Shown here in pieces: positions 1-64,000 of a stretch of 64,000 nt of DNA. How positions within the stretch are numbered: position 1 is the first letter of the stretch; every line of letters starts with the position of its first letter. The notes beneath the pieces were generated by a model. The model searched no databases and was not told the DNA's origin. It saw nothing but the letters and a program-made list of their open reading frames with translations. A program made the position numbers and the translations under genes. The stretch lies in NCBI GenBank assembly GCA_022041995.1, contig CP074381.1:1922001-1986000 (forward strand). The letters run 5' to 3'. The stretch is from Cupriavidus necator (GTDB lineage Bacteria > Pseudomonadota > Gammaproteobacteria > Burkholderiales > Burkholderiaceae).

Positions 1-1083
1 CACCACGCGGTGCGAGGGAAGGGGGATGCCATGGATCTGCAGGTTCATGCCATACTGGTCCGACCAGAACCACGGCAGCGGTTGATAGTCGACGGCGAGA
101 CCGAGCGCCGCGCGCGCGGCGGCAATGCCCTGTTCCTGGGCGTTCTGCCAGGATTCCAGCCGCAGGCGCCGGCCGGCCCACGGGTTGGGCGTGACCGCGA
201 CGTCGCCCGCGGCGAAGATGTCGGGGTCGGACGTGCGGCAACTTGCGTCGACGACCACGCCGCCGTCGCACTCCAGCCCGGCTTCCCGGGCAAGCTCGTC
301 GTTCGGCACGAGACCGACACCCGCAACGATGGCGTGGCAAGCCAGCGTGCTGCCATCGGCCAGCGTCACGACGGACCGGCCGCCGGTGCCGGGGGCGATG
401 CCGGTGACGTTGGCGCCGAGCATGACACGGGTGCCATGCGAGGCATGCAGCCCGAGCAGGTGCTCGGAGAGTTCCGGCGGCACGGTGCGCTCGCATAGCC
501 GGCTCTGGGCTTCGAGCACGGTGACTTCGGCACCTTTCCGGCGCGCCGTGGCGGCAACTTCGAGGCCGATCCAGCCACCGCCGATCACCACGATGCTGCG
601 CTCGGGTCGCAACTGCGGCGCCAGGGCCAGGGCATCTCCAATCGTGCGCAATGTATGCACGGCGCCCGTGCCAGCGCCCGGGAGGTTGAGTGCGCGGGCC
701 CTGCCGCCGGTGCACAGGATCAGCTTGTCGTAAGACAACGTCTCGCCATCGGCTATCTCCAGGCGCTTCGCGGCCCGGTCTATGCGGGTGACGCGCGTGT
801 CCAGCCACCACTCCAGCCCGAGCGCTGCGAACGCCTCGGGCTTGAGCAGCCATGTGCCGGCGGGCGCGGCCTCGCCGGCCAGCACGGCCTTGGACAAGGG
901 CGGGCGCTCATGCGGTGGATGGGTCTCGTCGCCGATCAGCACGAGCCGACCGGTGAAGCCCTCGTTGCGCAGCGTCTGGGCGGCCCAGCCGCCAGCCTGC
1001 CCGGCGCCGACGATGACGATGGTGGCAGTTGGCGATATTGTTTGCGATATGGCAGTCGCAGTGTCTGAGCGCTCGGAATTCAT
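1..1083 (-). CDS. Ferredoxin reductase of a ring-hydroxylating oxygenase (partial, C-terminus outside window)
   Basis: FAD/NAD-dependent reductase that would pass electrons from NAD(P)H to the adjacent Rieske ferredoxin. The 361 visible residues start at ATG 1083 and run off the window edge. Two Rossmann motifs are visible: an FAD-binding GAGQAGG near residues 27-33 and an NAD-binding GGGWIGLE about 130 residues later. A third conserved block, IFAAGDVA, fits the pyridine nucleotide-disulfide reductase family. The start lies 31 bp after the ferredoxin stop, so it is the fourth gene of the oxygenase operon. The family (AndAa/HybA/NagAa-like roles) is secure; the exact oxygenase partner is inferred from position. 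Confidence 0.88.
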   Translation of the reverse strand, partial: MNSERSDTATAISQTISPTATIVIVGAGQAGGWAAQTLRNEGFTGRLVLIGDETHPPHERPPLSKAVLAGEAAPAGTWLLKPEAFAALGLEWWLDTRVTRIDRAAKRLEIADGETLSYDKLILCTGGRARALNLPGAGTGAVHTLRTIGDALALAPQLRPERSIVVIGGGWIGLEVAATARRKGAEVTVLEAQSRLCERTVPPELSEHLLGLHASHGTRVMLGANVTGIAPGTGGRSVVTLADGSTLACHAIVAGVGLVPNDELAREAGLECDGGVVVDASCRTSDPDIFAAGDVAVTPNPWAGRRLRLESWQNAQEQGIAAARAALGLAVDYQPLPWFWSDQYGMNLQIHGIPLPSHRVV

Positions 1084-1114
1084 GCCTGTCTCCTCTGGTT
1101 GGTGACGCGACCTC

Positions 1115-1429
1115 TCAGCCGAGGTCGAGGTACACCTTGTCGCCTTCGATCCGCACCGGATAGGTACGGATGCTCTCTGTCAGCGGGGCGCACATCGCAG
1201 CGCCGTTGCGGATATCGAACCTGCCCTGGTGGAGCGGGCATTCGATCTCGTGTCCCTCCAGGAAGCCTTCGCACAGGCGCGCATGGCCATGCGTGCAGAT
1301 GTTGTCGGTCGCGTAGACGTCACCGTCCACGCCGTACAAGGCGATCTCCTGGCCTTGCACGGCCACGGCGATGACATCGTCCTGCGGGACGTCGGACAGC
1401 AGCGCTGCCTCGATCCAGGTTTCGGTCAT
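1115..1429 (-). CDS. Rieske-type [2Fe-2S] ferredoxin of the oxygenase
   Basis: Small soluble electron carrier (104 aa) between the reductase and the oxygenase large subunit. The Rieske ligands are clear: C-T-H in CTHGHARLC and, 16 residues later, C-P-L-H in CPLHQGRFD. The length is typical of NagAb/AndAb-type ferredoxins. A GGAG-like ribosome site lies just upstream of ATG 1429. It sits 19 bp after the small-subunit stop and 31 bp before the reductase, within one operon. Its role in this complex is inferred from context. Confidence 0.93.
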
Positions 1430-1448
1430 GAATGACTCCTGATAGAGA

Positions 1449-1919
1449 CTAGATGGGGTAGATCAGCGAGTTGGGAATCATTTCGCTATCGAATACGCAG
1501 ATGCGCGACGCGAAGCGCCAGCCCGCCGGCGTACGGACGATGGTGTCGAGGTAACGGCCAACGTTGTAGACATCGGTCATCTGGTCGGGCTTGGTGCGCA
1601 GCACGGCGTAATTGGTCTCGGCCACGATCCTGTCGGCGTTGGCCTCTCTGATCAGCGGCGCGCCGACGATGTGGCGCTGGTAGTAGGGATCGTGGAACAG
1701 GGTCTCGCGAATACCGTAGATGCGGTCCTTGAGCATGCCCTTGCTTTCGAGCGAAAGCGTTGCCAGCGGCAAGCCACGCTCGTGGTTTTCGCGGGGCTGG
1801 ACCCGGTAGAGGCAATCGTCGGTGAAGAATTCCGGCCAGCGGTCCCATTCGCCGTTGTCCACGGCGGACGTGTAGTCGGCGTGCAGGGAGAGCAGGTCGT
1901 AGTAGTCAGCGAAGTTCAT
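1449..1919 (-). CDS. Ring-hydroxylating oxygenase small (beta) subunit, salicylate 5-hydroxylase type
   Basis: Structural beta subunit (156 aa) that would assemble with the large subunit. The protein has the usual beta-subunit layout: an N-terminal helical part with [16 protein letters not shown], the central [16 protein letters not shown] stretch, and a C-terminal sheet region with the conserved [17 protein letters not shown]. No metal-binding motif is expected or present. It starts 4 bp after the large-subunit stop, implying translational coupling. Resemblance is to the NagH/HybC/AndAd group; which aromatic acid is the substrate cannot be told from this subunit. Confidence 0.9.
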
Positions 1920-1923
1920 GACG

Positions 1924-3177
1924 TCAGACCTCCATCACCTTGCGCCAATAGGCGTACATGCCGCGGATCAGGGTCTCGGTCACCATGTGGTCCGTGTTCT
2001 CCGCGGTCTTGCCGCCCAGTTCGGCGATCACGCGATGCCACGGCTTCTGGGAGAAGCCTTCCTGCGAGCATTCGATGGCTTCGCCGTCGTCGGCCGACAC
2101 AAAGCCGGCGGGGCCGAAAAGATTGGCCTGGCGCAGGCGGCGCCGCGTCATGTCCCCGGTGTCGTCCTCGAAGCCGAAGTGGGTCCAGACGAAATCGAAG
2201 GAATCCGGGCCATGGGGCTGGATATGGCGCGTGGACACCGAGTTGACCTGCTGCTGGAAGATCACGCTCGGGAACACCGTCATCATCACGGCGGTAGGCT
2301 CTCCCCACCACGGTTCGTGGACGATGTCGAGGATGCGGTCGTCGTGCAGCGCCATCTGGTCCTTGAAGCTGGACACACCGGAGGTCACGTCGCTCTTGCC
2401 GCCCTGGCCGCGGGTCGACACCATCGCGGCATGCCGGAATTGGGGGTCCATCACCAGGCGTGCCTTGTTGTCGGCGCGCCAGAGGCCGAACGTGACAAAC
2501 CAGGTATGCAGCAGGCCGGGGTGGTAGGGGTCCTTGATGTTCTCCTGCATGAGCTTCCAGTTGCCCGGAATGCGCTGCTTGTTGTAGCCGAGGAGCTTCA
2601 GCTTGCGGCCATTGAACAGCCGGTCGAAGTAGCCGAGGATGTCCGGCCCGAGGTATTCCTCGAGTGAGGGCACCTCATGGTCGAACGAGGCAAACACGAC
2701 ACCGCCACGCGCCGCGACCTTCAGCTGCGTGAGCCCGTGCTCCTGCGGCCTGAAGTCGGCCGGCATGCCGCCGTTGACCTTGCCGTCCTGCTTGACCCCG
2801 CGACGCAGGGGCACGCCTTGCAGGTTGCCCTTCAGGTCATAGTTCCACTGGTGGTAGGGGCAATGGAAATCCTTGCGGTTGCCGCTGCGCTCCCGGCAGA
2901 ACTTCATGCCGCGATGGGCGCACACGTTTTCCACGACGTTGATCTCGCCGTCCTGGTCGCGCACCAGGATCACGGAACGCTCGCCAAGCGTGGTGCGCTT
3001 GAAGTCGCCGGGATTCGGGATCTCCGCCTCGAGTCCGACGTAGTTCCAATGACCGCGGTAGAAGCAGCGTTCGAGTTCACGCTGGTATAGCTGCGCATCC
3101 GTGTACACGCGGAACGGGATGCGGCTGATGCTGTCGTCGGCCCAGACCGGGCCGGCTTGCGGGGAGGCGATTGCCAT
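1924..3177 (-). CDS. Ring-hydroxylating oxygenase large (alpha) subunit, salicylate 5-hydroxylase-like (NagG/HybB/AndAc group)
   Basis: Catalytic subunit (417 aa) that inserts oxygen into an aromatic acid. The Rieske centre is seen as C-A-H in ENVCAHRGMKFC and C-P-Y-H in FHCPYHQWNY. The mononuclear iron site is seen as ENIKDPYHPGLLHTWF, giving the bridging Asp and two His ligands. As I recall NagG-type salicylate 5-hydroxylases, several blocks (RGVKQDGKVNGGMP, QVNSVSTRHIQP, NLFGPAGFVSADDGE) are strongly conserved with them. The divergent NahR-like regulator, a salicylate-responsive family, supports salicylate or a close analogue. Anthranilate or substituted salicylates remain possible. No gentisate pathway genes are in the window. 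Confidence 0.9.
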   Translation of the reverse strand: MAIASPQAGPVWADDSISRIPFRVYTDAQLYQRELERCFYRGHWNYVGLEAEIPNPGDFKRTTLGERSVILVRDQDGEINVVENVCAHRGMKFCRERSGNRKDFHCPYHQWNYDLKGNLQGVPLRRGVKQDGKVNGGMPADFRPQEHGLTQLKVAARGGVVFASFDHEVPSLEEYLGPDILGYFDRLFNGRKLKLLGYNKQRIPGNWKLMQENIKDPYHPGLLHTWFVTFGLWRADNKARLVMDPQFRHAAMVSTRGQGGKSDVTSGVSSFKDQMALHDDRILDIVHEPWWGEPTAVMMTVFPSVIFQQQVNSVSTRHIQPHGPDSFDFVWTHFGFEDDTGDMTRRRLRQANLFGPAGFVSADDGEAIECSQEGFSQKPWHRVIAELGGKTAENTDHMVTETLIRGMYAYWRKVMEV

Positions 3178-3232
3178 GCTTGTCTCCAGCGATGTCCCTT
3201 CGTATGGGAAGGATCATGGTGCACCGAGCAAA

Positions 3233-3263
3233 ATTAACCAATAGAATCCTGGCTATAGTTAAT
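3233..3263. promoter_or_regulatory. Inverted repeat in the lysR/oxygenase divergent promoter
   Basis: An imperfect inverted repeat, ATTAAC..ATAG at 3233-3244 against CTATAGTTAAT at 3253-3263, lies in the 114-bp space between the oxygenase operon and the LysR gene. It contains the AT-rich T-N11-A style spacing typical of LysR operators. A downstream ATTCAC at 3263-3268 recalls NahR half-sites, but the full NahR consensus is not present. Likely the binding site of the adjacent LysR protein. Confidence 0.5.
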
Positions 3264-3291
3264 ATTCACCAAATCAATAAGAGGCGGCACC

Positions 3292-4194
3292 ATGGAGCTC
3301 AAGGACGTCGATCTGAACCTGCTGGTCGTGTTCGATAACCTGCTGCGGCAGGGCACCGTTTCCGGCGCTGCGAAGACCCTGAATCTCAGCCAGCCCGCGG
3401 TCAGCAATGCGCTGGCCCGCCTGCGCACCTTGTTCGGTGACCCGCTGTTTGTGCGAAGCAGCAAGGGCATGCTGCCGACACCCCTTGCAGAGGAACTGGC
3501 GGAACCGGTTGCCTATGCGCTGGAGTCGCTGCAGGCGGCGCTCAGCCACAAGGTGTCGTTCGATCCGCTGCGCAGCGTGCGCGCATTCCGGATCGCCATG
3601 ACGGATATCGGCGAGGTGCACTTCATCCCGCCATTAATGGGCGCGCTTGGCGATCGCGCCCCGGGCGTCACGGTAGCGACCGTGCGCAATACGGCGGTGG
3701 ACCTGGCGGCGGAGATGAGCCAGGGAAAGATCGACCTCGCGGTGGGCCATCTTCCTGAGCTCGGTACCACGTTCTTTCAGCGGCGGCTGTTTCGCCAGCG
3801 ATACGTCTGCCTGTTCCGGCCCGGTCATGCCATGGACAAGAAGACAGTCAGCATGAGGGACTTCGAAGCGGCGGAGCACATCGTGGTCACGGCGGCGGGG
3901 ACCGGGCATGCCCGGGTCGACGAGATCCTTGCCCAGGCTGGCGTGCAGCGGAAGATTCGACTGCGTGTGCCCCATTTCGTTGCGCTGGCCGACATCATTG
4001 CCACCACCGATCTGGTTGCCACGGTGACCCGGACGTTTGCCGAGCGATGCGTCAAGTACTTCGGGCTCAGGTACGTCAAGCATCCGTTCGCGTTGCCGGA
4101 AATCCAGATCAACCAGTTCTGGCATGCCCGGTATCATCGCGATCCGGCGAATCAGTGGCTGCGCGACCAGTTCATCGGGTTGTTTTCGGACTAG
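3292..4194 (+). CDS. LysR-family regulator, NahR/NagR-like
   Basis: Transcriptional activator (300 aa) expected to control the divergent oxygenase operon in response to an aromatic acid such as salicylate. The N-terminal helix-turn-helix is SGAAKTLNLSQPAVSNALAR (residues about 24-43). The C-terminal effector domain retains segments typical of NahR: FRIAMTDIGEVHFIPPLM, AAGTGHARVDE, and the terminal FWHARYHRDPANQWLRDQF. A GAGG Shine-Dalgarno precedes ATG 3292. The last 61 bp of the gene lie inside a direct repeat that recurs at 6090, so this is the intact copy next to an inserted hipBA unit. Confidence 0.92.
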   Translation: MELKDVDLNLLVVFDNLLRQGTVSGAAKTLNLSQPAVSNALARLRTLFGDPLFVRSSKGMLPTPLAEELAEPVAYALESLQAALSHKVSFDPLRSVRAFRIAMTDIGEVHFIPPLMGALGDRAPGVTVATVRNTAVDLAAEMSQGKIDLAVGHLPELGTTFFQRRLFRQRYVCLFRPGHAMDKKTVSMRDFEAAEHIVVTAAGTGHARVDEILAQAGVQRKIRLRVPHFVALADIIATTDLVATVTRTFAERCVKYFGLRYVKHPFALPEIQINQFWHARYHRDPANQWLRDQFIGLFSD

Positions 4195-4266
4195 GCACTG
4201 GCAGGCGCGCGCCCACGGACAATCGCGCTCCAGTTGTTGTTCAGGTATTTGATCAGAGGTAGAGGC
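4134..4266. repeat. Left direct repeat flanking the hipBA unit (lysR 3' end to hipA 3' end)
   Basis: A 133-bp sequence, repeated at 6090-6212 in the same orientation. Identity runs from 4134 to 4240; then this copy has 10 extra bases (4241-4250), after which 4251-4266 again matches 6197-6212. It covers the last 61 bp of the LysR gene, the short intergenic region, and the final codons and stop of hipA. The offset between copies is 1,956 bp, which is the length of the bracketed unit. Confidence 0.92.
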
Positions 4267-5578
4267 GAAGTCGCGCCGCGCGCGCGTCGACCTCGTTGTC
4301 CGGCACGCGCCACGCACGAGCCAGGTCCGCCCATCCGCTGGCCACCTCGACGGTGCGCTCGATCACCTGCTTGGGATGGGCGATGTCGAACTTCTTGCCG
4401 AAGCTCACCAGGTCGTCGGTCGTGAAGTCGTCGGCCTTGCCGCCAACCGTCATCTGATGACGCGCCGTGTAGCCATTGCCAGCGGAGAATGTCATGTCGT
4501 ACGCTGGCGAAAGACTCCAGGTTCCTGACTTGTCCATCATGAACGCCCAGTTCTTCACGTGATCGTCCTGATCGCGCAGGACAATGCGGAAGATCATGCG
4601 GCGATAGGCTTCCTCCAGGGCGGTGTGCGGCATTTCGAGCCGGCGAATCCAGCGGAAGTACTGCTCATACGAATAGGCGCCAGGGATGTTGTAGTCGACA
4701 TGCGCGATGCCGGCCAGGCTATGCATGTGCACGCGGCCACCGCTGTCCGGGCGATCGAACCGCTTGGTGAGGAAGTGGAACCGTCCGTTTGGCTCCTCAA
4801 TGAAATCCACCGGCGCCATCTCGATGCCAAGCTTCTGCGTGAGCAACGCGTAGGTGTACTCGATTCGGTTGAAAGGCTGTGCGTGGTGGTCCTTCGGGTT
4901 GGCCGACTCGACGCCGCCAAACTTGATGAGCCAGTGTTCCTCGCCAGCTGCCGGTTTGACGAAGGCCGACCGTATCTGCTTTTGAGCGCGATTCCACAGG
5001 ATCAGCGCCTTCGCCCGGGCGCCGCCGGCGCTCGCGCCGATGCGCATCAGTTCCTGGATCGCGCCATCCTGCTCGCCGGCAATCAGCTTGCGGGCGGACT
5101 CGACCAGCGCGCTCACCTCAAGGGCTTCGGCCTCGCCGGCGGTCGCGGCCCGGTCAATGCGAGGCAGGAATTGCAGCGCGCCCATCGCTCGATCGCCGAT
5201 GTATAGCAGACGCTGGATCGGGCTCATGGCCTTCGCCGGCTCACCGCGGTCCTCGAAGTACTTTCGGATGATCAGGTTGCCAAAGGTGTCGGGCAGGGCA
5301 TCGGAAAGGGCGCCTGGCAAGCCAAGGAAGGCGTCGACCCGGAGCAGTTCCGGAAACTCGAACGTCCCGCTCTCGGTCGGGAGGAATTCGGGGGAGATGC
5401 TGGGGCCGCCGCGCGCCAGGTACTCCGGCGCGTACTGGAAGCCGATCCGCCCGTTGTCGAACTCGGACACTTCGCCAATCCTCTCGCCATGCATCATGAC
5501 CTTCGCCGTTGCCAGGGCGCTGGGGCCTGAGCGGGCGGCCGTGCGACGGGTGCGGTTCTTGTTCGTGCTGGTGGCCAA
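4253..5578 (-). CDS. hipA: HipA-family serine/threonine kinase toxin
   Basis: Toxin kinase of a type II toxin-antitoxin module (441 aa). HipA kinases phosphorylate aminoacyl-tRNA synthetases such as GltX; the target here is unknown. Visible motifs: HipA N1-like beta domain at residues 26-140, Gly-rich loop GASAGGARAKA (181-191), a Lys in WLIKFGG (219), catalytic loop DQDDHVKNW (336-344) and metal-binding SPAYDM (357-362), so the kinase looks active. The first codon is probably TTG at 5578, 3 bp after the hipB stop and preceded by AAGGGG; the first ATG would remove 27 residues. The stop codon lies inside the direct repeat. Confidence 0.9.
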   Translation of the reverse strand: MATSTNKNRTRRTAARSGPSALATAKVMMHGERIGEVSEFDNGRIGFQYAPEYLARGGPSISPEFLPTESGTFEFPELLRVDAFLGLPGALSDALPDTFGNLIIRKYFEDRGEPAKAMSPIQRLLYIGDRAMGALQFLPRIDRAATAGEAEALEVSALVESARKLIAGEQDGAIQELMRIGASAGGARAKALILWNRAQKQIRSAFVKPAAGEEHWLIKFGGVESANPKDHHAQPFNRIEYTYALLTQKLGIEMAPVDFIEEPNGRFHFLTKRFDRPDSGGRVHMHSLAGIAHVDYNIPGAYSYEQYFRWIRRLEMPHTALEEAYRRMIFRIVLRDQDDHVKNWAFMMDKSGTWSLSPAYDMTFSAGNGYTARHQMTVGGKADDFTTDDLVSFGKKFDIAHPKQVIERTVEVASGWADLARAWRVPDNEVDARAARLRLYL

Positions 5579-5581
5579 GCG

Positions 5582-5890
5582 TTACCCCTTCTTTGCGTAG
5601 GCGCGCTGGCGCACCTCGCCGCGCACGTTCAGCGCTTCGCCGCCGGGAAGCGTATCGGGGAAAGCGGCTTCAAGGTTGCTGAGCACGCCCAGGGCGCGCA
5701 TCACCTTGATCAGGGTGGACATCCGGATGTCGCGGCCGGCTTCCAGGTCGCCGACGGCAGAGCGCCCGACGCCCGCGCGTTTAGCGAGTGCGTCAATCGT
5801 TATGTTGCGTTCCATGCGCTTTGTACGCAGACGGACACCGATTTCCGCTGCGATCTCATCACCTGTCGATGTGCTTCGAATGGCAGGCAT
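5582..5890 (-). CDS. hipB: HipB-like helix-turn-helix antitoxin
   Basis: Antitoxin and autorepressor (102 aa) expected to bind HipA and the operon promoter. An XRE-type helix-turn-helix is visible at about residues 30-60: ITIDALAKRAGVGRSAVGDL, followed by EAGRDIRMSTLIKVMRALG. It is first in the operon, 3 bp before hipA. No strong Shine-Dalgarno is seen before ATG 5890. The start codon overlaps a TGGCAGGCAT element that recurs upstream, which fits repression by its own product. Confidence 0.88.
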   Translation of the reverse strand: MPAIRSTSTGDEIAAEIGVRLRTKRMERNITIDALAKRAGVGRSAVGDLEAGRDIRMSTLIKVMRALGVLSNLEAAFPDTLPGGEALNVRGEVRQRAYAKKG

Positions 5891-5931
5891 AATGTCATAA
5901 TATTGATTGTAGTGCCTGATATGGCAGGCAT
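5881..5931. promoter_or_regulatory. Candidate HipB operator region with repeated TGGCAGGCAT
   Basis: TGGCAGGCAT occurs at 5881-5890, overlapping the hipB start codon, and again at 5922-5931. An inverted half-site AGTGCCTGAT lies at 5911-5920, forming TGCC-N6-GGCA with the second copy. The region is AT-rich and is the only space for the hipBA promoter. Assigned as operator by position and repetition; binding is not shown. Confidence 0.55.
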
Positions 5932-5998
5932 AAAAGAATGATGTGTCAGCAAGACTGCGACGTCAAGAGGCAGTTATGTAATGCCTTCGATAGGAGTC

Positions 5999-6038
5999 GT
6001 TATGTGGAAAAAAATAGACATAACGCCTGCCTTGGCAG
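5999..6038. promoter_or_regulatory. Upstream hairpin and CTGCCTTGGCAG palindrome before hipBA
   Basis: A 7-bp inverted repeat GTTATGT/ACATAAC spans 5999-6024 with a 12-base A-rich loop. Directly after it lies a perfect 12-bp palindrome CTGCCTTGGCAG at 6027-6038, which shares the GGCAG core of the elements near hipB. These may be extra HipB sites or part of the mobile unit end. No gene is seen between 5891 and 6089. Confidence 0.35.
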
Positions 6039-6089
6039 CTCCAATGATTAGGATTCGGAGTGCTTAAGGGTTCACGCCGGAACCCGATG

Positions 6090-6212
6090 TCATCGCGATC
6101 CGGCGAATCAGTGGCTGCGCGACCAGTTCATCGGGTTGTTTTCGGACTAGGCACTGGCAGGCGCGCGCCCACGGACAATCGCGCTCCAGTTGTTGTGATC
6201 AGAGGTAGAGGC
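6090..6212. repeat. Right direct repeat flanking the hipBA unit
   Basis: A 123-bp copy of 4134-4266, lacking 10 bp. It begins within what would be the LysR gene (no start, only the last 20 codons and stop) and ends with the last three codons and stop of hipA. It abuts the 3' end of the PEBP gene by 21 bp. Together with the left copy it could let the hipBA segment excise by homologous recombination. Confidence 0.92.
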
Positions 6213-6233
6213 CGGCCGGGCATCAACGGGCCT

Positions 6234-6800
6234 TCAACGTCCAAACCGTCCGACCAGGCTCTGTGCCTCCAGGGCATGCCCCTTGAGCGCTGCCATCAGT
6301 TCGTCGCGCGTCATGCCCGCAGGCAGGTTCGGCGCCAGATCCGTCGCGATGACCGTGATGACGTAATGGTGGGGCGTCTCGCCGGTTGGCGCGCAGGGAC
6401 CGCGGTACGCCGCCTCGCCGCGCACGTTCTTGCCGACCGTGATGCCAGGCCCGTCCGCCTTGCCTTCGCCTTCCTTCAGCTGGCCGCGATGCGCGGCAAT
6501 GTTGTAGGCGACCCAATGCGAGACCCCGAGACCGGCGACGCCGTCCATGTCATACATCAGGATGGCGACGGACTTCGCGCCCGCGGGAAGCTTCGACCAC
6601 GAGACCTGCGGCGACACGCCCTTGCCGCCGCAGGGCTTCTGGTCGCCGCCAATACCATCATGCGCATACTGCGAAGCGATCGTGGCTCCCTCGGCGTACG
6701 AAGTGGACGACACCTGCATGCCCACGGCGTGTGCATTGCCAATGCACAGACATATCAAGGCCCCGGCCACCGGAGCGGAAATTGCGTTAGCGGTCTTCAT
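6234..6800 (-). CDS. YbhB/YbcL-type phosphatidylethanolamine-binding (PEBP/RKIP-like) protein, exported
   Basis: Small PEBP-fold protein (188 aa) of unknown physiological role. A Sec signal peptide is visible (first 25 residues, hydrophobic core APVAGALICLCIG, then NAHA). Family signatures follow: SPQVSWSKLPAGAKSVAILMYDMD, a HWVAYNI segment, and YRGPCAPTGETPHHYVITV, which matches the PEBP anion-binding loops. The length is normal for bacterial YbhB homologues. It is a single gene, transcribed towards the hipBA unit, whose right repeat ends 21 bp after its stop. Confidence 0.9.
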   Translation of the reverse strand: MKTANAISAPVAGALICLCIGNAHAVGMQVSSTSYAEGATIASQYAHDGIGGDQKPCGGKGVSPQVSWSKLPAGAKSVAILMYDMDGVAGLGVSHWVAYNIAAHRGQLKEGEGKADGPGITVGKNVRGEAAYRGPCAPTGETPHHYVITVIATDLAPNLPAGMTRDELMAALKGHALEAQSLVGRFGR

Positions 6801-6849
6801 TCAAATTCTCCAGGTATGCAGTCAGCGGACCAGGAAAGGGAACGCCCCT

Positions 6850-8055
6850 CTAACTGGAATCGACCTGCTGGCGCAGCACCTGTCTGCGCGCCATCAGGTA
6901 GGTCAGGTTGGCTGACAGGAAAGCCGCCAGCAGCAAGGCACCGGCACTCCAGGCGACGGCAGGGAGCCATGGCAGCAGGCTTGCCAGCACGGCGGTCTTG
7001 CCGGCGCCCGATGACACCAGGGCAATGCGCATGAACGCGGCAACAGCCAAAGCGGCAAATACGAGCCCGGTGTACATCCCTTCGCGGCCGACATGACCGG
7101 CGTCGAGCGCGGCATTGGCCGTCGTGGCGAACATGATTCCCCACAGGCCGCCGGCAAGACATTGCACGGCGAGGATGGCCTGGAGCGAGCCCGCAACGGT
7201 GAAGCCGAACAACGACAGCGCGCCAAGGGCCGCAGCGGTCAACAGCAGCGTATAGGGCGGATAGCGCCGCAGCAACGGCGTCGCGGGCAGCAGCGCGCCC
7301 ACCGCGAAGCCGATCCAGAACACCGGCGTCACGCGCTCCAGCTCGACAGCCGTGACGAAGCGCAGGTAGGCCGGCGCGGAGTTGACCGTGGTGTGGATCT
7401 GGAAGCCGAGCGCAAGCACCCAGACCGCGGCAAAGAGCAGCCAGACGCGCTTGAGCGCAACGCCGGCTGCCGGCGCGGGCACGGCTTGGGCATCGTGGCG
7501 CGCCGCCGGGCCGGATTCCATCCATCGCAGCGCGGCCACGGCGACCACCAGCCCCGCGCTGGCGGCCAGGAACGGCAGCATGGGCGAGGCATCGCGCAGC
7601 CGGGCGGTCAGCAGCGGCGCCACGGCCCCGGCAAGGCCGATGCCGAGCAGCGAGCATCCCACCAGGAACGACGACGCGGTCGCAGGCAGTCGCCGGGCAA
7701 TGATCACCATGGGCGGCGCGCGCAACGCCGAAGAGGTGGCCGCCCAGAGCGCGGTCAGGCCCAGCAGCAGCGCCGGTGACGTTACCCGGGGCAACAACAG
7801 GAACGCCAGTGCGGAGATGGCCGACAGCCCCAGCATCCAGCCCCCCAGCCTGCGCATCGCATTGGCGACACGGTCGGCCGCGACGCCCACCGTGAAGTCC
7901 ATGACGACAAAGATCACCTGGTCCATCAGCAGGATCAAGGCGACGTGCGCGCGCGCGATGCCGGCCTGCGCGGCCAGCTGCGGCAGGAAGGCCACATAGA
8001 GGGTCCACGTCACCGCCAACAGCAACTGCACAGAGCAGAAGACCAACGCGCGCAT
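6850..8055 (-). CDS. Major facilitator superfamily transporter
   Basis: Inner-membrane transporter (401 aa) with about 12 hydrophobic segments in two halves separated by a hydrophilic loop near residues 195-210. The first loop carries a relaxed MFS motif A (GVAADRVANAMRRLGG). ATG 8055 is preferred; an in-frame GTG at 8064 would add three residues. The substrate cannot be inferred: no conserved substrate-class motif is recognised and the neighbours (PEBP gene, unknown protein) are not informative. The C-terminus ends about 50 bp before the PEBP start, in the same orientation. Confidence 0.8.
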   Translation of the reverse strand: MRALVFCSVQLLLAVTWTLYVAFLPQLAAQAGIARAHVALILLMDQVIFVVMDFTVGVAADRVANAMRRLGGWMLGLSAISALAFLLLPRVTSPALLLGLTALWAATSSALRAPPMVIIARRLPATASSFLVGCSLLGIGLAGAVAPLLTARLRDASPMLPFLAASAGLVVAVAALRWMESGPAARHDAQAVPAPAAGVALKRVWLLFAAVWVLALGFQIHTTVNSAPAYLRFVTAVELERVTPVFWIGFAVGALLPATPLLRRYPPYTLLLTAAALGALSLFGFTVAGSLQAILAVQCLAGGLWGIMFATTANAALDAGHVGREGMYTGLVFAALAVAAFMRIALVSSGAGKTAVLASLLPWLPAVAWSAGALLLAAFLSANLTYLMARRQVLRQQVDSS

Positions 8056-8415
8056 GCCACCCACCCGCCTGGACTGACTAACAGCCTATGCCCATGCCCG
8101 ACGGCAGGATTGCCGCGCTGAGCGTCCCAATAGCAAGGATAGGGCAGCGCCTTGCCCTGGGAGTGGCGGGTTGTGCATGCGATTGGGGCTCGCGAGTCGC
8201 CTGCGGTCCAACCGTCCGCGGGAAGTGCCGGGCCGGTACCAACACCGGAGCATTGGCGCCACAGCGGCGCCCGCGCTCAACTGCCGCTCCCGCAGCCAAT
8301 GCCGGGCGAAATGTCATAAGCGGGCTGTACGCTGCACTTCCGGCATGGCCTGGCCAGGAACTTGCTTGGTCAATGCGTAAGGTCGCAAGGCGACATCCAT
8401 CAGTCGGGAGGATCT
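8056..8415. other. Intergenic region without a recognised gene
   Basis: 360 bp between the divergent MFS and unknown-protein genes. It is GC-rich, and short frames on both strands show no recognisable protein. It should hold both divergent promoters, but I see no convincing -35/-10 pair. A GGGAGGA ribosome site for the downstream gene lies at its right end. Confidence 0.5.
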
Positions 8416-8796
8416 ATGCAGCATGCACGCATCACCGCGCACAGGGGGATTCTGGTCGTCGAGTTGTTACCTGACCAGGCGAACGGCGAGGCCACCTCGA
8501 CCAACAAGCTCCGCAATCTGGCCACGGTCATTCATGACACAGGGCGGCACCTGGGGGTTTCCGAGGAAGCGCTGGCGCTGCTGAAGATGGTGAAGCGCGG
8601 CCTTGACGCCATCGGCGACTTTGCCTGGTTCCGTAGCGACGACGGGAGAGATCATTTTGCCTGGCTGGGCGGCCCGAAGCGGCTGGTGAATCCCACGGCG
8701 GTAGCGGCTGCCCGGAGCTACGCGATTCTTGCGCACCGGGTCATTCCGAACGAGGTGCCGGAGGGCGCCAGGATGGCCATTGAAGCCAACTTTTGA
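8416..8796 (+). CDS. Hypothetical protein
   Basis: 126-residue protein of unknown function. ATG 8416 is chosen because GGGAGGA lies 6 bp upstream. The product is probably cytosolic, with no signal peptide or membrane segment. It has a mixed helix/strand composition with a central EEALALLKMVKRGLDAIGDF helix and a C-terminal AARSYAILAHRVIPNEVPEG segment. It is monocistronic, between a divergent MFS gene and a convergent short gene. I recognise no family. Confidence 0.65.
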   Translation: MQHARITAHRGILVVELLPDQANGEATSTNKLRNLATVIHDTGRHLGVSEEALALLKMVKRGLDAIGDFAWFRSDDGRDHFAWLGGPKRLVNPTAVAAARSYAILAHRVIPNEVPEGARMAIEANF

Positions 8797-8848
8797 GCAC
8801 GCGGTGTCGCTCCAGGCCGGTTCGGCTGTATCCAGATACTTCGAATGA

Positions 8849-9154
8849 TCAGCGGTGCTGGAACGAGGAGAGGGTGGAGCGATACCGTTCCCAGAGCTCT
8901 TGCAGAATGGATTCTGAAGGCGGGGTGATTTCAAAACCGGCGACGTCTGCGAAGACACCGAGAATGCGAGCCCTGAACGAAGCCATATCTGTCGTCGCCT
9001 TCGGTGAGCTGTGCGCGATATCGATAATCGTATGCAGCTGCCCGCCCGAGAGTTCGGCGATAGCGGACCACAAGCTATCAGGCTTTGCGCAGGGCTGGAC
9101 GGGCATCTTTCGCATCGGCGCCAGGCAGCTCTTGCTATCGGCTTGCGGGGCCAT
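8849..9154 (-). CDS. Hypothetical protein at the end of the cysI operon
   Basis: 101-residue protein of unknown function. ATG 9154 overlaps the end of the upstream DUF934 gene by 20 bp. The central part, SLWSAIAELSGGQLHTIIDI, and the C-terminal part, GFEITPPSESILQELWERY, look like amphipathic helices of a real protein. No good Shine-Dalgarno is visible, so it may be translationally coupled. A longer in-frame start at 9232 would lie wholly inside DUF934 and is less likely. Confidence 0.5.
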   Translation of the reverse strand: MAPQADSKSCLAPMRKMPVQPCAKPDSLWSAIAELSGGQLHTIIDIAHSSPKATTDMASFRARILGVFADVAGFEITPPSESILQELWERYRSTLSSFQHR

Positions 9155-9674
9155 AGCTGCGCTGGTACGACGATGAGAACGTGGACAGGGCGCGCAATGC
9201 CGCTGCCGGGTCGTGCCCGGGCTTGAGCGCAAAGCTGTTGAAACCGCAACGCGCCAGGTAGTGCACGGTGTCGATCATCACGTCACCCACGGCGCGCAGC
9301 TCTCCGGTCCAGCCTAGCTGGTGCCGGAGCAGCTGTGCGATCGAATAGCCACGGCCATCCGTGTAGACCGGGAAATCGATGGCAATCATCGCGATGCCGG
9401 TCGGATCCATGACCGTGGCCCCAGGTTCGAGCAGGGTCTGAGGCTCCGCATCCGGCGACAGGTAGACCGCGAGCGGATACCGGCGCAGCCGATACCGCGT
9501 GCGGTGGGCGGTCCAGTTCTCCAGGGTTACCAGGTAGCCGGGCTCGTCAGGCGGGCAGGCCTTGCCGGCGTCTTGCGCATCGCCGGTGTGAGTGAGCCAG
9601 TTGTCCGCGATCAGTTGTCCGTCGCGGATGACGTTGCGCCGGTCAGGTCCGGCGGAATGGTCTTGGTCAGGCAT
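9135..9674 (-). CDS. DUF934 family protein, sulfite reductase partner
   Basis: DUF934 protein (179 aa) commonly found beside hemoprotein sulfite/nitrite reductases in betaproteobacteria; its biochemical role is not established. ATG 9674 overlaps the reductase stop by 8 bp, which supports this start over an upstream one. Family features seen are DGQLIADNW near the N-terminus, the central FPVYTDGRGYSIAQLLRHQLGWTGELRAVGDV block, and FNSFALKPGHD near the C-terminus. It is cotranscribed with the reductase gene. Confidence 0.88.
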   Translation of the reverse strand: MPDQDHSAGPDRRNVIRDGQLIADNWLTHTGDAQDAGKACPPDEPGYLVTLENWTAHRTRYRLRRYPLAVYLSPDAEPQTLLEPGATVMDPTGIAMIAIDFPVYTDGRGYSIAQLLRHQLGWTGELRAVGDVMIDTVHYLARCGFNSFALKPGHDPAAALRALSTFSSSYQRSYGPASR

Positions 9675-11406
9675 GCGCCGTCTCCTGGCGAGCTCGCCGC
9701 GCACCGGTGACAGGATCCGGGTACACAGCGCGCTGGAATGGTTCGATGCCGATTCGGCCGACCACGTCGACAAAGCGTTCGGCGTCGCTGTCCCGATGCA
9801 GCAAGTAGGTCTCGATCAGTCGTTCGACCACATCCGGAACCTGCTCCTGGGCAAATGACGGCCCGATGATGCGGCCGATGGCAGCGCCCCCGGCCGCCAC
9901 GCCATCCAGGCGGCCCGGGCTGTCGCCGCCGTTCTGCCGGCCACCGATGGTGATCTGGTACCAGGCTTCGCCGGCCTTGTCGACGCCGAGGATGCCGATG
10001 TGGCCGACATGGTGGTGGCCGCAGGAGTTGATGCAGCCGGAGATGTTCAGGTCCAGTTCGCCGATGTCGTGCGCGTGGTCGAGGTCGTCGAAGCGCTCCT
10101 GGATGGCCTGCGCCAGAGGGATCGAGACGGCATTGGCCAGCGAGCAGAAGTCGCCCCCGGGGCAGGCGATGATGTTGGTGATCAGGCCCACGTTCGGCGT
10201 GGCCAGCCCGGCGGCGTCCAGCTCCTGCCACAAGGCGTGCAGGCCGCTGCGGCGGACGTCGGCAAGGATCAGGTTCTGCTCATGCGACACGCGCAGCTCG
10301 CCGAAGCCGTGGCGCTCGGCCAGGTCGGCCATGATTTCCATCTGGTCGGCAGTGATGTCGCCGGGCGCCGGTCCCGTGGCTTTCAGCGATGCCGTGACGG
10401 CAGCGTAGCCAGGCACCCGGTGCCGATGCACATTGCTCTTCAGCCACAGGCGGAAGGCGCGGTCGGTCTTCGCCAGTTCGGCTGACACCTCCGGCTCGTC
10501 CGCGGCAGCGGGGTCATACGGCGGGATCGTGAAGCGCCCGGCGATGGACGCGACAAAGTCCTCGGATACGGTGTCCGGGCCGCCTCGGATGCGTTGCCAT
10601 TGCTCTGCCACCTGCTCACGGAACACTTCCGGGGTCAGGTCTTTCACCAGGATCTTGATGCGCGCCTTGTACTTGTTGTCGCGGCGGCCGTGCAGGTTGT
10701 AGACGCGCAGCGTGGCCTGCAGGTAGGTCAGCAGGTCCTGCCAGGGGACGAAGGGGTTGATCAGCTTGCCCACCATCGGCGTGCGGCCCATGCCGCCACC
10801 GACCCAGACCTTGAAGCCGGCCTGGCCGTCCTGTGCAACGGCCTGCAGCCCGATGTCATGGACCCCGACCGCGGCCCGGTCCGTCTGCGCGCCACTGATG
10901 GCAATCTTGAACTTGCGCGGCAGGAAGGCGAACTCGGGATGCAGCATCGACCATTGCCGGACGATCTCGCACCACACCAGCGGGTTCACCAGTTCGTCGG
11001 GCGCGATGCCGGCAAAGTGGTCGGTGGTGGTATTGCGGATGCAGTTGCCGCTGGTCTGGATCGCGTGCATCTGCACCGTGGCCAGTTCGGCGAGAATGGC
11101 GGGAGCATCCTCGAGCCGCGGCCAGTTGAACTGCAGGTTCTGGCGCGTGCTGAAGTGCCCGTAGCCGCGATCCCAGCGGCGCGCGATTCCCGCGAGCTTG
11201 CGCAACTGCCGCGACGCCAGCATGCCGTAGGGAATCGCCACGCGCAGCATGGGCGCATGGCGCTGGATATAGAGGCCGTTCTGCAGCCGCAGCACGCGGA
11301 ACTCATCCTCGCTGAGCTGGCCGTTCAGGAAGCGGCGGGTCTGGTCGGCGAACTGCACGACGCGTTCGTCGACGAGCTTCTGGTCAATGGCGTCATAGAC
11401 ATACAT
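9667..11406 (-). CDS. cysI: Sulfite/nitrite reductase hemoprotein subunit (siroheme, [4Fe-4S])
   Basis: Siroheme and [4Fe-4S] reductase (579 aa), most likely assimilatory sulfite reductase giving sulfide for cysteine. Two ferredoxin-like half domains are visible: an N-terminal one with HFSTRQNLQFNW and TSGNCIRNTTTDHF, and a C-terminal one with the cluster/siroheme cysteines CPGGDFC (about 414-420) and CINSC (about 457-461), followed by GHHHVGHIGILG. DUF934 downstream supports the sulfite role, though such proteins are sometimes annotated nitrite/sulfite reductase. The gene lies about 30 bp after cyoD on the same strand and may share readthrough. Confidence 0.9.
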   Translation of the reverse strand: MYVYDAIDQKLVDERVVQFADQTRRFLNGQLSEDEFRVLRLQNGLYIQRHAPMLRVAIPYGMLASRQLRKLAGIARRWDRGYGHFSTRQNLQFNWPRLEDAPAILAELATVQMHAIQTSGNCIRNTTTDHFAGIAPDELVNPLVWCEIVRQWSMLHPEFAFLPRKFKIAISGAQTDRAAVGVHDIGLQAVAQDGQAGFKVWVGGGMGRTPMVGKLINPFVPWQDLLTYLQATLRVYNLHGRRDNKYKARIKILVKDLTPEVFREQVAEQWQRIRGGPDTVSEDFVASIAGRFTIPPYDPAAADEPEVSAELAKTDRAFRLWLKSNVHRHRVPGYAAVTASLKATGPAPGDITADQMEIMADLAERHGFGELRVSHEQNLILADVRRSGLHALWQELDAAGLATPNVGLITNIIACPGGDFCSLANAVSIPLAQAIQERFDDLDHAHDIGELDLNISGCINSCGHHHVGHIGILGVDKAGEAWYQITIGGRQNGGDSPGRLDGVAAGGAAIGRIIGPSFAQEQVPDVVERLIETYLLHRDSDAERFVDVVGRIGIEPFQRAVYPDPVTGARRARQETAHA

Positions 11407-11433
11407 GGTGGAAAGTCTCCTTGCGCGCGAGCG

Positions 11434-11811
11434 CTAGTCTTTTGCCCGTGCCCGTTCGACGGACATGTCGGTCGGCATCATGTTGATGTCGGCGTTGTGC
11501 ATCACCCACAACGAGCCGGCCACGACGATGGCGATCAGGAAGCCGGTACAGGCAAAGATGGCGGTGTTGCCGCGCTGGCCGGGACCGGTGCCCAGGTGCA
11601 GGAAGTACACCAGCTGCACCAGCAGTTGCGCGACGCAAAGGCCGACCACCAGCGCAATCGCGGCCTGCGTTGGCAGGGATCCGGGCATCACTGCCGCAAA
11701 CGACGCCATCGTCAGCGCGACCGACAGCAGCAGTCCGATGGTGTAGCCGCGCACGCTGCCGTGCGCGGCGGTCTGGTCCGCATGCACCGAATGAAGATGG
11801 GACGATTTCAT
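11434..11811 (-). CDS. cyoD: Cytochrome bo ubiquinol oxidase subunit IV
   Basis: Small inner-membrane subunit (125 aa) of the bo3 quinol oxidase, thought to help assembly of subunits I and III. Three transmembrane segments are visible: YTIGLLLSVALTMASFAAVM, AIALVVGLCVAQLLVQLVYF and IFACTGFLIAIVVAGSLWVM. The ATG at 11811 overlaps the cyoC stop by 4 bp. It is the last cyo gene; no cyoE (heme O synthase) follows, and a sulfite reductase gene begins instead. Confidence 0.92.
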   Translation of the reverse strand: MKSSHLHSVHADQTAAHGSVRGYTIGLLLSVALTMASFAAVMPGSLPTQAAIALVVGLCVAQLLVQLVYFLHLGTGPGQRGNTAIFACTGFLIAIVVAGSLWVMHNADINMMPTDMSVERARAKD

Positions 11812-12440
11812 GCGAACTCCCGCAGGTAGACGAAGGTAAAGACGCAGATCCAGACCAGGTCCAGGAAGTGCCAGAACAGGCTCAGGCAGGCCAGCCGGCG
11901 GCGCACGATATCGTCCAGCCCGAAATGCCTGATCTGGTGGATCATCACCGCAAGCCACAGCAGGCCTGACGTGACATGCAGCCCGTGTGTGCCGACCAGC
12001 GTGAAGAAGGCCGACAGGTAGGCGCTGACACCGGGACCCGCGCCCTGGTGCAGCAGGTGCGCGAACTCGTAGACCTCCATGGCGATGAACAGGGCGCCGA
12101 GCGCGAAGGTTAGCGCCAGCCAGCGGATCATCCGCGGCGCGTCGTCGGCGCCCTGCCTGAGCATGGCCAGGCCGAAGGTATAGCTGCTCAGCAGCAGCAC
12201 CATGGTTTCGGCGAACACGAACGGCAGCTCGAACAGTTGCCGCCCGCCGGGGCCGCCGGCTGTGTTTCCGGACAGCACGCCGAAGGTGGCGAACAACACC
12301 GCGAAGATCAGGCAGTCGCTCATCAGGTAAAGCCAGAACCCCAGCGGGGTGTGCGCGCCGGCTTCGTGATGGTGGTGCGCGGCGTCATGGGCCGCCTCGT
12401 GCCCGGGATGGTGCAGGGTAGGGGAGAGAGTCGGAGTCAT
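11808..12440 (-). CDS. cyoC: Cytochrome bo ubiquinol oxidase subunit III
   Basis: Five-helix subunit III (210 aa) of the bo3 oxidase in the inner membrane. The His-rich N-terminus is followed by LGFWLYLMSDCLIFAVLFAT, the typical CyoC first helix. Later come ETMVLLLSSYTFGLAML and FFTLVGTHGLHVTSGLLWL, a conserved family block. The length is normal. It starts 2 bp after the cyoB stop and overlaps cyoD by 4 bp, so cyoABCD forms a tight operon. Confidence 0.94.
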   Translation of the reverse strand: MTPTLSPTLHHPGHEAAHDAAHHHHEAGAHTPLGFWLYLMSDCLIFAVLFATFGVLSGNTAGGPGGRQLFELPFVFAETMVLLLSSYTFGLAMLRQGADDAPRMIRWLALTFALGALFIAMEVYEFAHLLHQGAGPGVSAYLSAFFTLVGTHGLHVTSGLLWLAVMIHQIRHFGLDDIVRRRLACLSLFWHFLDLVWICVFTFVYLREFA

Positions 12441-12442
12441 GG

Positions 12443-14418
12443 TCAGGCAGCTTCCTGCAGTTGTGCAAAGCGCGCGCGTTCGATCCGCTCGACTTCGGCG
12501 GCCGGCACGTAATAGTCGACATCGCGGTCATAGCTGCGCACGACGAAGGTCGCGATGGCGCCGACCAGGCCGGCGACGGCAACCAGCCACATGTGCCAGA
12601 CCAGTGCGAAGCAGCACAGCAGCCCGAACGCCGACACGATGAAGCCAGCCGAGGTGTTGCGGGGCATGTGGATGTCTTCGTAGCGGGCGGGCTGGCGCCA
12701 TGCGCGCCCGGCTTCCTTGTCGTCCCAGTGCTGCTCCAGCGAGGTGATATGGGGCACGTGGGCGAAGTTGTAGAACGGCGCCGGCGAGGCCGTCGACCAC
12801 TCCAGGCTGCGGCCATCCCACGGGTCGCCGGTCAGGTCCTGGTTCTGCTTGCGGTCGCGGATACTGACCGCGAACTGCACCATCATCGCCAGGATGCCGG
12901 CGCCGATGACGAAGGCACCCACCAGCGCCACCACCAGGTAGGGATGCCAGTCGACATTGGCATAGTGGTTCATCCGGCGGGTCATGCCCTTGAAGCCCAG
13001 CACGTAGAGCGGCATGAAGGCCAGGAAGAAGCCGGTCAGCCAGCACCAGAACGAGACCTTGCCCCAGAACTCGTTCAGGCTGAAGCCGAACACCTTCGGG
13101 AACCAGAAGCTGATCGCGGCCAGGCAGCCGAAGAGCACGCCGCCGATGATCACGTTGTGGAAGTGCGCGACCAGGAACAGGCTGTTGTGCAGCACGAAGT
13201 CGGCCCGGGAATGGCGAGCAGCACGCCGGTCATGCCGCCGACCGCGAACGTCACCATAAAGCCGATAGTCCACATGGTCGCGGTATGGAAGCGGATCCGG
13301 CCCCGATACATGGTGAACAGCCAGTTGAACAGCTTCACGCCGGTGGGGATCGAGATGATCGAGGTCATGATGCCGAAAAAGGCATTGACGTTCGCCCCAG
13401 AGCCCATGGTGAAGAAGTGGTGCAGCCAGACGAAGAACGACAGCACGCCGATCGACGAGGTGGCGTACACCATCGACTTGTAGCCGAACAGCGGCTTGCG
13501 CGAGAACGTGGCGATGATCTCGGAGAAGGCGCCGAACGCCGGCAGGATCAGCACGTAGACCTCCGGGTGGCCCCAGATCCAGATCAGGTTCACGTACATC
13601 ATGGCGTTGCCGCCGAGTTCATTGGTGAAGAAATGCATGCCGAGGTAGCGGTCGGCGGTGAGCAGGGCGAGCGTGGCGGTCAGTACCGGGAAGATCGCCA
13701 CGATCAGGATGTTGGTGATCAGGGCGGTCCAGGTGAAGACCGGCATCTTCATCAGGTTCAGGCCCGGCGCGCGCATGCGCAGGATGGTGACGATGAAGTT
13801 GATGCCCGTCAGCGTGGTGCCAAGCCCGGATATCTGCAGCGACCAGATGTAGTAGTCAACGCCGGGCGTGGGGCTGTAGCCGAGCTCGGACAACGGCGGG
13901 TAGGCGACCCAGCCGGTGGCCGCGAAGTCGCCGACGAACATCGACATCATCACCAGCACCGCGCCCATTGCCGACATCCAGAAGCTCAGCGAATTGACGA
14001 ACGGAAAGGCGACGTCGCGCGCGCCGATCTGCAGCGGCACGATCACGTTCATCAGGCCGAGCACCAGCGGCGTCGCGACAAAGAAGATCATGATCACGCC
14101 GTGCGCCGTGAAGATCTGGTCGTAGTGGTGCGGCGGCAGGTAGCCCGCGGCATCGCCATAGGCGATCGCCTGCTGGGCGCGCATCATGATGGCGTCGGCA
14201 AAGCCGCGCAGCAGCATCACCAGCGCCAGGATGATGTACATCACGCCGACCTTCTTGTGGTCGACCGAGCAGATCCATTCGCTCCACAGGGTCTTCCACT
14301 TGCCGTAGTACGTGATGGCGCCCATCAGTGCCATGCCCAGCACGATCACGGCGGCCAGCGTCCCCATGATGATCGGCTCATGGAGGGGGATGGCGTCCAG
14401 GTTGAGTTTTCCAAGCAT
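12443..14418 (-). pseudogene. cyoB: cyoB, cytochrome bo oxidase subunit I, interrupted by one missing base
   Basis: Subunit I carries low-spin heme b, heme o and CuB. The first frame (from ATG 14418) has all N-terminal helices, the heme ligand region [10 protein letters not shown] and the CuB region [16 protein letters not shown]. It then shifts after GVLLAIPG. The second frame resumes exactly with [17 protein letters not shown], holding the remaining His ligands, and continues to a normal C-terminus. Adding one base at the plus-strand CCC 13204-13206 restores a single protein of about 658 residues. As written the oxidase would be inactive. The rest of the gene is undamaged, so a sequencing error is likely. 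Confidence 0.88.
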
Positions 14419-14420
14419 TC

Positions 14421-15412
14421 TTATTGCTCCATGCGGCCAGCGGGCGCCGACGGGACGCGCTGGAAGGCCTGCAGAGATTCGGGGGTGTCCGCGCGGCAGA
14501 TCTGGCCGTTTGCCAGCATGTATTTGTCGACGACCTGGTCGAACAGCTTCGGCGCGACGGTGGCATACAGCGTCACGGGGTCCTTGCTGCTGGGCAGTTC
14601 AAGCGTGCGGTAGGTGTTCAGGTCGAGCGCCTGGGACGAAGCGCGGGCAACCTGGATCCAGGCATCGAACTCCTCGCGCGAGGTGGCCAGGGTCTTGAAA
14701 TGCATGTCCGAGAAGCCCGGGCCGCTGTAGGCGGCGGACTGGCCGAGATAGATGCCGGGGGTGTCGGCGATCAGGTGCAGGCGCGTCTGCATCCCCGCCA
14801 TGGCGTAGACCATGCTGCCGAGCTGCGGGATGAAGAACGAGTTCATCATCGATTCCGCGGTCAGCCGGAAATTGACCGGCGTGCCGACCGGGATCGCAAG
14901 CTGGTTCAGCGACGCGACGCCGTAGTCCGGATAAATGAACAGCCATTTCCAGTTCAGGGCGATCACATCGACCTGGATCGGCTTGACCTGCGATTCCAGG
15001 GGCCGATAGGGATCGAGTTTGTGCGTCGAGTCCCAGATCAGCACCGCCAGGCAGGCCACGATCACGCAGGGTATGCCCCAGACCACGACCTCGATCTTGG
15101 TGGAGTGCGCCCATTTGGGGCATAGGTGGCGCTCGTATTGGTTTCACGGTAGCGCCACGCGAACCACAGCGTCAGGACGATCACGGGGATGACGACCATC
15201 AGCATGACGAACAGGGAAATCAGGATCAGTGACTTTTCCTGTTCCCCGATGCTGCCCTTGGGGTTGAGCAGTTCCAGGTTGCAGCCACTCAGCAGGGCGG
15301 TCAGGCAGGCGCACAGCAACAGTGTGGGAAGGCGGCGCTTCGGGCCGGGGGATGGGCGGGGGAGCGGGCCTTGTTGATTCTTGTCTGCCGGCCCGGCAAT
15401 AGGTTTGAGCAT
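14421..15412 (-). pseudogene. cyoA: cyoA, cytochrome bo oxidase subunit II, interrupted by one missing base
   Basis: Subunit II, a lipoprotein with two membrane helices and a periplasmic cupredoxin domain. The N-terminal frame has a lipobox (LTALLSGCN) and a helix LISLFVMLMVVIPVIVLTLW, ending after the conserved NTSATYAP. The downstream frame continues with VVWGIPCVIVACLAVLIW, WKWLFIYPDYGVASLNQL and FFIPQLGSMVYAM. Adding one base at the GGGG run 15117-15120 (plus strand) joins them. ATG 15412 is preferred over GTG 15421 because AAGG is suitably spaced. This is the second one-base loss in the same operon. Confidence 0.87.
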
Positions 15413-15498
15413 TTCGGACACCTTGGTTACGGATCACCGAAGGTTTCCGGCCACGCGCTCCGATTCAAGTGCTGGCTCAGCTCCGCGCGGGAGTGGTT

Positions 15499-15553
15499 TG
15501 TATGGATTCCCTCGGTGATGTCTGGCATGCTAATGCAAGACAAAACCCATACA
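15499..15553. promoter_or_regulatory. Inverted repeat TGTATGG/CCATACA in the cyoA-mocR divergent region
   Basis: A 7-bp inverted repeat (15499-15505 and 15547-15553) with a 41-bp centre lies 20-70 bp before the MocR-type regulator. MocR proteins often bind such spaced repeats near their own start. The regulator is divergent from cyoABCD, so the site could affect both. Assigned by position only. Confidence 0.35.
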
Positions 15554-15570
15554 TCGAAGAAATCTACCCG

Positions 15571-16974
15571 ATGAAATCCATGCAAGGAATCGATGTCGGC
15601 GCCGAAGAAAGTGCTAAATGGGATCTGGAGATCACAACAGGTAGCGGTGCGCGCTACTTGCAGATCGTGGACTTTATCGAGCGCGCGATCGGCGAAGGCC
15701 GGCTGGTAGCGGGCGACCGCGTGCCGCCGCAGCGCAGTCTGGCCAAAACCCTCCGCGTGGACCTGACCACGGTCACGCGTGCCTACAACGAGGCCAAGCG
15801 GCGGCACCTGATCGATGCCCGCGGGGCGCTCGGCACCTTCATTGCCGCGCCGCGGGCGGAGTTGGCGCGGGTGATCGACATGAGCATGAACGTGCCGCCG
15901 CCACCGGCGCGGCTGGATTTCCAGGACCTGTTGCGGCGCGGCCTGTCGCAGGTGTTGCTGCATAGCGACCCGCACCTGCTGATGACCTACCAGCTCGGCG
16001 GCGGCAGTGCTGCCGACCGATCGGCCGGAACACTCTGGCTCGCGCAGATATTCGGGCCCATCGCCACTGGGCGGCTGGTGGTGTGCCCGGGCGCCCAGGC
16101 TGCGCTGGCCGCCGTGATCCTGGCCAGGACCCGGCCGGGCGATGCGATCGTGAGCGAGCCGCTGGCCTACCCCGGTATTCGCGCGGCCGCGGCACAACTC
16201 GGACGGCGTGTGATCATCGCGCAGGTCGATGCCGACGGGATGCTCCCCGACGCCCTCGAAGCGGCCCGCTCCGACGGTGCAACGCTGGCCTACCTCAATC
16301 CGACCGCCCAGAATCCCACTACGCACACCATGCCGGCCTCACGCAGGGAGGCCATTGCCAAGGCCGCGGCGCACTGTGATGTCACCTTGCTGGAGGATGA
16401 TCCCTACTGGCTGCTGACGCCGTCAGCGCCGCCGCCGCTGTCCAGCTTCGCTCCCGAGCGCACGTACTATGTCTCGACCCTGTCCAAGACGCTCAGTCCG
16501 GGGCTGCGTACCGCGTATGTCATGCTGCCCGAGGGCAGGCGCGGCGACGATCTGCTGGCATCGCTGCGGGCCTTCGCCCTGATGGCGGCACCGATGACCG
16601 CCGCCCTGGCGACCCAATGGATCCACGATGGCTCGGCCATGCAGTTGCTCGACGGCATCAGGACCGAAGCGTTGGCGAGATGCGCGCTGGCAAGCCGATG
16701 GCTGAGCGGGATCGGCCAGCTCCCACCCAGCGCCATCCACGCATGGCATCGCTTGCCGGAGCACTGGTCGGCGCAGCAGCTCACCAGGGCCGCGCTGGCG
16801 GAGGACCTGCGCGTGACGCCATCTGACGCCTTCTGGGAGGGGCCCAACGCGCCGAATGCCATCCGCATCTCGCTCGGTGGCGTGGAGGACCGCGCGCAGT
16901 TATCGGCTGCGCTGCGCAGGCTGGCGGCATTGCTGGAACGCCGGCCCACGCCGGATCTGGAAATGGTGGTGTGA
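15571..16974 (+). CDS. MocR-type GntR regulator with PLP-dependent aminotransferase-like domain
   Basis: Transcription factor (467 aa from ATG 15571; an upstream in-frame start at 15469 is possible). A GntR winged helix lies near residues 25-90: GDRVPPQRSLAKTLRVDLTT followed by VTRAYNEAKRRHLIDARG. A fold-type I aminotransferase-like domain fills the rest, with the PLP lysine motif STLSKTLSPGLRTAY and LNPTAQNPTTHTMP. Members such as PdxR and GabR sense PLP or amino-acid signals. It is divergent from cyoABCD and may control either that operon or itself; the effector is unknown. Confidence 0.88.
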   Translation: MKSMQGIDVGAEESAKWDLEITTGSGARYLQIVDFIERAIGEGRLVAGDRVPPQRSLAKTLRVDLTTVTRAYNEAKRRHLIDARGALGTFIAAPRAELARVIDMSMNVPPPPARLDFQDLLRRGLSQVLLHSDPHLLMTYQLGGGSAADRSAGTLWLAQIFGPIATGRLVVCPGAQAALAAVILARTRPGDAIVSEPLAYPGIRAAAAQLGRRVIIAQVDADGMLPDALEAARSDGATLAYLNPTAQNPTTHTMPASRREAIAKAAAHCDVTLLEDDPYWLLTPSAPPPLSSFAPERTYYVSTLSKTLSPGLRTAYVMLPEGRRGDDLLASLRAFALMAAPMTAALATQWIHDGSAMQLLDGIRTEALARCALASRWLSGIGQLPPSAIHAWHRLPEHWSAQQLTRAALAEDLRVTPSDAFWEGPNAPNAIRISLGGVEDRAQLSAALRRLAALLERRPTPDLEMVV

Positions 16975-17041
16975 GTTCGGTTAGCCCGGATCCATGATCG
17001 CGGTCGACGTGGCCCGCCGTGCTGGCCGGCCGAGTCGGACG

Positions 17042-17995
17042 TCATCCGCGGCGTGCGCCGGCTTGCTGCTTGGCGGCATCGTCCGCAGGCGCAGCCTGCC
17101 TTGTCGCAAACTCGCCCGCGGCTTCCAGTAGCCACTCGCGTAGCCGCTGCATCGCCTCACTCATCGGCCGTGTATCCGGCGAGACCAGGTGATATGCGCT
17201 CGTGGAGCGCTGCGAATGGGCGAGGGGCATTACCAGTTGGCGGTTTGCCAGGTATTCCCCCACGAGGAAGCGCGGCACGAGACCAACGCCCAGCCCGGTG
17301 CGTGCGGCGGCGATGACCATGGAATGGTGGTCGAAGCGTGCACCGCGCATGGCGTTGACGTCGTCGATGCCGGCCGCTTCCATCCATTGCTTCCAGCCGA
17401 GAATGCGCGTGGCGAGGTGCAGCAGCGGGGACAGGGCGATGTCATGCGGGGTGATCCGTTTTCTGCCGCCGAAATAGTCCGGATGGCAGACCGCCACTGA
17501 TTCTTCGTCAAACATCCGGTCGGCACGCGCGCCGGGATAGACGGCCTCGCCAAAGTGAATCGCCGCGTCGTAGGGCGTGCCATCGAACAGGAAGATGTCT
17601 GACTGCGCGCTGATATTGACGACGATCCCCGGATGGCGTGCATAGAAGGCCGGCAGCCGCGGTATCAGCCACTCGACCGCCAGCGTGGGCACGCAGGCCA
17701 GCTCGACGGTGCCGCCCGCGCCCTCGTGCGCCATCAGGTCGAGCGTGTCGCGCTGCAGCTTGCGCAGCAACTCCCGCACCTGTCCGCTGTAGAGCGAGCC
17801 GGCCGCCGTCAGCGTGATGCGCTGGTTGGCGCGGTGGAACAGCTGCACGCCCAGCAGCCCTTCCAGCGACGCAATCTGGCGCGACACCGCGCTCTCAGTG
17901 ATAAACAGGTCCGCCGCCGCACGGCGCAGGTTCAGGTGCAGCGCGGCCGCCTCGAAGGCGCGCAGGCTGGACAGGCTGGGGAGTCGTTGCCGCAT
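17042..17995 (-). CDS. LysR-family regulator (GcvA-like)
   Basis: DNA-binding regulator (317 aa). The N-terminal winged helix-turn-helix reads LPSLSSLRAFEAAALHLNL followed by RRAAADLFITESAVSRQIAS (about residues 20-45), which is typical of the GcvA/AmpR branch. The effector domain includes FLFDGTPYDAAIHFG, a block usual in that branch. It is divergent from the Bug receptor gene at 18162 and probably controls it; the 166-bp space between them holds a 14-bp tandem repeat. The effector is unknown. Confidence 0.88.
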   Translation of the reverse strand: MRQRLPSLSSLRAFEAAALHLNLRRAAADLFITESAVSRQIASLEGLLGVQLFHRANQRITLTAAGSLYSGQVRELLRKLQRDTLDLMAHEGAGGTVELACVPTLAVEWLIPRLPAFYARHPGIVVNISAQSDIFLFDGTPYDAAIHFGEAVYPGARADRMFDEESVAVCHPDYFGGRKRITPHDIALSPLLHLATRILGWKQWMEAAGIDDVNAMRGARFDHHSMVIAAARTGLGVGLVPRFLVGEYLANRQLVMPLAHSQRSTSAYHLVSPDTRPMSEAMQRLREWLLEAAGEFATRQAAPADDAAKQQAGARRG

Positions 17996-18112
17996 TGGGG
18001 GAGGGCTGAGTTGATGATTTTAGGTCATCATCCTATACGGAAATCTCGCTTGAAAGCTTGGAGTTGATGAGAAATGATTCGATCCTTGCGTTGCCGCCCC
18101 TTCCCGGCATCG

Positions 18113-18140
18113 TCATAACGACAACCTCATAACGACAACC
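18113..18140. repeat. Two tandem 14-bp repeats upstream of the Bug receptor gene
   Basis: TCATAACGACAACC occurs twice head to tail at 18113-18126 and 18127-18140, ending 21 bp before the start codon at 18162. The repeat lies in the 5' untranslated or promoter region of the receptor gene, between it and the divergent LysR gene. Confidence 0.8.
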
Positions 18141-18161
18141 ATCAGGTAGACAGGAGACTGC

Positions 18162-19153
18162 ATGAAACGCTTGTTCAGCGCGCTCGCCGCCGGCACCCTT
18201 GCATTCGGCGCGACCATGCCCGGCATCGCCGGTGCACTCGAGTTCCCGGCCAAGCCGGTGCGCATCATCGTGCCATACCCGCCGGGCGGCACCACTGACA
18301 TGGTGGCCCGGCTGATCGGTGAGCAACTTGCCACGCAATGGAAGCAATCGGTGGTGGTCGACAACCGCCCCGGCGCGGGCGGCATCGTCGGCACCGGCAC
18401 GGCCGCCAAGTCCACGGCGGACGGCTACACCTTGCTGATGGGCTCGGTGGGCGAGTTCGGCATCAACCCGGCCTTGTACAAGAAGCTGCCCTATGATGCC
18501 GACGCCGACTTCGCGCCGGTCGCGATGGTGGCGCGCGTACCCAACGTGGTGGTGCTCTCGCCGGCGTTTGCGGAACGCGCCCGCGTGCAGACGCTGCCCG
18601 AGTTCATCGCCTACCTGAAAGCCAATCCGAAGCGCGTCAACATGGCGTCGGCCGGAAACGGCACGTCCACGCACCTCGCGGGCGAGCTGTTCCAGCGCAT
18701 GACCGGCACGGAGATGAGCCACGTCGCCTACAAGGGCAGCAGCCCGGCCATCTCCGACCTGATGGGCGGCAGCGTTGACGTGATGTTCGACAACCTGCCG
18801 GCGTCGCTGCCGTTTATCCGCTCGGGCAAGCTCAAGCCGCTGGCCGTGACCACGCCGGCGCGCTCGTCGGCGCTGCCGAATGTGCCGACGGTCGCCGCCG
18901 CGGGCCCCGTCCCCGGCTTTGATGCAAGCCCATGGTTCGGCCTGCTGGCGCGCGCGGGGTGCCCGCCGCAGTGGCGCAGAAAATCAGCCAGGACCTGACG
19001 CGCGTGCTCAGCGAGCCAGGCGTGCAGGCAAAAATGCGCGAACTGGGCGCGGAGCCCGCGCCCAGTTCACCGGAGGCGTTTGCCGACGTGTTGAAGAAGG
19101 ATCGCCAGAAGTGGGGCGAGATCGTTCGCCTGTCCGGTGCTTCGGTGGACTGA
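18162..19153 (+). pseudogene. Bug/TctC-family periplasmic solute receptor, interrupted by one missing base
   Basis: Periplasmic binding protein of the Bug family, often for carboxylates. Start ATG 18162 has AGGAG upstream. A signal peptide is clear (LFSALAAGTLAFGATMPG, cleaved near AGA). Family blocks follow: KPVRIIVPYPPGGTTDMVAR, VVVDNRPGAGGIVGT and MSHVAYKGSSPAISDLMGG. The frame fails after WFGLLARAG; the next frame continues VPAAVAQKISQDLTRVL to a normal end at 19153. One extra G at the run 18956-18959 restores a 330-residue protein. The flanking parts look intact. No TctAB transporter genes are adjacent. Confidence 0.87.
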
Positions 19154-19198
19154 AGCACGCCAGCCCTTTCCCATGTCCAGCACGCGCTGCATCCGCTC

Positions 19199-20410
19199 AT
19201 GATTTCCGACGCCGCCTATCCTTTCGTTCCCGCGCTGCGCGACCCGGCGGGCTCTCCGATCCGGGAACTGTTCAAGTACCTGTCCGATCCCGCGATGATC
19301 TCGTTCGCCGGCGGCTATCCGTGCCCCACGCTGTTCGATGTCGACGGCATTGGCGCAGCGTCGGCAAGCGTGCTGCGCGAGCGGCCTGCCGAATGCCTGC
19401 AGTACGGCGCTACCGAAGGCGCGCCGGCGCTGCGCCATGCCCTGGCGTCGTTGATGGCCGGGCGCGGCGCGCCGGTGACCCAGGACGAGCTGCTCGTGAC
19501 CAGCGGCTCGCAGCAGGGCTTCGATTTTCTCGTGCGTGCGCTGGTCGAACCCGGCAGCGTGGTATTGGTCGAGGAGCCGACCTATTCCGCGACGCTGCAG
19601 GCCTTGCGGCTGGCCGGCGCCGACATACGCGGCGTGCCGTCTGATCACGACGGCATGGACGTGGCAGCACTCGAAGCCATGCTGGCCGAGCCATCGTTGC
19701 GCCCCCGGCTGATCTATACGGTGCCAACCTTCGCCAATCCCACTGGTGCAACGCTGTCGCCCGCACGCCGGCTGCAGCTGCTGAGGCTGGCAGCGCGGCA
19801 CCGCGTGGTGCTGGTCGAGGACGATCCCTACGGGGCGCTGAGCTTCGATGGCGCAGCGCCGCCTTCGCTGCTGGCGCTTTGCGCGTCGGTACCCGAGGCG
19901 CGGCCGTGGCTCGTTCACCTGGCCAGCCTGTCGAAGACGCTGGCCCCCGGCCTGAGGATCGGCTGGATGGTCGCCGCGCCCGAGATCGTGCGCCGCGCCG
20001 TGATTGCCAAGCAGGTATCCGACCTCTGCACGCCGCCGTGGATCCAGCTGGCCGCGGCGCAGTACCTGGAAGCGGGCCGGCTGCCGGCACAGGTCGCGCG
20101 GGAAGTCGCGGCCTATCGTGACAAGCGCGACCTGCTGGCGGCGGCGCTGCGCCAGGCCTTTGGTGAGCGCATCCGCTTCGCATCGCCGGCGGGAGGGATG
20201 TTCCTTTGGGCCGCGCTGGATGGCATCGACGATGCCGCCGCACTACTGCCGCACGCGATCGCGGAAAAGGTGCTGTTCGTCCCGGGTGCCGGATTCTATG
20301 TGGAGCGGCGCCAGCGCGCCGCACTCCGGCTGTCGTTCGCGAGCGCGAACCTGACGCAGATCGGCGAGGGCGTCGCACGGCTCGCGCGGGCGGTTGCGCG
20401 GGCCGGGTGA
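19199..20410 (+). CDS. PLP-dependent aminotransferase, class I/II (2-aminoadipate transaminase-like)
   Basis: Cytosolic fold-type I aminotransferase (403 aa) related to the MocR aminotransferase domain but without the DNA-binding part. Visible motifs are SFAGGYPCPTLF, GATEGAPALRHAL, TVPTFANPTGATL, the Asp-containing VLVEDDPYGALSF, the PLP-lysine block LASLSKTLAPGLRIGW, and the C-terminal carboxylate-binding Arg in ALRLSFA. Similar enzymes act on aromatic, branched-chain or 2-aminoadipate substrates; the substrate here is not determined. It follows the receptor gene by 45 bp and may be cotranscribed. Confidence 0.85.
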   Translation: MISDAAYPFVPALRDPAGSPIRELFKYLSDPAMISFAGGYPCPTLFDVDGIGAASASVLRERPAECLQYGATEGAPALRHALASLMAGRGAPVTQDELLVTSGSQQGFDFLVRALVEPGSVVLVEEPTYSATLQALRLAGADIRGVPSDHDGMDVAALEAMLAEPSLRPRLIYTVPTFANPTGATLSPARRLQLLRLAARHRVVLVEDDPYGALSFDGAAPPSLLALCASVPEARPWLVHLASLSKTLAPGLRIGWMVAAPEIVRRAVIAKQVSDLCTPPWIQLAAAQYLEAGRLPAQVAREVAAYRDKRDLLAAALRQAFGERIRFASPAGGMFLWAALDGIDDAAALLPHAIAEKVLFVPGAGFYVERRQRAALRLSFASANLTQIGEGVARLARAVARAG

Positions 20411-20501
20411 GGGTTCCCACAACGGAAGCGGTTTGTGGCAGCCGGCGGATGCTATCCTGCTGCGGTCGAAACCACACGGCCGAACGCGGCAGGAGGACAG
20501 T

Positions 20502-21106
20502 ATGACCATGACGCTCTACTACAACCCCCAAAGCCGCGCCTCGGTGGCGCGCTGGATGCTGGAGGAGGTCGGGGCTGACTACAAGTTGCAGCACATCGAT
20601 TTCACCAAGGGAGAGAGCCGCTCGCCGGAGTTCCTGGCGATCAATCCGATGGGGAAGATTCCAACGCTGGTCTTGCAGGACGGCACGGTCCTGACCGAGA
20701 ACGGCGCGATTATCGCCTGGCTGGCGGATGCCTTTCCGCAGGCCGGGCTGATGCCGCCTGCAGGCTCGTCCGCGCGCGCCACGGTGCTGCGGTGGCTGTT
20801 CTTCTGCGGCGGTTGCTTCGAACCCGCGCTGACCGACCGGATGATGCGCAAAGAGGCGCCGCTGCCGAAGCAGGCGGTCGGCTGGGGCGACTATGACGAT
20901 GTGATCGAGGCCATCGAGCAAGCCCTGACTCCCGGCCCTTCGTGCTCGGCGCGACCTTCAGCGCGGCGGATGTCTATCTTGGTGCCTCGCTGGCATGGGC
21001 GGGGCGATTCGGCGCGCCCCGCATCAGCGAGAGCCCGCGCATCCAGGACTACATCAAGCGGATTACTGCGCGCGACGCGTTCGTGCGTGCGGCGCAGGCC
21101 CAGTGA
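20502..21106 (+). pseudogene. Glutathione S-transferase, interrupted by one missing base
   Basis: Cytosolic GST-fold protein. ATG 20502 is preceded by AGGAGG. The thioredoxin-like N-terminal domain is intact: TLYYNPQSRASVARWMLEE, a cis-Pro region NPMGKIPTLVL and the glutathione-binding LTENGAIIAWLAD. After EQALTPGP the frame changes; the other frame continues FVLGATFSAADVYLGASLAW and ends ITARDAFVRAAQAQ at 21106. One extra C at CCC 20936-20938 gives about 201 residues, the usual GST length. As written, the C-terminal helical domain would be lost. Confidence 0.86.
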
Positions 21107-21396
21107 GACGCTCGCGACAGTCCTGCCTCGGCCACAAGCCCGTCGGCCAGGTCCGTCGCCACGGAAAAGTCGAGGCTGACGCGCTGCAGCATGTCCGGTT
21201 CGAGTCCATGTGACAGCGGCCGCAGGCGGCTTCAGTTCACCCTTTGCGCAGCCTGCGCCCGCCACCGGAATGTGAGACATTGGAGTCCGACGACGGCATC
21301 CGGTGCATCCGACAGACCAAGGTCAGGCGATGTGGACGATTGGCGTTGTCTTGATGGTGATGGAATCCCGGTGCTCGACTTTCCAGGAGACACATT

Positions 21397-21888
21397 ATGC
21401 ATAGCAAGAACACGATCTGCTTGTGGTACGACCACGACGCCCTTGATGCCGCAAACTTCTATGCCGAAACATTTCCCGACAGCGCTGTCAGTGCCGTCCA
21501 CCGTGCGCCGGGCGATTATCCCGACGGCAAGCAGGGCGATGTCCTGACGGTCGAGTTCACCGTCGCCGGCATTCCCTGCCTCGGGCTGAACGGCGGCCCG
21601 CATTTCAAGCACAACGAAGCTTTCTCTTTCCAGATTGCGACGGACGACCAGGCCGAAACCGACCGCTTGTGGAATGCGATCGTCGGCAATGGCGGCCAGG
21701 AAAGCGAATGCGGTTGGTGCAAGGACCGGTGGGGACTGTCATGGCAGATTACCCCGCGCGCGCTCAGCGCGGCGATAACCGATCCCGACCGCGCGGCGGC
21801 CAAGCGCGCATTCGACGCCATGATGACGATGAAAAAGATTGATATCGCCGCGATAGAGGCGGCACGGCAGGGCAGCAGCCCATCCTAG
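21397..21888 (+). CDS. VOC-fold protein of the PhnB/YjdN type
   Basis: Vicinal-oxygen-chelate fold protein (163 aa) of the group often misnamed 3-demethylubiquinone methyltransferase. Seen are the N-terminal ICLWYDHDALDAANFYAETF, the middle FTVAGIPCLGLNGGPHFKHN and the C-terminal GWCKDRWGLSWQITPRAL, all family hallmarks. Its biochemical function is unknown. GGAG lies 8 bp upstream of ATG 21397. It is probably monocistronic. Confidence 0.87.
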   Translation: MHSKNTICLWYDHDALDAANFYAETFPDSAVSAVHRAPGDYPDGKQGDVLTVEFTVAGIPCLGLNGGPHFKHNEAFSFQIATDDQAETDRLWNAIVGNGGQESECGWCKDRWGLSWQITPRALSAAITDPDRAAAKRAFDAMMTMKKIDIAAIEAARQGSSPS

Positions 21889-21968
21889 AATTGATGTAAC
21901 GTGTCTCAGTGCCAACCTCAATGGGGGCTGGGGCAGGGCCACTTCTCCATCGACTGGGAGAGACAATC

Positions 21969-22223
21969 ATGAGTCGTTTGCTGCTCGGCAACATCGAACC
22001 TGGCACCTCGGACGAGGAAATCGCGGCCTTCCTGGAAAAGTACGGCTTCCCCCCGTTCGACAGCCTCGAACACGAGGAAGGCGATGGCTCGCAGCCTGCC
22101 GTGCTGCTGACCTATGGCAACCTCGACGTCATGGTGCTGGGCAAATTGCAGGAGCGCATCCACCATATGTATTGGAAGAAGCGCGAATTGACCGCCTCCA
22201 TCCTGCACGACCGCTTTGTGTGA
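21969..22223 (+). CDS. Small RRM-like RNA-binding protein
   Basis: 84-residue protein resembling a short RNA recognition motif protein of a type common in Burkholderiaceae. The beginning MSRLLLGNIEPGTSDEEIAA and the helix IAAFLEKYGFPPFDSLEHE follow the beta-alpha-beta pattern. The aromatic RNP residues are weak, so RNA binding is inferred from the fold. ATG 21969 has GGGAGA at a good distance. It lies 95 bp before the DNA polymerase II gene. Confidence 0.75.
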   Translation: MSRLLLGNIEPGTSDEEIAAFLEKYGFPPFDSLEHEEGDGSQPAVLLTYGNLDVMVLGKLQERIHHMYWKKRELTASILHDRFV

Positions 22224-22318
22224 ACCGGAGATGCCTCGGGGTGGCTTACGCGGCTCACGCACCCGGCCCATGTCTGCGCTAGAATCCCGGCCGGTAGCCG
22301 TTTCCCAATGTTCTTAAC

Positions 22319-24685
22319 GTGGCACTTCAGCAGGGTTTCATCCTGACCCGACATTGGCGCGATACGCCGGCCGGCACCGAAGTCGAATTCTGGCTGGCGA
22401 CCGATAATGGTCCGCGCCACCTGCACCTGTCCTGTCAGCCGTCAGTCGCGTTTATCCCCGAGTCCCAGCGTGAGCGTGCCGAGGCGCTGCTGTGCCGCGA
22501 GCGCAATGTCGAGCTGCGCCCGCTCAAGCTCCGGGATTTCCAGCGCCGGCCCGTACTCGGCCTGTACTGCCGCCAGCATCGGCAGCTGATCCAGCTCAGC
22601 CGCTCATTGCGCGACGCCGGCGTGGATGTCTACGAAGCCGATATCCGCCCGCCCGAACGCTACCTGATGGAGCGTTTCATCACCGCCCCGGTCTGGTTCG
22701 AAGGTGGGCCGGGCCCCGGCGATGTGCTGCGCAATGCCCAGATGAAGCCGTCGGTGGACTACCGGCCCACGCTGCGCCTGGCCTCGCTCGATATCGAAAC
22801 CAACGCGTTCGGCGAACTCTATTCGATTGCGCTGGAAGGCTGCGGTCAGCGCCAGGTCTACATGCTGGGCGCGGCGCCGCAAATGCCCGCCGACGTCGAT
22901 TTCTCGCTCGAATACTGCGCCACGCGGCCCGAGTTGCTGGAGCAGTTGAACCGGTGGCTGGCCGATCATGATCCCGACGCGATCCTCGGCTGGAATCTGG
23001 TTCAGTTCGACCTGCGCGTGCTGCACGAGCATGCGCGCAAGTTCCAGATTCCGCTGCGTCTCGGCCGCGGCGGAGCCGAGATGGAATGGCGCGAGCACAA
23101 CGCCCAGCAGCACTATTTCGCCAGCGCACCAGGCCGGTTGATCATCGACGGCATCGAGGCGCTGCGTTCCGCCACGTGGAGCTTCCCCTCGTTCAGCCTG
23201 GAATCGGTGGCGCAGACCCTGCTCGGCGAGGGCAAGGCGGTCGACAACCCGTACGACCGCATGGACGCCATCGATCGCATGTTCGAGCAGGACAAGCCGG
23301 CGCTGGCCCGCTATAACCTGCGCGATTGCGAACTGGTGACGCGGATCTTCGAAAAGACGGAGCTGTTGCCGTTCCTGCTGGAGCGCGCCACGGTCACGGG
23401 CCTGCCGGCCGACCGCAGCGGCGGCTCGGTCGCCGCCTTCACGCATCTCTACATGCCGCTGATGCACCGCCAGGGGTATGTCGCGCCCAACCTCGGCGAG
23501 AAGGCGCCCGAGGCCAGCCCTGGCGGCTTCGTCATGGACTCGCGGCCGGGGCTCTACGAATCGGTGCTCGTGCTGGACTACAAGAGCCTCTACCCGTCGA
23601 TCATCCGGACCTTCCTGATCGACCCGATCGGCCTGGTCGAGGGCCTTGCGCAGCCGGACGATGCCGATTCGGTGCCCGGCTTCCGCGGTGCGCGGTTTTC
23701 CCGGACCAAGCACTGCCTGCCGGCGATCGTCGCCAGGGTCTGGCAAGGCCGCGAGGCCGCCAAGCGTGACCGGAACCAGCCGCTCTCCCAGGCGCTCAAG
23801 ATCATCATGAACGCGTTCTACGGCGTGCTCGGGTCCAGCGGTTGCCGGTTCTTCGATGCGCGGCTGGCGTCGTCGATCACCATGCGCGGGCACGAAATCA
23901 TGCGACAGACCCGCGCGCTGATCGAGGCCCGCGGCTATGAGGTGATCTATGGCGACACGGATTCCACCTTCGTCTGGCTGCGCCGCGCGCGAACGCAAGC
24001 CGATGCCAGCCAGATCGGCCGCAGCCTCGTCGCCTGCGTCAACGACTGGTGGCGCGACCACCTCTGGCAGACCTATGGACTGGAAAGCGCGCTGGAACTC
24101 CAGTTCGAAACGCACTTCCGGCGCTTCTTGATGCCGACCATCCGCGGCACGGACCTTGGCAGCAAGAAGCGCTATGCCGGCCAGGTCGAACGGCCTGGCG
24201 GGACGGTCGAGATGGTGTTCAAGGGGCTTGAGACGGTGCGTACGGACTGGTCACCGCTCGCCCAGTGTTTCCAGCAGACCCTTTACGAAAAGATCTTCAA
24301 CCGCGAACCGTACGCGGATTATGTGCGGGACATCGTGCGCCGCACCCTGGCCGGCGAGCTCGACGAGCAACTGGTCTATCGCAAGCGGCTGCGCCGCAAG
24401 CTCGATGATTATCAGCGCAACGTGCCGCCGCACGTCCGCGCCGCCCGTATCGCCGATGCCTACAACGAGCGCCAGGGGCGTCCGCGCCAGTATCAGCACG
24501 GCGGCTGGATCAGCTATGTGATGACCGTTTCAGGGCCGGAGCCGCTTGAGACCCGGTCGGCCCCGATCGACTATGACCACTACGTCAACAAGCAGTTGCA
24601 GCCGATCGCCGATGCGATCCTGCCGTTCCTGGACGATGATTTCGAGACGCTGCTGGCTGGGCAGACGTCGCTGTTCCCGCAATAG
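22319..24685 (+). CDS. polB: DNA polymerase II (family B)
   Basis: Family B DNA polymerase with 3'-5' exonuclease (788 aa), in other bacteria a damage-tolerant replication/repair polymerase. Motifs in order: Exo [10 protein letters not shown] (about 153-161), Exo II-like [10 protein letters not shown], motif [13 protein letters not shown] (about 418-429), motif [16 protein letters not shown], motif C YGDTDSTF (about 543-550), KKRYAG, and a C-terminal QTSLF clamp-binding-like end. The start codon is GTG 22319. No LexA-type box is obvious upstream. Length and catalytic residues look complete. Confidence 0.95.
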
Positions 24686-24788
24686 CCGGGCGCTGGGTGT
24701 GCCGTGATCGCGGAGCGCCTCGTGCCTGCGCTTTCCCGGGTTGCGCGGCTCACGTCGGATCGCGATGTAAGTTCTTGAAATATGGGTA

Positions 24789-24801
24789 GCCGATAATCGG
24801 C
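24789..24801. promoter_or_regulatory. Perfect palindrome upstream of the RND efflux operon
   Basis: GCCGATAATCGGC, a perfect 13-base palindrome, lies 173 bp before the adaptor start in the 288-bp space after polB. No efflux regulator gene adjoins the operon, so an operator for a distant regulator is possible. Nothing else is recognised in this spacer on the plus strand; a minus-strand frame is doubtful. Confidence 0.3.
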
Positions 24802-24973
24802 CGAACCATTTCTTCGAGTCGGGATAGACTTCCTCGGCTACGTCTTCCGCAACTGGCGCTAGCGCGACGGCGGGCATGGCCCTTGCTTCATCCTGCTGCT
24901 CCGCGCTGGCACAGGTCAACCGGCTTGCCGGTGACATTTTGACTCGGCCTTGATTCTTACGCAGGAAATCGCA

Positions 24974-26134
24974 ATGCAACGATCACGCGGCTGCAGCGCC
25001 TGGGTTCCGGTCACGCTGGCCATCGCCATGTCAATGCTTGCCGCATGCGGTCACAAGAAAGAGGCCGCAGCGCCGCCGCCACCGCAAGTGAGCGTGGTCA
25101 CGCTCAAGACCGAGCAACTGACGCTGGATACCGAACTGCCCGGGCGCACCACGGCGTTCCGCATTGCCGAAGTCAGGCCGCAGGTGGACGGCATCATCCT
25201 GCGCCGCCTGTTCAAGGAGGGCAGCGACGTCACGCAGGGCCAGCAGCTCTACCAGATCGACCCATCCACCTACGAGACCACCTACAAGAGCGCCAGGGCG
25301 ACGCTGGAATCCACCCGCCTGCTGGCAGAGCGGTACGGGCGCCTGGTCGGTGACGAGGCGGTCAGCAAGCAGCAGTATGACGAGGCCAGGGCCGCCTGGC
25401 TGCAGGCGCAGGCGGCGGTGGACCGCGCCCAGATCAACCTGCGCTATACCAGGGTGCTGTCGCCGATTTCCGGGCGCATCGGGCGCTCGAATGTGACGGA
25501 AGGTGCGCTGGTCACCAATGGCCAGGCTACCGCGCTGTCGGTGGTGCAGCAGCTTGACCCGATCTACGTCGACGTGACCCAGCCCTCGTCGTCCCTGCTG
25601 CGGCTGCGGCGCGAACTGGCCAATGGTGCACTGCAAAGTGCCGGCGTCAACGCGGCCCAGGTCAGCCTGGTGTTGGAAGACGGTACCCGCTATCCCGAAA
25701 CCGGCCGGCTTGAGTTCTCCGAAGTGGCCGTGGACCAGGGCACCGGCTCGGTGACGCTGCGCGCGGTGTTTCCCAACCCGCGCCATGACCTATTGCCGGG
25801 CATGTTCGTCCATGCCCGCCTGCGTGAAGGCGTGAAGACCGATGCCCTGCTCGTGCCCCAGCAGGGTGTGACGCGCGACCTCAAGGGCCAGGCCACGGCG
25901 CTGGTGGTCAATGCCAGGGACGAGGTGGAACTGCGGCAGATCCGCACCGACCGCGCCGTTGGCGACAAGTGGCTGGTTTCCGAGGGGCTCGGGGCCGGCG
26001 ACCGCGTCATCGTGGAGGGCCTGCAGTTCGTGCGGCCCGGGGCGAAAGTGCGCGTAGCCCAGGCCGGGACCGGCGCCGGCGCGCCGGCGGCCGCCGCGTC
26101 CGCCCCGTCCGCCACGACCGCGGCCAAGCCCTGA
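24974..26134 (+). CDS. RND efflux periplasmic adaptor (AcrA/MexA family)
   Basis: Membrane fusion protein (386 aa from ATG 24974) linking the RND pump to the outer-membrane channel. A lipoprotein signal is visible (AIAMSMLAACG). The adaptor blocks are clear: LPGRTTAFRIAEVRPQVDG (barrel-sandwich), GSDVTQGQQLYQIDPSTYE, the hairpin region, and LSPISGRIGRSNVTEGALV. The C-terminus is Ala-rich. AGGAA precedes the chosen ATG; an upstream in-frame ATG at 24950 lacks one. First gene of a three-gene operon with the pump 27 bp on. Confidence 0.93.
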   Translation: MQRSRGCSAWVPVTLAIAMSMLAACGHKKEAAAPPPPQVSVVTLKTEQLTLDTELPGRTTAFRIAEVRPQVDGIILRRLFKEGSDVTQGQQLYQIDPSTYETTYKSARATLESTRLLAERYGRLVGDEAVSKQQYDEARAAWLQAQAAVDRAQINLRYTRVLSPISGRIGRSNVTEGALVTNGQATALSVVQQLDPIYVDVTQPSSSLLRLRRELANGALQSAGVNAAQVSLVLEDGTRYPETGRLEFSEVAVDQGTGSVTLRAVFPNPRHDLLPGMFVHARLREGVKTDALLVPQQGVTRDLKGQATALVVNARDEVELRQIRTDRAVGDKWLVSEGLGAGDRVIVEGLQFVRPGAKVRVAQAGTGAGAPAAAASAPSATTAAKP

Positions 26135-26161
26135 GCACACCGCCAGGGCGAGGGAGTAGCC

Positions 26162-29100
26162 ATGTCCAATTTCTTTATCGACCGGCCCATCTTCGCGTGG
26201 GTGATCGCCCTGGTCATCATGCTGGCCGGCGTGCTGTCGATCCGCGCGCTGCCCATCAGCCAGTATCCGGCCATCGCGCCGCCCACCATCGCGATCTCGG
26301 TCAACTACCCCGGCGCCTCCGCTGAGACGGTGCAAGACACCGTGGTACAGGTGATCGAGCAGCAGCTCAACGGCCTGGACCGCCTGCGCTATATCTCCTC
26401 GGAAAGCAACGCCGATGGCAGCATGACGATCACGGTGACCTTCGAGCAGGGCACCAATCCAGATATTGCCCAGGTGCAGGTGCAGAACAAGCTGGCACTG
26501 GCGCAGCCCCTGCTGCCGCAGGAAGTGCAGCAGCAAGGCATCCGCGTGACCAAGTCGGTGCGCAACTTCCTGGTCATCGTGGGCCTGATTTCCACTGACC
26601 CCAAGGTCACGCGGGAAGACCTGTCGAACTACATCGTCTCGAATCTCCAGGACCCGCTTTCGCGCACCTACGGCGTGGGCGACTTCCAAGTGTTCGGCGC
26701 CCAGTATGCGATGCGGGTATGGATCGATCCGGCCCGGCTCAACAGCTACCAGCTCACGCCGCTGGACGTGAGCAGCGCCATCCGGGCGCAGAACGTCCAG
26801 GTGGCCTCCGGCCAGCTTGGCGGCCTGCCGGCGGTGCGCGGCCAGCAGCTCAATGCCAGCGTGATCGGCAAGACCCGGCTGCAGACCAGCGAGCAGTTCG
26901 GCAACATCCTGCTCAAGGTCAACCCCGACGGCTCCCAGGTGCGCCTGAAGGACGTGGCCCAGGTGGGCCTGGGCGGGCAGGACTACAACATCAATGCGCA
27001 ATACAACGGCCAGGCGGCCTCGGGCATTGCCGTGCGGCTGGCCGCGGGGGCCAACGCGCTGGAAACCGTGCGCGCCATCCGCAAGACGCTGGACGGGCTG
27101 GAGCCTTTCTTCCCGCCCGGGATGAAGGTGGTCTTCCCGTATGACACCTCGCCGGTGATCGCGGGCTCCATCCACGAAGTGGTGAAGACGCTGATGGAAG
27201 CCATCGTGCTGGTGTTCCTGGTGATGTACCTGTTCCTGCAGAACGTCCGCGCCACGCTGATCCCCACCATCGCCGTGCCGGTGGTGCTGCTGGGCACCTT
27301 CGGCGTGCTGGCGGCGTTCGGCTACACCATCAACACGCTGACCATGTTCGGCATGGTGCTGGCCATCGGGCTGCTGGTGGATGACGCCATCGTCGTGGTG
27401 GAGAACGTCGAGCGCGTGATGGCCGAGGAAGGCCTGCCGCCCAGGGAGGCCGCAAGGCGCTCCATGGGCCAGATTCAGGGCGCGCTGGTGGGTATTGCCA
27501 TGGTGCTCTCGGCGGTGTTCCTGCCGATGGCGTTCTTCGGTGGCTCGACCGGCGTGATCTACCGGCAGTTCTCCATCACCATTGTCTCGTCCATGGTGCT
27601 GTCCGTGCTGGTCGCGCTGATACTGACGCCGGCCCTGTGCGCCACCATGCTCCAGCCCATCGAAAAGGGCGATCATGGCGAGAACAAGGGCGGCTTCTTT
27701 GGCTGGTTCAACCGCAAGTTCATCTCGAGCACCCAGGGCTACGAGCGCAGCGTGTCGGGCATCCTGAAGCGCCGGCTGCCTTTTCTGCTGCTCTACGTGG
27801 CCATCCTGGTGGGGATGGGCTTCCTGTTCACGCGCATCCCCACATCATTCCTGCCGGAAGAAGACCAGGGCGTGCTGTACGCACAGGTGCAGACGCCGGC
27901 CGGCGCCACGGCCGAGCGCACGCAGAAGGTACTCGACCAGATGCGCGAATACCTGCTGAAGGAAGAGGGCGGCGTGGTGGAGTCGCTGTTCACCGTCAAC
28001 GGCTTCAACTTTGCCGGCCGCGGCCAGAATTCGGGCCTGGCCTTCATCCTGCTCAAGCCATGGGAGCAGCGCAGCGGGGACAGCACCAGCGTGTTCGACC
28101 TGGCCGCGCGCGCGCAGCGCAAGTTCATGAGCTTCCGCGATTCGATGTCATTCGCGTTCGCCCCGCCCGCGGTGCAGGAACTGGGCAATGCCATCGGCTT
28201 TGACCTCTACCTGCAGGACCAGGCCGGCATTGGTCACGTGGCGCTGATGAACGCGCGTGACAAGTTCCTGGCGCTGGCCTCGCAAAGCCCGGTGCTGCAG
28301 CGCGTGCGCCCCAATGGCCTGAATGACCAGCCGCAGTACCAGCTGGTGATCGACGATGAGAAGGCGCGCGCGCTTGGCGTCTCGCTGGCTGACATCAACA
28401 GCACGGTGTCGATCGCCTGGGGTTCCAGCTACGTCAACGACTTCATCGACCGCGGCCGGGTCAAGCGCGTCTACGTGCAGGGCCGCGCGGATTCCCGGAT
28501 GAACCCGGACGATATCGACAAGTGGTTCGTGCGCAACGACAAGGGCGAGATGGTGCCGTTCTCCGCCTTTGCCGACGGCAAGTGGGCCTATGGCTCGCCC
28601 AAGCTGCAGCGCTACAACGGCGTGGCGGCGGTGGAACTGCTGGGGGAGCCCGCGCCCGGGCGCAGCTCCGGCGAGGCCATGGCGGCGATCGAGGAGATCA
28701 TGAAGCAGATGCCGCCGGGCGTAGGCTATGCCTGGACCGGCCTGTCCTATGAGGAACGGCTGTCGGGCTCGCAGGCGCCGGCGCTCTATGCGCTTTCGCT
28801 GCTGGTGGTGTTCCTGTGCCTGGCAGCGCTCTACGAGAGCTGGTCGATCCCGTTCTCGGTGATGCTGGTGGTGCCACTTGGTGTGATCGGCGCACTGCTC
28901 GCCACGCTGGGGCGTGGCTTGTCCAATGACGTGTTCTTCCAGGTGGGCCTGTTGACCACCATCGGCCTGTCCGCCAAGAACGCCATCCTGATCGTGGAAT
29001 TCGCCAGGAGCCAGTACGAACAGGGCAGGGGCCTGGTCGAGGCCACCGTGGAGGCGTGCCGCATGCGCCTGCGCCCCATCGTGATGACCTCGCTGGCGTT

Positions 29101-29323
29101 CATGCTCGGCGTGTTTCCGCTGGCCGTGTCGACCGGCGCCGGTGCCGGCAGCCAGCACGCCATCGGCACCGGCGTGATCGGTGGCATGATCACTGCCACG
29201 GTACTGGCGATCTTCTGGGTGCCGCTGTTTTTCGTCGTCGTCACCTCCATGTTCGGGCGCAAGCGCAGGCCGGAGCCGCCGGGGCCGCATGTGGCCTCCC
29301 TGGAAGAAGAGGCGCTGGAATGA
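26162..29323 (+). CDS. RND multidrug efflux pump, inner-membrane transporter (AcrB/MexB family, HAE1)
   Basis: Proton-driven tripartite efflux pump (1,053 aa). It begins [20 protein letters not shown], as typical for HAE1 pumps. The proton-relay aspartates are present in [13 protein letters not shown] (about D407 and D408) and the relay lysine in [12 protein letters not shown] (about 940). Two large periplasmic loops and 12 helices are expected from the length. It overlaps the channel gene by 4 bp (ATGA). Drug range cannot be read from sequence. Confidence 0.95.
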
Positions 29324-30783
29324 AGAAGACCTTGCTCTGCGCTGCCGCCATGGCCATGCTGGCCGGCTGCAGCCTGATCCCCAGGTATGAGCGGCCGGCC
29401 TCGCCGGTGGAGGCAGCCTACCCGCAGGGCCCGGCCTACCTGCCTGCCGATGCCGCCGCCGATGCCGGCCAGGTGCCCGCGGTCGAGCTGGGCTGGCACG
29501 ATTTCTTCGCCGATCCGCGCCTGCGCCGTCTCATCGAACTGGCGCTGCAGAACAACCGTGACCTGCGCGTGGCCGCGCTCAACGTGGAAGCGTTCGGTGC
29601 CCAATACCGCATCCAGCGCGCCGACCTGTTTCCCGCCGTCGGCGTGGCCGCACAGGGCACGCGCCAGCGCATTCCCGCCGACCTGTCCTCCACCGGGCAG
29701 CGGACGATCGGCAGCCAGTACGGCGTGTCGGTGGGCACCACGGCGTGGGAGATCGACCTGTTCGGCCGCCTGCGCAGCCTTAGCGAAGCCGCGCTCGAGC
29801 AGTATTTCGCCAGCGATGAGGCGCGCCGCAGCGCCCAGATCTCGCTGGTGGCGAGCGTTGCCAGCGCCTACCTGACCCAGCGCGCCGATGAAGCCCTGCT
29901 GCAGCTCACCCGTGAAACGCTGGCCAATTACGAGCGCAGCTATGGCCTGACCCGGCGCAGCTACGAGGAAGGGATCGCTTCCCGGCTGGACCTGCGCCAG
30001 GCGCAGACCGCCGTGGAAACCGCACGCGCGAGCCTTGCGCGTTACACCCGGCTGGTAGCACAGGACCAGAATGCGCTGGTGCTGCTGCTCGGCACGTCCC
30101 CGCCCGCGGACCTGCCGGAAGGCCTGCCGCTGGAGCAGAAGCTGTTTGCCGATGTGCCGGCCGGATTGCCCTCAGACCTGCTGCAGAACCGTCCGGACGT
30201 GCTCGCGGCCGAGCACCGGCTGCGCTCCGCCAACGCCGACATCGGCGCCGCGCGTGCGGCGTTCTTCCCCAGTATCAGCCTGACCGCATCGGCGGGCACC
30301 GCCAGCAGGCAGCTTTCGGGCCTGTTCGCGGCAGGCTCCGGCACGTGGCTGTTCCAGCCGCAGATCAACCTGCCGCTGTTTACCGCCGGCAGTCTGCGGG
30401 CCAGCCTGGACTTCGCCACCATCCAGAAGGACGTCAACGTCGCCCAGTACGAGCGTACGGTGCAGACCGCCTTCCGCGAGGTCGCCGATGGGCTGGCGGC
30501 ACGCGGCACCTACACCAGCCAGCTCCAGGCCCAGATCCGCTTCGTGGAAGCCGCCCAGGACGCCTATGGGCTGGCCGACCGACGCTACCGCACGGGTGTC
30601 GACAGCTACCTTGCCGTGCTGGACGCGCAGCGCTCGCTTTACAACGCGCAGCAACTGCTGATCCAGGCGCGGCTCGAGCAGCTGACCAGCGAAGTCAACC
30701 TGTACAAGGCCTTGGGCGGCGGCTGGCACGGCCCGACCGGCAAGCGCGCCGATACGTCTACGGCAGGCGCCGCACCAACCTGA
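29320..30783 (+). CDS. RND efflux outer-membrane channel lipoprotein (OprM/NodT family)
   Basis: Outer-membrane factor (487 aa) completing the tripartite pump. A lipobox is visible (AMAMLAGCS). Two duplicated outer-membrane-efflux repeats follow, with conserved blocks [32 protein letters not shown], and near the end [20 protein letters not shown]. The start ATG overlaps the pump stop. The downstream 245 bp hold no further gene of the operon. Confidence 0.94.
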
Positions 30784-31028
30784 CGCGCCGGACGGCGCTG
30801 CCAGCGTGCGCCGTCGCGCGAGCATCGACACGAACGTCGGTGGCCTGATTCGTTGCACAGCCAATCCTGGTGCCGGACCCGCGATGGCGCCCGGGGAAGC
30901 GGGGCAAGTGTTGCGCGATAGCGCCAACCACGTGTTCGCATTCGCGCTGCGGCACTTCCCGACCTAATATAGGCCATGCCATCGGCGGCACGGGGCCTTC
31001 CTATGATGATCGATCCGCCAGTCTTGCC

Positions 31029-33353
31029 ATGTTGACGCGCAGAGCCTTCCTGCTCGGCGGTGCGGGCGCTGCCGGTGCGCTGGTGATCGGATGGGCCTGG
31101 TTGCCGCCGCGCCAGCGCCTGGAGGGCGGCGGGCCGCTGGCAGCGCGCGACGGGCAGTTCGCGCTGAACGGCTGGGTCAAGGTGGCGTCCGACAACACCG
31201 TCACGGTGGTCATGAGCAAGGCCGAGATGGGGCAGGGCGTGCATACCGGCGCGGCCATGCTGCTGGCCGAGGAGATGGAGGCCGACTGGTCGCAGATCCG
31301 CGTCGAGCCGTCGCCCGTCGACAACCTGTACAACAACATCGAGGGCGTGGTCGCCAACCTGCCGTTCCGGCCGGACGACAAGGGGTGGCCCAGGCGCGCC
31401 GCGGAATGGTTCACGCGCAAGGGCGTGCGCGAGGCGGGCCTGATGTTCACCGGCGGCTCTACCAGCATCAGGGACCTGTGGAATCCGATGCGCGAGGCCG
31501 GCGCCGCTGCGCGCATGATGCTGTGCGCGGCAGCGGCGAAGCAGTGGGACGTCAAGGCCGAAGCGTGCCGCGCGCAGGCCGGCAAGGTGGTGCATCCGTC
31601 GGGGCGCAGTGCCACCTTCGGCGAACTGGCCGCGGCCGCCGCGCGCGAGCCTTTGCCACGCAAGCCCGAGCTGAAGGATCCGGCCAGCTACACGCTCGTC
31701 GGCACCCGCGCCGCGCGCCTTGATGCCCCTGCCAAGCTCCACGGCACAGCCAGTTTCGGTATCGACGTGGTGGCGGACGCGATGGTCTACGCCAGCGTGC
31801 AGATGTGTCCGACGCTGGGCGGCACGCTGCAGGGATCTCCGCCCGACGACGTCAGGAAGTTGCCCGGCGTGCTCGACCTGGTCGCGCTGCCTGCGCTCCA
31901 GGGCGGCAGCGGCGGCGTGGCGGTGATCGCCAGCGATGCGTGGATCGCGATGCAGGCGGTGGAGAAGGTCCAGTGCAAGTGGGACGAGGGGCAGGCGGCG
32001 AAGCTGTCGAGCGACGGCATCCGCGACACGCTGGTGAAGGCGCTTGACGCCTCCAACCCACGCGTCTGGTACGAGCATGGTGCCGGGCGCCCCATGAAGC
32101 AGGGCAAGCCCGCCATCCAGGTCTTGTACACGGCGCCTTATCTCGCACACGCCGCGCTGGAGCCGGTCAACTGCACGGTACTGGTCCAGGAGGACCGCGC
32201 CATCGTGTGGGCAGCCACGCAGATGCCCGGGCTGGCTCGTCACTGCGTGGCGAAGACGCTCAGGCTGGACACGGACAAGGTCGAACTGCGCCAGCAATCC
32301 ATCGGCGGTGCCTTCGGGCGCCGGCTCGAAGTCGATTTCATCTGCCAGGCGGCCGCCATTGCCGCGAAGCGCAAGGGCGTGCCGGTGCAGACGATCTGGT
32401 CGCGCCCCGAGGACATGCGGCATGACTTCTACCGCCCGGCCAGTGTGTCGCGCTTCGAGGCCTGGCTCGACGGTAGCCGCAAGGTCATCGCCGTGCGCAA
32501 TATTTCGGCCAGCCAGTCAGTGCTGGAGGGCGTCGCGAAACGCAACTTTGGCCTGCCCGACATCTTCCTGTCGCGGCTGGACAAGTCCACGGTGGAAGGG
32601 GCCTTCGACCAGGCTTATGACTGGCCGGACGTGTGGGTCGGCCACCAGACCGTGGACCTCGCCATCCCCGTGGGCTATTGGCGCTCGGTGGGGCACTCGC
32701 ACCACGCCTTCTTCATGGAGAGCTTCGTCGATGAGCTGGCGGCGGCGGTCGGGGCGGACCCGCTCGACTACCGCATGAGCCTGCTCAGGGATGATCGCCA
32801 GCGTGCGGTGCTGGAGCAGGCAAGGAAGATGTCGGGCTGGGGCCAGCCCTTGCGCAAGAAGCCCGGCGTGGTGAAGGTGGGGCGCGGCGTGGCCCTGCAC
32901 GAGTCGTTCGGCAGCGTGGTGGCGCAGGTCGCCGAGGTGTCGGTGGACAACGCGGGGCAGGTCCGCGTGGATCGCGTTTTCTGCGCCATCGATTGCGGCA
33001 TCCCGGTCAACCCGACCCTGATCGAGCAGCAGGTCGAGGGCGGCATCGTGTTCGGGCTGTCGGCGGCGCTGTGGCAGAAGATCACGCTGAAAGAAGGCAA
33101 GGTGCAGGAGGACTACTACACCGCCTTTCCGGCCATGCGCCTGCGCGACTGCCCGGACATCCAGGTACACGTGATGCCCTCGATGCGCCCGCCACAGGGC
33201 GTGGGCGAGTCCACCACGCCGCCGATCGCGCCGGCGGTGGCGAACGCCTTGTTCCATGCGACCGGCGAGCGCCTGCGCGACCTGCCGCTGCTGAAGACCC
33301 TGCCGCCTTCCGGAGCCTGCGATGCCAGACAATCAGATCAGTGTCAACGGTAA
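31029..33353 (+). CDS. Molybdenum-binding large subunit of an isoquinoline 1-oxidoreductase-like hydroxylase (xanthine oxidase family)
   Basis: Molybdopterin hydroxylase large subunit (774 aa). A Tat-like N-terminus (TRRAFLLGGAGAAGALVIG) suggests export or periplasmic anchoring, as in IorB-type enzymes. Conserved cofactor-binding stretches include MSKAEMGQGVHTGAAML, IGGAFGRRLEVDFICQAAAI and QGVGESTTPPIAPAVANAL. It overlaps the 2Fe-2S subunit gene by 32 bp. Substrate could be an N-heterocycle or an aldehyde; the order large-then-small differs from the iorAB order I recall. About 245 bp upstream are noncoding. Confidence 0.88.
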   Translation: MLTRRAFLLGGAGAAGALVIGWAWLPPRQRLEGGGPLAARDGQFALNGWVKVASDNTVTVVMSKAEMGQGVHTGAAMLLAEEMEADWSQIRVEPSPVDNLYNNIEGVVANLPFRPDDKGWPRRAAEWFTRKGVREAGLMFTGGSTSIRDLWNPMREAGAAARMMLCAAAAKQWDVKAEACRAQAGKVVHPSGRSATFGELAAAAAREPLPRKPELKDPASYTLVGTRAARLDAPAKLHGTASFGIDVVADAMVYASVQMCPTLGGTLQGSPPDDVRKLPGVLDLVALPALQGGSGGVAVIASDAWIAMQAVEKVQCKWDEGQAAKLSSDGIRDTLVKALDASNPRVWYEHGAGRPMKQGKPAIQVLYTAPYLAHAALEPVNCTVLVQEDRAIVWAATQMPGLARHCVAKTLRLDTDKVELRQQSIGGAFGRRLEVDFICQAAAIAAKRKGVPVQTIWSRPEDMRHDFYRPASVSRFEAWLDGSRKVIAVRNISASQSVLEGVAKRNFGLPDIFLSRLDKSTVEGAFDQAYDWPDVWVGHQTVDLAIPVGYWRSVGHSHHAFFMESFVDELAAAVGADPLDYRMSLLRDDRQRAVLEQARKMSGWGQPLRKKPGVVKVGRGVALHESFGSVVAQVAEVSVDNAGQVRVDRVFCAIDCGIPVNPTLIEQQVEGGIVFGLSAALWQKITLKEGKVQEDYYTAFPAMRLRDCPDIQVHVMPSMRPPQGVGESTTPPIAPAVANALFHATGERLRDLPLLKTLPPSGACDARQSDQCQR

Positions 33354-33786
33354 CAGCGTCGAAGTCCGCTCTGACGGCTGCACGCCCTTGTTGTGGGTGC
33401 TGCGCTGCGAGCTCAAGCTGACGGGCACCAAGTTCGGCTGCGGCGTGGGGGTGTGCGGCGCCTGCGCGGTGCATGTCAATGGCAAGATGGTGCTGTCGTG
33501 CCAGCACCAGGCGAGCGAGATGGAAGGGAAGAAGATCGTCACCATCGAAGGACTCGACGGCCCGGAGGTGAGCGCGCTGCGGGCGGCCTGGCTGAAGCAC
33601 GAGGTGGTGCAGTGTGGCTACTGCCAGAGCGCGCAACTGATGGCAGCGAGCGCACTGCTCAAGCGCACACGGAATCCGAAGGAGACGGAGATCGCCGACC
33701 AGATGAGCTGCGTGATCTGCCGGTGCGGCACGTATACGCGGATCAGGCGGGCGATTGCGGAAGCGGCGGCGATGTTGAGGGGGTGA
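33322..33786 (+). CDS. [2Fe-2S] small subunit of the isoquinoline 1-oxidoreductase-like enzyme
   Basis: Electron-transfer subunit (154 aa) with two [2Fe-2S] clusters. The plant-type ferredoxin cluster ligands are visible in KFGCGVGVCGACAVHVNG and a later Cys in VLSCQHQ. The second cluster is in the helical domain: VVQCGYCQSAQLM and CVICRCGTY. It starts within the end of the large-subunit gene, so both are translated together. No third cytochrome subunit gene follows; the next gene is an unrelated phosphoesterase 4 bp away. Confidence 0.93.
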   Translation: MPDNQISVNGNSVEVRSDGCTPLLWVLRCELKLTGTKFGCGVGVCGACAVHVNGKMVLSCQHQASEMEGKKIVTIEGLDGPEVSALRAAWLKHEVVQCGYCQSAQLMAASALLKRTRNPKETEIADQMSCVICRCGTYTRIRRAIAEAAAMLRG

Positions 33787-33790
33787 GGCA

Positions 33791-35784
33791 ATGAAACATT
33801 CCGGGTCAGCACCAGAGTCGCTATATCCGGGTGGTTCGCAAGCTGCGACCGATACGATAGGCTCGGCGGCGATCCCTTCCGCGTCTGCTGCGACCGGGCG
33901 CGTGGAACTCTACACCCAAAGAACCATGGTGAACTGGCTGAGCCCGCTACAGCTGCCGTTCACCGCCATGCGCGTTGCCGTGGCGATGGCAATCGGCGCC
34001 TTTGCCGACCAGCGCATGGTGCAGGCGGCACTCACCACACTGAATCCGAACCCTGCGCTCCCGGTGCCCGCTGACGAGCACGGCGGTGTCTGGGTCGACT
34101 ATATGGCCGACACGGGCGACGGCTGGGACTCGACCTACTCCATGGCGTTGTGCGTCAGCCACGCAGTGACGCTGCGCGAGCAAGGCATGACGCTGCCGCG
34201 CGCAAAGGTGCTGTTGCTCGGCGGCGACCAGGTGTATCCGACACCTGCTCATGATGGCTATCGGACTCGCTTCGTCGATCCTTTCCGGGCGGCGTTTCCT
34301 GCGCCAGTCGAGACCGTGCACCCCGTATACAGCGACCAGCCGATCAAGCTGGCGGATGCGCCGTGGATGGTCGCCACGCCGGGCAATCATGACTGGTACG
34401 ATGGCTTGCGCGGCTTCGCCCGCTTGTTCTGCAGCGGCAAGCCCGTGGGCGGCTGGGAGACACGCCAGCGCACCGGCTACTATGCCTTGCAGTTGCCCGG
34501 CGGCTGGTGGATCTGGGGCCTGGACCTGCAACTGGAGTCGGAAATCGACCGGCCGCAGCGCGAGTACTTCCAGAAGATGTGCATGGCGCTGCAGCCCGGT
34601 GACCGCGTCGTATTGTGCGCGCCCGAGGCAAGTTGGATTGACGAGATGGAGCGTGTGCGCCGCGGCGAGCGGCGGGCCATGCCTTCGATCGAGACCAAGA
34701 CGCCGCGCTTTCGAAGCCTGAGCGAGATCGAGGGGATGCTTGGCGATCGGCTCGCAGTGGTGCTCGCCGGCAACTCGCACCATTACGCGCACTACGTGCC
34801 GCGAGAGGGAACGGCGGGACCGCATCGCATCACCTGCGGCGGCGGTGGTGCATTTCTTCACGGCACACACCTGCTGCCAGATCCGCCGAGGCCTATCGTG
34901 GTGGGCCCGTCCAAACAGTGCTACGAGCTGAAGTCAGCGTATCCGGAAATGGCGGCCTCGCGGCAATTGCGCAATCGCGCGTGGCAACTGCCTGTGCGCA
35001 ACCTCTCATTCTGTGCGCTGGTGGCGATCCTGTACTTGCTGTTCGATTGGATCATTCAAAGCGCGAGCCTGGTATCTGTTCCCGGGCGCGATCAACGCAG
35101 CTTCGTGGACAGACTGGCCGACCTCGACGTGACATTCGGGAATATCGGCGAGATGATTCACCAACTGTTCCGGGTCATGGCGCACAGTCCGGCGTCGGTG
35201 GTGTTCGCTGCGGCCATTGTCTTTTGCTGTGCTGCGCTGTCGACCAGGGATGTCAGGCGCGGCGTCCGGCTGGCGTGTGTTGTCGGCGCGCTGCACGGGC
35301 TGCTGCACCTGGCACTGGCGGTCGCGCTGCTATGGCTCATTCTGCGCGTCAACTTCCAGGTCTTTGGCGCGGACAATGCGCCCCCTGTTTTGCTGTTCGT
35401 GGTCGAGGCCATGCTGCTGGGCGGCGCCCTTGGCGGCCTGCTGTGTGGCGTCTGGATGGTGTTGGGCAACGCCCTGTGGCGTCTGCACGCCGAGGAGGTG
35501 TTCTCTTCCAGCGCATCGCCGATTACAAGTGCTTCCTGCGGATGCGGTTCGAGGGTGGGCAATTGACGATCTACCCGCTCAAGCTGGACAAGGTTTGCCG
35601 CCATTGGAAGCTGGGCGAGGGCGTCAGGCAACTGGCGAAGGTCAGCAACACCTGGCGCGTGCGCGCCCAGCCCGGTGCGAGCGGCCCGCGCTTCGTGCCG
35701 GCAGACGGTCAGGTATCGCCGCCGGAGGCGGTGCGGATGATTGAGGAGAAGGCAATCATCATCCAACGACAGGGAGCGTCATGA
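33791..35784 (+). pseudogene. Membrane-anchored calcineurin-like metallophosphoesterase, interrupted by one missing base
   Basis: Phosphoesterase of about 664 residues once one C is added at 35508-35509. Metallophosphoesterase motifs in order: ADTGDGWDST (106-115), GGDQVYP (144-150), TPGNHDWYDG (196-205) and AGNSHHYAHY (about 320). After residue 400 come four hydrophobic segments, including LSFCALVAILYLLFDWII and LLHLALAVALLWLIL, then a basic soluble tail found only in the shifted frame (YKCFLRMRFEGGQLTIYPLK onward). As written, the tail is replaced by 17 unrelated residues. The restored stop overlaps the GMC gene by 4 bp, strong support that the frame change is an error. Confidence 0.8.
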
Positions 35785-37385
35785 TGAGCAATGCGCTTGC
35801 CTACGACGTCGTCATCATCGGCAGCGGCTTTGGTGGTGCGGTCTCGGCCTGCAGGCTCGCGAAGGCGGGCCGCAAAGTGCTGGTGCTGGAGCGCGGCCGG
35901 CGCTGGAGCCCCGCGACTTACCCGCGCGACGAGAGTGACCCCTGGCTGTGGAACCAGGAGCGCGCCAATCGCTTCAATGGCTGGGCCGATATCCGGACAT
36001 TCTCTGATGTATGGGTCATCGCCGGGGCCGGAGTCGGTGGCGGCTCGCTGATTTACGCCAACGTTTCCGTGGAGGCGAAGCCGGAAGCCTTCGAGCAGGG
36101 CTGGCCGAAAGAGGTTACCTATGCCGACCTGCAGGCGCACTATGAAGAGGTCGGGCGCATGCTCGCAGTGAGCGAGGTGCCGGATAATCAGTTGAGCGAG
36201 CGGACCCGGCTATTGCGCGAGGGGGCGCAAGCCTGCGGATGGGGCGGGCGCTTCCGCAAATTGCCGCTGGCGGTGACATTCTCCGAGCATTGGGACCCCG
36301 CACGGCACGACGCCCGCAATGACCGTCATTCAGAGAGATTTCTGAACCAGCACGGCAGATGGCAGGGCACTTGTGTCCATTGCGGCAACTGCGACGTGGG
36401 GTGCCAGGTATCGGCCAGGAATACGCTGGACCTGAATTACCTGGCGGTGGCTGAAGACAATGGCGCCGAGATTCTTCCGTTGCACCTGGTAGACCGGCTC
36501 GAGCCGCTGCAGCAGGGCTGGCAGGTATGCTTCAGGAAAATCGACCCGGAAAACGAAACGACGAGCCCTGGCACAGTCACGGCCGCCAGGGTGATACTGG
36601 CCGCCGGCTCTATCGGCAGCACCGAGCTTCTGCTGCGCTGCCGGGACGAACATCGCACGCTTCCCAGGCTTTCGCCACGGTTGGGATACGGGTGGGCGCA
36701 CAATGGCGACTTCGTGACGCCAGCCTACTATGGCCACAGGACGATCTCTCCTTCTCATGGCGTAACCATCTCCGCCGCGATCGACCTGCTGGACCACAGC
36801 GGCCCGAACGGACAGGCGCTCTTCGTGGAGGACGGCGGAATCCCGAACCTCGCGGGCAACTTCATCCGGCGCCATATGAAGAGAACGCGTTCCCGCAAGC
36901 TGCGCGCTGTGTGGAAGGAGATCGGAGGACTGTTTGATGACGGCGATCCGGTCGAGCGGATGATGCCCTGGTTCGGGCAAGGCGTGGACCCTGGCGATGG
37001 CCAGCTGAGGCTGGGCCGCACGTGGTACGCGCCGTGGCGTCGGGTGCTGCGGCTCGACTGGTCCTATCAGGCATCGGTGGCCGTCATCGAGGCCATGATT
37101 GCAGCGCATACGCAGCTCTCGGCAGCGACCGGCGGGGATCCGTGGATACCGCTCACCTGGCGACGGTGGCACAACCTGATCACACCGCACCCGCTGGGAG
37201 GCTGCAACATGGGGACCTGCGCGGCAGACGGAGTCGTCGATGCATGGGGCCGGGTGTTTGGCTACAAGGGACTGTATGTCATGGACGGTGCGATCGTCCC
37301 GCGTCCGCTCGGCCTGAACCCTTCGCGAACCATCGCCGCGCTCGCGGAGCGTAACGTGGCGATGCTCTTGCGCGAGCAGGCTTGA
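35781..37385 (+). CDS. GMC-type FAD oxidoreductase (cholesterol oxidase-like)
   Basis: FAD-dependent alcohol/sterol-type oxidoreductase (534 aa). The dinucleotide-binding motif is DVVIIGSGFGGAVSACRLAK (residues 9-28) followed by VLVLERGRRW. AGAGVGGGSLIYANV matches the cholesterol-oxidase branch, and the C-terminal HPLGGCNMGT and NPSRTIAALAER blocks hold catalytic His/Asn positions. A Cys-rich VHCGNCDVGCQ segment is present, typical of this branch. It starts ATGATG, overlapping the phosphoesterase stop. Substrate unknown; no steroid-degradation genes are near. Confidence 0.87.
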   Translation: MMSNALAYDVVIIGSGFGGAVSACRLAKAGRKVLVLERGRRWSPATYPRDESDPWLWNQERANRFNGWADIRTFSDVWVIAGAGVGGGSLIYANVSVEAKPEAFEQGWPKEVTYADLQAHYEEVGRMLAVSEVPDNQLSERTRLLREGAQACGWGGRFRKLPLAVTFSEHWDPARHDARNDRHSERFLNQHGRWQGTCVHCGNCDVGCQVSARNTLDLNYLAVAEDNGAEILPLHLVDRLEPLQQGWQVCFRKIDPENETTSPGTVTAARVILAAGSIGSTELLLRCRDEHRTLPRLSPRLGYGWAHNGDFVTPAYYGHRTISPSHGVTISAAIDLLDHSGPNGQALFVEDGGIPNLAGNFIRRHMKRTRSRKLRAVWKEIGGLFDDGDPVERMMPWFGQGVDPGDGQLRLGRTWYAPWRRVLRLDWSYQASVAVIEAMIAAHTQLSAATGGDPWIPLTWRRWHNLITPHPLGGCNMGTCAADGVVDAWGRVFGYKGLYVMDGAIVPRPLGLNPSRTIAALAERNVAMLLREQA

Positions 37386-37403
37386 CCCTGGTGACAGCCA
37401 ACC

Positions 37404-38318
37404 ATGCACCATCGACACCTTCAGCCCGGCACGCTGTGGCCGGCGATCTTGCAGCGGACGGCGCACGCCTTGCAGAGTGGGGCGTTGTGCCCGATCGAAA
37501 CCACCGAGGCGGTGATCGAGGACGGTGGCGTGCCGTTTCTGGTCCGCAAGGTATCGAGCCTGGCTCGCAAGGACAAGGCACGCACGACGAGCAGTGCCGG
37601 GAGCAATCCATTCCTGCCCTGTGACCCGGAACTGTTCGTTGCGGATATCTCCGACACCCATGTTGCCTTGCTCAACAAGTTCAATGTCATCGAGCATCAC
37701 CTGCTCATCGTCACCCGCCGCTTCGAAGCGCAGGAATCCTTGCTGACCGTGGCGGACTTTGAAGCGCTGCTGGCCTGCATGGCGGAGTTCCCGAGCCTGG
37801 GTTTCTACAATGGCGGGGCAGCCGCGGGGGCGAGCCAGGGCCACAAACACCTGCAGATCGTGCCGTTGCCGTTCGCCGAGACTGGCCCGCCGCTGCCGAT
37901 TGACCCCTTGCTGGCGTCGGCACGGATCGCCGGCGCCATCGGCGCCGTTCCCGGCCTGGCATTTGCGCATGCGTTCGCGCCGCTGGATCTGTTTGCGGGG
38001 CCCATCGAAGAGGTGGCGCGCACGGCGTGCGAGCGCTACCGCGCGCTGCTTGATGCGGTTGGGGTGCGGGCGGTCGAGGTCGAGGGCGGGCTGCGCCAGT
38101 CGGCGCCGTACAACCTGCTGGTCATGCCCGCAGGGCTGTTGCTGGTGCCGAGATCCAGGGAGTGCGTGGAAGGCATATCGGTCAACGCGCTGGCGTTCGC
38201 CGGTTCGCTTTTTGTCCGGGATGCGGCGCAGATGCGGACCATTGAGGGCCTTGGCCCGATGCGTCTCCTGCGGCGAGCGGCGGCGGCAGCTGCGGGGCGG
38301 GGCGGGGCAGCCGGCTAG
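37404..38318 (+). CDS. Ap4A phosphorylase / ATP adenylyltransferase (Apa2-like)
   Basis: HIT-superfamily enzyme (304 aa) that splits diadenosine tetraphosphate with phosphate into ATP and ADP. The catalytic block is seen as GASQGHKHLQIVPLP (about residues 142-156), with the H-x-H-x-Q-like core KHLQ. The N-terminal IETTEAVIEDGGVPFLVRK and the middle NKFNVIEHHLLIVTRRFE are typical Apa2 regions. Third gene of the phosphoesterase-GMC operon, 18 bp after GMC. The nucleotide substrate suggests a link to alarmone turnover, but why it sits with an FAD oxidase is unknown. Confidence 0.88.
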   Translation: MHHRHLQPGTLWPAILQRTAHALQSGALCPIETTEAVIEDGGVPFLVRKVSSLARKDKARTTSSAGSNPFLPCDPELFVADISDTHVALLNKFNVIEHHLLIVTRRFEAQESLLTVADFEALLACMAEFPSLGFYNGGAAAGASQGHKHLQIVPLPFAETGPPLPIDPLLASARIAGAIGAVPGLAFAHAFAPLDLFAGPIEEVARTACERYRALLDAVGVRAVEVEGGLRQSAPYNLLVMPAGLLLVPRSRECVEGISVNALAFAGSLFVRDAAQMRTIEGLGPMRLLRRAAAAAAGRGGAAG

Positions 38319-38335
38319 CGGCCCCTGACGTGACC

Positions 38336-39646
38336 CTACGCAGCCTGATTCGCAGCCGGCTGCCGCGTTGCCGCTTTTTGCCCGGCATGCTTGCTGCGCC
38401 GGGTTGCACGCAGCACCAGCAGCACCACTGGCAGGATCAACACGCCCTTGACCAGTTCCGGGTCCAGCGGGAGATGCACCGCATGCAGCGCCTTGAGCCC
38501 CGTACCCGCCAGCGACAGTACGTAGTAGGAAATGGCCGCGACCGACAGGCCTTCGACCGCGTGCTGAAGCCGCAGCTGGCTGCGCGCGGTCTGGTCCATG
38601 CCTTCGAGCAGGCGCGTGGTGTCCTGCTCCTGCGCGAGGTTGACGCGCGTGCGCAGCAGGTCGAGCGCGCGCGCCACGCGGCCGGCAAACTGCTCGTGCC
38701 GCGCCCAGACCGACCTGCACGTATCCATGGCAGGCGCGAAGCGGCGCTCCATGAATTCGGCGATGGTCGGTATGCCTTCGATGCGCTCTTCACGCAATTC
38801 CTGGATGCGCGCCAGCACCAGCTTCTCATAGGCGCGCGACGCGCTGAAGCGGTTGCCGGATTCCGCCAGTGCTTCGATGCGGACCGCCAGGTGCGTCAGC
38901 CGCTCCAGCAACTCGGCATCGTGGCGGCCGCCCTGGCTCGTGTCCATGCTGCGCATCAGCGGCGCGAGCGAGCGCTGCAGGTTGTCCACGCTGCGGCCCA
39001 GGTCACGCGCCACCGGCAAGGCCAGCAGCGCCATCATCCGGTAGGTCTCGATTTCATACAACCGCTGCAGCAGCCGTCCGCCTTGCACTTCACGGAAGCC
39101 GTTGTCGATGACCAGGAAGCGCGAAAAGCCGTCGGGCGGGATGGTCCAGTCGCAGAACACCTCACCGCCGCCCAGCACGTGGCTGCCCGCCAGGATGGGG
39201 CCGTCGATCCATTGCCTCACGTTGTCGCGGGCATGGGCCGCGGCCTCGCCCGAGACCAGTTCCATGCGCAGCGCCACCAGGCATTTGCCGGCGAAGCTGT
39301 CGAACCAGTCGGCTGGGATATGGGAGGTGGCCAGGTCGGAGAAGTAGTCCGCGTCACCACGCCGCGCCACGAACGTGAAGGTGGAGAACTCGGTGTGCCG
39401 CTCCCACTTCAGTTGCTTGTCATCGCCCCATCGTCCTGAATAGTGGGTTACGCCGTCGGCCGGGTCTTCCAGCCCGGTCAGCCGGCACAAGGAGGCCAGC
39501 AAGGTATGGTGGACGGCGGTATCGCCGTCGGCATAGATGGCGAAGTGCGTCAGCGAGGCGGAGCCGCCGATGCGCAGGAAGGGGCGGGCATGCAGTTCGC
39601 GCGCAAGGCTGTCGCGCAAGGGGTGGTCCATGATCGGCTGTGGCAT
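38336..39646 (-). CDS. DUF3422 family membrane-associated protein
   Basis: Protein of 436 aa belonging to the DUF3422 family; function unknown. The N-terminal HPLRDSLARELHARPFLRIG is the family hallmark. The middle is helical with coiled-coil potential (residues about 220-370). Near the C-terminus there are two hydrophobic segments, AAISYYVLSLAGTGL and LVKGVLILPVVLLVL, suggesting inner-membrane anchoring. It is convergent with the Apa2 gene (17-bp gap) and divergent from a LysR gene. Confidence 0.88.
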   Translation of the reverse strand: MPQPIMDHPLRDSLARELHARPFLRIGGSASLTHFAIYADGDTAVHHTLLASLCRLTGLEDPADGVTHYSGRWGDDKQLKWERHTEFSTFTFVARRGDADYFSDLATSHIPADWFDSFAGKCLVALRMELVSGEAAAHARDNVRQWIDGPILAGSHVLGGGEVFCDWTIPPDGFSRFLVIDNGFREVQGGRLLQRLYEIETYRMMALLALPVARDLGRSVDNLQRSLAPLMRSMDTSQGGRHDAELLERLTHLAVRIEALAESGNRFSASRAYEKLVLARIQELREERIEGIPTIAEFMERRFAPAMDTCRSVWARHEQFAGRVARALDLLRTRVNLAQEQDTTRLLEGMDQTARSQLRLQHAVEGLSVAAISYYVLSLAGTGLKALHAVHLPLDPELVKGVLILPVVLLVLRATRRSKHAGQKAATRQPAANQAA

Positions 39647-39736
39647 AGGTCGTCAACGTTTTTGGCCAGTATGCCCGAGCCAACGATTAAGAAAAACGCG
39701 TAATATTGATCTGTTGCTTCAGTTTTTCTGATACCA

Positions 39737-40600
39737 ATGAAAGCCCTTGACCTCGATGTGCTGGCCATGATGGTGGCGGTTGCCGATACGGGCAATATTT
39801 CCCGTGCCGCGGAACTCGTGCACCGGTCGCAGTCGGCGGTCAGCATGCAGATCAAGGCGCTCGAACAGGCTTTGGGCAAGCCACTGTTTGTGCGCAAGCC
39901 TAGAAACGTGGTGCTGACCCAGGAAGGCGAAGTACTGCTGGGCTTCGCGCGCCGCATGCTGGCCCTGCGCGACGAGGCCTGGGCGGCCGTGGTCCGCCCC
40001 GACGTGACCGGGCGCGTGGTACTCGGCATGCCGGACGACTATGCCTCATCCCTGCTGCCCGCGATCCTGAAGAAATTCTCGGCGACCTATCCCAAGGTCG
40101 AGATCCAGGTCATTGGCTTGCCGAGCGTGGCACTGGCGCCCATGGTCAAGGACGGATCGGTCGACCTGGTCTGTGCAACGCGAGTGAAGGGGTTGTCCGG
40201 GGAGTTCATCCGGCTGGAACCGATGGTGTGGGCCGCATCGCCGGCGGCGCACGAAATCTGGAACGAGCGGCCGCTGCCCATTGCCGTGTTCCAGTCGGGC
40301 AGCGTCGCCCGCGACATTGCGATCCGCAGCCTGGAGCAGGCCAGGATCGCCTATCGCATGTCCTATGAAAGTCCCAGCCTGCTCGGCCTGCTCAGCATGG
40401 TCGAAGCGGGACTGGCGGTGGCGCCGCTCGCGCGATGTGCCGTTCCGGCCCGTTTCACCATCCTTGCCCAGGCCCAGGGGCTGCCCGAGCTAGCCGGGCT
40501 GGAGCTGGTGCTGGCGCGCAGCGCAAAGTCGAAGCGGCCGCCTTGTGACTTCCTCGCTGAACAGATCCTGTCCGAGTTGCAGCGCCGGCAAGCGCAATGA
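39737..40600 (+). CDS. LysR-family regulator
   Basis: Regulator of 287 aa. The helix-turn-helix reads GNISRAAELVHRSQSAVSMQ (residues about 16-35), close to the branch containing LrhA/HexA. The effector domain is ordinary in length. It is divergent from the DUF3422 gene, with a 90-bp AT-rich spacer that must hold both promoters, so regulation of DUF3422 is a reasonable guess. The effector is unknown. Confidence 0.87.
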   Translation: MKALDLDVLAMMVAVADTGNISRAAELVHRSQSAVSMQIKALEQALGKPLFVRKPRNVVLTQEGEVLLGFARRMLALRDEAWAAVVRPDVTGRVVLGMPDDYASSLLPAILKKFSATYPKVEIQVIGLPSVALAPMVKDGSVDLVCATRVKGLSGEFIRLEPMVWAASPAAHEIWNERPLPIAVFQSGSVARDIAIRSLEQARIAYRMSYESPSLLGLLSMVEAGLAVAPLARCAVPARFTILAQAQGLPELAGLELVLARSAKSKRPPCDFLAEQILSELQRRQAQ

Positions 40601-40698
40601 GGCGTTCGCCCTCGTCGGCAGGGCCCCAGGGTACTGACGCAAGTTACTCGCGCAGCGGCGGCTGAGGCAATGCGCGGAAACGATGCCAGGCCATGCGG

Positions 40699-40989
40699 CT
40701 ATTTTGCGTGCAGGATGACGGTCCCCTCCGAGATCGTCGGCGCGCTTGCGCTGGTGCCGGCAGCGTTCGCAGCGATCCAGTCCTTTGCCTTCTGGATGCT
40801 CTCGTCCACGCCCGCCTTGTCATTGCAGGTTGTGACAGAGAAGCCGCCATCGGCAGTCCGCGCCAGCGTGTAGCAGACAAAACCCTGGACCGAACGCATC
40901 AGGGATTCGATTTCAGGGGTGCGCTTTTCCAGCAGGTCGAACAGTTCCTTGGCGCCGCTTCCGGAATAGGTTCTGATGACAGAGTGCAT
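40699..40989 (-). CDS. Hypothetical small protein, possible dimeric alpha/beta barrel
   Basis: 96-residue cytosolic protein of unknown function. The N-terminal HSVIRTYSGSGAKELFDLLE and the middle VQGFVCYTLARTADGGFSVT are consistent with a dimeric alpha-beta barrel (antibiotic biosynthesis monooxygenase/EthD-like) fold, but no catalytic motif is recognised. It is a single gene. The region upstream leads into the rRNA promoter area. Confidence 0.7.
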   Translation of the reverse strand: MHSVIRTYSGSGAKELFDLLEKRTPEIESLMRSVQGFVCYTLARTADGGFSVTTCNDKAGVDESIQKAKDWIAANAAGTSASAPTISEGTVILHAK

Positions 40990-41200
40990 GATTCAGCCCT
41001 CCATTGATTGGCCCCGGGTTTCGCACGATCGCATCGAGAAAGGTACGACTGCACTAGTCTAGGTGCCGTGAGGGAAGTCTGGAGTGATTTCATCGCGAAG
41101 GACTATTCCGGCTGCCACGACACCTTGCCAGGTCAATTCAGGCCGGTGAAGTAGTTGGTGCTGAGCGGGCCGCCATACATCCGAGCAAGGAGGAAACGCC

Positions 41201-41251
41201 ATGCCTTCGCATCATCCATCCCGCAGGTCGTGGGTTGGCGTGGCCAAGTGA
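41201..41251 (+). CDS. Possible short peptide ORF upstream of the rRNA operon
   Basis: A 16-codon frame (ATG 41201 to TGA 41249-41251) is preceded by AAGGAGG at ideal spacing. It starts MPSHHPSRR and ends VGVAK. It lies about 35 bp before the first rRNA promoter. The strong ribosome site is the only support; it may be the relic of a longer gene or a leader peptide. Confidence 0.3.
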   Translation: MPSHHPSRRSWVGVAK

Positions 41252-41286
41252 CAAAAGAGGCTCTTTCAAGTTCTTTTCAAAAACGC

Positions 41287-41315
41287 TTGCAAGGCAGGCA
41301 GCCAGGCATTAATAT
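41287..41315 (+). promoter_or_regulatory. rRNA operon promoter P1 candidate
   Basis: TTGCAA (41287-41292), a 17-bp spacer, and TAATAT (41310-41315) form a sigma-70-type promoter. A C-rich discriminator follows, as expected for a growth-rate and ppGpp-controlled rRNA promoter. About 415 bp upstream of the 16S start. Confidence 0.55.
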
Positions 41316-41425
41316 TCGCCCCCTCGTTCGCAAGGCACCGCGCAACGGGGGTGGGAAAAGACCTGCAAGGATTAACTCGATTCGAAAGAGTGTGCCTTCC
41401 AGAATAAAGAATTTCTCGAAAATGG

Positions 41426-41454
41426 TTGATTAATCGCAGAAACTTCTTTATAGT
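41426..41454 (+). promoter_or_regulatory. rRNA operon promoter P2 candidate
   Basis: TTGATT (41426-41431), a 17-bp spacer, and TATAGT (41449-41454) form a second promoter about 277 bp before 16S. The upstream sequence is A/T-rich (an UP-element-like stretch at 41400-41425). Confidence 0.65.
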
Positions 41455-41534
41455 CTTGCTTCTCCGCTGCAAACAAAACGCAGCAACGCAAACGGCAAAG
41501 CCGGATGCGGCCCGGATCGGTAACGAAAGGGCAG

Positions 41535-41547
41535 GTTCTTTAACAAT
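41535..41547 (+). promoter_or_regulatory. boxA antitermination element in the rRNA leader
   Basis: GTTCTTTAACAAT matches the boxA element used by Nus factors on rRNA operons. The identical 13-mer recurs in the 16S-23S spacer at 43393-43405. Just downstream, 41550-41575 can pair with 43283-43309 to form the RNase III stem that frees 16S. Confidence 0.75.
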
Positions 41548-41730
41548 CAAACAACCGATAAGTGTGGGCGCTTGATAACGGATGCGGAAGACTTCGGTCT
41601 TTTAGCTTTACAAGTTATACAGTGCTCGCACAGCAAAACGTGACTGGGTCTTCGGATCTGGTCAGTCAGTTTTCTGAGAGTGAGCGACCGCTCGAAAGAG
41701 CGAGGACCCGCGAGGGTCCACACAGAGATT

Positions 41731-43264
<1,534 letters not shown>

Positions 43265-43583
43265 CAGAGCGTGCATCCCAAGTCGAGCGTTCACACTTAT
43301 CGGTTTGTTTGTGGTTAGGGCCAGGTGGCCAAATGCAAGCGCTTCGCAAGAGCGTTTGCATTTGGCATTGCCAAGCGATCTGACGATCGGCTGTTCTTTA
43401 ACAATATGGGATGTAGTAAAGGTGTCGCGAAGCGTTGATGAGACGCTGCATTACCAACGCGATACCGGGTTGTGATTGTATCAACCAAAATGTATTTAAG
43501 TGATCGAAAGATGACTTGGAATACGGCACAAATGCGAGAACTCATCCTGTAGCGACTGTCTCACTGAGACACACTCGTTATAG
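43265..43583 (+). other. 16S-23S internal transcribed spacer without tRNA genes
   Basis: A 319-bp spacer. I see no tRNA-Ile or tRNA-Ala: there is no T-loop GGTTCGA-type sequence and no acceptor pair. Instead there is a strong hairpin at 43328-43366 (GCCAAATGCAA pairing with TTTGCATTTGGC) and a boxA copy at 43393-43405. Positions 43283-43309 pair with the leader for 16S release, and 43570-43591 can pair with 46545-46566 for 23S release. Confidence 0.85.
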
Positions 43584-46553
<2,970 letters not shown>

Positions 46554-46638
46554 TATAACCAGTGTGTTTTGCCTGGTGAGTGATTCGCCTGTGCCCTCGG
46601 TTGGCACAATACGCACAACCAAGACTACATCCCTATTC

Positions 46639-46666
46639 GTGACGCTGGCTTCAACCCCAGCGTCAC
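46639..46666 (+). other. Hairpin between 23S and 5S rRNA
   Basis: GTGACGCTGG and CCAGCGTCAC form a perfect 10-bp stem with an 8-nt loop in the 23S-5S spacer, 9 nt before the 5S start. It probably serves RNA processing; there is no T-run, so it is not a terminator. Confidence 0.6.
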
Positions 46667-46675
46667 AACCCCTCA

Positions 46676-46792
46676 TGCCTGGTGACCATAGCGAGCTGGA
46701 ACCACCCCTTCCCATCCCGAACAGGTCCGTGAAACAGCTCCGCGCCGATGATAGTGCGGATTCCCGTGTGAAAGTAGGTCATCGCCAGGCTC
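46676..46792 (+). rRNA. 5S ribosomal RNA
   Basis: About 115-117 nt. The ends TGCCTGGTGACCATAGCGA and GGTCATCGCCAGGC pair as the 5S terminal stem. The internal CCCATCCCGAACAGG and GCGCCGATGATAGTG are conserved 5S loops. It is the last gene of the rRNA operon and is followed by a terminator. Confidence 0.95.
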
Positions 46793-46800
46793 TTATCCCC

Positions 46801-46841
46801 AAAACCCCTCGACAGCGTGTGCTGCGAGGGGTTTTGTCTTT
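46801..46841 (+). terminator. Rho-independent terminator of the rRNA operon
   Basis: AAAACCCCTCG..CAGC pairs with GCTGCGAGGGGTTTT (46801-46835) with one bulged base, and the plus-strand T-run follows. It can act on both strands and also lies between the rRNA operon and the convergent Rof-like gene. Confidence 0.88.
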
Positions 46842-46863
46842 GGCGGCTCGGAATCTTGCGGGC

Positions 46864-47142
46864 TCAGTAGTCCGCCAGCTTCTCGCCGTCGACTTCCATG
46901 AGCTGGTCCAGGCGCAGGGTCTCGCCAGTCTTGAGCGTCAGATATTCGGCGCCGCCCCGGCTGTACACGTCGGTAATGGTGGCGGTGCGCTGCTGGAGCA
47001 AGCCATCGGCGTCGCGGTAGTGGATCTGCGTGGGCCTGCGCACGGTGGCGAGGTCTTCCAGGCGGTCGTGGAACTCGCAGCTGATCGGGCTGTACTGGGC
47101 GGCTGTGCTGGTCATGGCTATGGATCCTGTGTGCTGGTTCAT
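46864..47142 (-). CDS. Rho-binding antiterminator (Rof/YaeO-like) family protein
   Basis: 92-residue protein resembling Rof, which binds Rho and inhibits termination. The signature is YSPISCEFHDRLEDLATVRR (about residues 16-35), matching the family Y-x-P-I-x-C-x-x-H-D-x-L-E pattern. A short beta-barrel follows, ending LRLDQL. ATG 47142 overlaps the ohrR stop by 3 bp, so it is translated with ohrR. A link between peroxide sensing and Rho control is therefore possible but unproven. Confidence 0.72.
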   Translation of the reverse strand: MNQHTGSIAMTSTAAQYSPISCEFHDRLEDLATVRRPTQIHYRDADGLLQQRTATITDVYSRGGAEYLTLKTGETLRLDQLMEVDGEKLADY

Positions 47143-47597
47143 TCGCTGTCTTTCACCGACTGGATCAGGTTGTTGCGCAGCGACGCAACTGCCTTCTGGA
47201 TCCGGGCGAATTCGTCCGGGGCCAGGCCGGTCGCTCCGGCGAGGCTGGATTCCAGGCGCCGCTCGCGCAGCTTGCGGCCGGCCTTGGTCAGGCGCACGCG
47301 TACCTGGCGCTCGTCTTCGGGGTCGCGCTGCCGCTCCACATAGCCCATGGCCTCCAGCTTCTTCAGGATCGGCGTCAGGGTGTTCGATTCGAGAAACAGC
47401 TTCTCTCCCAGGCTGCCGACGGTCTGGTCGTCCTGCTCCCATAGCGCAACGATGGTGATGTATTGCGTATAGGTCAGCCCCAGTTGCTCAAGGACCGGTT
47501 TGTAGGCCTTGCCGAAGGCGAGGTTCGCGGAATAGACCGCGAAGCACAAGAAGTCCGAGAGCGTCGGGGTTGCGGCGGGCTTGTCGGTGGGTTTCAT
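47139..47597 (-). CDS. ohrR: OhrR, organic-hydroperoxide-sensing MarR-family repressor (one-cysteine type)
   Basis: Repressor (152 aa) that leaves DNA when its cysteine is oxidised by organic hydroperoxide. The reactive Cys is seen at residue 18 in LSDFLCFAVYSANLAF, the OhrR hallmark; it is the only Cys, so the protein is of the one-Cys (Bacillus-like) class. The winged helix lies at about residues 60-100, with LGEKLFLESNTLTPILKKLE. ATG 47597 is preferred over an upstream start at 47717. The Rof-like gene overlaps its end, and paired palindromes lie upstream at 47647-47673. Confidence 0.93.
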   Translation of the reverse strand: MKPTDKPAATPTLSDFLCFAVYSANLAFGKAYKPVLEQLGLTYTQYITIVALWEQDDQTVGSLGEKLFLESNTLTPILKKLEAMGYVERQRDPEDERQVRVRLTKAGRKLRERRLESSLAGATGLAPDEFARIQKAVASLRNNLIQSVKDSE

Positions 47598-47646
47598 TTG
47601 CTGCCTCGTTGGCCAAAGACGGATGGATCGCAAGTGTCGATTATAG

Positions 47647-47673
47647 ATCGTGTGCGATTTGATCGCGGGTGCT
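47647..47673. promoter_or_regulatory. Candidate OhrR operator upstream of ohrR
   Basis: ATCGTGTGCGAT (47647-47658) and a weaker ATCGCGGGTGCT (47662-47673) lie 15 bp apart start to start, about 50 bp before the ohrR start. The same element and spacing occur before the two neighbouring genes, so this is probably the autoregulation site. Confidence 0.62.
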
Positions 47674-47745
47674 ATAACTTTCCGCGGCGCCAGGAACCGG
47701 CAGAGAATCGTGCGCACGATCTGGCCTCCGCGGTGCTACACGGTC

Positions 47746-47982
47746 TCAGGCGCGTGCGCCGTCGAGGTAAGGGTCGACCTTGCCGCGGGCGCCGTCGTAG
47801 TACGGACTGCGCGTGCCGTGTACCGAGCGTGCGCCGTCGGTGTACGGATCGGCTGTGCTGGTGACCGAGCGGGCGCCCTCGGTGAAAGGGTCGCGCGCCG
47901 AACCGGCGGCTTGCGCGGCGGCGGCGGTCAACAGGGCGGCGGCGACAACGGTGTAGCGGGCGATGGAGGTGAGTGTGGTCAT
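47746..47982 (-). CDS. Small exported protein with four [DS]-P-[FY]-x-[DE]-G-A-R repeats
   Basis: 78-residue protein of unknown function (ATG 47982; AAGG at good spacing; an ATG at 47991 is too close to it). The signal peptide ends near AAAAQAAG. The mature part is almost entirely four short repeats: DPFTEGARSV, DPYTDGARSV, SPYYDGARGK and DPYLDGARA. There is no Cys and no catalytic motif. It lies between ohrR and ohr, both in the same direction, and has its own paired palindrome operator. A related protein is encoded at 50588-50971. Confidence 0.8.
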   Translation of the reverse strand: MTTLTSIARYTVVAAALLTAAAAQAAGSARDPFTEGARSVTSTADPYTDGARSVHGTRSPYYDGARGKVDPYLDGARA

Positions 47983-48011
47983 GGTATGCATCCTTGTATC
48001 AGGTGATGTTT

Positions 48012-48039
48012 AATCGTATACGATTACATCGCATACGAC
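48012..48039. promoter_or_regulatory. Candidate OhrR operator upstream of the exported repeat protein
   Basis: A perfect 14-bp palindrome AATCGTATACGATT (48012-48025) is followed by ATCGCATACGAC (48028-48039), 15 bp apart core to core and about 30 bp before the start codon. It is the strongest match in the set and suggests this small protein belongs to the OhrR regulon. Confidence 0.7.
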
Positions 48040-48067
48040 TAATTTGAAATAACGAAAAGTCAGGGAG

Positions 48068-48520
48068 TTACGACGTAAACACGTTCAGCGCCACCTCGAT
48101 ATTGCCGCGGGTTGCCTTCGAGTAGGGGCAGATCGCATCGGCGGCGTGAGCGAGTTGCGTAGCGACATCCTGCGGCAGGCCCGGCGCGCGCAGGTTCAGG
48201 CGGGCCTGCAGGAAGTACTCCGCGCCGGTCTGGCCCAGGTCGACTTCGATGTCCACGGCCAGGTCGGACGGCAGTTCCAGCTTCATCTCCTTGGCCACCA
48301 AGCCGATTGCGGCGATGTAGCACGCCGACCAGGCGCCCGCGAACAGTTGTTCCGCGGTCGGGTGGGGCTGGACGGTCGTGAACACGTGCGCCGGGGTGGT
48401 GCTGTTGCCGGGCGACAGCGCGATGTCCAGCGTGCCGTTGTGGCCGCGCGAGGTAACGCCGGCGCTGCTGTGCATGGTGTGGGTCTTGCCGGTGGCGAGG
48501 ACTTTTTCGATCTTGCTCAT
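48068..48520 (-). CDS. ohr: Ohr, organic hydroperoxide resistance peroxidase (OsmC/Ohr family)
   Basis: Thiol peroxidase (150 aa) reducing organic and lipid hydroperoxides with lipoylated proteins as donors. Both catalytic cysteines are visible: C67 in AGAWSACY and C131 in ADAICPYSKATRGN. The length and the C-terminal NIEVALNV fit Ohr rather than OsmC. ATG 48520 is expected to be controlled by the paired palindromes at 48556-48582. It lies about 75 bp upstream of the small exported gene on the same strand. Confidence 0.95.
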   Translation of the reverse strand: MSKIEKVLATGKTHTMHSSAGVTSRGHNGTLDIALSPGNSTTPAHVFTTVQPHPTAEQLFAGAWSACYIAAIGLVAKEMKLELPSDLAVDIEVDLGQTGAEYFLQARLNLRAPGLPQDVATQLAHAADAICPYSKATRGNIEVALNVFTS

Positions 48521-48555
48521 GGAATGGATCTCTGGTGGTTGTCAGTTGTATTTAA

Positions 48556-48582
48556 ATCGCATCCGTTTAGATCGCATGCGAT
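48556..48582. promoter_or_regulatory. Candidate OhrR operator upstream of ohr
   Basis: ATCGCATCCGTT (48556-48567) and the perfect palindrome ATCGCATGCGAT (48571-48582) lie 15 bp apart, as at the other two promoters, and 36-62 bp before the ohr start. This is the classic place for OhrR to act. Confidence 0.7.
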
Positions 48583-48720
48583 GTAATGCATATTGGAACA
48601 TGGCTCTTCCCTTGTCAAGGAAATATATCGTGTGCCCGAAATAGGGCCGGAAATGCGTCCTTGCCTACGCTTGCGCAGTGCCGTTTGACATCCTAAGACG
48701 ACTGGTCATATTATTCCGCC

Positions 48721-49350
48721 ATGGCACGCACTGCAGACAAGACCGACATCCCCAACCGTTTGACGAAGGCGGGGCGCGAACTGTTTACGCGCCACGGCTA
48801 CAACGCCACCGGCATCCAGCAGATCACTGACCACGCCGGTGTGCCGAAGGGGTCGTTCTACAACCATTTCGAGAGCAAGGAAGCGTTCGCGGCGGTCATC
48901 GTCGCGCAATACGCGGATTTCCTGCAGCGGTCGTGGGAGGCGATGACAGATGAGGCGCCGTCTGCGCCAATGGCAGCGATCCGCTATGTCTTTGCCCGGA
49001 TGATTGCGTACCACGAATCGAGGAAGCTGCAGGCTGGGTGCCTGATAGGTAACTTCGCGGCGGAGATTGCCTTGTCGAGCGAAGTCTGCCGGGCCGCCCT
49101 GCAAGCCGCGCAACTGGCGTGGCGCGAACGCCTCGCCGGCATGATCTGCGAGGCCCAGGCGCACGGCGATATCCGCGCCGACATCGCGGCTGCCGAGCTA
49201 TCCGGGCTGGCGTGGGATGCCTGGGAGGGCGCCTTGCTGCGCATGAAGCTCGAATGCTCTGTCGAGCCGCTGCGCCGCAGCGTCGACCTGATGTTTGACC
49301 ACCTGTTCCAGCCGGCCGCTAACGGCGGTTCTGGCCGCAACAAGCCATAG
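48721..49350 (+). CDS. TetR-family regulator of the adjacent Old Yellow Enzyme gene (NemR-like position)
   Basis: Repressor (209 aa) with an N-terminal TetR helix-turn-helix: YNATGIQQITDHAGVPKGSF followed by YNHFESKE (about residues 24-52). The ligand-binding part has GCLIGNFAAEIA, usual in the LmrA/YxaF-like branch. Cysteines at several positions could sense electrophiles. It is followed 23 bp later by the Old Yellow Enzyme gene in the same direction, the nemRA-type arrangement. A possible operator AGACGACTGGTC lies at about 48694-48705. Confidence 0.87.
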   Translation: MARTADKTDIPNRLTKAGRELFTRHGYNATGIQQITDHAGVPKGSFYNHFESKEAFAAVIVAQYADFLQRSWEAMTDEAPSAPMAAIRYVFARMIAYHESRKLQAGCLIGNFAAEIALSSEVCRAALQAAQLAWRERLAGMICEAQAHGDIRADIAAAELSGLAWDAWEGALLRMKLECSVEPLRRSVDLMFDHLFQPAANGGSGRNKP

Positions 49351-49373
49351 ACCAACCACGGAGTAAGTGATTC

Positions 49374-50482
49374 ATGGGTGTACAGAACGAAGCCTTCCTC
49401 GCCGACGCGCTGTTCCAGCCGATCAAGCTGGGCAAGCTCGAGCTCGCCAACCGCATGGCCATGGCGCCGCTCACGCGCAGCCGGGCCGACGACAACCTCG
49501 TGCCGACCGACATGGTGGTCGAGTACTACAGCCAGCGCGCCAGCGTGGGCCTGATCATCGCTGAAGCCACGCAGGTCTCGACCACTGCCCAGGGCTACAC
49601 CAATACGCCGGGCATCTACACCCCCGAGCAGATCGCTGCCTGGAAGAAGGTGACCGACGCGGTGCACGCGAAGGGCGGCAGGATCTTCCTGCAGATCTGG
49701 CACACCGGCCGCATGTCGCACACGCACTTCCAGCCGGACAACCAGGCCCCGGTCGCTCCGTCGGCCATCGCCGCCAATGCCAAGACCTACATCAACGGCA
49801 AGGGCTACGTCGAATGCTCGGTCCCGCGTGAGCTTGAGGCTGCAGAGATTGCTGGCATCGTGGACGACTTCCGCATCGCTGCGGCCAACGCCGTTCAGGC
49901 CGGCTTTGACGGCGTCGAAGTCCATGGTGCGCACGGCTACCTGCTTGACGCTTTCCTGCGCGACGGCACCAACAGGCGCACCGACGCGTATGGCGGCAGC
50001 ATCGAAAACCGCTCGCGCTTCCTGCTCGAAGTCATGGCTGCCGTGGTCAAAGAGATCGGTGCCGACCGGGTCGGCGTTCGCCTGGCACCGGTGTCGCCCG
50101 TCAACGACGCGCTGGAGAGCAATCCGCAGCCGCTATTCGAGCACGTCGTGCGTGAACTGGAGAAGCTGCACCGGTGTATATCCACGTCGTCGAAGGCCAC
50201 ACGGGCGGCCCGCGCGACAACGCGCCTTTCGATTATGAAGCGCTGCGCCGCCTGTACACCGGCGTATGGATGGTCAACAACGGCTACTCCAAGGAGATGG
50301 CCGAAGAGGCGATTCGTCGTGGCAGTGCCGACATGGTTTCGTTCGGCCGCAAGATGATCACCAACCCCGACCTGCCGCGCCGCTTCCGCGAAAACAAGCC
50401 GCTGAACCGTCCCTTTGAAGACGCTTCGCTGTACGGCGGCAATGGTGCGCACGGCTACGTCGACTACCCGGAACTGGGCTGA
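49374..50482 (+). pseudogene. Old Yellow Enzyme / N-ethylmaleimide reductase-like flavoprotein, interrupted by one missing base
   Basis: FMN-dependent ene-reductase that would reduce electrophilic alkenes or quinones with NAD(P)H. The first frame has LGKLELANRMAMAPLTRSRA, the active-site His/Asn context VHGAHGYLLDAFLRDGTNRR and IENRSRFLLEVM. It fails after ELEKLH. The second frame continues VYIHVVEGHTGGPRDNAP and carries the FMN-binding RRGSADMVSFGRKMITNPDL to 50482. Adding a C at CC 50171-50172 gives 369 residues, the normal length. Both halves are well conserved, so a sequencing error is likely. Confidence 0.87.
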
Positions 50483-50489
50483 CGCCAGC

Positions 50490-50536
50490 AAAAAAAGCGC
50501 CCTTTGGAGCCGGGAGAAATACGTTCCAAAGGGCGC
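50490..50536 (-). terminator. Terminator between the Old Yellow Enzyme gene and the minus-strand repeat-protein gene
   Basis: GCGCCCTTTGGA and TTCCAAAGGGCGC (50497-50536) form a strong stem. Seven A residues (50490-50496) become a T-run on the minus strand, so it terminates the small exported protein transcript. It may also slow plus-strand transcription. Confidence 0.8.
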
Positions 50537-50587
50537 ACAAGCGCGTTTGATGGCTGCCTGCCTGAGGCAGGCTCGCTGTCCATGGGC

Positions 50588-50971
50588 TTATGCCAAGGCG
50601 CCATCGGTATAGACGTCGAACTTGCGCGCGGGATCGGCTGAAGGACCGCTGCGGTCCATGCCGGCCAGGGCGCCGTCGGTGTAGACGTCGAATTTTCGGG
50701 CAGGATCGGCCGACACGCCACTGCGGTCCAGGCCAGAAACGGAGTGCTCGTGGACGGCTGGCGTCTCAACGCGGGTACCGTCGATGAAAACGTCGAAGCG
50801 GCCGGCCCGCGCACCGTCGCTATAGACGTCGCGCATCTCGACGCGGAAGGTGTAGCCGGATTTGTCGCCGGCAGGAGCGCTGTCGCGGGCTGCGGCATGG
50901 GCAATGCCGGCAGTGCAGACGGCTGCAATCGCGGCGGTGGCGAAGATCGTGTTGGCGAGCTGGCGGATCAT
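50588..50971 (-). CDS. Small exported protein with D-V-[YF]-x-D-G repeats, related to the product of 47746-47982
   Basis: 127-residue secreted or periplasmic protein of unknown function. The signal peptide (ANTIFATAAIAAVCTAGIAHA) is followed by DVYSDGARAG, DVFIDGTRV and two copies of FDVYTDGALA separated by a DRSG-x-SADPARK linker. The last two units are also direct repeats in the DNA (about 66 bp each). ATG 50971 is preferred over an upstream in-frame start. It shares the Y-x-D-G-A core with the small protein beside ohr, so the two are probably paralogues. Confidence 0.8.
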   Translation of the reverse strand: MIRQLANTIFATAAIAAVCTAGIAHAAARDSAPAGDKSGYTFRVEMRDVYSDGARAGRFDVFIDGTRVETPAVHEHSVSGLDRSGVSADPARKFDVYTDGALAGMDRSGPSADPARKFDVYTDGALA

Positions 50972-51333
50972 GGCGGTACTCCGATTTGCTGTACGAAGGG
51001 CAGAACGCGGCGGGCGTCCTCTCACTGATACGCAGAAGCTGTGCCACCGGATGCGGACCGACAAAAATGGAGTCGCAGCCCCGTCATCAGCGAATTCCGC
51101 CCGGTTGGCGGAGCAAATGTTGGGCAGAAACAGACTTGCGGCGTATCAGCCGCCCGCCCAAACCAACAGCTTCAGCCGTCGGCCAGTTCCCGCGCTGGCA
51201 TCCCCGCCTCCGGCTGGTCTCGACAGCGTTAAGCTGACCATGGCCAATGCGGGCATTGCCTGCGCTGATGGATGGCGCCTACGCCATGTTCCCCCTGTAG
51301 AATCGGCCTCCACGCAACCCTGGAACGTCCCGC
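50972..51333. other. Intergenic region between divergent genes
   Basis: 362 bp between the minus-strand exported protein and the plus-strand M48 peptidase. Frames here give no recognisable protein. TAGAAT at 51298-51303 could be a -10 box for the peptidase operon, but a convincing -35 is not seen. No repeat or tRNA is found. Confidence 0.45.
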
Positions 51334-52539
51334 ATGGACTCTCACGCCCCGGATCGCGGCGCGCTGGTGCCGCTGGCCTATCACGCAACGGTGGTCGACT
51401 ACCTGCGCCGCCATGAGCCCGAGGTCTGGCGCTGGGCCGGCGCCCGCGCGACCGGCGCCGATCAACGCGAGGCACTGCGCTCGATGCTGCTGCGCGACAC
51501 CTACCGCATCGAGGCGGATGCGCATGCCGACGTACATGCGGCGCTGGCCGAGGCGATGACACGGCTCGGCATCGACGCGCGCGCGACGCTCTACCAGTCC
51601 CCGGGCCAGGACATGAACGCCTCGCTGGTCTACGTGCCGGGCGAGGTCCACATCGTCCTGCAGGGGCCGCTGCTGGATCGGCTGTCGCCGCCGGAGCTGC
51701 TGGCGGTGTTTGGCCACGAACTGGCCCACTACCTGCTGTGGTCGCGCGACGACGGCCGGTTCCTGGTGGCCGACCGGGTCCTGAACGACGCGCTGGCCGC
51801 GCCCGGCGCCAGCGCCAGCCATCGCGAGACCTGGCGCCGCTACGCGCTGCACACCGAGCTGTTCGCCGACCGCGGCGGCGCCGTGGCAGCCGGCGCGGTG
51901 GCGCCGGCCGTGTCGACGCTGGTCAAGGTGGAGACCGGCATCGGCAGCGTGGACGCGGCCGCCTACCTGCGCCAGGCGGCCGAAATCGAATCCCGCGAGG
52001 CGGGCGCAAGCGCCGCCCACAGCCATCCCGAGACCTTTATCCGGGCGCGCGCGCTGGCGCTGTGGTGGGAGGGCGCGGCCGATCTCGATCCATGGATCGA
52101 AACCCGGCTGCACGGCCCGCTGGCGCTGGAGCAGCTGGACCTGCCGGGGCAGGTCCGGCTGCAGGGGCTGACACGCGGCTTCCTGGCGCACTTCCTCGCC
52201 GGCACGGCGCTGGCGAGCGAGACGGTGCTCGCGCAGGTGCGGATGATGTTCCCCGACTGGCGCGACGACGAAGCGGCAATCGGCCCCGAGGGGTTGGGGC
52301 CGGACGTGGCCGACGACAGCGTGCGCGGCTACCTCAACGCACTGATGATGGACCTGGCGCTCGCCGACCCCGACCAGCAGGACGCGGCGCTGCTGCGCGC
52401 CGGCCAGGTGGCGCGGGCGCTCGGCAGCCTGGACGCGCTGCAAGGCAACCTGCGCCGCGACGCCGGCTTCGGCAAGCGCGAGCTGGACCGCCTCCAGCGC
52501 CAACTCCAACGCGAACTGGCCAGGGAGGGCCGGGCATGA
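51334..52539 (+). CDS. M48-type zinc metallopeptidase, partner of the DUF4011 helicase
   Basis: Soluble zinc peptidase (401 aa). The zinc motif H-E-x-x-H is in FGHELAHYLLW (about residues 126-136), with a third ligand in HTELFADRGG (Glu about 175), as in M48/CAAX-protease-like minigluzincins. SHPETFIRARAL is another conserved family block. There are no membrane helices, unlike HtpX. The stop overlaps the start of the giant helicase gene by 4 bp (ATGA), so the two are coupled. The substrate is unknown; cleavage of the partner or of a host or phage protein is conceivable. Confidence 0.85.
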   Translation: MDSHAPDRGALVPLAYHATVVDYLRRHEPEVWRWAGARATGADQREALRSMLLRDTYRIEADAHADVHAALAEAMTRLGIDARATLYQSPGQDMNASLVYVPGEVHIVLQGPLLDRLSPPELLAVFGHELAHYLLWSRDDGRFLVADRVLNDALAAPGASASHRETWRRYALHTELFADRGGAVAAGAVAPAVSTLVKVETGIGSVDAAAYLRQAAEIESREAGASAAHSHPETFIRARALALWWEGAADLDPWIETRLHGPLALEQLDLPGQVRLQGLTRGFLAHFLAGTALASETVLAQVRMMFPDWRDDEAAIGPEGLGPDVADDSVRGYLNALMMDLALADPDQQDAALLRAGQVARALGSLDALQGNLRRDAGFGKRELDRLQRQLQRELAREGRA

Positions 52540-55500
52540 CTGAGGGCATGAATGAGAGCACGACCCACGGCACGAACACCATTCCGGGTATGAGCGGCAG
52601 CAGGGAGCCGCGCACGCTGCGCGCGCTGATCGATGCGCAGGCGGGCGCGGCGCTGCCGACCGACGACGTCCTGGTGCTGGTGTTGCCGCTGTTCGCGCAG
52701 GTCGCCGCGCTGCACGCGCAGGGCAGGGTGGCCACGCTCGATCCCGACAGCATCCTGGTTGACGCGGACGGCGGGCTGCGCCTGCGCCGGCCCGATGGCG
52801 AAGCCCCGGTCATGGACATCGGCGCGGTGCATCGCGTGCAGCCGCATCCGGCCTCGGGCCTGAACATCGTCGGCGCGCTGCAGCTCGGCCACGCCGATGA
52901 CGGACAGCGCGACCAGGCCGACCTGGCGTTGCAGCTTGACGCTACGGCGCCGGTCGAACGCCCGGTCTATCTGCGCGGCCCGGCCAGCTGGGAACGCCTG
53001 CTTGGCCACCACGACGAGATCGGCGACGTCTTCCTGCTCGGCATGGTGCTCGCGAGCCTGGCCTGCGGCCTGGACTTCGCCGACGAGGACGACCTGCGCG
53101 GTTTTGTCGCGCAGCGCCGCAACCTGTTCCTGCTGCACGAGCGCTTGCATCCGATCCTCGCCGCGGTGATCGTCGAGATGACCGAGATCAACCGCCACGA
53201 CCGCGCGACCGATGTCGCCGCGCTGGCGACCCGGCTGCGCACGTGGCGCGAGCAGCCGCCGGGACTGGACGTCGAACGCGCGCTGGCCGGCACGATGGGT
53301 GCCACGCCGCGTCGTGCCGCCGTGCTCACGCACCTGCGCGACCGCCTGTTCGATCTCTCGCGGCGCAACCGCCTGCTGCACTTCCGTCCGACCGCGGCCA
53401 CCGTCAACGTCACCGTGGCCAGCGTGCCGCTGATGCTGCAGATCGAAAGCGTGCGGCCCGAACACATCTGCACCTGGGGCGGACCGTTCGCCGCCGACCT
53501 GGTGGCGGGCAAGCCGGTGTCGCTGCAGCGCTGGCTGCGCTTCGACGACCAGCCCTACCTGCCGGCGTCGCTCGACCGCCTGATTGCCGAGACCCGCCGC
53601 GACCGCGCCGAATACGGCTTCAGCAACCTGCGCCTGGTGGTGGCGTTCCTGCGCTGGCACAACCTGAAAGAGGCGCCGGACGAGCGCATCGTGACGCCGC
53701 TGCTGTGGCTGCCGGTGGAGCTGGTCAAACGCAAGGGTGTACGCGACCAGTACATGATCCAGTGCGCGGGCGGCGAGGCCGAGTTCAACCCGGTGCTGCG
53801 CCATTACCTGCACCAGCTGTACGACATCCGGCTGGACCAGACCGTGGATCTCGACAAGACCTCGATCGAGGAGATCCATGCCGGCATCCTCGCGCAGATT
53901 CGCCGCTCCGAGCCCTCGGTCGAACTGCGCCTGGTCGACAAGGCCGCGGTGCGGCTGGTGCGGCAGAAGGCGCTGCAGCGGATGCAGCAGTTCCAGCGCC
54001 GCAGGCCGGGCACGGCCGCCGCGCGCAGCGGCGGCTGGCTGCCGCCGTACAGCTATGCGCAGGACGACTACCGGCCGCTGGGGCGCGCGCTGTTCGAGCA
54101 TTGGGTGCGGCCGAGCGAGCTGCCGCAGCGCTTCGAAGCCGGCGCCACGCCAGGCGCCGGCCCGCGGCAGCCGCATATGAGCGGCTCCGCCGCCGCGCAA
54201 GGCGAAGAGCGCCAGGGCTACGTGCTGGAGGAGTCCGAGGGCCACCGTTATGCCTGGGACCTGGACCTGACGCAGGTGACGCTGGCCAACTTCAACTACC
54301 GCAAGATGTCGCTGGTGCGCGACTACGCGCAATTGCTGGACGAACCCGGCGCCAATCCGGCGTTCGACCGCGTGTTCTCGATCGATCCGCGCGACGTGGA
54401 AACCCAGGCGCCCGCGCCGCTCGCACCGGCCGAGCAGTGGAACGTGGTGGCGGCCGACGCGACCCAGAACGCCGCGGTCGGCCTGGCGCGCAGCCAGCGC
54501 AGCTTTATCATCCAGGGCCCGCCGGGCACGGGCAAATCGCAGACCATCACCAACCTGATCGCCGACTACGCCGGCCGCGGCAAGCGCGTGCTGTTCGTCT
54601 GCGAGAAGCGCGCCGCGCTCGACGTGGTGTTCCATCGGCTCAAGCAAAGCGGGCTGGACTCGCTGTGCTGCCTGATCCACGACTCGCAGACCGACAAGAA
54701 GGCCTTCATTGCCGACCTGCGCGCCTGCTACGAGCAGTGGATCGCGCAACCCGATGACGGCGACGCGCTGGCGGCGCGCCGCATGCAGGTGGCTGAGGCG
54801 CTGGCGGCGCACCAGCAGCGTATCGACGCGTTCGAGGCCGCGATGGCGGCAGCGCCAGAGGCACTCGGCGACAGCGTGCGTGCGCTGCTGCGCCGCGTGG
54901 CGGCGCTGCCGGCCGTGCCGGACGCGGGGCCTGCGCTGCGCGAGCGCCTGCCGGCGCTGGCCGCATGGGACCGTCAGCGCGATCTCGCGCACCGCGTGCA
55001 CCGCGCGATGCGCGAACGCTTCGGTCTCGACAGCCTGGCCGCGCATCCGTTCGCGCGCCTGTCCCCGCCACTGCTGGCCGACGAGCGCGCCTATGGCCGC
55101 GCCGAGCAGTTGTGCCATGACGCCGAGGCGCTGTTCGATGCGCTCGACCCGCTGCTGGACAGCACCGTGAGCCTGACCGGCCAGGACACCGCGCTGGAGC
55201 AGGCACGCGCGATTGCCGCCGACAGCCAATGGCTGCTCGACGCGGGCCTCGCCGCGCACCTGGACCTGCTTGATCCGGCCTCGCCGGCGCAAGGCGCGCT
55301 GCGCGAGGTCCGCGCGGAGCTGGAGTCGCGCGCGCGGGCACTCGCCGACGCGCAAGCCGCAACCTCGAACTGGCAAAACAAGTTGAGCTCCGGCGATACC
55401 GAATCCGCTCTGGCGCTCGCGCGGCGGCTGGAGCCGTCGTTCGCGCGCTGGCTGCAGCCCGCATGGTGGCGATTGCGCGGCGAACTGAAGCGCCGCTATG

Positions 55501-58070
55501 ACTTCGGCAAGCACGCCGTCCATCCGGGCTACGGCAAGGTGCTGGCCGCGCTGGCCGCCGAGCATGCGGCAAGCGCCGCGCTGGCAGCGGCCGATGCCGA
55601 CAGCCGCCGCCGCTACGGCGTGAGCGAGATGCAGGCGTTCCTGCGCGCGCTCGGCGAACTCGAGCAGCGCCTGCAGTCGGGCGCGGGCCCGCGCGAACTG
55701 GTCGCGCATCTGCGCCAGGCTGTCGATCCGGTCGTGGCGGCGCGCGCCGAAGCCGGTGCGCGCGAAGCGCTGGAGAAGCTCGCGCAGCGTGTGCGCGACG
55801 GGCTGGCACTGGCCCCCGACGCGCGCCTTGGCGACATCGCCGAACTGCTGCGCGACCTGCGCGAGGCGCTCGATGACCTGCCAGACCTGTTGCCGCTGCT
55901 GCGCGCGCTGCACGCGGGCGACCCCGCCTGCGCCGCCACGCTGCAGTGGCTCGATCACGCACCGGCACAGCTCGAGGCGCTGGTGGCCGACGAGGCGCTG
56001 CGCCGTCTCTCGCGTGAGAACCCGGTGCTGGCGCGCTTCGGCGGGGCGGCGCTGGCGCAGGCGGCGCGCGCCGTGGCGCAGGGGCAGCGCGAGCTGCTCG
56101 CGCTGAACGCGCAAGTGGTGCGCGCCACGCGGCACAAGCGGTTCGCCGAGCATGTGCGCGTGTCTTCGCTGTCGGCCACGATGCTGGACGCCGACGGCAA
56201 GGCGTTCAAGAAACAATATGCCATGGGCCGCCGTGAACTGGAGCATGAGTTCGGCAAGAGCATGCGCCACCGTTCGATCCGCGATCTCTCCGACGACGAG
56301 ACCGGCATCGTCATCAACGACCTGAAGCCGATCTGGCTGATGAGCCCGCTGTCGGTGTCCGACACACTGCCGCTGTCGGCGGACCTGTTCGACGTGGTGA
56401 TCTTCGATGAGGCCAGCCAGATTCCGACCGAAGAGGCCGTGCCCGCGCTGAGCCGCGCGCGCCAGGTGGTGGTGGTCGGCGACGAGATGCAGCTGCCGCC
56501 GACAAGCTTCTTCACGGCCGGCGGCGCCGAGGGCGACGACGAGATCGTCGTGGAAGAGGAGGGCGACCGCATCGCCATCAACCTCGACTCGGACAGCCTG
56601 CTGAACCAGGCCGCGCGCAACCTGCCAGCCACGCTGCTGGCGTGGCACTACCGCAGCCGTCACGAGTCGCTGATCAGCTTTTCCAACGCCGCCTTCTACG
56701 ACGGGCGCCTCGTCACCATTCCCGACCGCTTGCTGGAGCAGGCCGAGGACGAGGCGCCTGCGCTGCGCTCGGACCAGGAGGACGCCGGCATCGCGGGCGC
56801 CGACGCGCTGCTGGCGCGGCCGGTCAGCTTCCATCTGCTGGCAGACGGCGTCTACGCCGACCGCCGCAATGCGCCCGAGGCGGGCTATATCGCCCGGACC
56901 GTGCGCGAACTGTTGCGCCGCGAGACTGGGCTGAGCCTGGGCATCGTGGCGTTTTCCGAGGCGCAGCAGGGCGCCATCGAGTCCGCGCTCGAGGCGCTGG
57001 CCGCCGAGGACGCGGACTTCGCGATGCGCCTCGAACGCGAGTACGTGCGCGAGGACGACGACCAGTTCAACGGGCTGTTCGTCAAGAACCTGGAGAACGT
57101 GCAGGGCGACGAGCGCGACGTCATCATCCTGAGTATCTGCTACGCACCAGGACCGGACGGCAAGATGCTGATGAACTTCGGCCCGATCAACCAGCGCGGC
57201 GGCGAGAAGCGCCTGAACGTGATCTTCAGCCGCGCACGCCATCGGATGGCGGTAGTGTCGACGATCCAGGCCGAGGCGATCACCAACGTGCATAACGACG
57301 GCGCGGCCGCGCTGCGTGCGTTCCTGCAGTTCGCGCAGGCGAGCGCGCGCGGCCGGTTCGAGCGTGCCCAGGCGGTGCTGGGCGCGCTGAACCCGGGCGC
57401 GCGCGACGTCTTCACTCGCGAGGCCACGCCGGACAGCATCCGCGACGCACTGGCCGGGGCGCTGCGTGCGCGCGGCCACCAGGTGCACGCCAACGTCGGC
57501 CGCTCGCAGTTCCGCTGCGACCTGGCCATCGCCGATCCGTCGGGTCAAGGCTACGCGCTGGCGATCCTGCTCGATACGCCGTCCGAGGCGGTGTCGGACA
57601 CCGCCGAGCGCTATGTATTCCGCCCCGGCATCCTGCGCAGCTTCGGCTGGCGGGTGCTGGACATCCCCGGCAAGGACTGGCTCGACGATGCGGACGCGGT
57701 GCTGGCCCGCATCGAGGCCATGCTGGCCGAGGGCGAGGATCGCGCGCTGGACGTGGAGGTCGAGATCCCGGTGCCGTTGGCGAAGCCGGCCGCGGTGCAG
57801 GATGCGGCGTCAACGGGCGAGGCCCGGACGGACGCGGCGACGGCATCGGCTGCGCAAGCGGAGCTGGTGCGGACGCTGCGCTTCGAACAGGGCACGTCGC
57901 GCAAGTTCTGGCGTGCCAGCGTGCGCGGGGCGGAACTCTGCGTCACCTATGGCCGCATCGGCAGCGCTGGGCAGACCAGCGTGAAGGCGTTCGACAGCGC
58001 CGAGCGGGCGCGGCGCGAGGCGGACAAGCTGGTGGCGGAGAAACTGCGCAAGGGCTACGTGGAGGCGTAG
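52536..58070 (+). CDS. Giant DUF4011 / SF1 helicase / nuclease / WGR protein with kinase-like N-terminus
   Basis: Multidomain protein (1,844 aa). Residues about 25-240 resemble a degenerate protein kinase: ALHAQGRVATLDPDSILVD (catalytic-loop-like) and GDVFLLGMVLASLACGLDF (helix F-like). DUF4011 begins at RDRLFDLSRRNRLLHF (about 268). An SF1 helicase follows with Walker A GPPGTGKSQT (about 660), Walker B VVIFDEASQIP (about 1290), VVVGDEMQLPP, WHYRSRHESLISF, and motif VI-like RLNVIFSRARHRM (about 1560). About 1632-1720 looks like a Vsr/restriction-type nuclease (RCDLAIADPSGQGYALAILL). The end (about 1778-1844) is a WGR domain. Proteins with DUF4011-helicase-Vsr order are reported as antiphage; the kinase and WGR parts and the peptidase partner are additions I do not recall described. 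Confidence 0.87.
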   Translation: MTEGMNESTTHGTNTIPGMSGSREPRTLRALIDAQAGAALPTDDVLVLVLPLFAQVAALHAQGRVATLDPDSILVDADGGLRLRRPDGEAPVMDIGAVHRVQPHPASGLNIVGALQLGHADDGQRDQADLALQLDATAPVERPVYLRGPASWERLLGHHDEIGDVFLLGMVLASLACGLDFADEDDLRGFVAQRRNLFLLHERLHPILAAVIVEMTEINRHDRATDVAALATRLRTWREQPPGLDVERALAGTMGATPRRAAVLTHLRDRLFDLSRRNRLLHFRPTAATVNVTVASVPLMLQIESVRPEHICTWGGPFAADLVAGKPVSLQRWLRFDDQPYLPASLDRLIAETRRDRAEYGFSNLRLVVAFLRWHNLKEAPDERIVTPLLWLPVELVKRKGVRDQYMIQCAGGEAEFNPVLRHYLHQLYDIRLDQTVDLDKTSIEEIHAGILAQIRRSEPSVELRLVDKAAVRLVRQKALQRMQQFQRRRPGTAAARSGGWLPPYSYAQDDYRPLGRALFEHWVRPSELPQRFEAGATPGAGPRQPHMSGSAAAQGEERQGYVLEESEGHRYAWDLDLTQVTLANFNYRKMSLVRDYAQLLDEPGANPAFDRVFSIDPRDVETQAPAPLAPAEQWNVVAADATQNAAVGLARSQRSFIIQGPPGTGKSQTITNLIADYAGRGKRVLFVCEKRAALDVVFHRLKQSGLDSLCCLIHDSQTDKKAFIADLRACYEQWIAQPDDGDALAARRMQVAEALAAHQQRIDAFEAAMAAAPEALGDSVRALLRRVAALPAVPDAGPALRERLPALAAWDRQRDLAHRVHRAMRERFGLDSLAAHPFARLSPPLLADERAYGRAEQLCHDAEALFDALDPLLDSTVSLTGQDTALEQARAIAADSQWLLDAGLAAHLDLLDPASPAQGALREVRAELESRARALADAQAATSNWQNKLSSGDTESALALARRLEPSFARWLQPAWWRLRGELKRRYDFGKHAVHPGYGKVLAALAAEHAASAALAAADADSRRRYGVSEMQAFLRALGELEQRLQSGAGPRELVAHLRQAVDPVVAARAEAGAREALEKLAQRVRDGLALAPDARLGDIAELLRDLREALDDLPDLLPLLRALHAGDPACAATLQWLDHAPAQLEALVADEALRRLSRENPVLARFGGAALAQAARAVAQGQRELLALNAQVVRATRHKRFAEHVRVSSLSATMLDADGKAFKKQYAMGRRELEHEFGKSMRHRSIRDLSDDETGIVINDLKPIWLMSPLSVSDTLPLSADLFDVVIFDEASQIPTEEAVPALSRARQVVVVGDEMQLPPTSFFTAGGAEGDDEIVVEEEGDRIAINLDSDSLLNQAARNLPATLLAWHYRSRHESLISFSNAAFYDGRLVTIPDRLLEQAEDEAPALRSDQEDAGIAGADALLARPVSFHLLADGVYADRRNAPEAGYIARTVRELLRRETGLSLGIVAFSEAQQGAIESALEALAAEDADFAMRLEREYVREDDDQFNGLFVKNLENVQGDERDVIILSICYAPGPDGKMLMNFGPINQRGGEKRLNVIFSRARHRMAVVSTIQAEAITNVHNDGAAALRAFLQFAQASARGRFERAQAVLGALNPGARDVFTREATPDSIRDALAGALRARGHQVHANVGRSQFRCDLAIADPSGQGYALAILLDTPSEAVSDTAERYVFRPGILRSFGWRVLDIPGKDWLDDADAVLARIEAMLAEGEDRALDVEVEIPVPLAKPAAVQDAASTGEARTDAATASAAQAELVRTLRFEQGTSRKFWRASVRGAELCVTYGRIGSAGQTSVKAFDSAERARREADKLVAEKLRKGYVEA

Positions 58071-58146
58071 CGCCTGGACAGGGCGGCCGGCGCGCATGCT
58101 CCGGGAAATCCATGCCCGCCAGGTTGGGGCGCAGGAGGCGGCGCGA

Positions 58147-58899
58147 CTAGCCGCCCTCGTCCCTGGGCCAGAAGGTAATGAGGATATTGGCAGGCGCGAC
58201 GCCGTTTTCGTCGCGCGGTAGCGGGTCGGATCGCTGCACCGCGCGCAGCACGGCGTTGTCCCAGGCCGCATTGCCGCTTGACTTGGCGAGCCGCGTTGAC
58301 AGCACTGAGCCATCCGGCGCCATGGCCACGGCCACTACCGCCGCCGGATTGCCGCTGACGTCTTCATTGAAGATGATGTTCGGCTTGACCCGCTGCCGGA
58401 CCCGCTCGGCATAACCGGACGAAGGCTTCGTGCCGGAGCCGGAGCCGGCCCGCGTGCCTGTATTGCCCGCCTGCGCCCGCAAGCGCGCCAGTTCGCCCTG
58501 GCGCTGGGCATTGTCGGACTGGCGCTGCGCTTCCATCGCCTTGCGCTGCGCCTCCTTGCGGGCCGCCTCGGCACGGGCCTGGCTCTCGCGCTGCCGCGCT
58601 TGTGATTCGTCGCGCGCGGCCTGCTGGGCCTTGCGCTGCTTTTCCTGCAGCGAGATGTCGGCCTCCTCCTCTTCGGCCGGCTTCGGGCTTGGCACCGGCG
58701 TGATGGCAGGCGCTGGTGTCGCGGCTTCCGGGATCGCCTCCCACAGTTCGGCCGCAACCCCCTCCGGTGCCGCGCTGCGCCAGCGCACGCCATAGTAGAG
58801 CAGTACACCCAGCAGCAGGTGCATGAACAAGGCCAGCAGGAAACACGTCAAGGTGCCCCGTTCAGGCACTGGCTGATAGGGATAGGCGACGGTCTGCAT
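58147..58899 (-). CDS. TolA-like envelope energy-coupling protein
   Basis: Inner-membrane protein (250 aa) with one N-terminal helix (LTCFLLALFMHLLLGVLLYY) and a long charged helical middle rich in Gln, Arg, Ala and Glu (about residues 80-145). The C-terminal domain has YAERVRQRVKPNIIFNEDV and ends ILITFWPRDEGG, matching the TolA/TonB C-terminal fold. It is not next to tolQRB, so it is probably an extra TolA paralogue. The stop lies 76 bp from the convergent giant helicase gene. Confidence 0.82.
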   Translation of the reverse strand: MQTVAYPYQPVPERGTLTCFLLALFMHLLLGVLLYYGVRWRSAAPEGVAAELWEAIPEAATPAPAITPVPSPKPAEEEEADISLQEKQRKAQQAARDESQARQRESQARAEAARKEAQRKAMEAQRQSDNAQRQGELARLRAQAGNTGTRAGSGSGTKPSSGYAERVRQRVKPNIIFNEDVSGNPAAVVAVAMAPDGSVLSTRLAKSSGNAAWDNAVLRAVQRSDPLPRDENGVAPANILITFWPRDEGG

Positions 58900-58940
58900 G
58901 GATTACGCGCCTTGCCGCTGCTCGTTTTGCGCTTGCTCTC

Positions 58941-59465
58941 CTAGGTACCGCCAGTTCCGCCGGCGGACGCATCCGCATGCCTCTCCAGTTTCAGGTACGA
59001 GTCAGCCGCGACCAGGCCGAACACGATGTGGGCAATGGCAGTGACCCAGCCTCGCGCTTCAGCAAACCATGGGAAGGCGGCAGTCATGCCGTGGAAATTG
59101 ACCAGGTACAGGACCAGGCCGAACAGCGCCCCCACCACCGAGGCCATGCCGACGCTCGAATCGAAACGGAACGGCGCCATGATCGCTGCCAGGATCACCG
59201 CAAACACGACGGAGAGCACGAAGTGGACCACCACGGCCGCTACCAGCACGCTCATCTGGAAGGTGGCAGCTTGCGCCAGCACATCACGGCCCAGCATGAT
59301 CGCCGCGATCATGGTCAGCGGCTTCCAGGCGCTGGCCCCCATCAACATGGCCGCCAGCAAGTCGAGCACCAGGAATACCACCCCGGCGACGAGGCCTGCC
59401 AGCGCCGCCGCACGCCAGTCCGGCCACCGGTGCGCGTAGCGATGCGATTGCATATGAAGTTCCAT
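58941..59465 (-). CDS. Hypothetical inner-membrane protein
   Basis: 174-residue membrane protein of unknown function. Four hydrophobic segments are clear, for example ALAGLVAGVVFLVLDLLAAM, VAAVVVHFVLSVVFAVILAA and VVGALFGLVLYLVNF. A very strong ribosome site AAAGGAGG precedes ATG 59465. The N-terminus is His/Arg-rich. It lies upstream of and in line with the TolA-like gene but is separated by 41 bp. Confidence 0.75.
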   Translation of the reverse strand: MELHMQSHRYAHRWPDWRAAALAGLVAGVVFLVLDLLAAMLMGASAWKPLTMIAAIMLGRDVLAQAATFQMSVLVAAVVVHFVLSVVFAVILAAIMAPFRFDSSVGMASVVGALFGLVLYLVNFHGMTAAFPWFAEARGWVTAIAHIVFGLVAADSYLKLERHADASAGGTGGT

Positions 59466-59633
59466 GACGTCCTCCTTTGATGCGGCAGAAACCAGAGCCG
59501 CTTTCCAAGGCGCAACTTCATTCTATGGGGTGCAACCGCATCAACCAAGCGCAGTCAACGCTGCAAAACATCGAGCGGGTGTGGCAGGGCGCCAGTGTCT
59601 CGTCAAAGGCTCACGGCAGCGGGTGCTTGCGTG

Positions 59634-60001
59634 CTAGCCCTTCGTGAAGATTTCCAGAAAGTGCCTGCTCGGATCCTCGAAGTAGATCCGGCGGCCGCCA
59701 TCGTCCGTGTTGACCTCGCCGGGGCGGCGGCGGTACGGGTCCGCCCAGTATGTCAGGTTGCGCGCGCGGATGCGGGCAAAGCCCTGATCGAATTCGTCAT
59801 CGCTGACCAGGAAAGCATAGTGCTGCAGGGCAACATCGCCTTGCGCATCCATGAAGTCCAGGGTCACGTCATTGTCCAGCCGTACGCCGAGAAACGGCCC
59901 GAACGGCTCGGCCGGGGACGTCCGAGGATCTCGCAGAGGAAGTCGGCAGAAACCTTCTTGTCATGAGAAAAGACGATGGTGTGGTTGAGCTGGATGGCCA
60001 T
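59634..60001 (-). pseudogene. VOC-family (glyoxalase/bleomycin-resistance) protein, interrupted by one missing base
   Basis: Small metal-dependent VOC protein of about 122 residues. The first frame, from ATG 60001 with GGAG upstream, gives IQLNHTIVFSHDKKVSADFL and EILGRPRP, then loses frame. The second continues FGPFLGVRLDNDVTLDFM and ends RRIYFEDPSRHFLEIFT at 59634. One extra base at the GG 59910-59911 restores a normal VOC protein with its metal-ligand positions. Function unknown. Confidence 0.8.
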
Positions 60002-60224
60002 GTCGCAATCTCCGGGAAGGGGGCAAGGAACAGCGAGCAAGCCGGCCTGCGACGGCCTGCCGGCCTTCATGCAGAAGCTGACGTGCGCCACGCTTGCAGA
60101 GTAGCCAGCGCCGGTAATGACGGCAACCTTGCCTTGCAGGCCGGCCTGGCTGGCGCTTCAGTTGCCTGGGGACATCACACCGCCAGGCTGTGAGCGGCTA
60201 GCGGCGGATCTCACGCTCGCGCCA

Positions 60225-60488
60225 CCGGTGAACCAGCAAATGTTGGGTCTTGTCGCCCCAGCTGCGCCGGTGTACGTGGTGCACTTCCAGTTAGACGAAA
60301 TCGCGCCGTACCAGGGTGGGCACGATGGCGCGGTCAGGTGGTGCAACCATGGCGCGACCGTGCAGTTCGACACATTGGTCGTACCCAGCCATGCGGCCAG
60401 CGCTGTCGCCGCGATACCGTTAGCCCTCACCTATATAAAGAACCGGTTCGCGGGACTGCCGGCGCCGTATAACTGCGGCAGTTTCTGA
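60225..60488 (+). pseudogene. C-terminal remnant of a secretory (LIP-family) lipase
   Basis: Only about 85 C-terminal residues remain. APVYVVHFQLDEIAPY holds the catalytic-Asp region, then RWCNHGATVQFDTL and KNRFAGLPAPYNCGSF, which is the typical ending of these lipases. The catalytic Ser region and the rest are absent; upstream sequence (60002-60224) shows no matching frame. The expected catalytic His segment reads SHAASAVAAIP. It is a broken gene between two regulators or remnants. Confidence 0.6.
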
Positions 60489-60574
60489 AGGGGCATGGGC
60501 TGCCGCGTTTAGCGGCAGCCTAGTCCTGCGCCGAACGGCGCCTCCGACTTTGGCCACTTCGCAGTGCGCGCCGC

Positions 60575-60735
60575 TTAGTCCAGCGCAAGTCCCGCGTGCG
60601 CCAGCAACCGGCGAAACACAGCCAGGCGTGCATCGCCGGTCTCCGCCGGAACAGCGTGGGGTCGTGCCGGATCTCGTCGGCCATCACCGCACGGATCTCG
60701 TAGGCCGGCTTGTTGGCGCGCTTTTCACTTATCCA
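60575..60735 (-). pseudogene. Unassigned gene fragment overlapping the end of the AraC gene
   Basis: A minus-strand frame reads EKRANKPAYEIRAVMADEIR then HDPTLFR. After one missing base near 60646-60647 it continues AETGDARLAVFRRLLAHAGL to TAA at 60575-60577. The regular composition suggests the C-terminus of a real protein, but I do not recognise the family and see no start. Low confidence. Confidence 0.3.
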
Positions 60736-61738
60736 GAGAGGGTGTTCGCCTGAGCTCCCCTGGACTTTTCCCCGTCCATTGTCGGAATGCCCGGATGAAA
60801 CTGGCCTCGCTGCCGAACCCGGCGGCGATCGCTATCTGCTTCAAAGGCCTGGAGGTTCGTGTAAGTTGCCGGATAGCCAGATCACGTCTGACCTCATCCT
60901 TCAGGCCCTGAAGCGAGACGCCTTCTTCTGCCAGGTGCCGGTAAAGGGTTCTCGTTGAAACGTTCAGCATCGCGGACACTGCGGCCGACGTCGAGACCTC
61001 GAACCCATGCGTACGGAAAAGCTTGCGAATTCGCTGCGAAAGGAGCCGGTCGCGCTTGTACTGGAGCACGATGAGCGGCAGAGGACGAAGTAGCATCTGC
61101 CGCAGATCGCGATCGTCCCGCCGCACGGGTAATTGCAGATACTCCGCGTCGAAAACCAGGCTGGCCTGGGGCGCTTCGAAATCGATCGGCCCGCGGAACA
61201 TCAAGTCATACGCCCTGGCGTGCCGCGGCTTCTTGAATGGGAAGGTGGCGCGCGACAGCGGGATGCGGGAATCGACCAGCCAACACGCGAAACCGTGAAT
61301 ATTCCGAAGGGTACTTACCAGGCAAAACTCACGTTGCCGGAGCAGGTCACCGTTCTCGCGGATGACGAGATGCGCCAGCCGAGCCTCAACGCTCAGTTCC
61401 AGCTTAATGTCATTCACCAGCAAGCCATAGTGCCGGCACCAGCGCAGCAGAGCTACCCGCAAGTTCTCCGACGGCAAGGAGGCGCGGCAAAGCATCCCAT
61501 TAGTTCCCCACGGGAGCCGTTGCGAGAACCAGCCAAGCCCCTCGTCGTCGAGCTCCTGCATTGCAGCCGCCGATAACGCTTCGAACTGATCGGCACTCAC
61601 GCGCGCATCCTCGCTCCGCAGTAGCGACGGCGAAATATGCGCTTGGCGCAGCGCTCGCCGTGGTTCCACGCCATAGCGCTCGTACGCCAGCACGATGGAA
61701 CGAACAAACGCGATGGGTGTTTCTGCAGCCGAGCTCAT
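60725..61738 (-). CDS. AraC-family regulator with OruR/ArgR-type sensory domain
   Basis: Transcription factor (337 aa from ATG 61738; a TTG at 61759 is possible). The C-terminal AraC DNA-binding domain has two helix-turn-helix units: SAAVSAMLNVSTRTLYRHLA, and IAIAAGFGSEASFIRAFRQW followed by TGKSPGELRR. The N-terminal part (YERYGVEPRRALRQAHISPS, NIHGFACWLVDSRIP) is the AraC-binding-like domain found in OruR/GlxA-type regulators. It is divergent from the HMG-CoA lyase fragment and may once have controlled leucine or acyl-CoA degradation genes. Confidence 0.88.
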   Translation of the reverse strand: MSSAAETPIAFVRSIVLAYERYGVEPRRALRQAHISPSLLRSEDARVSADQFEALSAAAMQELDDEGLGWFSQRLPWGTNGMLCRASLPSENLRVALLRWCRHYGLLVNDIKLELSVEARLAHLVIRENGDLLRQREFCLVSTLRNIHGFACWLVDSRIPLSRATFPFKKPRHARAYDLMFRGPIDFEAPQASLVFDAEYLQLPVRRDDRDLRQMLLRPLPLIVLQYKRDRLLSQRIRKLFRTHGFEVSTSAAVSAMLNVSTRTLYRHLAEEGVSLQGLKDEVRRDLAIRQLTRTSRPLKQIAIAAGFGSEASFIRAFRQWTGKSPGELRRTPSLDK

Positions 61739-61978
61739 GTCTGGTGAGTATTGGCCCAATTGGCACGATCTGCAAGGGAGTTGGCACGCTTTGCATCCGC
61801 TGTTGCCCTATGCTCGGCGGAGTTGGCCGTGGTTCAGATCACGGCGCTGCTGGAGTGGCCGCGGGCATCTCGTCATGGTTGCCTCGGGCTGCGACGGTGG
61901 GCGAGGCGTGGCCATGGCTGCGGCGCTGGTAAAGCTGGCGGGCGTCGTGGGAGTGCTTGAATTCGGAGGAGAGTCGAT

Positions 61979-62383
61979 ATGGATAATGGGATCGCCAAGT
62001 CATGGCCAAAACAGGTAAGGATTGTCGAAGTCGGACCGCGGGACGGCCTCCAGAGTGAAAAGCAGATAGTTCCTGCCGCGGTAAAGATCGAGCTTATCGA
62101 ACGTCTGGCGGATGCGGGATTGCCGGCGGTGGAAGCCACGGCCTTCGTGTCGCCACGGTGGGTGCCGCAGATGGCAGACAATGCTTCGGGCAACGTTGCC
62201 ACCGAGGACGTTGTCTACTTGCTCAGCTCCATGGGGATCGAGACAGGTGTCGATATGGACAAGCTGCTCTCGGCCAGCGCCTTCATCTCGGATCATCTGG
62301 GCCGCCGGCCGGCTTCCAAGGCGGCACGGGCCCTGATGGCGAATCGCGGTCACGTCACACCGAAGGGGACCTGCCAGTCATGA
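61979..62383 (+). pseudogene. Hydroxymethylglutaryl-CoA lyase with a large in-frame internal deletion
   Basis: The enzyme normally has about 300 residues and cleaves HMG-CoA to acetoacetate and acetyl-CoA in leucine breakdown. Here only 134 codons exist. The N-terminal part is intact ([20 protein letters not shown], with catalytic Arg-Asp, and [12 protein letters not shown]). It joins directly to the C-terminal part ([37 protein letters not shown]). Roughly 165 codons, including the metal-binding H-x-H and the catalytic Cys loop, are missing. A GGAGGA ribosome site remains. It cannot be catalytically active. Confidence 0.82.
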
Positions 62384-63054
62384 CCATTCTCTATCACTGC
62401 ATGAGTGCGCGCTCCTTCCGTCCCCTCTGGATGCTGGAGGAGCTGGGCCGGGAATATGAGCTGGTGATGCTTCCTTTCCCGCCGCGCATCCTGTCGCGGG
62501 ATTTTCTGGGCATCAATCCGCTGGGTACGGTTCCATTCCTGATCGACGGGACGACAAGGATGTCAGAATCGGCTGCGATCTGCCAGTACCTCTGCGCAAC
62601 CAGTGCGCCCACCTCGCTGCAGGTCGAAGCAGGGGAAGACGATTTCGGCGCCTACCTGAATTACCTTCATTTCGGTGAGGCTACCCTTACGTTTCCGCAG
62701 ACGCTGGTCCTTCGCTATTCGAGATTCGAACCAGAAGCGCGGCGCCAGCCGACAGTCGCCGCGGATTACGCGAAATGGTTTCTGGCGCGCTTGCGCACAC
62801 TGGAACCGGTAATCGAGAAGCACGCATACCTGTGCTCGGGTCGTTTCACCGCGGCCGATGTTTCCGTGGGCTATGCCTTGCTGCTCGCACAGCACTTGGG
62901 ACTCCAGCCGCGCTTCATGCCGGCGACAGCGGATTACTGGCAGCGTTTGCAGCTGCGACCTGGCTTCATCCGTGCCCTGAAAGCCCAGGAGGCGGCAGCG
63001 CTGGCGCAGGGCATTTCGATTGTCCATGGGCCGGACACCGCGCCAGGCACGTAG
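62380..63054 (+). CDS. Glutathione S-transferase family protein
   Basis: Cytosolic GST (224 aa). The thioredoxin-like domain reads [20 protein letters not shown] and [20 protein letters not shown], with the glutathione-binding Glu-Ser. The helical C-terminal domain contains [20 protein letters not shown]. The ATG overlaps the stop of the deleted lyase gene (ATGA), so it is translated from the same message. This link to an inactivated gene suggests the operon was rearranged recently. Substrate unknown. Confidence 0.88.
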
Positions 63055-63159
63055 GCTGGCGGGGGCTCCTGAAGCCGGGATGGTGCAACCATGTGTGCCT
63101 GTCCATCGCCACGGCGCACGACGCATCCTCTACTTTATTGGGGGCTGCGGTTTCAGCAC

Positions 63160-63473
63160 GGTCATGTTCTGGATCGCGTTCTTCACGTGTTTGTTCATGG
63201 TGTACGCGCTCAGTTCCTGGCTGACAAAATTGATGGCCAACGCGGGCTATAGCCTCGGCTCCGCGCTGACTTTTGTGCTGGTGTTGAATTTCGGCGCCAT
63301 CGCCGGTGCGGTCGGCGGAGGCTGGCTGGCCGACCGCTTTCACATCAAGCATGTGCTGGTGGTGTTCTTCGCGCTGGCGGCCGTGTCGATCGCCATGCTC
63401 GGCTACAAGGTTCCGACCGCGGTGCTGTACTTTCTTGTCGGCATGGCCGGCGCCACGACTGCGCTGAGAGGGG
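63160..63473 (+). pseudogene. Remnant of an MFS transporter (aromatic-acid/H+ symporter type)
   Basis: About 105 residues corresponding to the middle-to-late helices of an MFS protein: VMFWIAFFTCLFMVYALSSW, ALTFVLVLNFGAIAGAVGGG, then the motif A-like WLADRFHIKHVLVV and AVLYFLVGMAGATT. The beginning and the end are missing, and the frame then runs into unrelated sequence. The likely parent is an AAHS-family transporter. Confidence 0.62.
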
Positions 63474-63569
63474 AGCGTTCACCAGGGGTTGACGGCTTGC
63501 GTCCGGCGCCGCCGCTGGGGAACGATTGTCTGGAATGAGGCTAGTTCCCCGGTACGCTGGCTCCGTGCT

Positions 63570-63605
63570 TCTTGCAAAAAAAGAGGTGGCATCGCAGGCG
63601 ATGTC
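63570..63605 (-). terminator. Possible terminator downstream of the biotin carboxylase subunit gene
   Basis: On the minus strand a CATCG/CGATG hairpin at about 63593-63606 is followed after about ten bases by a run of seven T (63578-63584 region). A second hairpin, GCCGACA..GGC/GCC..TTGTCGGC, lies at 63692-63718 closer to the stop. Either could end the carboxylase transcript. No gene is recognised in 63481-63729. Confidence 0.4.
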
Positions 63606-63729
63606 CCCCCAGCTTGCTGACAAAGCCAGCCTGCGTGCTGCCAGTTTGCTTCCCCTCCCGCTTGCGGAAGAGACTAAAGCACGTTCGCACGTGCCGACAG
63701 GCCTAAGCCTTGTCGGCAACCTGCCGATA

Positions 63730-64000
63730 TCAAGCCTCAAACGCCAGCAGTTGCGCCCCTTCGGTCACTTGCTCGCCGATGCCGTACAGCACCTCGCTGA
63801 CCACGCCGTCGGCCGGCGCGCTGATGGTGTGCTCCATCTTCATCGCCTCCATCACCAGCAGCGGCGCGCCGCGCGTGACGGTGCTGCCGGCCTCGACCAT
63901 CACCGCGATGACCTTCCCAGGCATCGGCGCGGTCAACTTGCCGCCTTCGCTTTCTGATTCGCCTGCATGGGCCAGGGGACCGAGCCAGGTCAGCGTGACG
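63730..64000 (-). CDS. Biotin-carboxyl-carrier C-terminus of an acyl-CoA carboxylase alpha subunit (partial; methylcrotonoyl-CoA carboxylase-like)
   Basis: The last 89 residues are visible; the start is beyond the window. The biotinylation motif is LLVMEAMKMEHTISAPADG with the biotin lysine between two Met. LTAPMPGKVIAVMVEAGSTV is the start of the lipoyl-like domain. The nearby remnant of HMG-CoA lyase suggests a leucine-degradation (liu) cluster, so methylcrotonoyl-CoA carboxylase alpha is likely. Propionyl- or geranyl-CoA carboxylase cannot be excluded. Confidence 0.85.
   Translation of the reverse strand, partial: VTLTWLGPLAHAGESESEGGKLTAPMPGKVIAVMVEAGSTVTRGAPLLVMEAMKMEHTISAPADGVVSEVLYGIGEQVTEGAQLLAFEA

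Follow-up and report, generated by a model that had tools for sequence, protein, structure and literature searches.

The described systems most like the locus analysed here are large antiphage helicases. ProA (NCBIfam NF058533, "anti-phage protein ProA") has the domain order DUF4011, SF1 helicase, MTES_1575 nuclease, and Hhe (NCBIfam NF042953; PADLOC Hhe) has a DUF4011-helicase-nuclease plan. SF1 helicases translocate on nucleic acid. PDC-S37 is what we take to be a PADLOC phage defence candidate, and in Mokosh the helicase MkoA is encoded with a partner gene that presumably differs from a peptidase. A metalloprotease linked to DNA is described for the crosslink proteases SPRTN and Wss1; these are of the SprT family, whereas the peptidase described below is of the M48 family, and neither is known to be coupled to a giant helicase gene. 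According to the report on Hachiman, the helicase of HamAB senses damaged DNA and controls a separate effector that is released on sensing (PMC12278908); that effector is a nuclease, and the domain plan described there is other than that of our pair. A DUF4011 gene has also been described as a core flank of a Pseudomonas aeruginosa defence hotspot (PMC10250203).

Our literature search, which was thin on subscription papers, did not tie DUF4011 to a peptidase or to a WGR domain, did not find the combination of M48 peptidase, helicase and antiphage, and recognised neither ProA as an antiphage protein nor the first report of Hhe. The literature returned on the WGR domain with phage defense concerned ADP-ribosylation only, and that on TerB with helicases, peptidases and conflict systems concerned jumbo phages only.

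Comparison with Described Antiphage Systems

We analysed a window of 64,000 nucleotides from Cupriavidus necator (contig CP074381.1, positions 1,922,001 to 1,986,000), part of a genome of 9.6 Mb, in which a metallopeptidase gene is followed by a giant helicase gene. The giant scored 701.6 bits against ProA (best stretch residues 574-1765) and 465.4 bits against Hhe, below the cut-offs of 1500 and 2000, respectively. Of the affinity to Hhe that the initial annotation had noted, the relationship stood (465 bits for Hhe and 702 for ProA), and membership of either family did not. The positive examples of ProA and Hhe scored 2081 bits (L057) and 2156 bits (L058), and both had retained the nuclease Glu discussed below and had no M48 gene in a 14-kb stretch. 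The best PADLOC match of the giant was PDC-S37 (E 1.3e-207, residues 571-1750; no curated cut-off is given for this model), a match that stopped short of the kinase lobe and the WGR domain. The MkoA profile of Mokosh, whose helicase is of the same superfamily, reached 114 bits on the giant with its best stretch in the helicase, and one MkoA model also matched the kinase of a relative (L059). Unlike Mokosh, the window has a kinase C-lobe devoid of catalytic motifs and pairs its helicase with a peptidase. Compared with ProA, the giant adds a kinase C-lobe, a WGR domain, a degenerate nuclease-type domain and the peptidase partner, for which the PADLOC models gave no match.

Features of the Gene Pair

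The features of the locus, in window coordinates, were as follows:

51290-58070 (no strand): cassette, the DNA common to copies elsewhere, set by the edges of BLAST similarity
51296-51303 (+): extended -10 like promoter element TGTAGAAT, about 30 nt 5' of the peptidase start, found by eye
51334-52539 (+): M48 zinc metallopeptidase gene, 401 aa, PF01435 match
51715-51729 (+): HELAH zinc motif, residues 128-132, conserved in the aligned peptidases
51856-51858 (+): third zinc ligand Glu175, conserved in the aligned peptidases
52536-52539 (+): ATGA stop/start overlap of the peptidase and giant genes, seen in the window sequence
52536-58070 (+): giant gene, 1,844 aa, with kinase C-lobe, DUF4011, SF1 helicase, degenerate nuclease-type domain and WGR
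52605-53300 (+): kinase C-lobe fold, residues about 24-255 (AlphaFold, mean pLDDT 72; VIA)
53343-53810 (+): DUF4011 domain, residues 270-425, PF13195, 54.0 bits (cut-off 22.2)
54456-54647 (+): helicase motor 1 with Walker A GPPGTGKS, residues 641-704, PF13086 (AAA_11)
56595-57260 (+): helicase motor 2, residues 1354-1575, PF13087 (AAA_12)
57450-57722 (+): MTES_1575 nuclease-type domain, residues 1639-1729, 51.1 bits (cut-off 38.2), with ILLD for IECD
57885-58064 (+): WGR domain, residues 1784-1843, PF05406, 60.5 bits (cut-off 22)

The initial annotation had placed a HELAH peptidase gene in ATGA overlap with a gene of 1,844 codons, and had assigned DUF4011, SF1 helicase and WGR domains to the latter; the coordinates were confirmed and each of the three domains scored above its Pfam cut-off. 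It had also suggested a survey of whether the two genes co-occur; co-occurrence was counted here from the loci of giant homologues and from the M48 side. In all 25 homologous loci a peptidase gene lay immediately 5' of the giant gene, as in the window, with peptidase identities of 50-95% and giant identities of 56-94% (best segment). These are distinct loci from a scan of one genome per species that detects close relatives only; three of them have broken frames in one or both genes (L048, L050 and L055), and the contig of another (L031) begins inside the peptidase gene. The giant relatives were found in Cupriavidus, which is home to the nearest named relatives, and in Burkholderia, Paraburkholderia, Herbaspirillum, Duganella, Massilia, Stenotrophomonas, Xanthomonas, Arenimonas, Pseudomonas and other genera.

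The overlap was ATGA in 25 and GTGA in one of the 26 loci (window included), which suggests coupled translation of the peptidase and the giant. The sequence GGAG stood 9-12 nt 5' of the giant start in 21 of the 26, and in four divergent pairs (L067, L068, L093 and L098) the overlaps were 4, 8, 8 and 13 nt. The eight letters of TGTAGAAT were identical and at the same place in 11/26 loci, by eye; a consensus scan found no full sigma-70 promoter. Values of dN/dS were 0.14-0.26 for the peptidase (three comparisons) and 0.05-0.09 for the second helicase motor (four comparisons). Based on the retention of the pair in 25/25 loci and on the genes being mostly under purifying selection, we conclude that the pairing is not due to chance.

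At one of these loci, in Herbaspirillum sp. RV1423 (L051, 217-2867, +), a truncated second M48 copy was observed just 5' of the intact pair, overlapping by 4 nt a gene whose protein looks Sel1-repeat-like by eye.

The M48 Peptidase

The window peptidase scored 37.2 bits against Peptidase_M48 (PF01435; cut-off 20.3). With this score, the HExxH motif and the Glu of the third ligand, the protein is a member of the M48 peptidases. H128, E129, H132 and E175 were invariant in 19/19 aligned peptidases, and the catalytic residues were also found in the four divergent pair copies and in three copies fused to a helicase, so that, by sequence, the active site is complete.

The AlphaFold model of the peptidase had a mean pLDDT of 88. 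VIA gave, over residues 19-250, Z 10.6 for the Zn-peptidase 3c37, 9.9 for ZMPSTE24 and 9.7 for BepA; the VIA rows cover mainly residues 19-259 and hardly reach the C-terminal half. Foldseek with the same model found no match at E < 0.001 (the best was BepA, E 0.022), and a PDB sequence search with the peptidase profile found none at E up to 1. No transmembrane segment was recognised in the peptidase by eye. The second-best Pfam match was SprT-like (PF10263), at 18.3 bits below its cut-off of 25.6; one divergent pair (L068) reached 24.5 bits against this cut-off.

The helical C-terminal half of the window peptidase aligned with the TerB region of the fusions described below. Pfam gave no match to TerB (PF05099) in the window peptidase, and its C-terminus may resemble TerB, judged by the alignment with the fusions only.

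The Kinase-Like N-Terminus and the Helicase

A model of residues 1-258 of the giant, made from a 20-row alignment, was compared with known structures. Of the 50 Foldseek matches listed, 49 were protein kinases or kinase complexes and the remaining one (8iyj) was a chain of a large microtubule assembly; the three at E < 0.001 were to PknB and LIMK2. The best VIA match had Z 14.6 and an rmsd of 3.8 over 181 residues to LIMK1 417-634, and the match to PknB 93-286 had Z 13.9. A common arrangement of helices can bring mostly helical models to Z 13-14; here, every VIA row listed was a kinase. Residues 417 of LIMK1 and 93 of PknB lie, we assume, near the start of the kinase C-lobe; some VIA rows start earlier in the kinase, with poorer rmsd. 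An active protein kinase has an N-lobe with the VAIK Lys, and HRD and DFG motifs. Because the N-terminus aligned with the C-lobe in the best VIA rows, had no N-lobe and showed no VAIK, HRD or DFG in the alignment (by eye), we regard it as a C-lobe remnant and not as a kinase. The initial annotation had called this region a degenerate, kinase-like pseudokinase; structure prediction supported the kinase fold and the term pseudokinase, and reduced the region to a C-lobe fragment.

Among the relatives, L059 (G024, 5033-10933, -) encodes a DUF4011 helicase that begins with a recognisable protein-kinase domain (PF00069, 65.2 bits) and may be the counterpart, with a kinase, of the protein that has the C-lobe in the window.

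Walker A (GPPGTGKS) was invariant in 20/20 aligned giants, a DEAS box stands directly 5' of the motor 2 segment, and motor 2 is among the most conserved parts of the giant. The WGR domain matched the solved structure 2ra8 by sequence (E 1.3e-12); WGR domains of PARPs are reported to bind DNA breaks. The linker before it (1740-1783) was variable, with dN/dS of 0.33-0.98.

Loss of the Catalytic Glu in Peptidase-Linked Giants

Canonical relatives without a peptidase have nuclease motifs of the form RIDLAV...IECDGxxYH...RDRDRLR...RxWSxDW, and the window domain reads RCDLAI...ILLD...ERYVFRP...LDIPGKDW. Its MTES_1575 score was 51.1 bits, compared with 123 and 132 in two canonical relatives. The second catalytic acid, the Glu of IExDG, was replaced by a hydrophobic residue in all 27 peptidase-linked giants read, which comprise 20 in the family alignment, four divergent pairs and three fusions (six of the 26 loci, being near copies or broken, stand outside the alignment). 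At this position the 20 aligned giants read AILLD (18), GILLD (1) and AVLLD (1), the divergent pairs had Leu or Phe, and the fusions had Leu or Met. The Asp...Glu-x-Asp pattern of MTES_1575, by which the Hhe/ProA lineage is recognised, is therefore absent from the window family.

The Glu was kept in 6/6 fetched relatives without M48 (L056, L057, L058, L059, L060 and L061). A profile search that detected the control, L098, gave no M48 match in any of the six 14-kb stretches. The tail of L059 is in a second frame; it keeps the Glu, its RDRD motif has changed to a window-like form, and it has part of the other changes of the window domain. As L059 shares these other changes yet keeps the Glu, only the Glu tracks the peptidase.

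A survey with PF18741 found matches in 45/185 genomes; 30 loci of best matches were taken and 25 could be aligned. Among these best matches, 22 of the 25 aligned loci retained the Glu, a count that favours intact domains, as lower-scoring matches and second matches in a genome were left aside. The three loci without the Glu were the window, a pair (G716) and a fusion (G828), all linked to a peptidase. Of the 22 that kept it, 12 came from frames of > 1,000 aa and 10 from shorter frames; the 12 genomes with the longer frames had no match in the class or phylum M48 scans, genomes being paired by handle number.

Two Asp residues, the first one (in RCDLA) and that of the second motif, were invariant in 20/20 giants. 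In three of four comparisons the domain had dN/dS of 0.08-0.19; the fourth, with L053, gave 0.61 at very low dS. Given the constraint in 3/4 comparisons, we take the domain to be a remnant that binds DNA or has a structural role, and loss of the Glu would not in itself prove that the nuclease is dead. The initial annotation had named a probable nuclease domain and suggested mutating its Asp. The MTES_1575 fold was indeed present; a role as active effector was not supported, given the loss of the Glu in 27/27 peptidase-linked giants, and with that residue gone, mutation of the "nuclease Asp" would probably test little.

Fusions and Stand-Alone Peptidases

Relatives were found in 16/369 genomes of one class in a search with the fused peptidase part. 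Three of them were fusions, two were pairs, of which one has a broken giant, and the remaining 11 were peptidases that stand alone. The fusions (L066, L085 and L086; 1,896-2,073 aa, the query's own included) have M48 and TerB preceding DUF4011 and helicase, at the position held by the kinase lobe of the giant in the pair. M48 scored above the Pfam cut-off in 3/3 and TerB (PF05099, cut-off 24.4) in 1/3, with 26.1 bits in L066, 21.5 in L085 and no match in L086. The fusions share the helicase type of the giant, and the nuclease Glu is absent from them. These natural fusions backed the earlier proposal that the peptidase is a functional part of the system.

The stand-alone genes of the same class (L087-L092, L094-L097 and L099) form a second M48 family of about 400-500 aa with a TerB-like tail, in which HExxH and the Glu were kept in 11/11. 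No giant was found near them in the stretches fetched, several of which stop a short way from the gene. The 11 loci showed no common partner: leaving aside M48 and the shadow frames of the opposite strand, the families present in at least three loci came mostly from three that appear closely related.

In the peptidase tree, the pair, fused and stand-alone forms were three clades. In the helicase tree, which has long branches, the pairs and the fusions were one clade each and the join between them was not settled; the gain of the peptidase and the loss of the Glu may thus have been one event.

Distribution and Genomic Setting

The full-length giant was found in 8/36 genomes of the genus (35 relatives and the window's own), and the peptidase family in 7/299 genomes of the bacterial family (E 1e-15) and 4/398 of the phylum (E 1e-6), the window's own genome being counted in both. 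The pair is therefore sporadic and accessory, as had been proposed, and it occurs in differing contexts. The window peptidase had no match among 72,556 plasmid and 50,697 phage records, and the peptidase profile had one weak match of 54 residues in IMG/VR. Relatives of the giant below 60% identity, with the peptidase absent, were on 343 plasmids, and none of them covers 80% of the giant.

BLAST similarity to the window in 10 genomes started at 51289-51294 and ended at 58063-58095. In a near relative (G029) the flanks are shared too, at 95% over 13.5 kb. Six genomes (L032, L033, L034, L043, L053 and G034) had at least about 450-680 bp in common just 5' of the cassette, with a gene for a glycine-zipper protein in this common DNA in 3/3 genomes scanned; this common 5' DNA indicates that the cassette is not at a new place each time. 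Candidates for an empty site were not clean. In G034, G1066 and G002 the downstream flank occurs without the cassette (85-87%), and the upstream side there mismatches the window; G034 has a cassette of its own, on a different contig, and G032 has the flank genes in a changed order.

A defence-island setting was not seen. The 146 neighbour proteins scanned (up to three genes on each side, in the window and 25 loci) were ordinary save for a few single matches to defence models. The scan matched 32 PADLOC models at E 1e-10; the 25 listed had one protein each and comprised methyltransferase-type models, mad2 and a subtilase. The neighbour Pfam families among those listed were transporters, regulators, TonB receptors and similar.

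Other genes were observed in the window. A TonB/TolA-like gene (58147-58899, -; PF13103, 83.3 bits) is convergent with the giant, and DNA like that of its region occurs cassette-free elsewhere in the genus. The pair has stress-type genes nearby (OsmC, old-yellow-enzyme, TetR). The old-yellow-enzyme type gene (49374-50482, +; Oxidored_FMN) is seemingly split by a frameshift, its frame stopping at 50357 with the apparent C-terminus in an ORF at 50174-50482 (by eye). The rRNA operon (41731-46790) has a 16S-23S spacer of about 319 nt (43265-43583), and ARAGORN found no tRNA there or elsewhere in the window. A 134-aa frame (61979-62383, +), resembling by eye the start of hydroxymethylglutaryl-CoA lyase, ends early, before a glutathione-transferase-like gene.

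Discussion

The explanation that we prefer, and hold with middling confidence, makes the pair a DNA-triggered protease system of two components, derived from the DUF4011/SF1-helicase/MTES_1575-nuclease antiphage lineage (Hhe, ProA, PDC-S37), in which the effector has changed from a nuclease to a protease. As read from the sequences, the nuclease fold is retained and its catalytic Glu lost, and an M48 peptidase with an intact active site is encoded in overlap on the 5' side or, in another lineage, fused to the N-terminus of the helicase. In such a system the giant would load on DNA ends or abnormal DNA via WGR, the nuclease-type fold and the helicase, and its ATP-driven movement would signal foreign or damaged DNA. 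The kinase C-lobe would dock the peptidase, as we suppose from the position of the C-lobe, which the peptidase occupies in the fusions. The activated peptidase would then cleave proteins on the invading DNA, or essential host proteins. Given the kinship of the helicase body with antiphage families, the most likely purpose would be antiphage or anti-plasmid defence; with ordinary neighbours, and the peptidase not found on plasmids or phages, defence is a role that we infer.

The main rival, which we consider unlikely, is the repair of DNA-protein crosslinks without a role in defence: the helicase and WGR domain would find blocked ends and the metallopeptidase would digest proteins bound covalently to the DNA, as a bacterial counterpart of SPRTN/Wss1 that acts with a translocase. 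A WGR domain of the DNA-end type, a helicase and a metalloprotease are here together, a dead nuclease fits repair, and so do the ordinary chromosomal neighbours, the stress-type genes near the pair in the window and the peptidase being without plasmid or phage matches. The SprT-like second-best Pfam match (and its higher score in L068) also points in this direction; however, SprT stayed under the cut-off and the fold matches were of M48 type. The sporadic occurrence (4/398 phylum genomes) in differing contexts is unlike that of most repair genes, and the closest named families are antiphage proteins.

The peptidase might instead be a regulator that switches the giant on or off by cleaving it, for example in the kinase lobe or in the linker before WGR, with the helicase itself blocking invading DNA. 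The strict coupling of the pair agrees with this, and the variable linker 1740-1783 could contain a cleavage site. We nevertheless find it quite improbable, as peptidase and helicase are a single chain in the fusions and there was no sign of a helicase-only effector. It seems very improbable that the nuclease is active with an altered site (using, for example, the Asp of LLD), which would make the system an ordinary DNA-degrading defence of Hhe/ProA type with the peptidase as an accessory. The two invariant Asp residues (20/20) and the constraint on the domain in 3/4 comparisons would be expected of an active enzyme, but Leu, Phe or Met stands in place of the Glu, other motifs of the canonical relatives (YH, RDRDxxR and RxWSxDW) are altered too, and the MTES_1575 score falls from 123-132 to 51 bits.

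Returning to the DNA-triggered protease system, we propose more tentatively that a DNA translocase is here the switch of a cytosolic M48 metalloprotease, that the effector was replaced (the nuclease being inactivated and a protease recruited) in trans or, in a second lineage, by fusion, and that a kinase C-lobe was reused as a docking platform. If true, this would be an immune or genome-protection mechanism that answers foreign or damaged DNA with protein cleavage. A member that lacks an evident membrane part and has a DNA translocase as partner would also widen the known range of the M48 family. The exchange of effectors is a main idea on how bacterial immune systems diversify, and its stages can be read in these sequences: relatives that have the Glu but no peptidase, and coupled pairs and fusions that lack the Glu.
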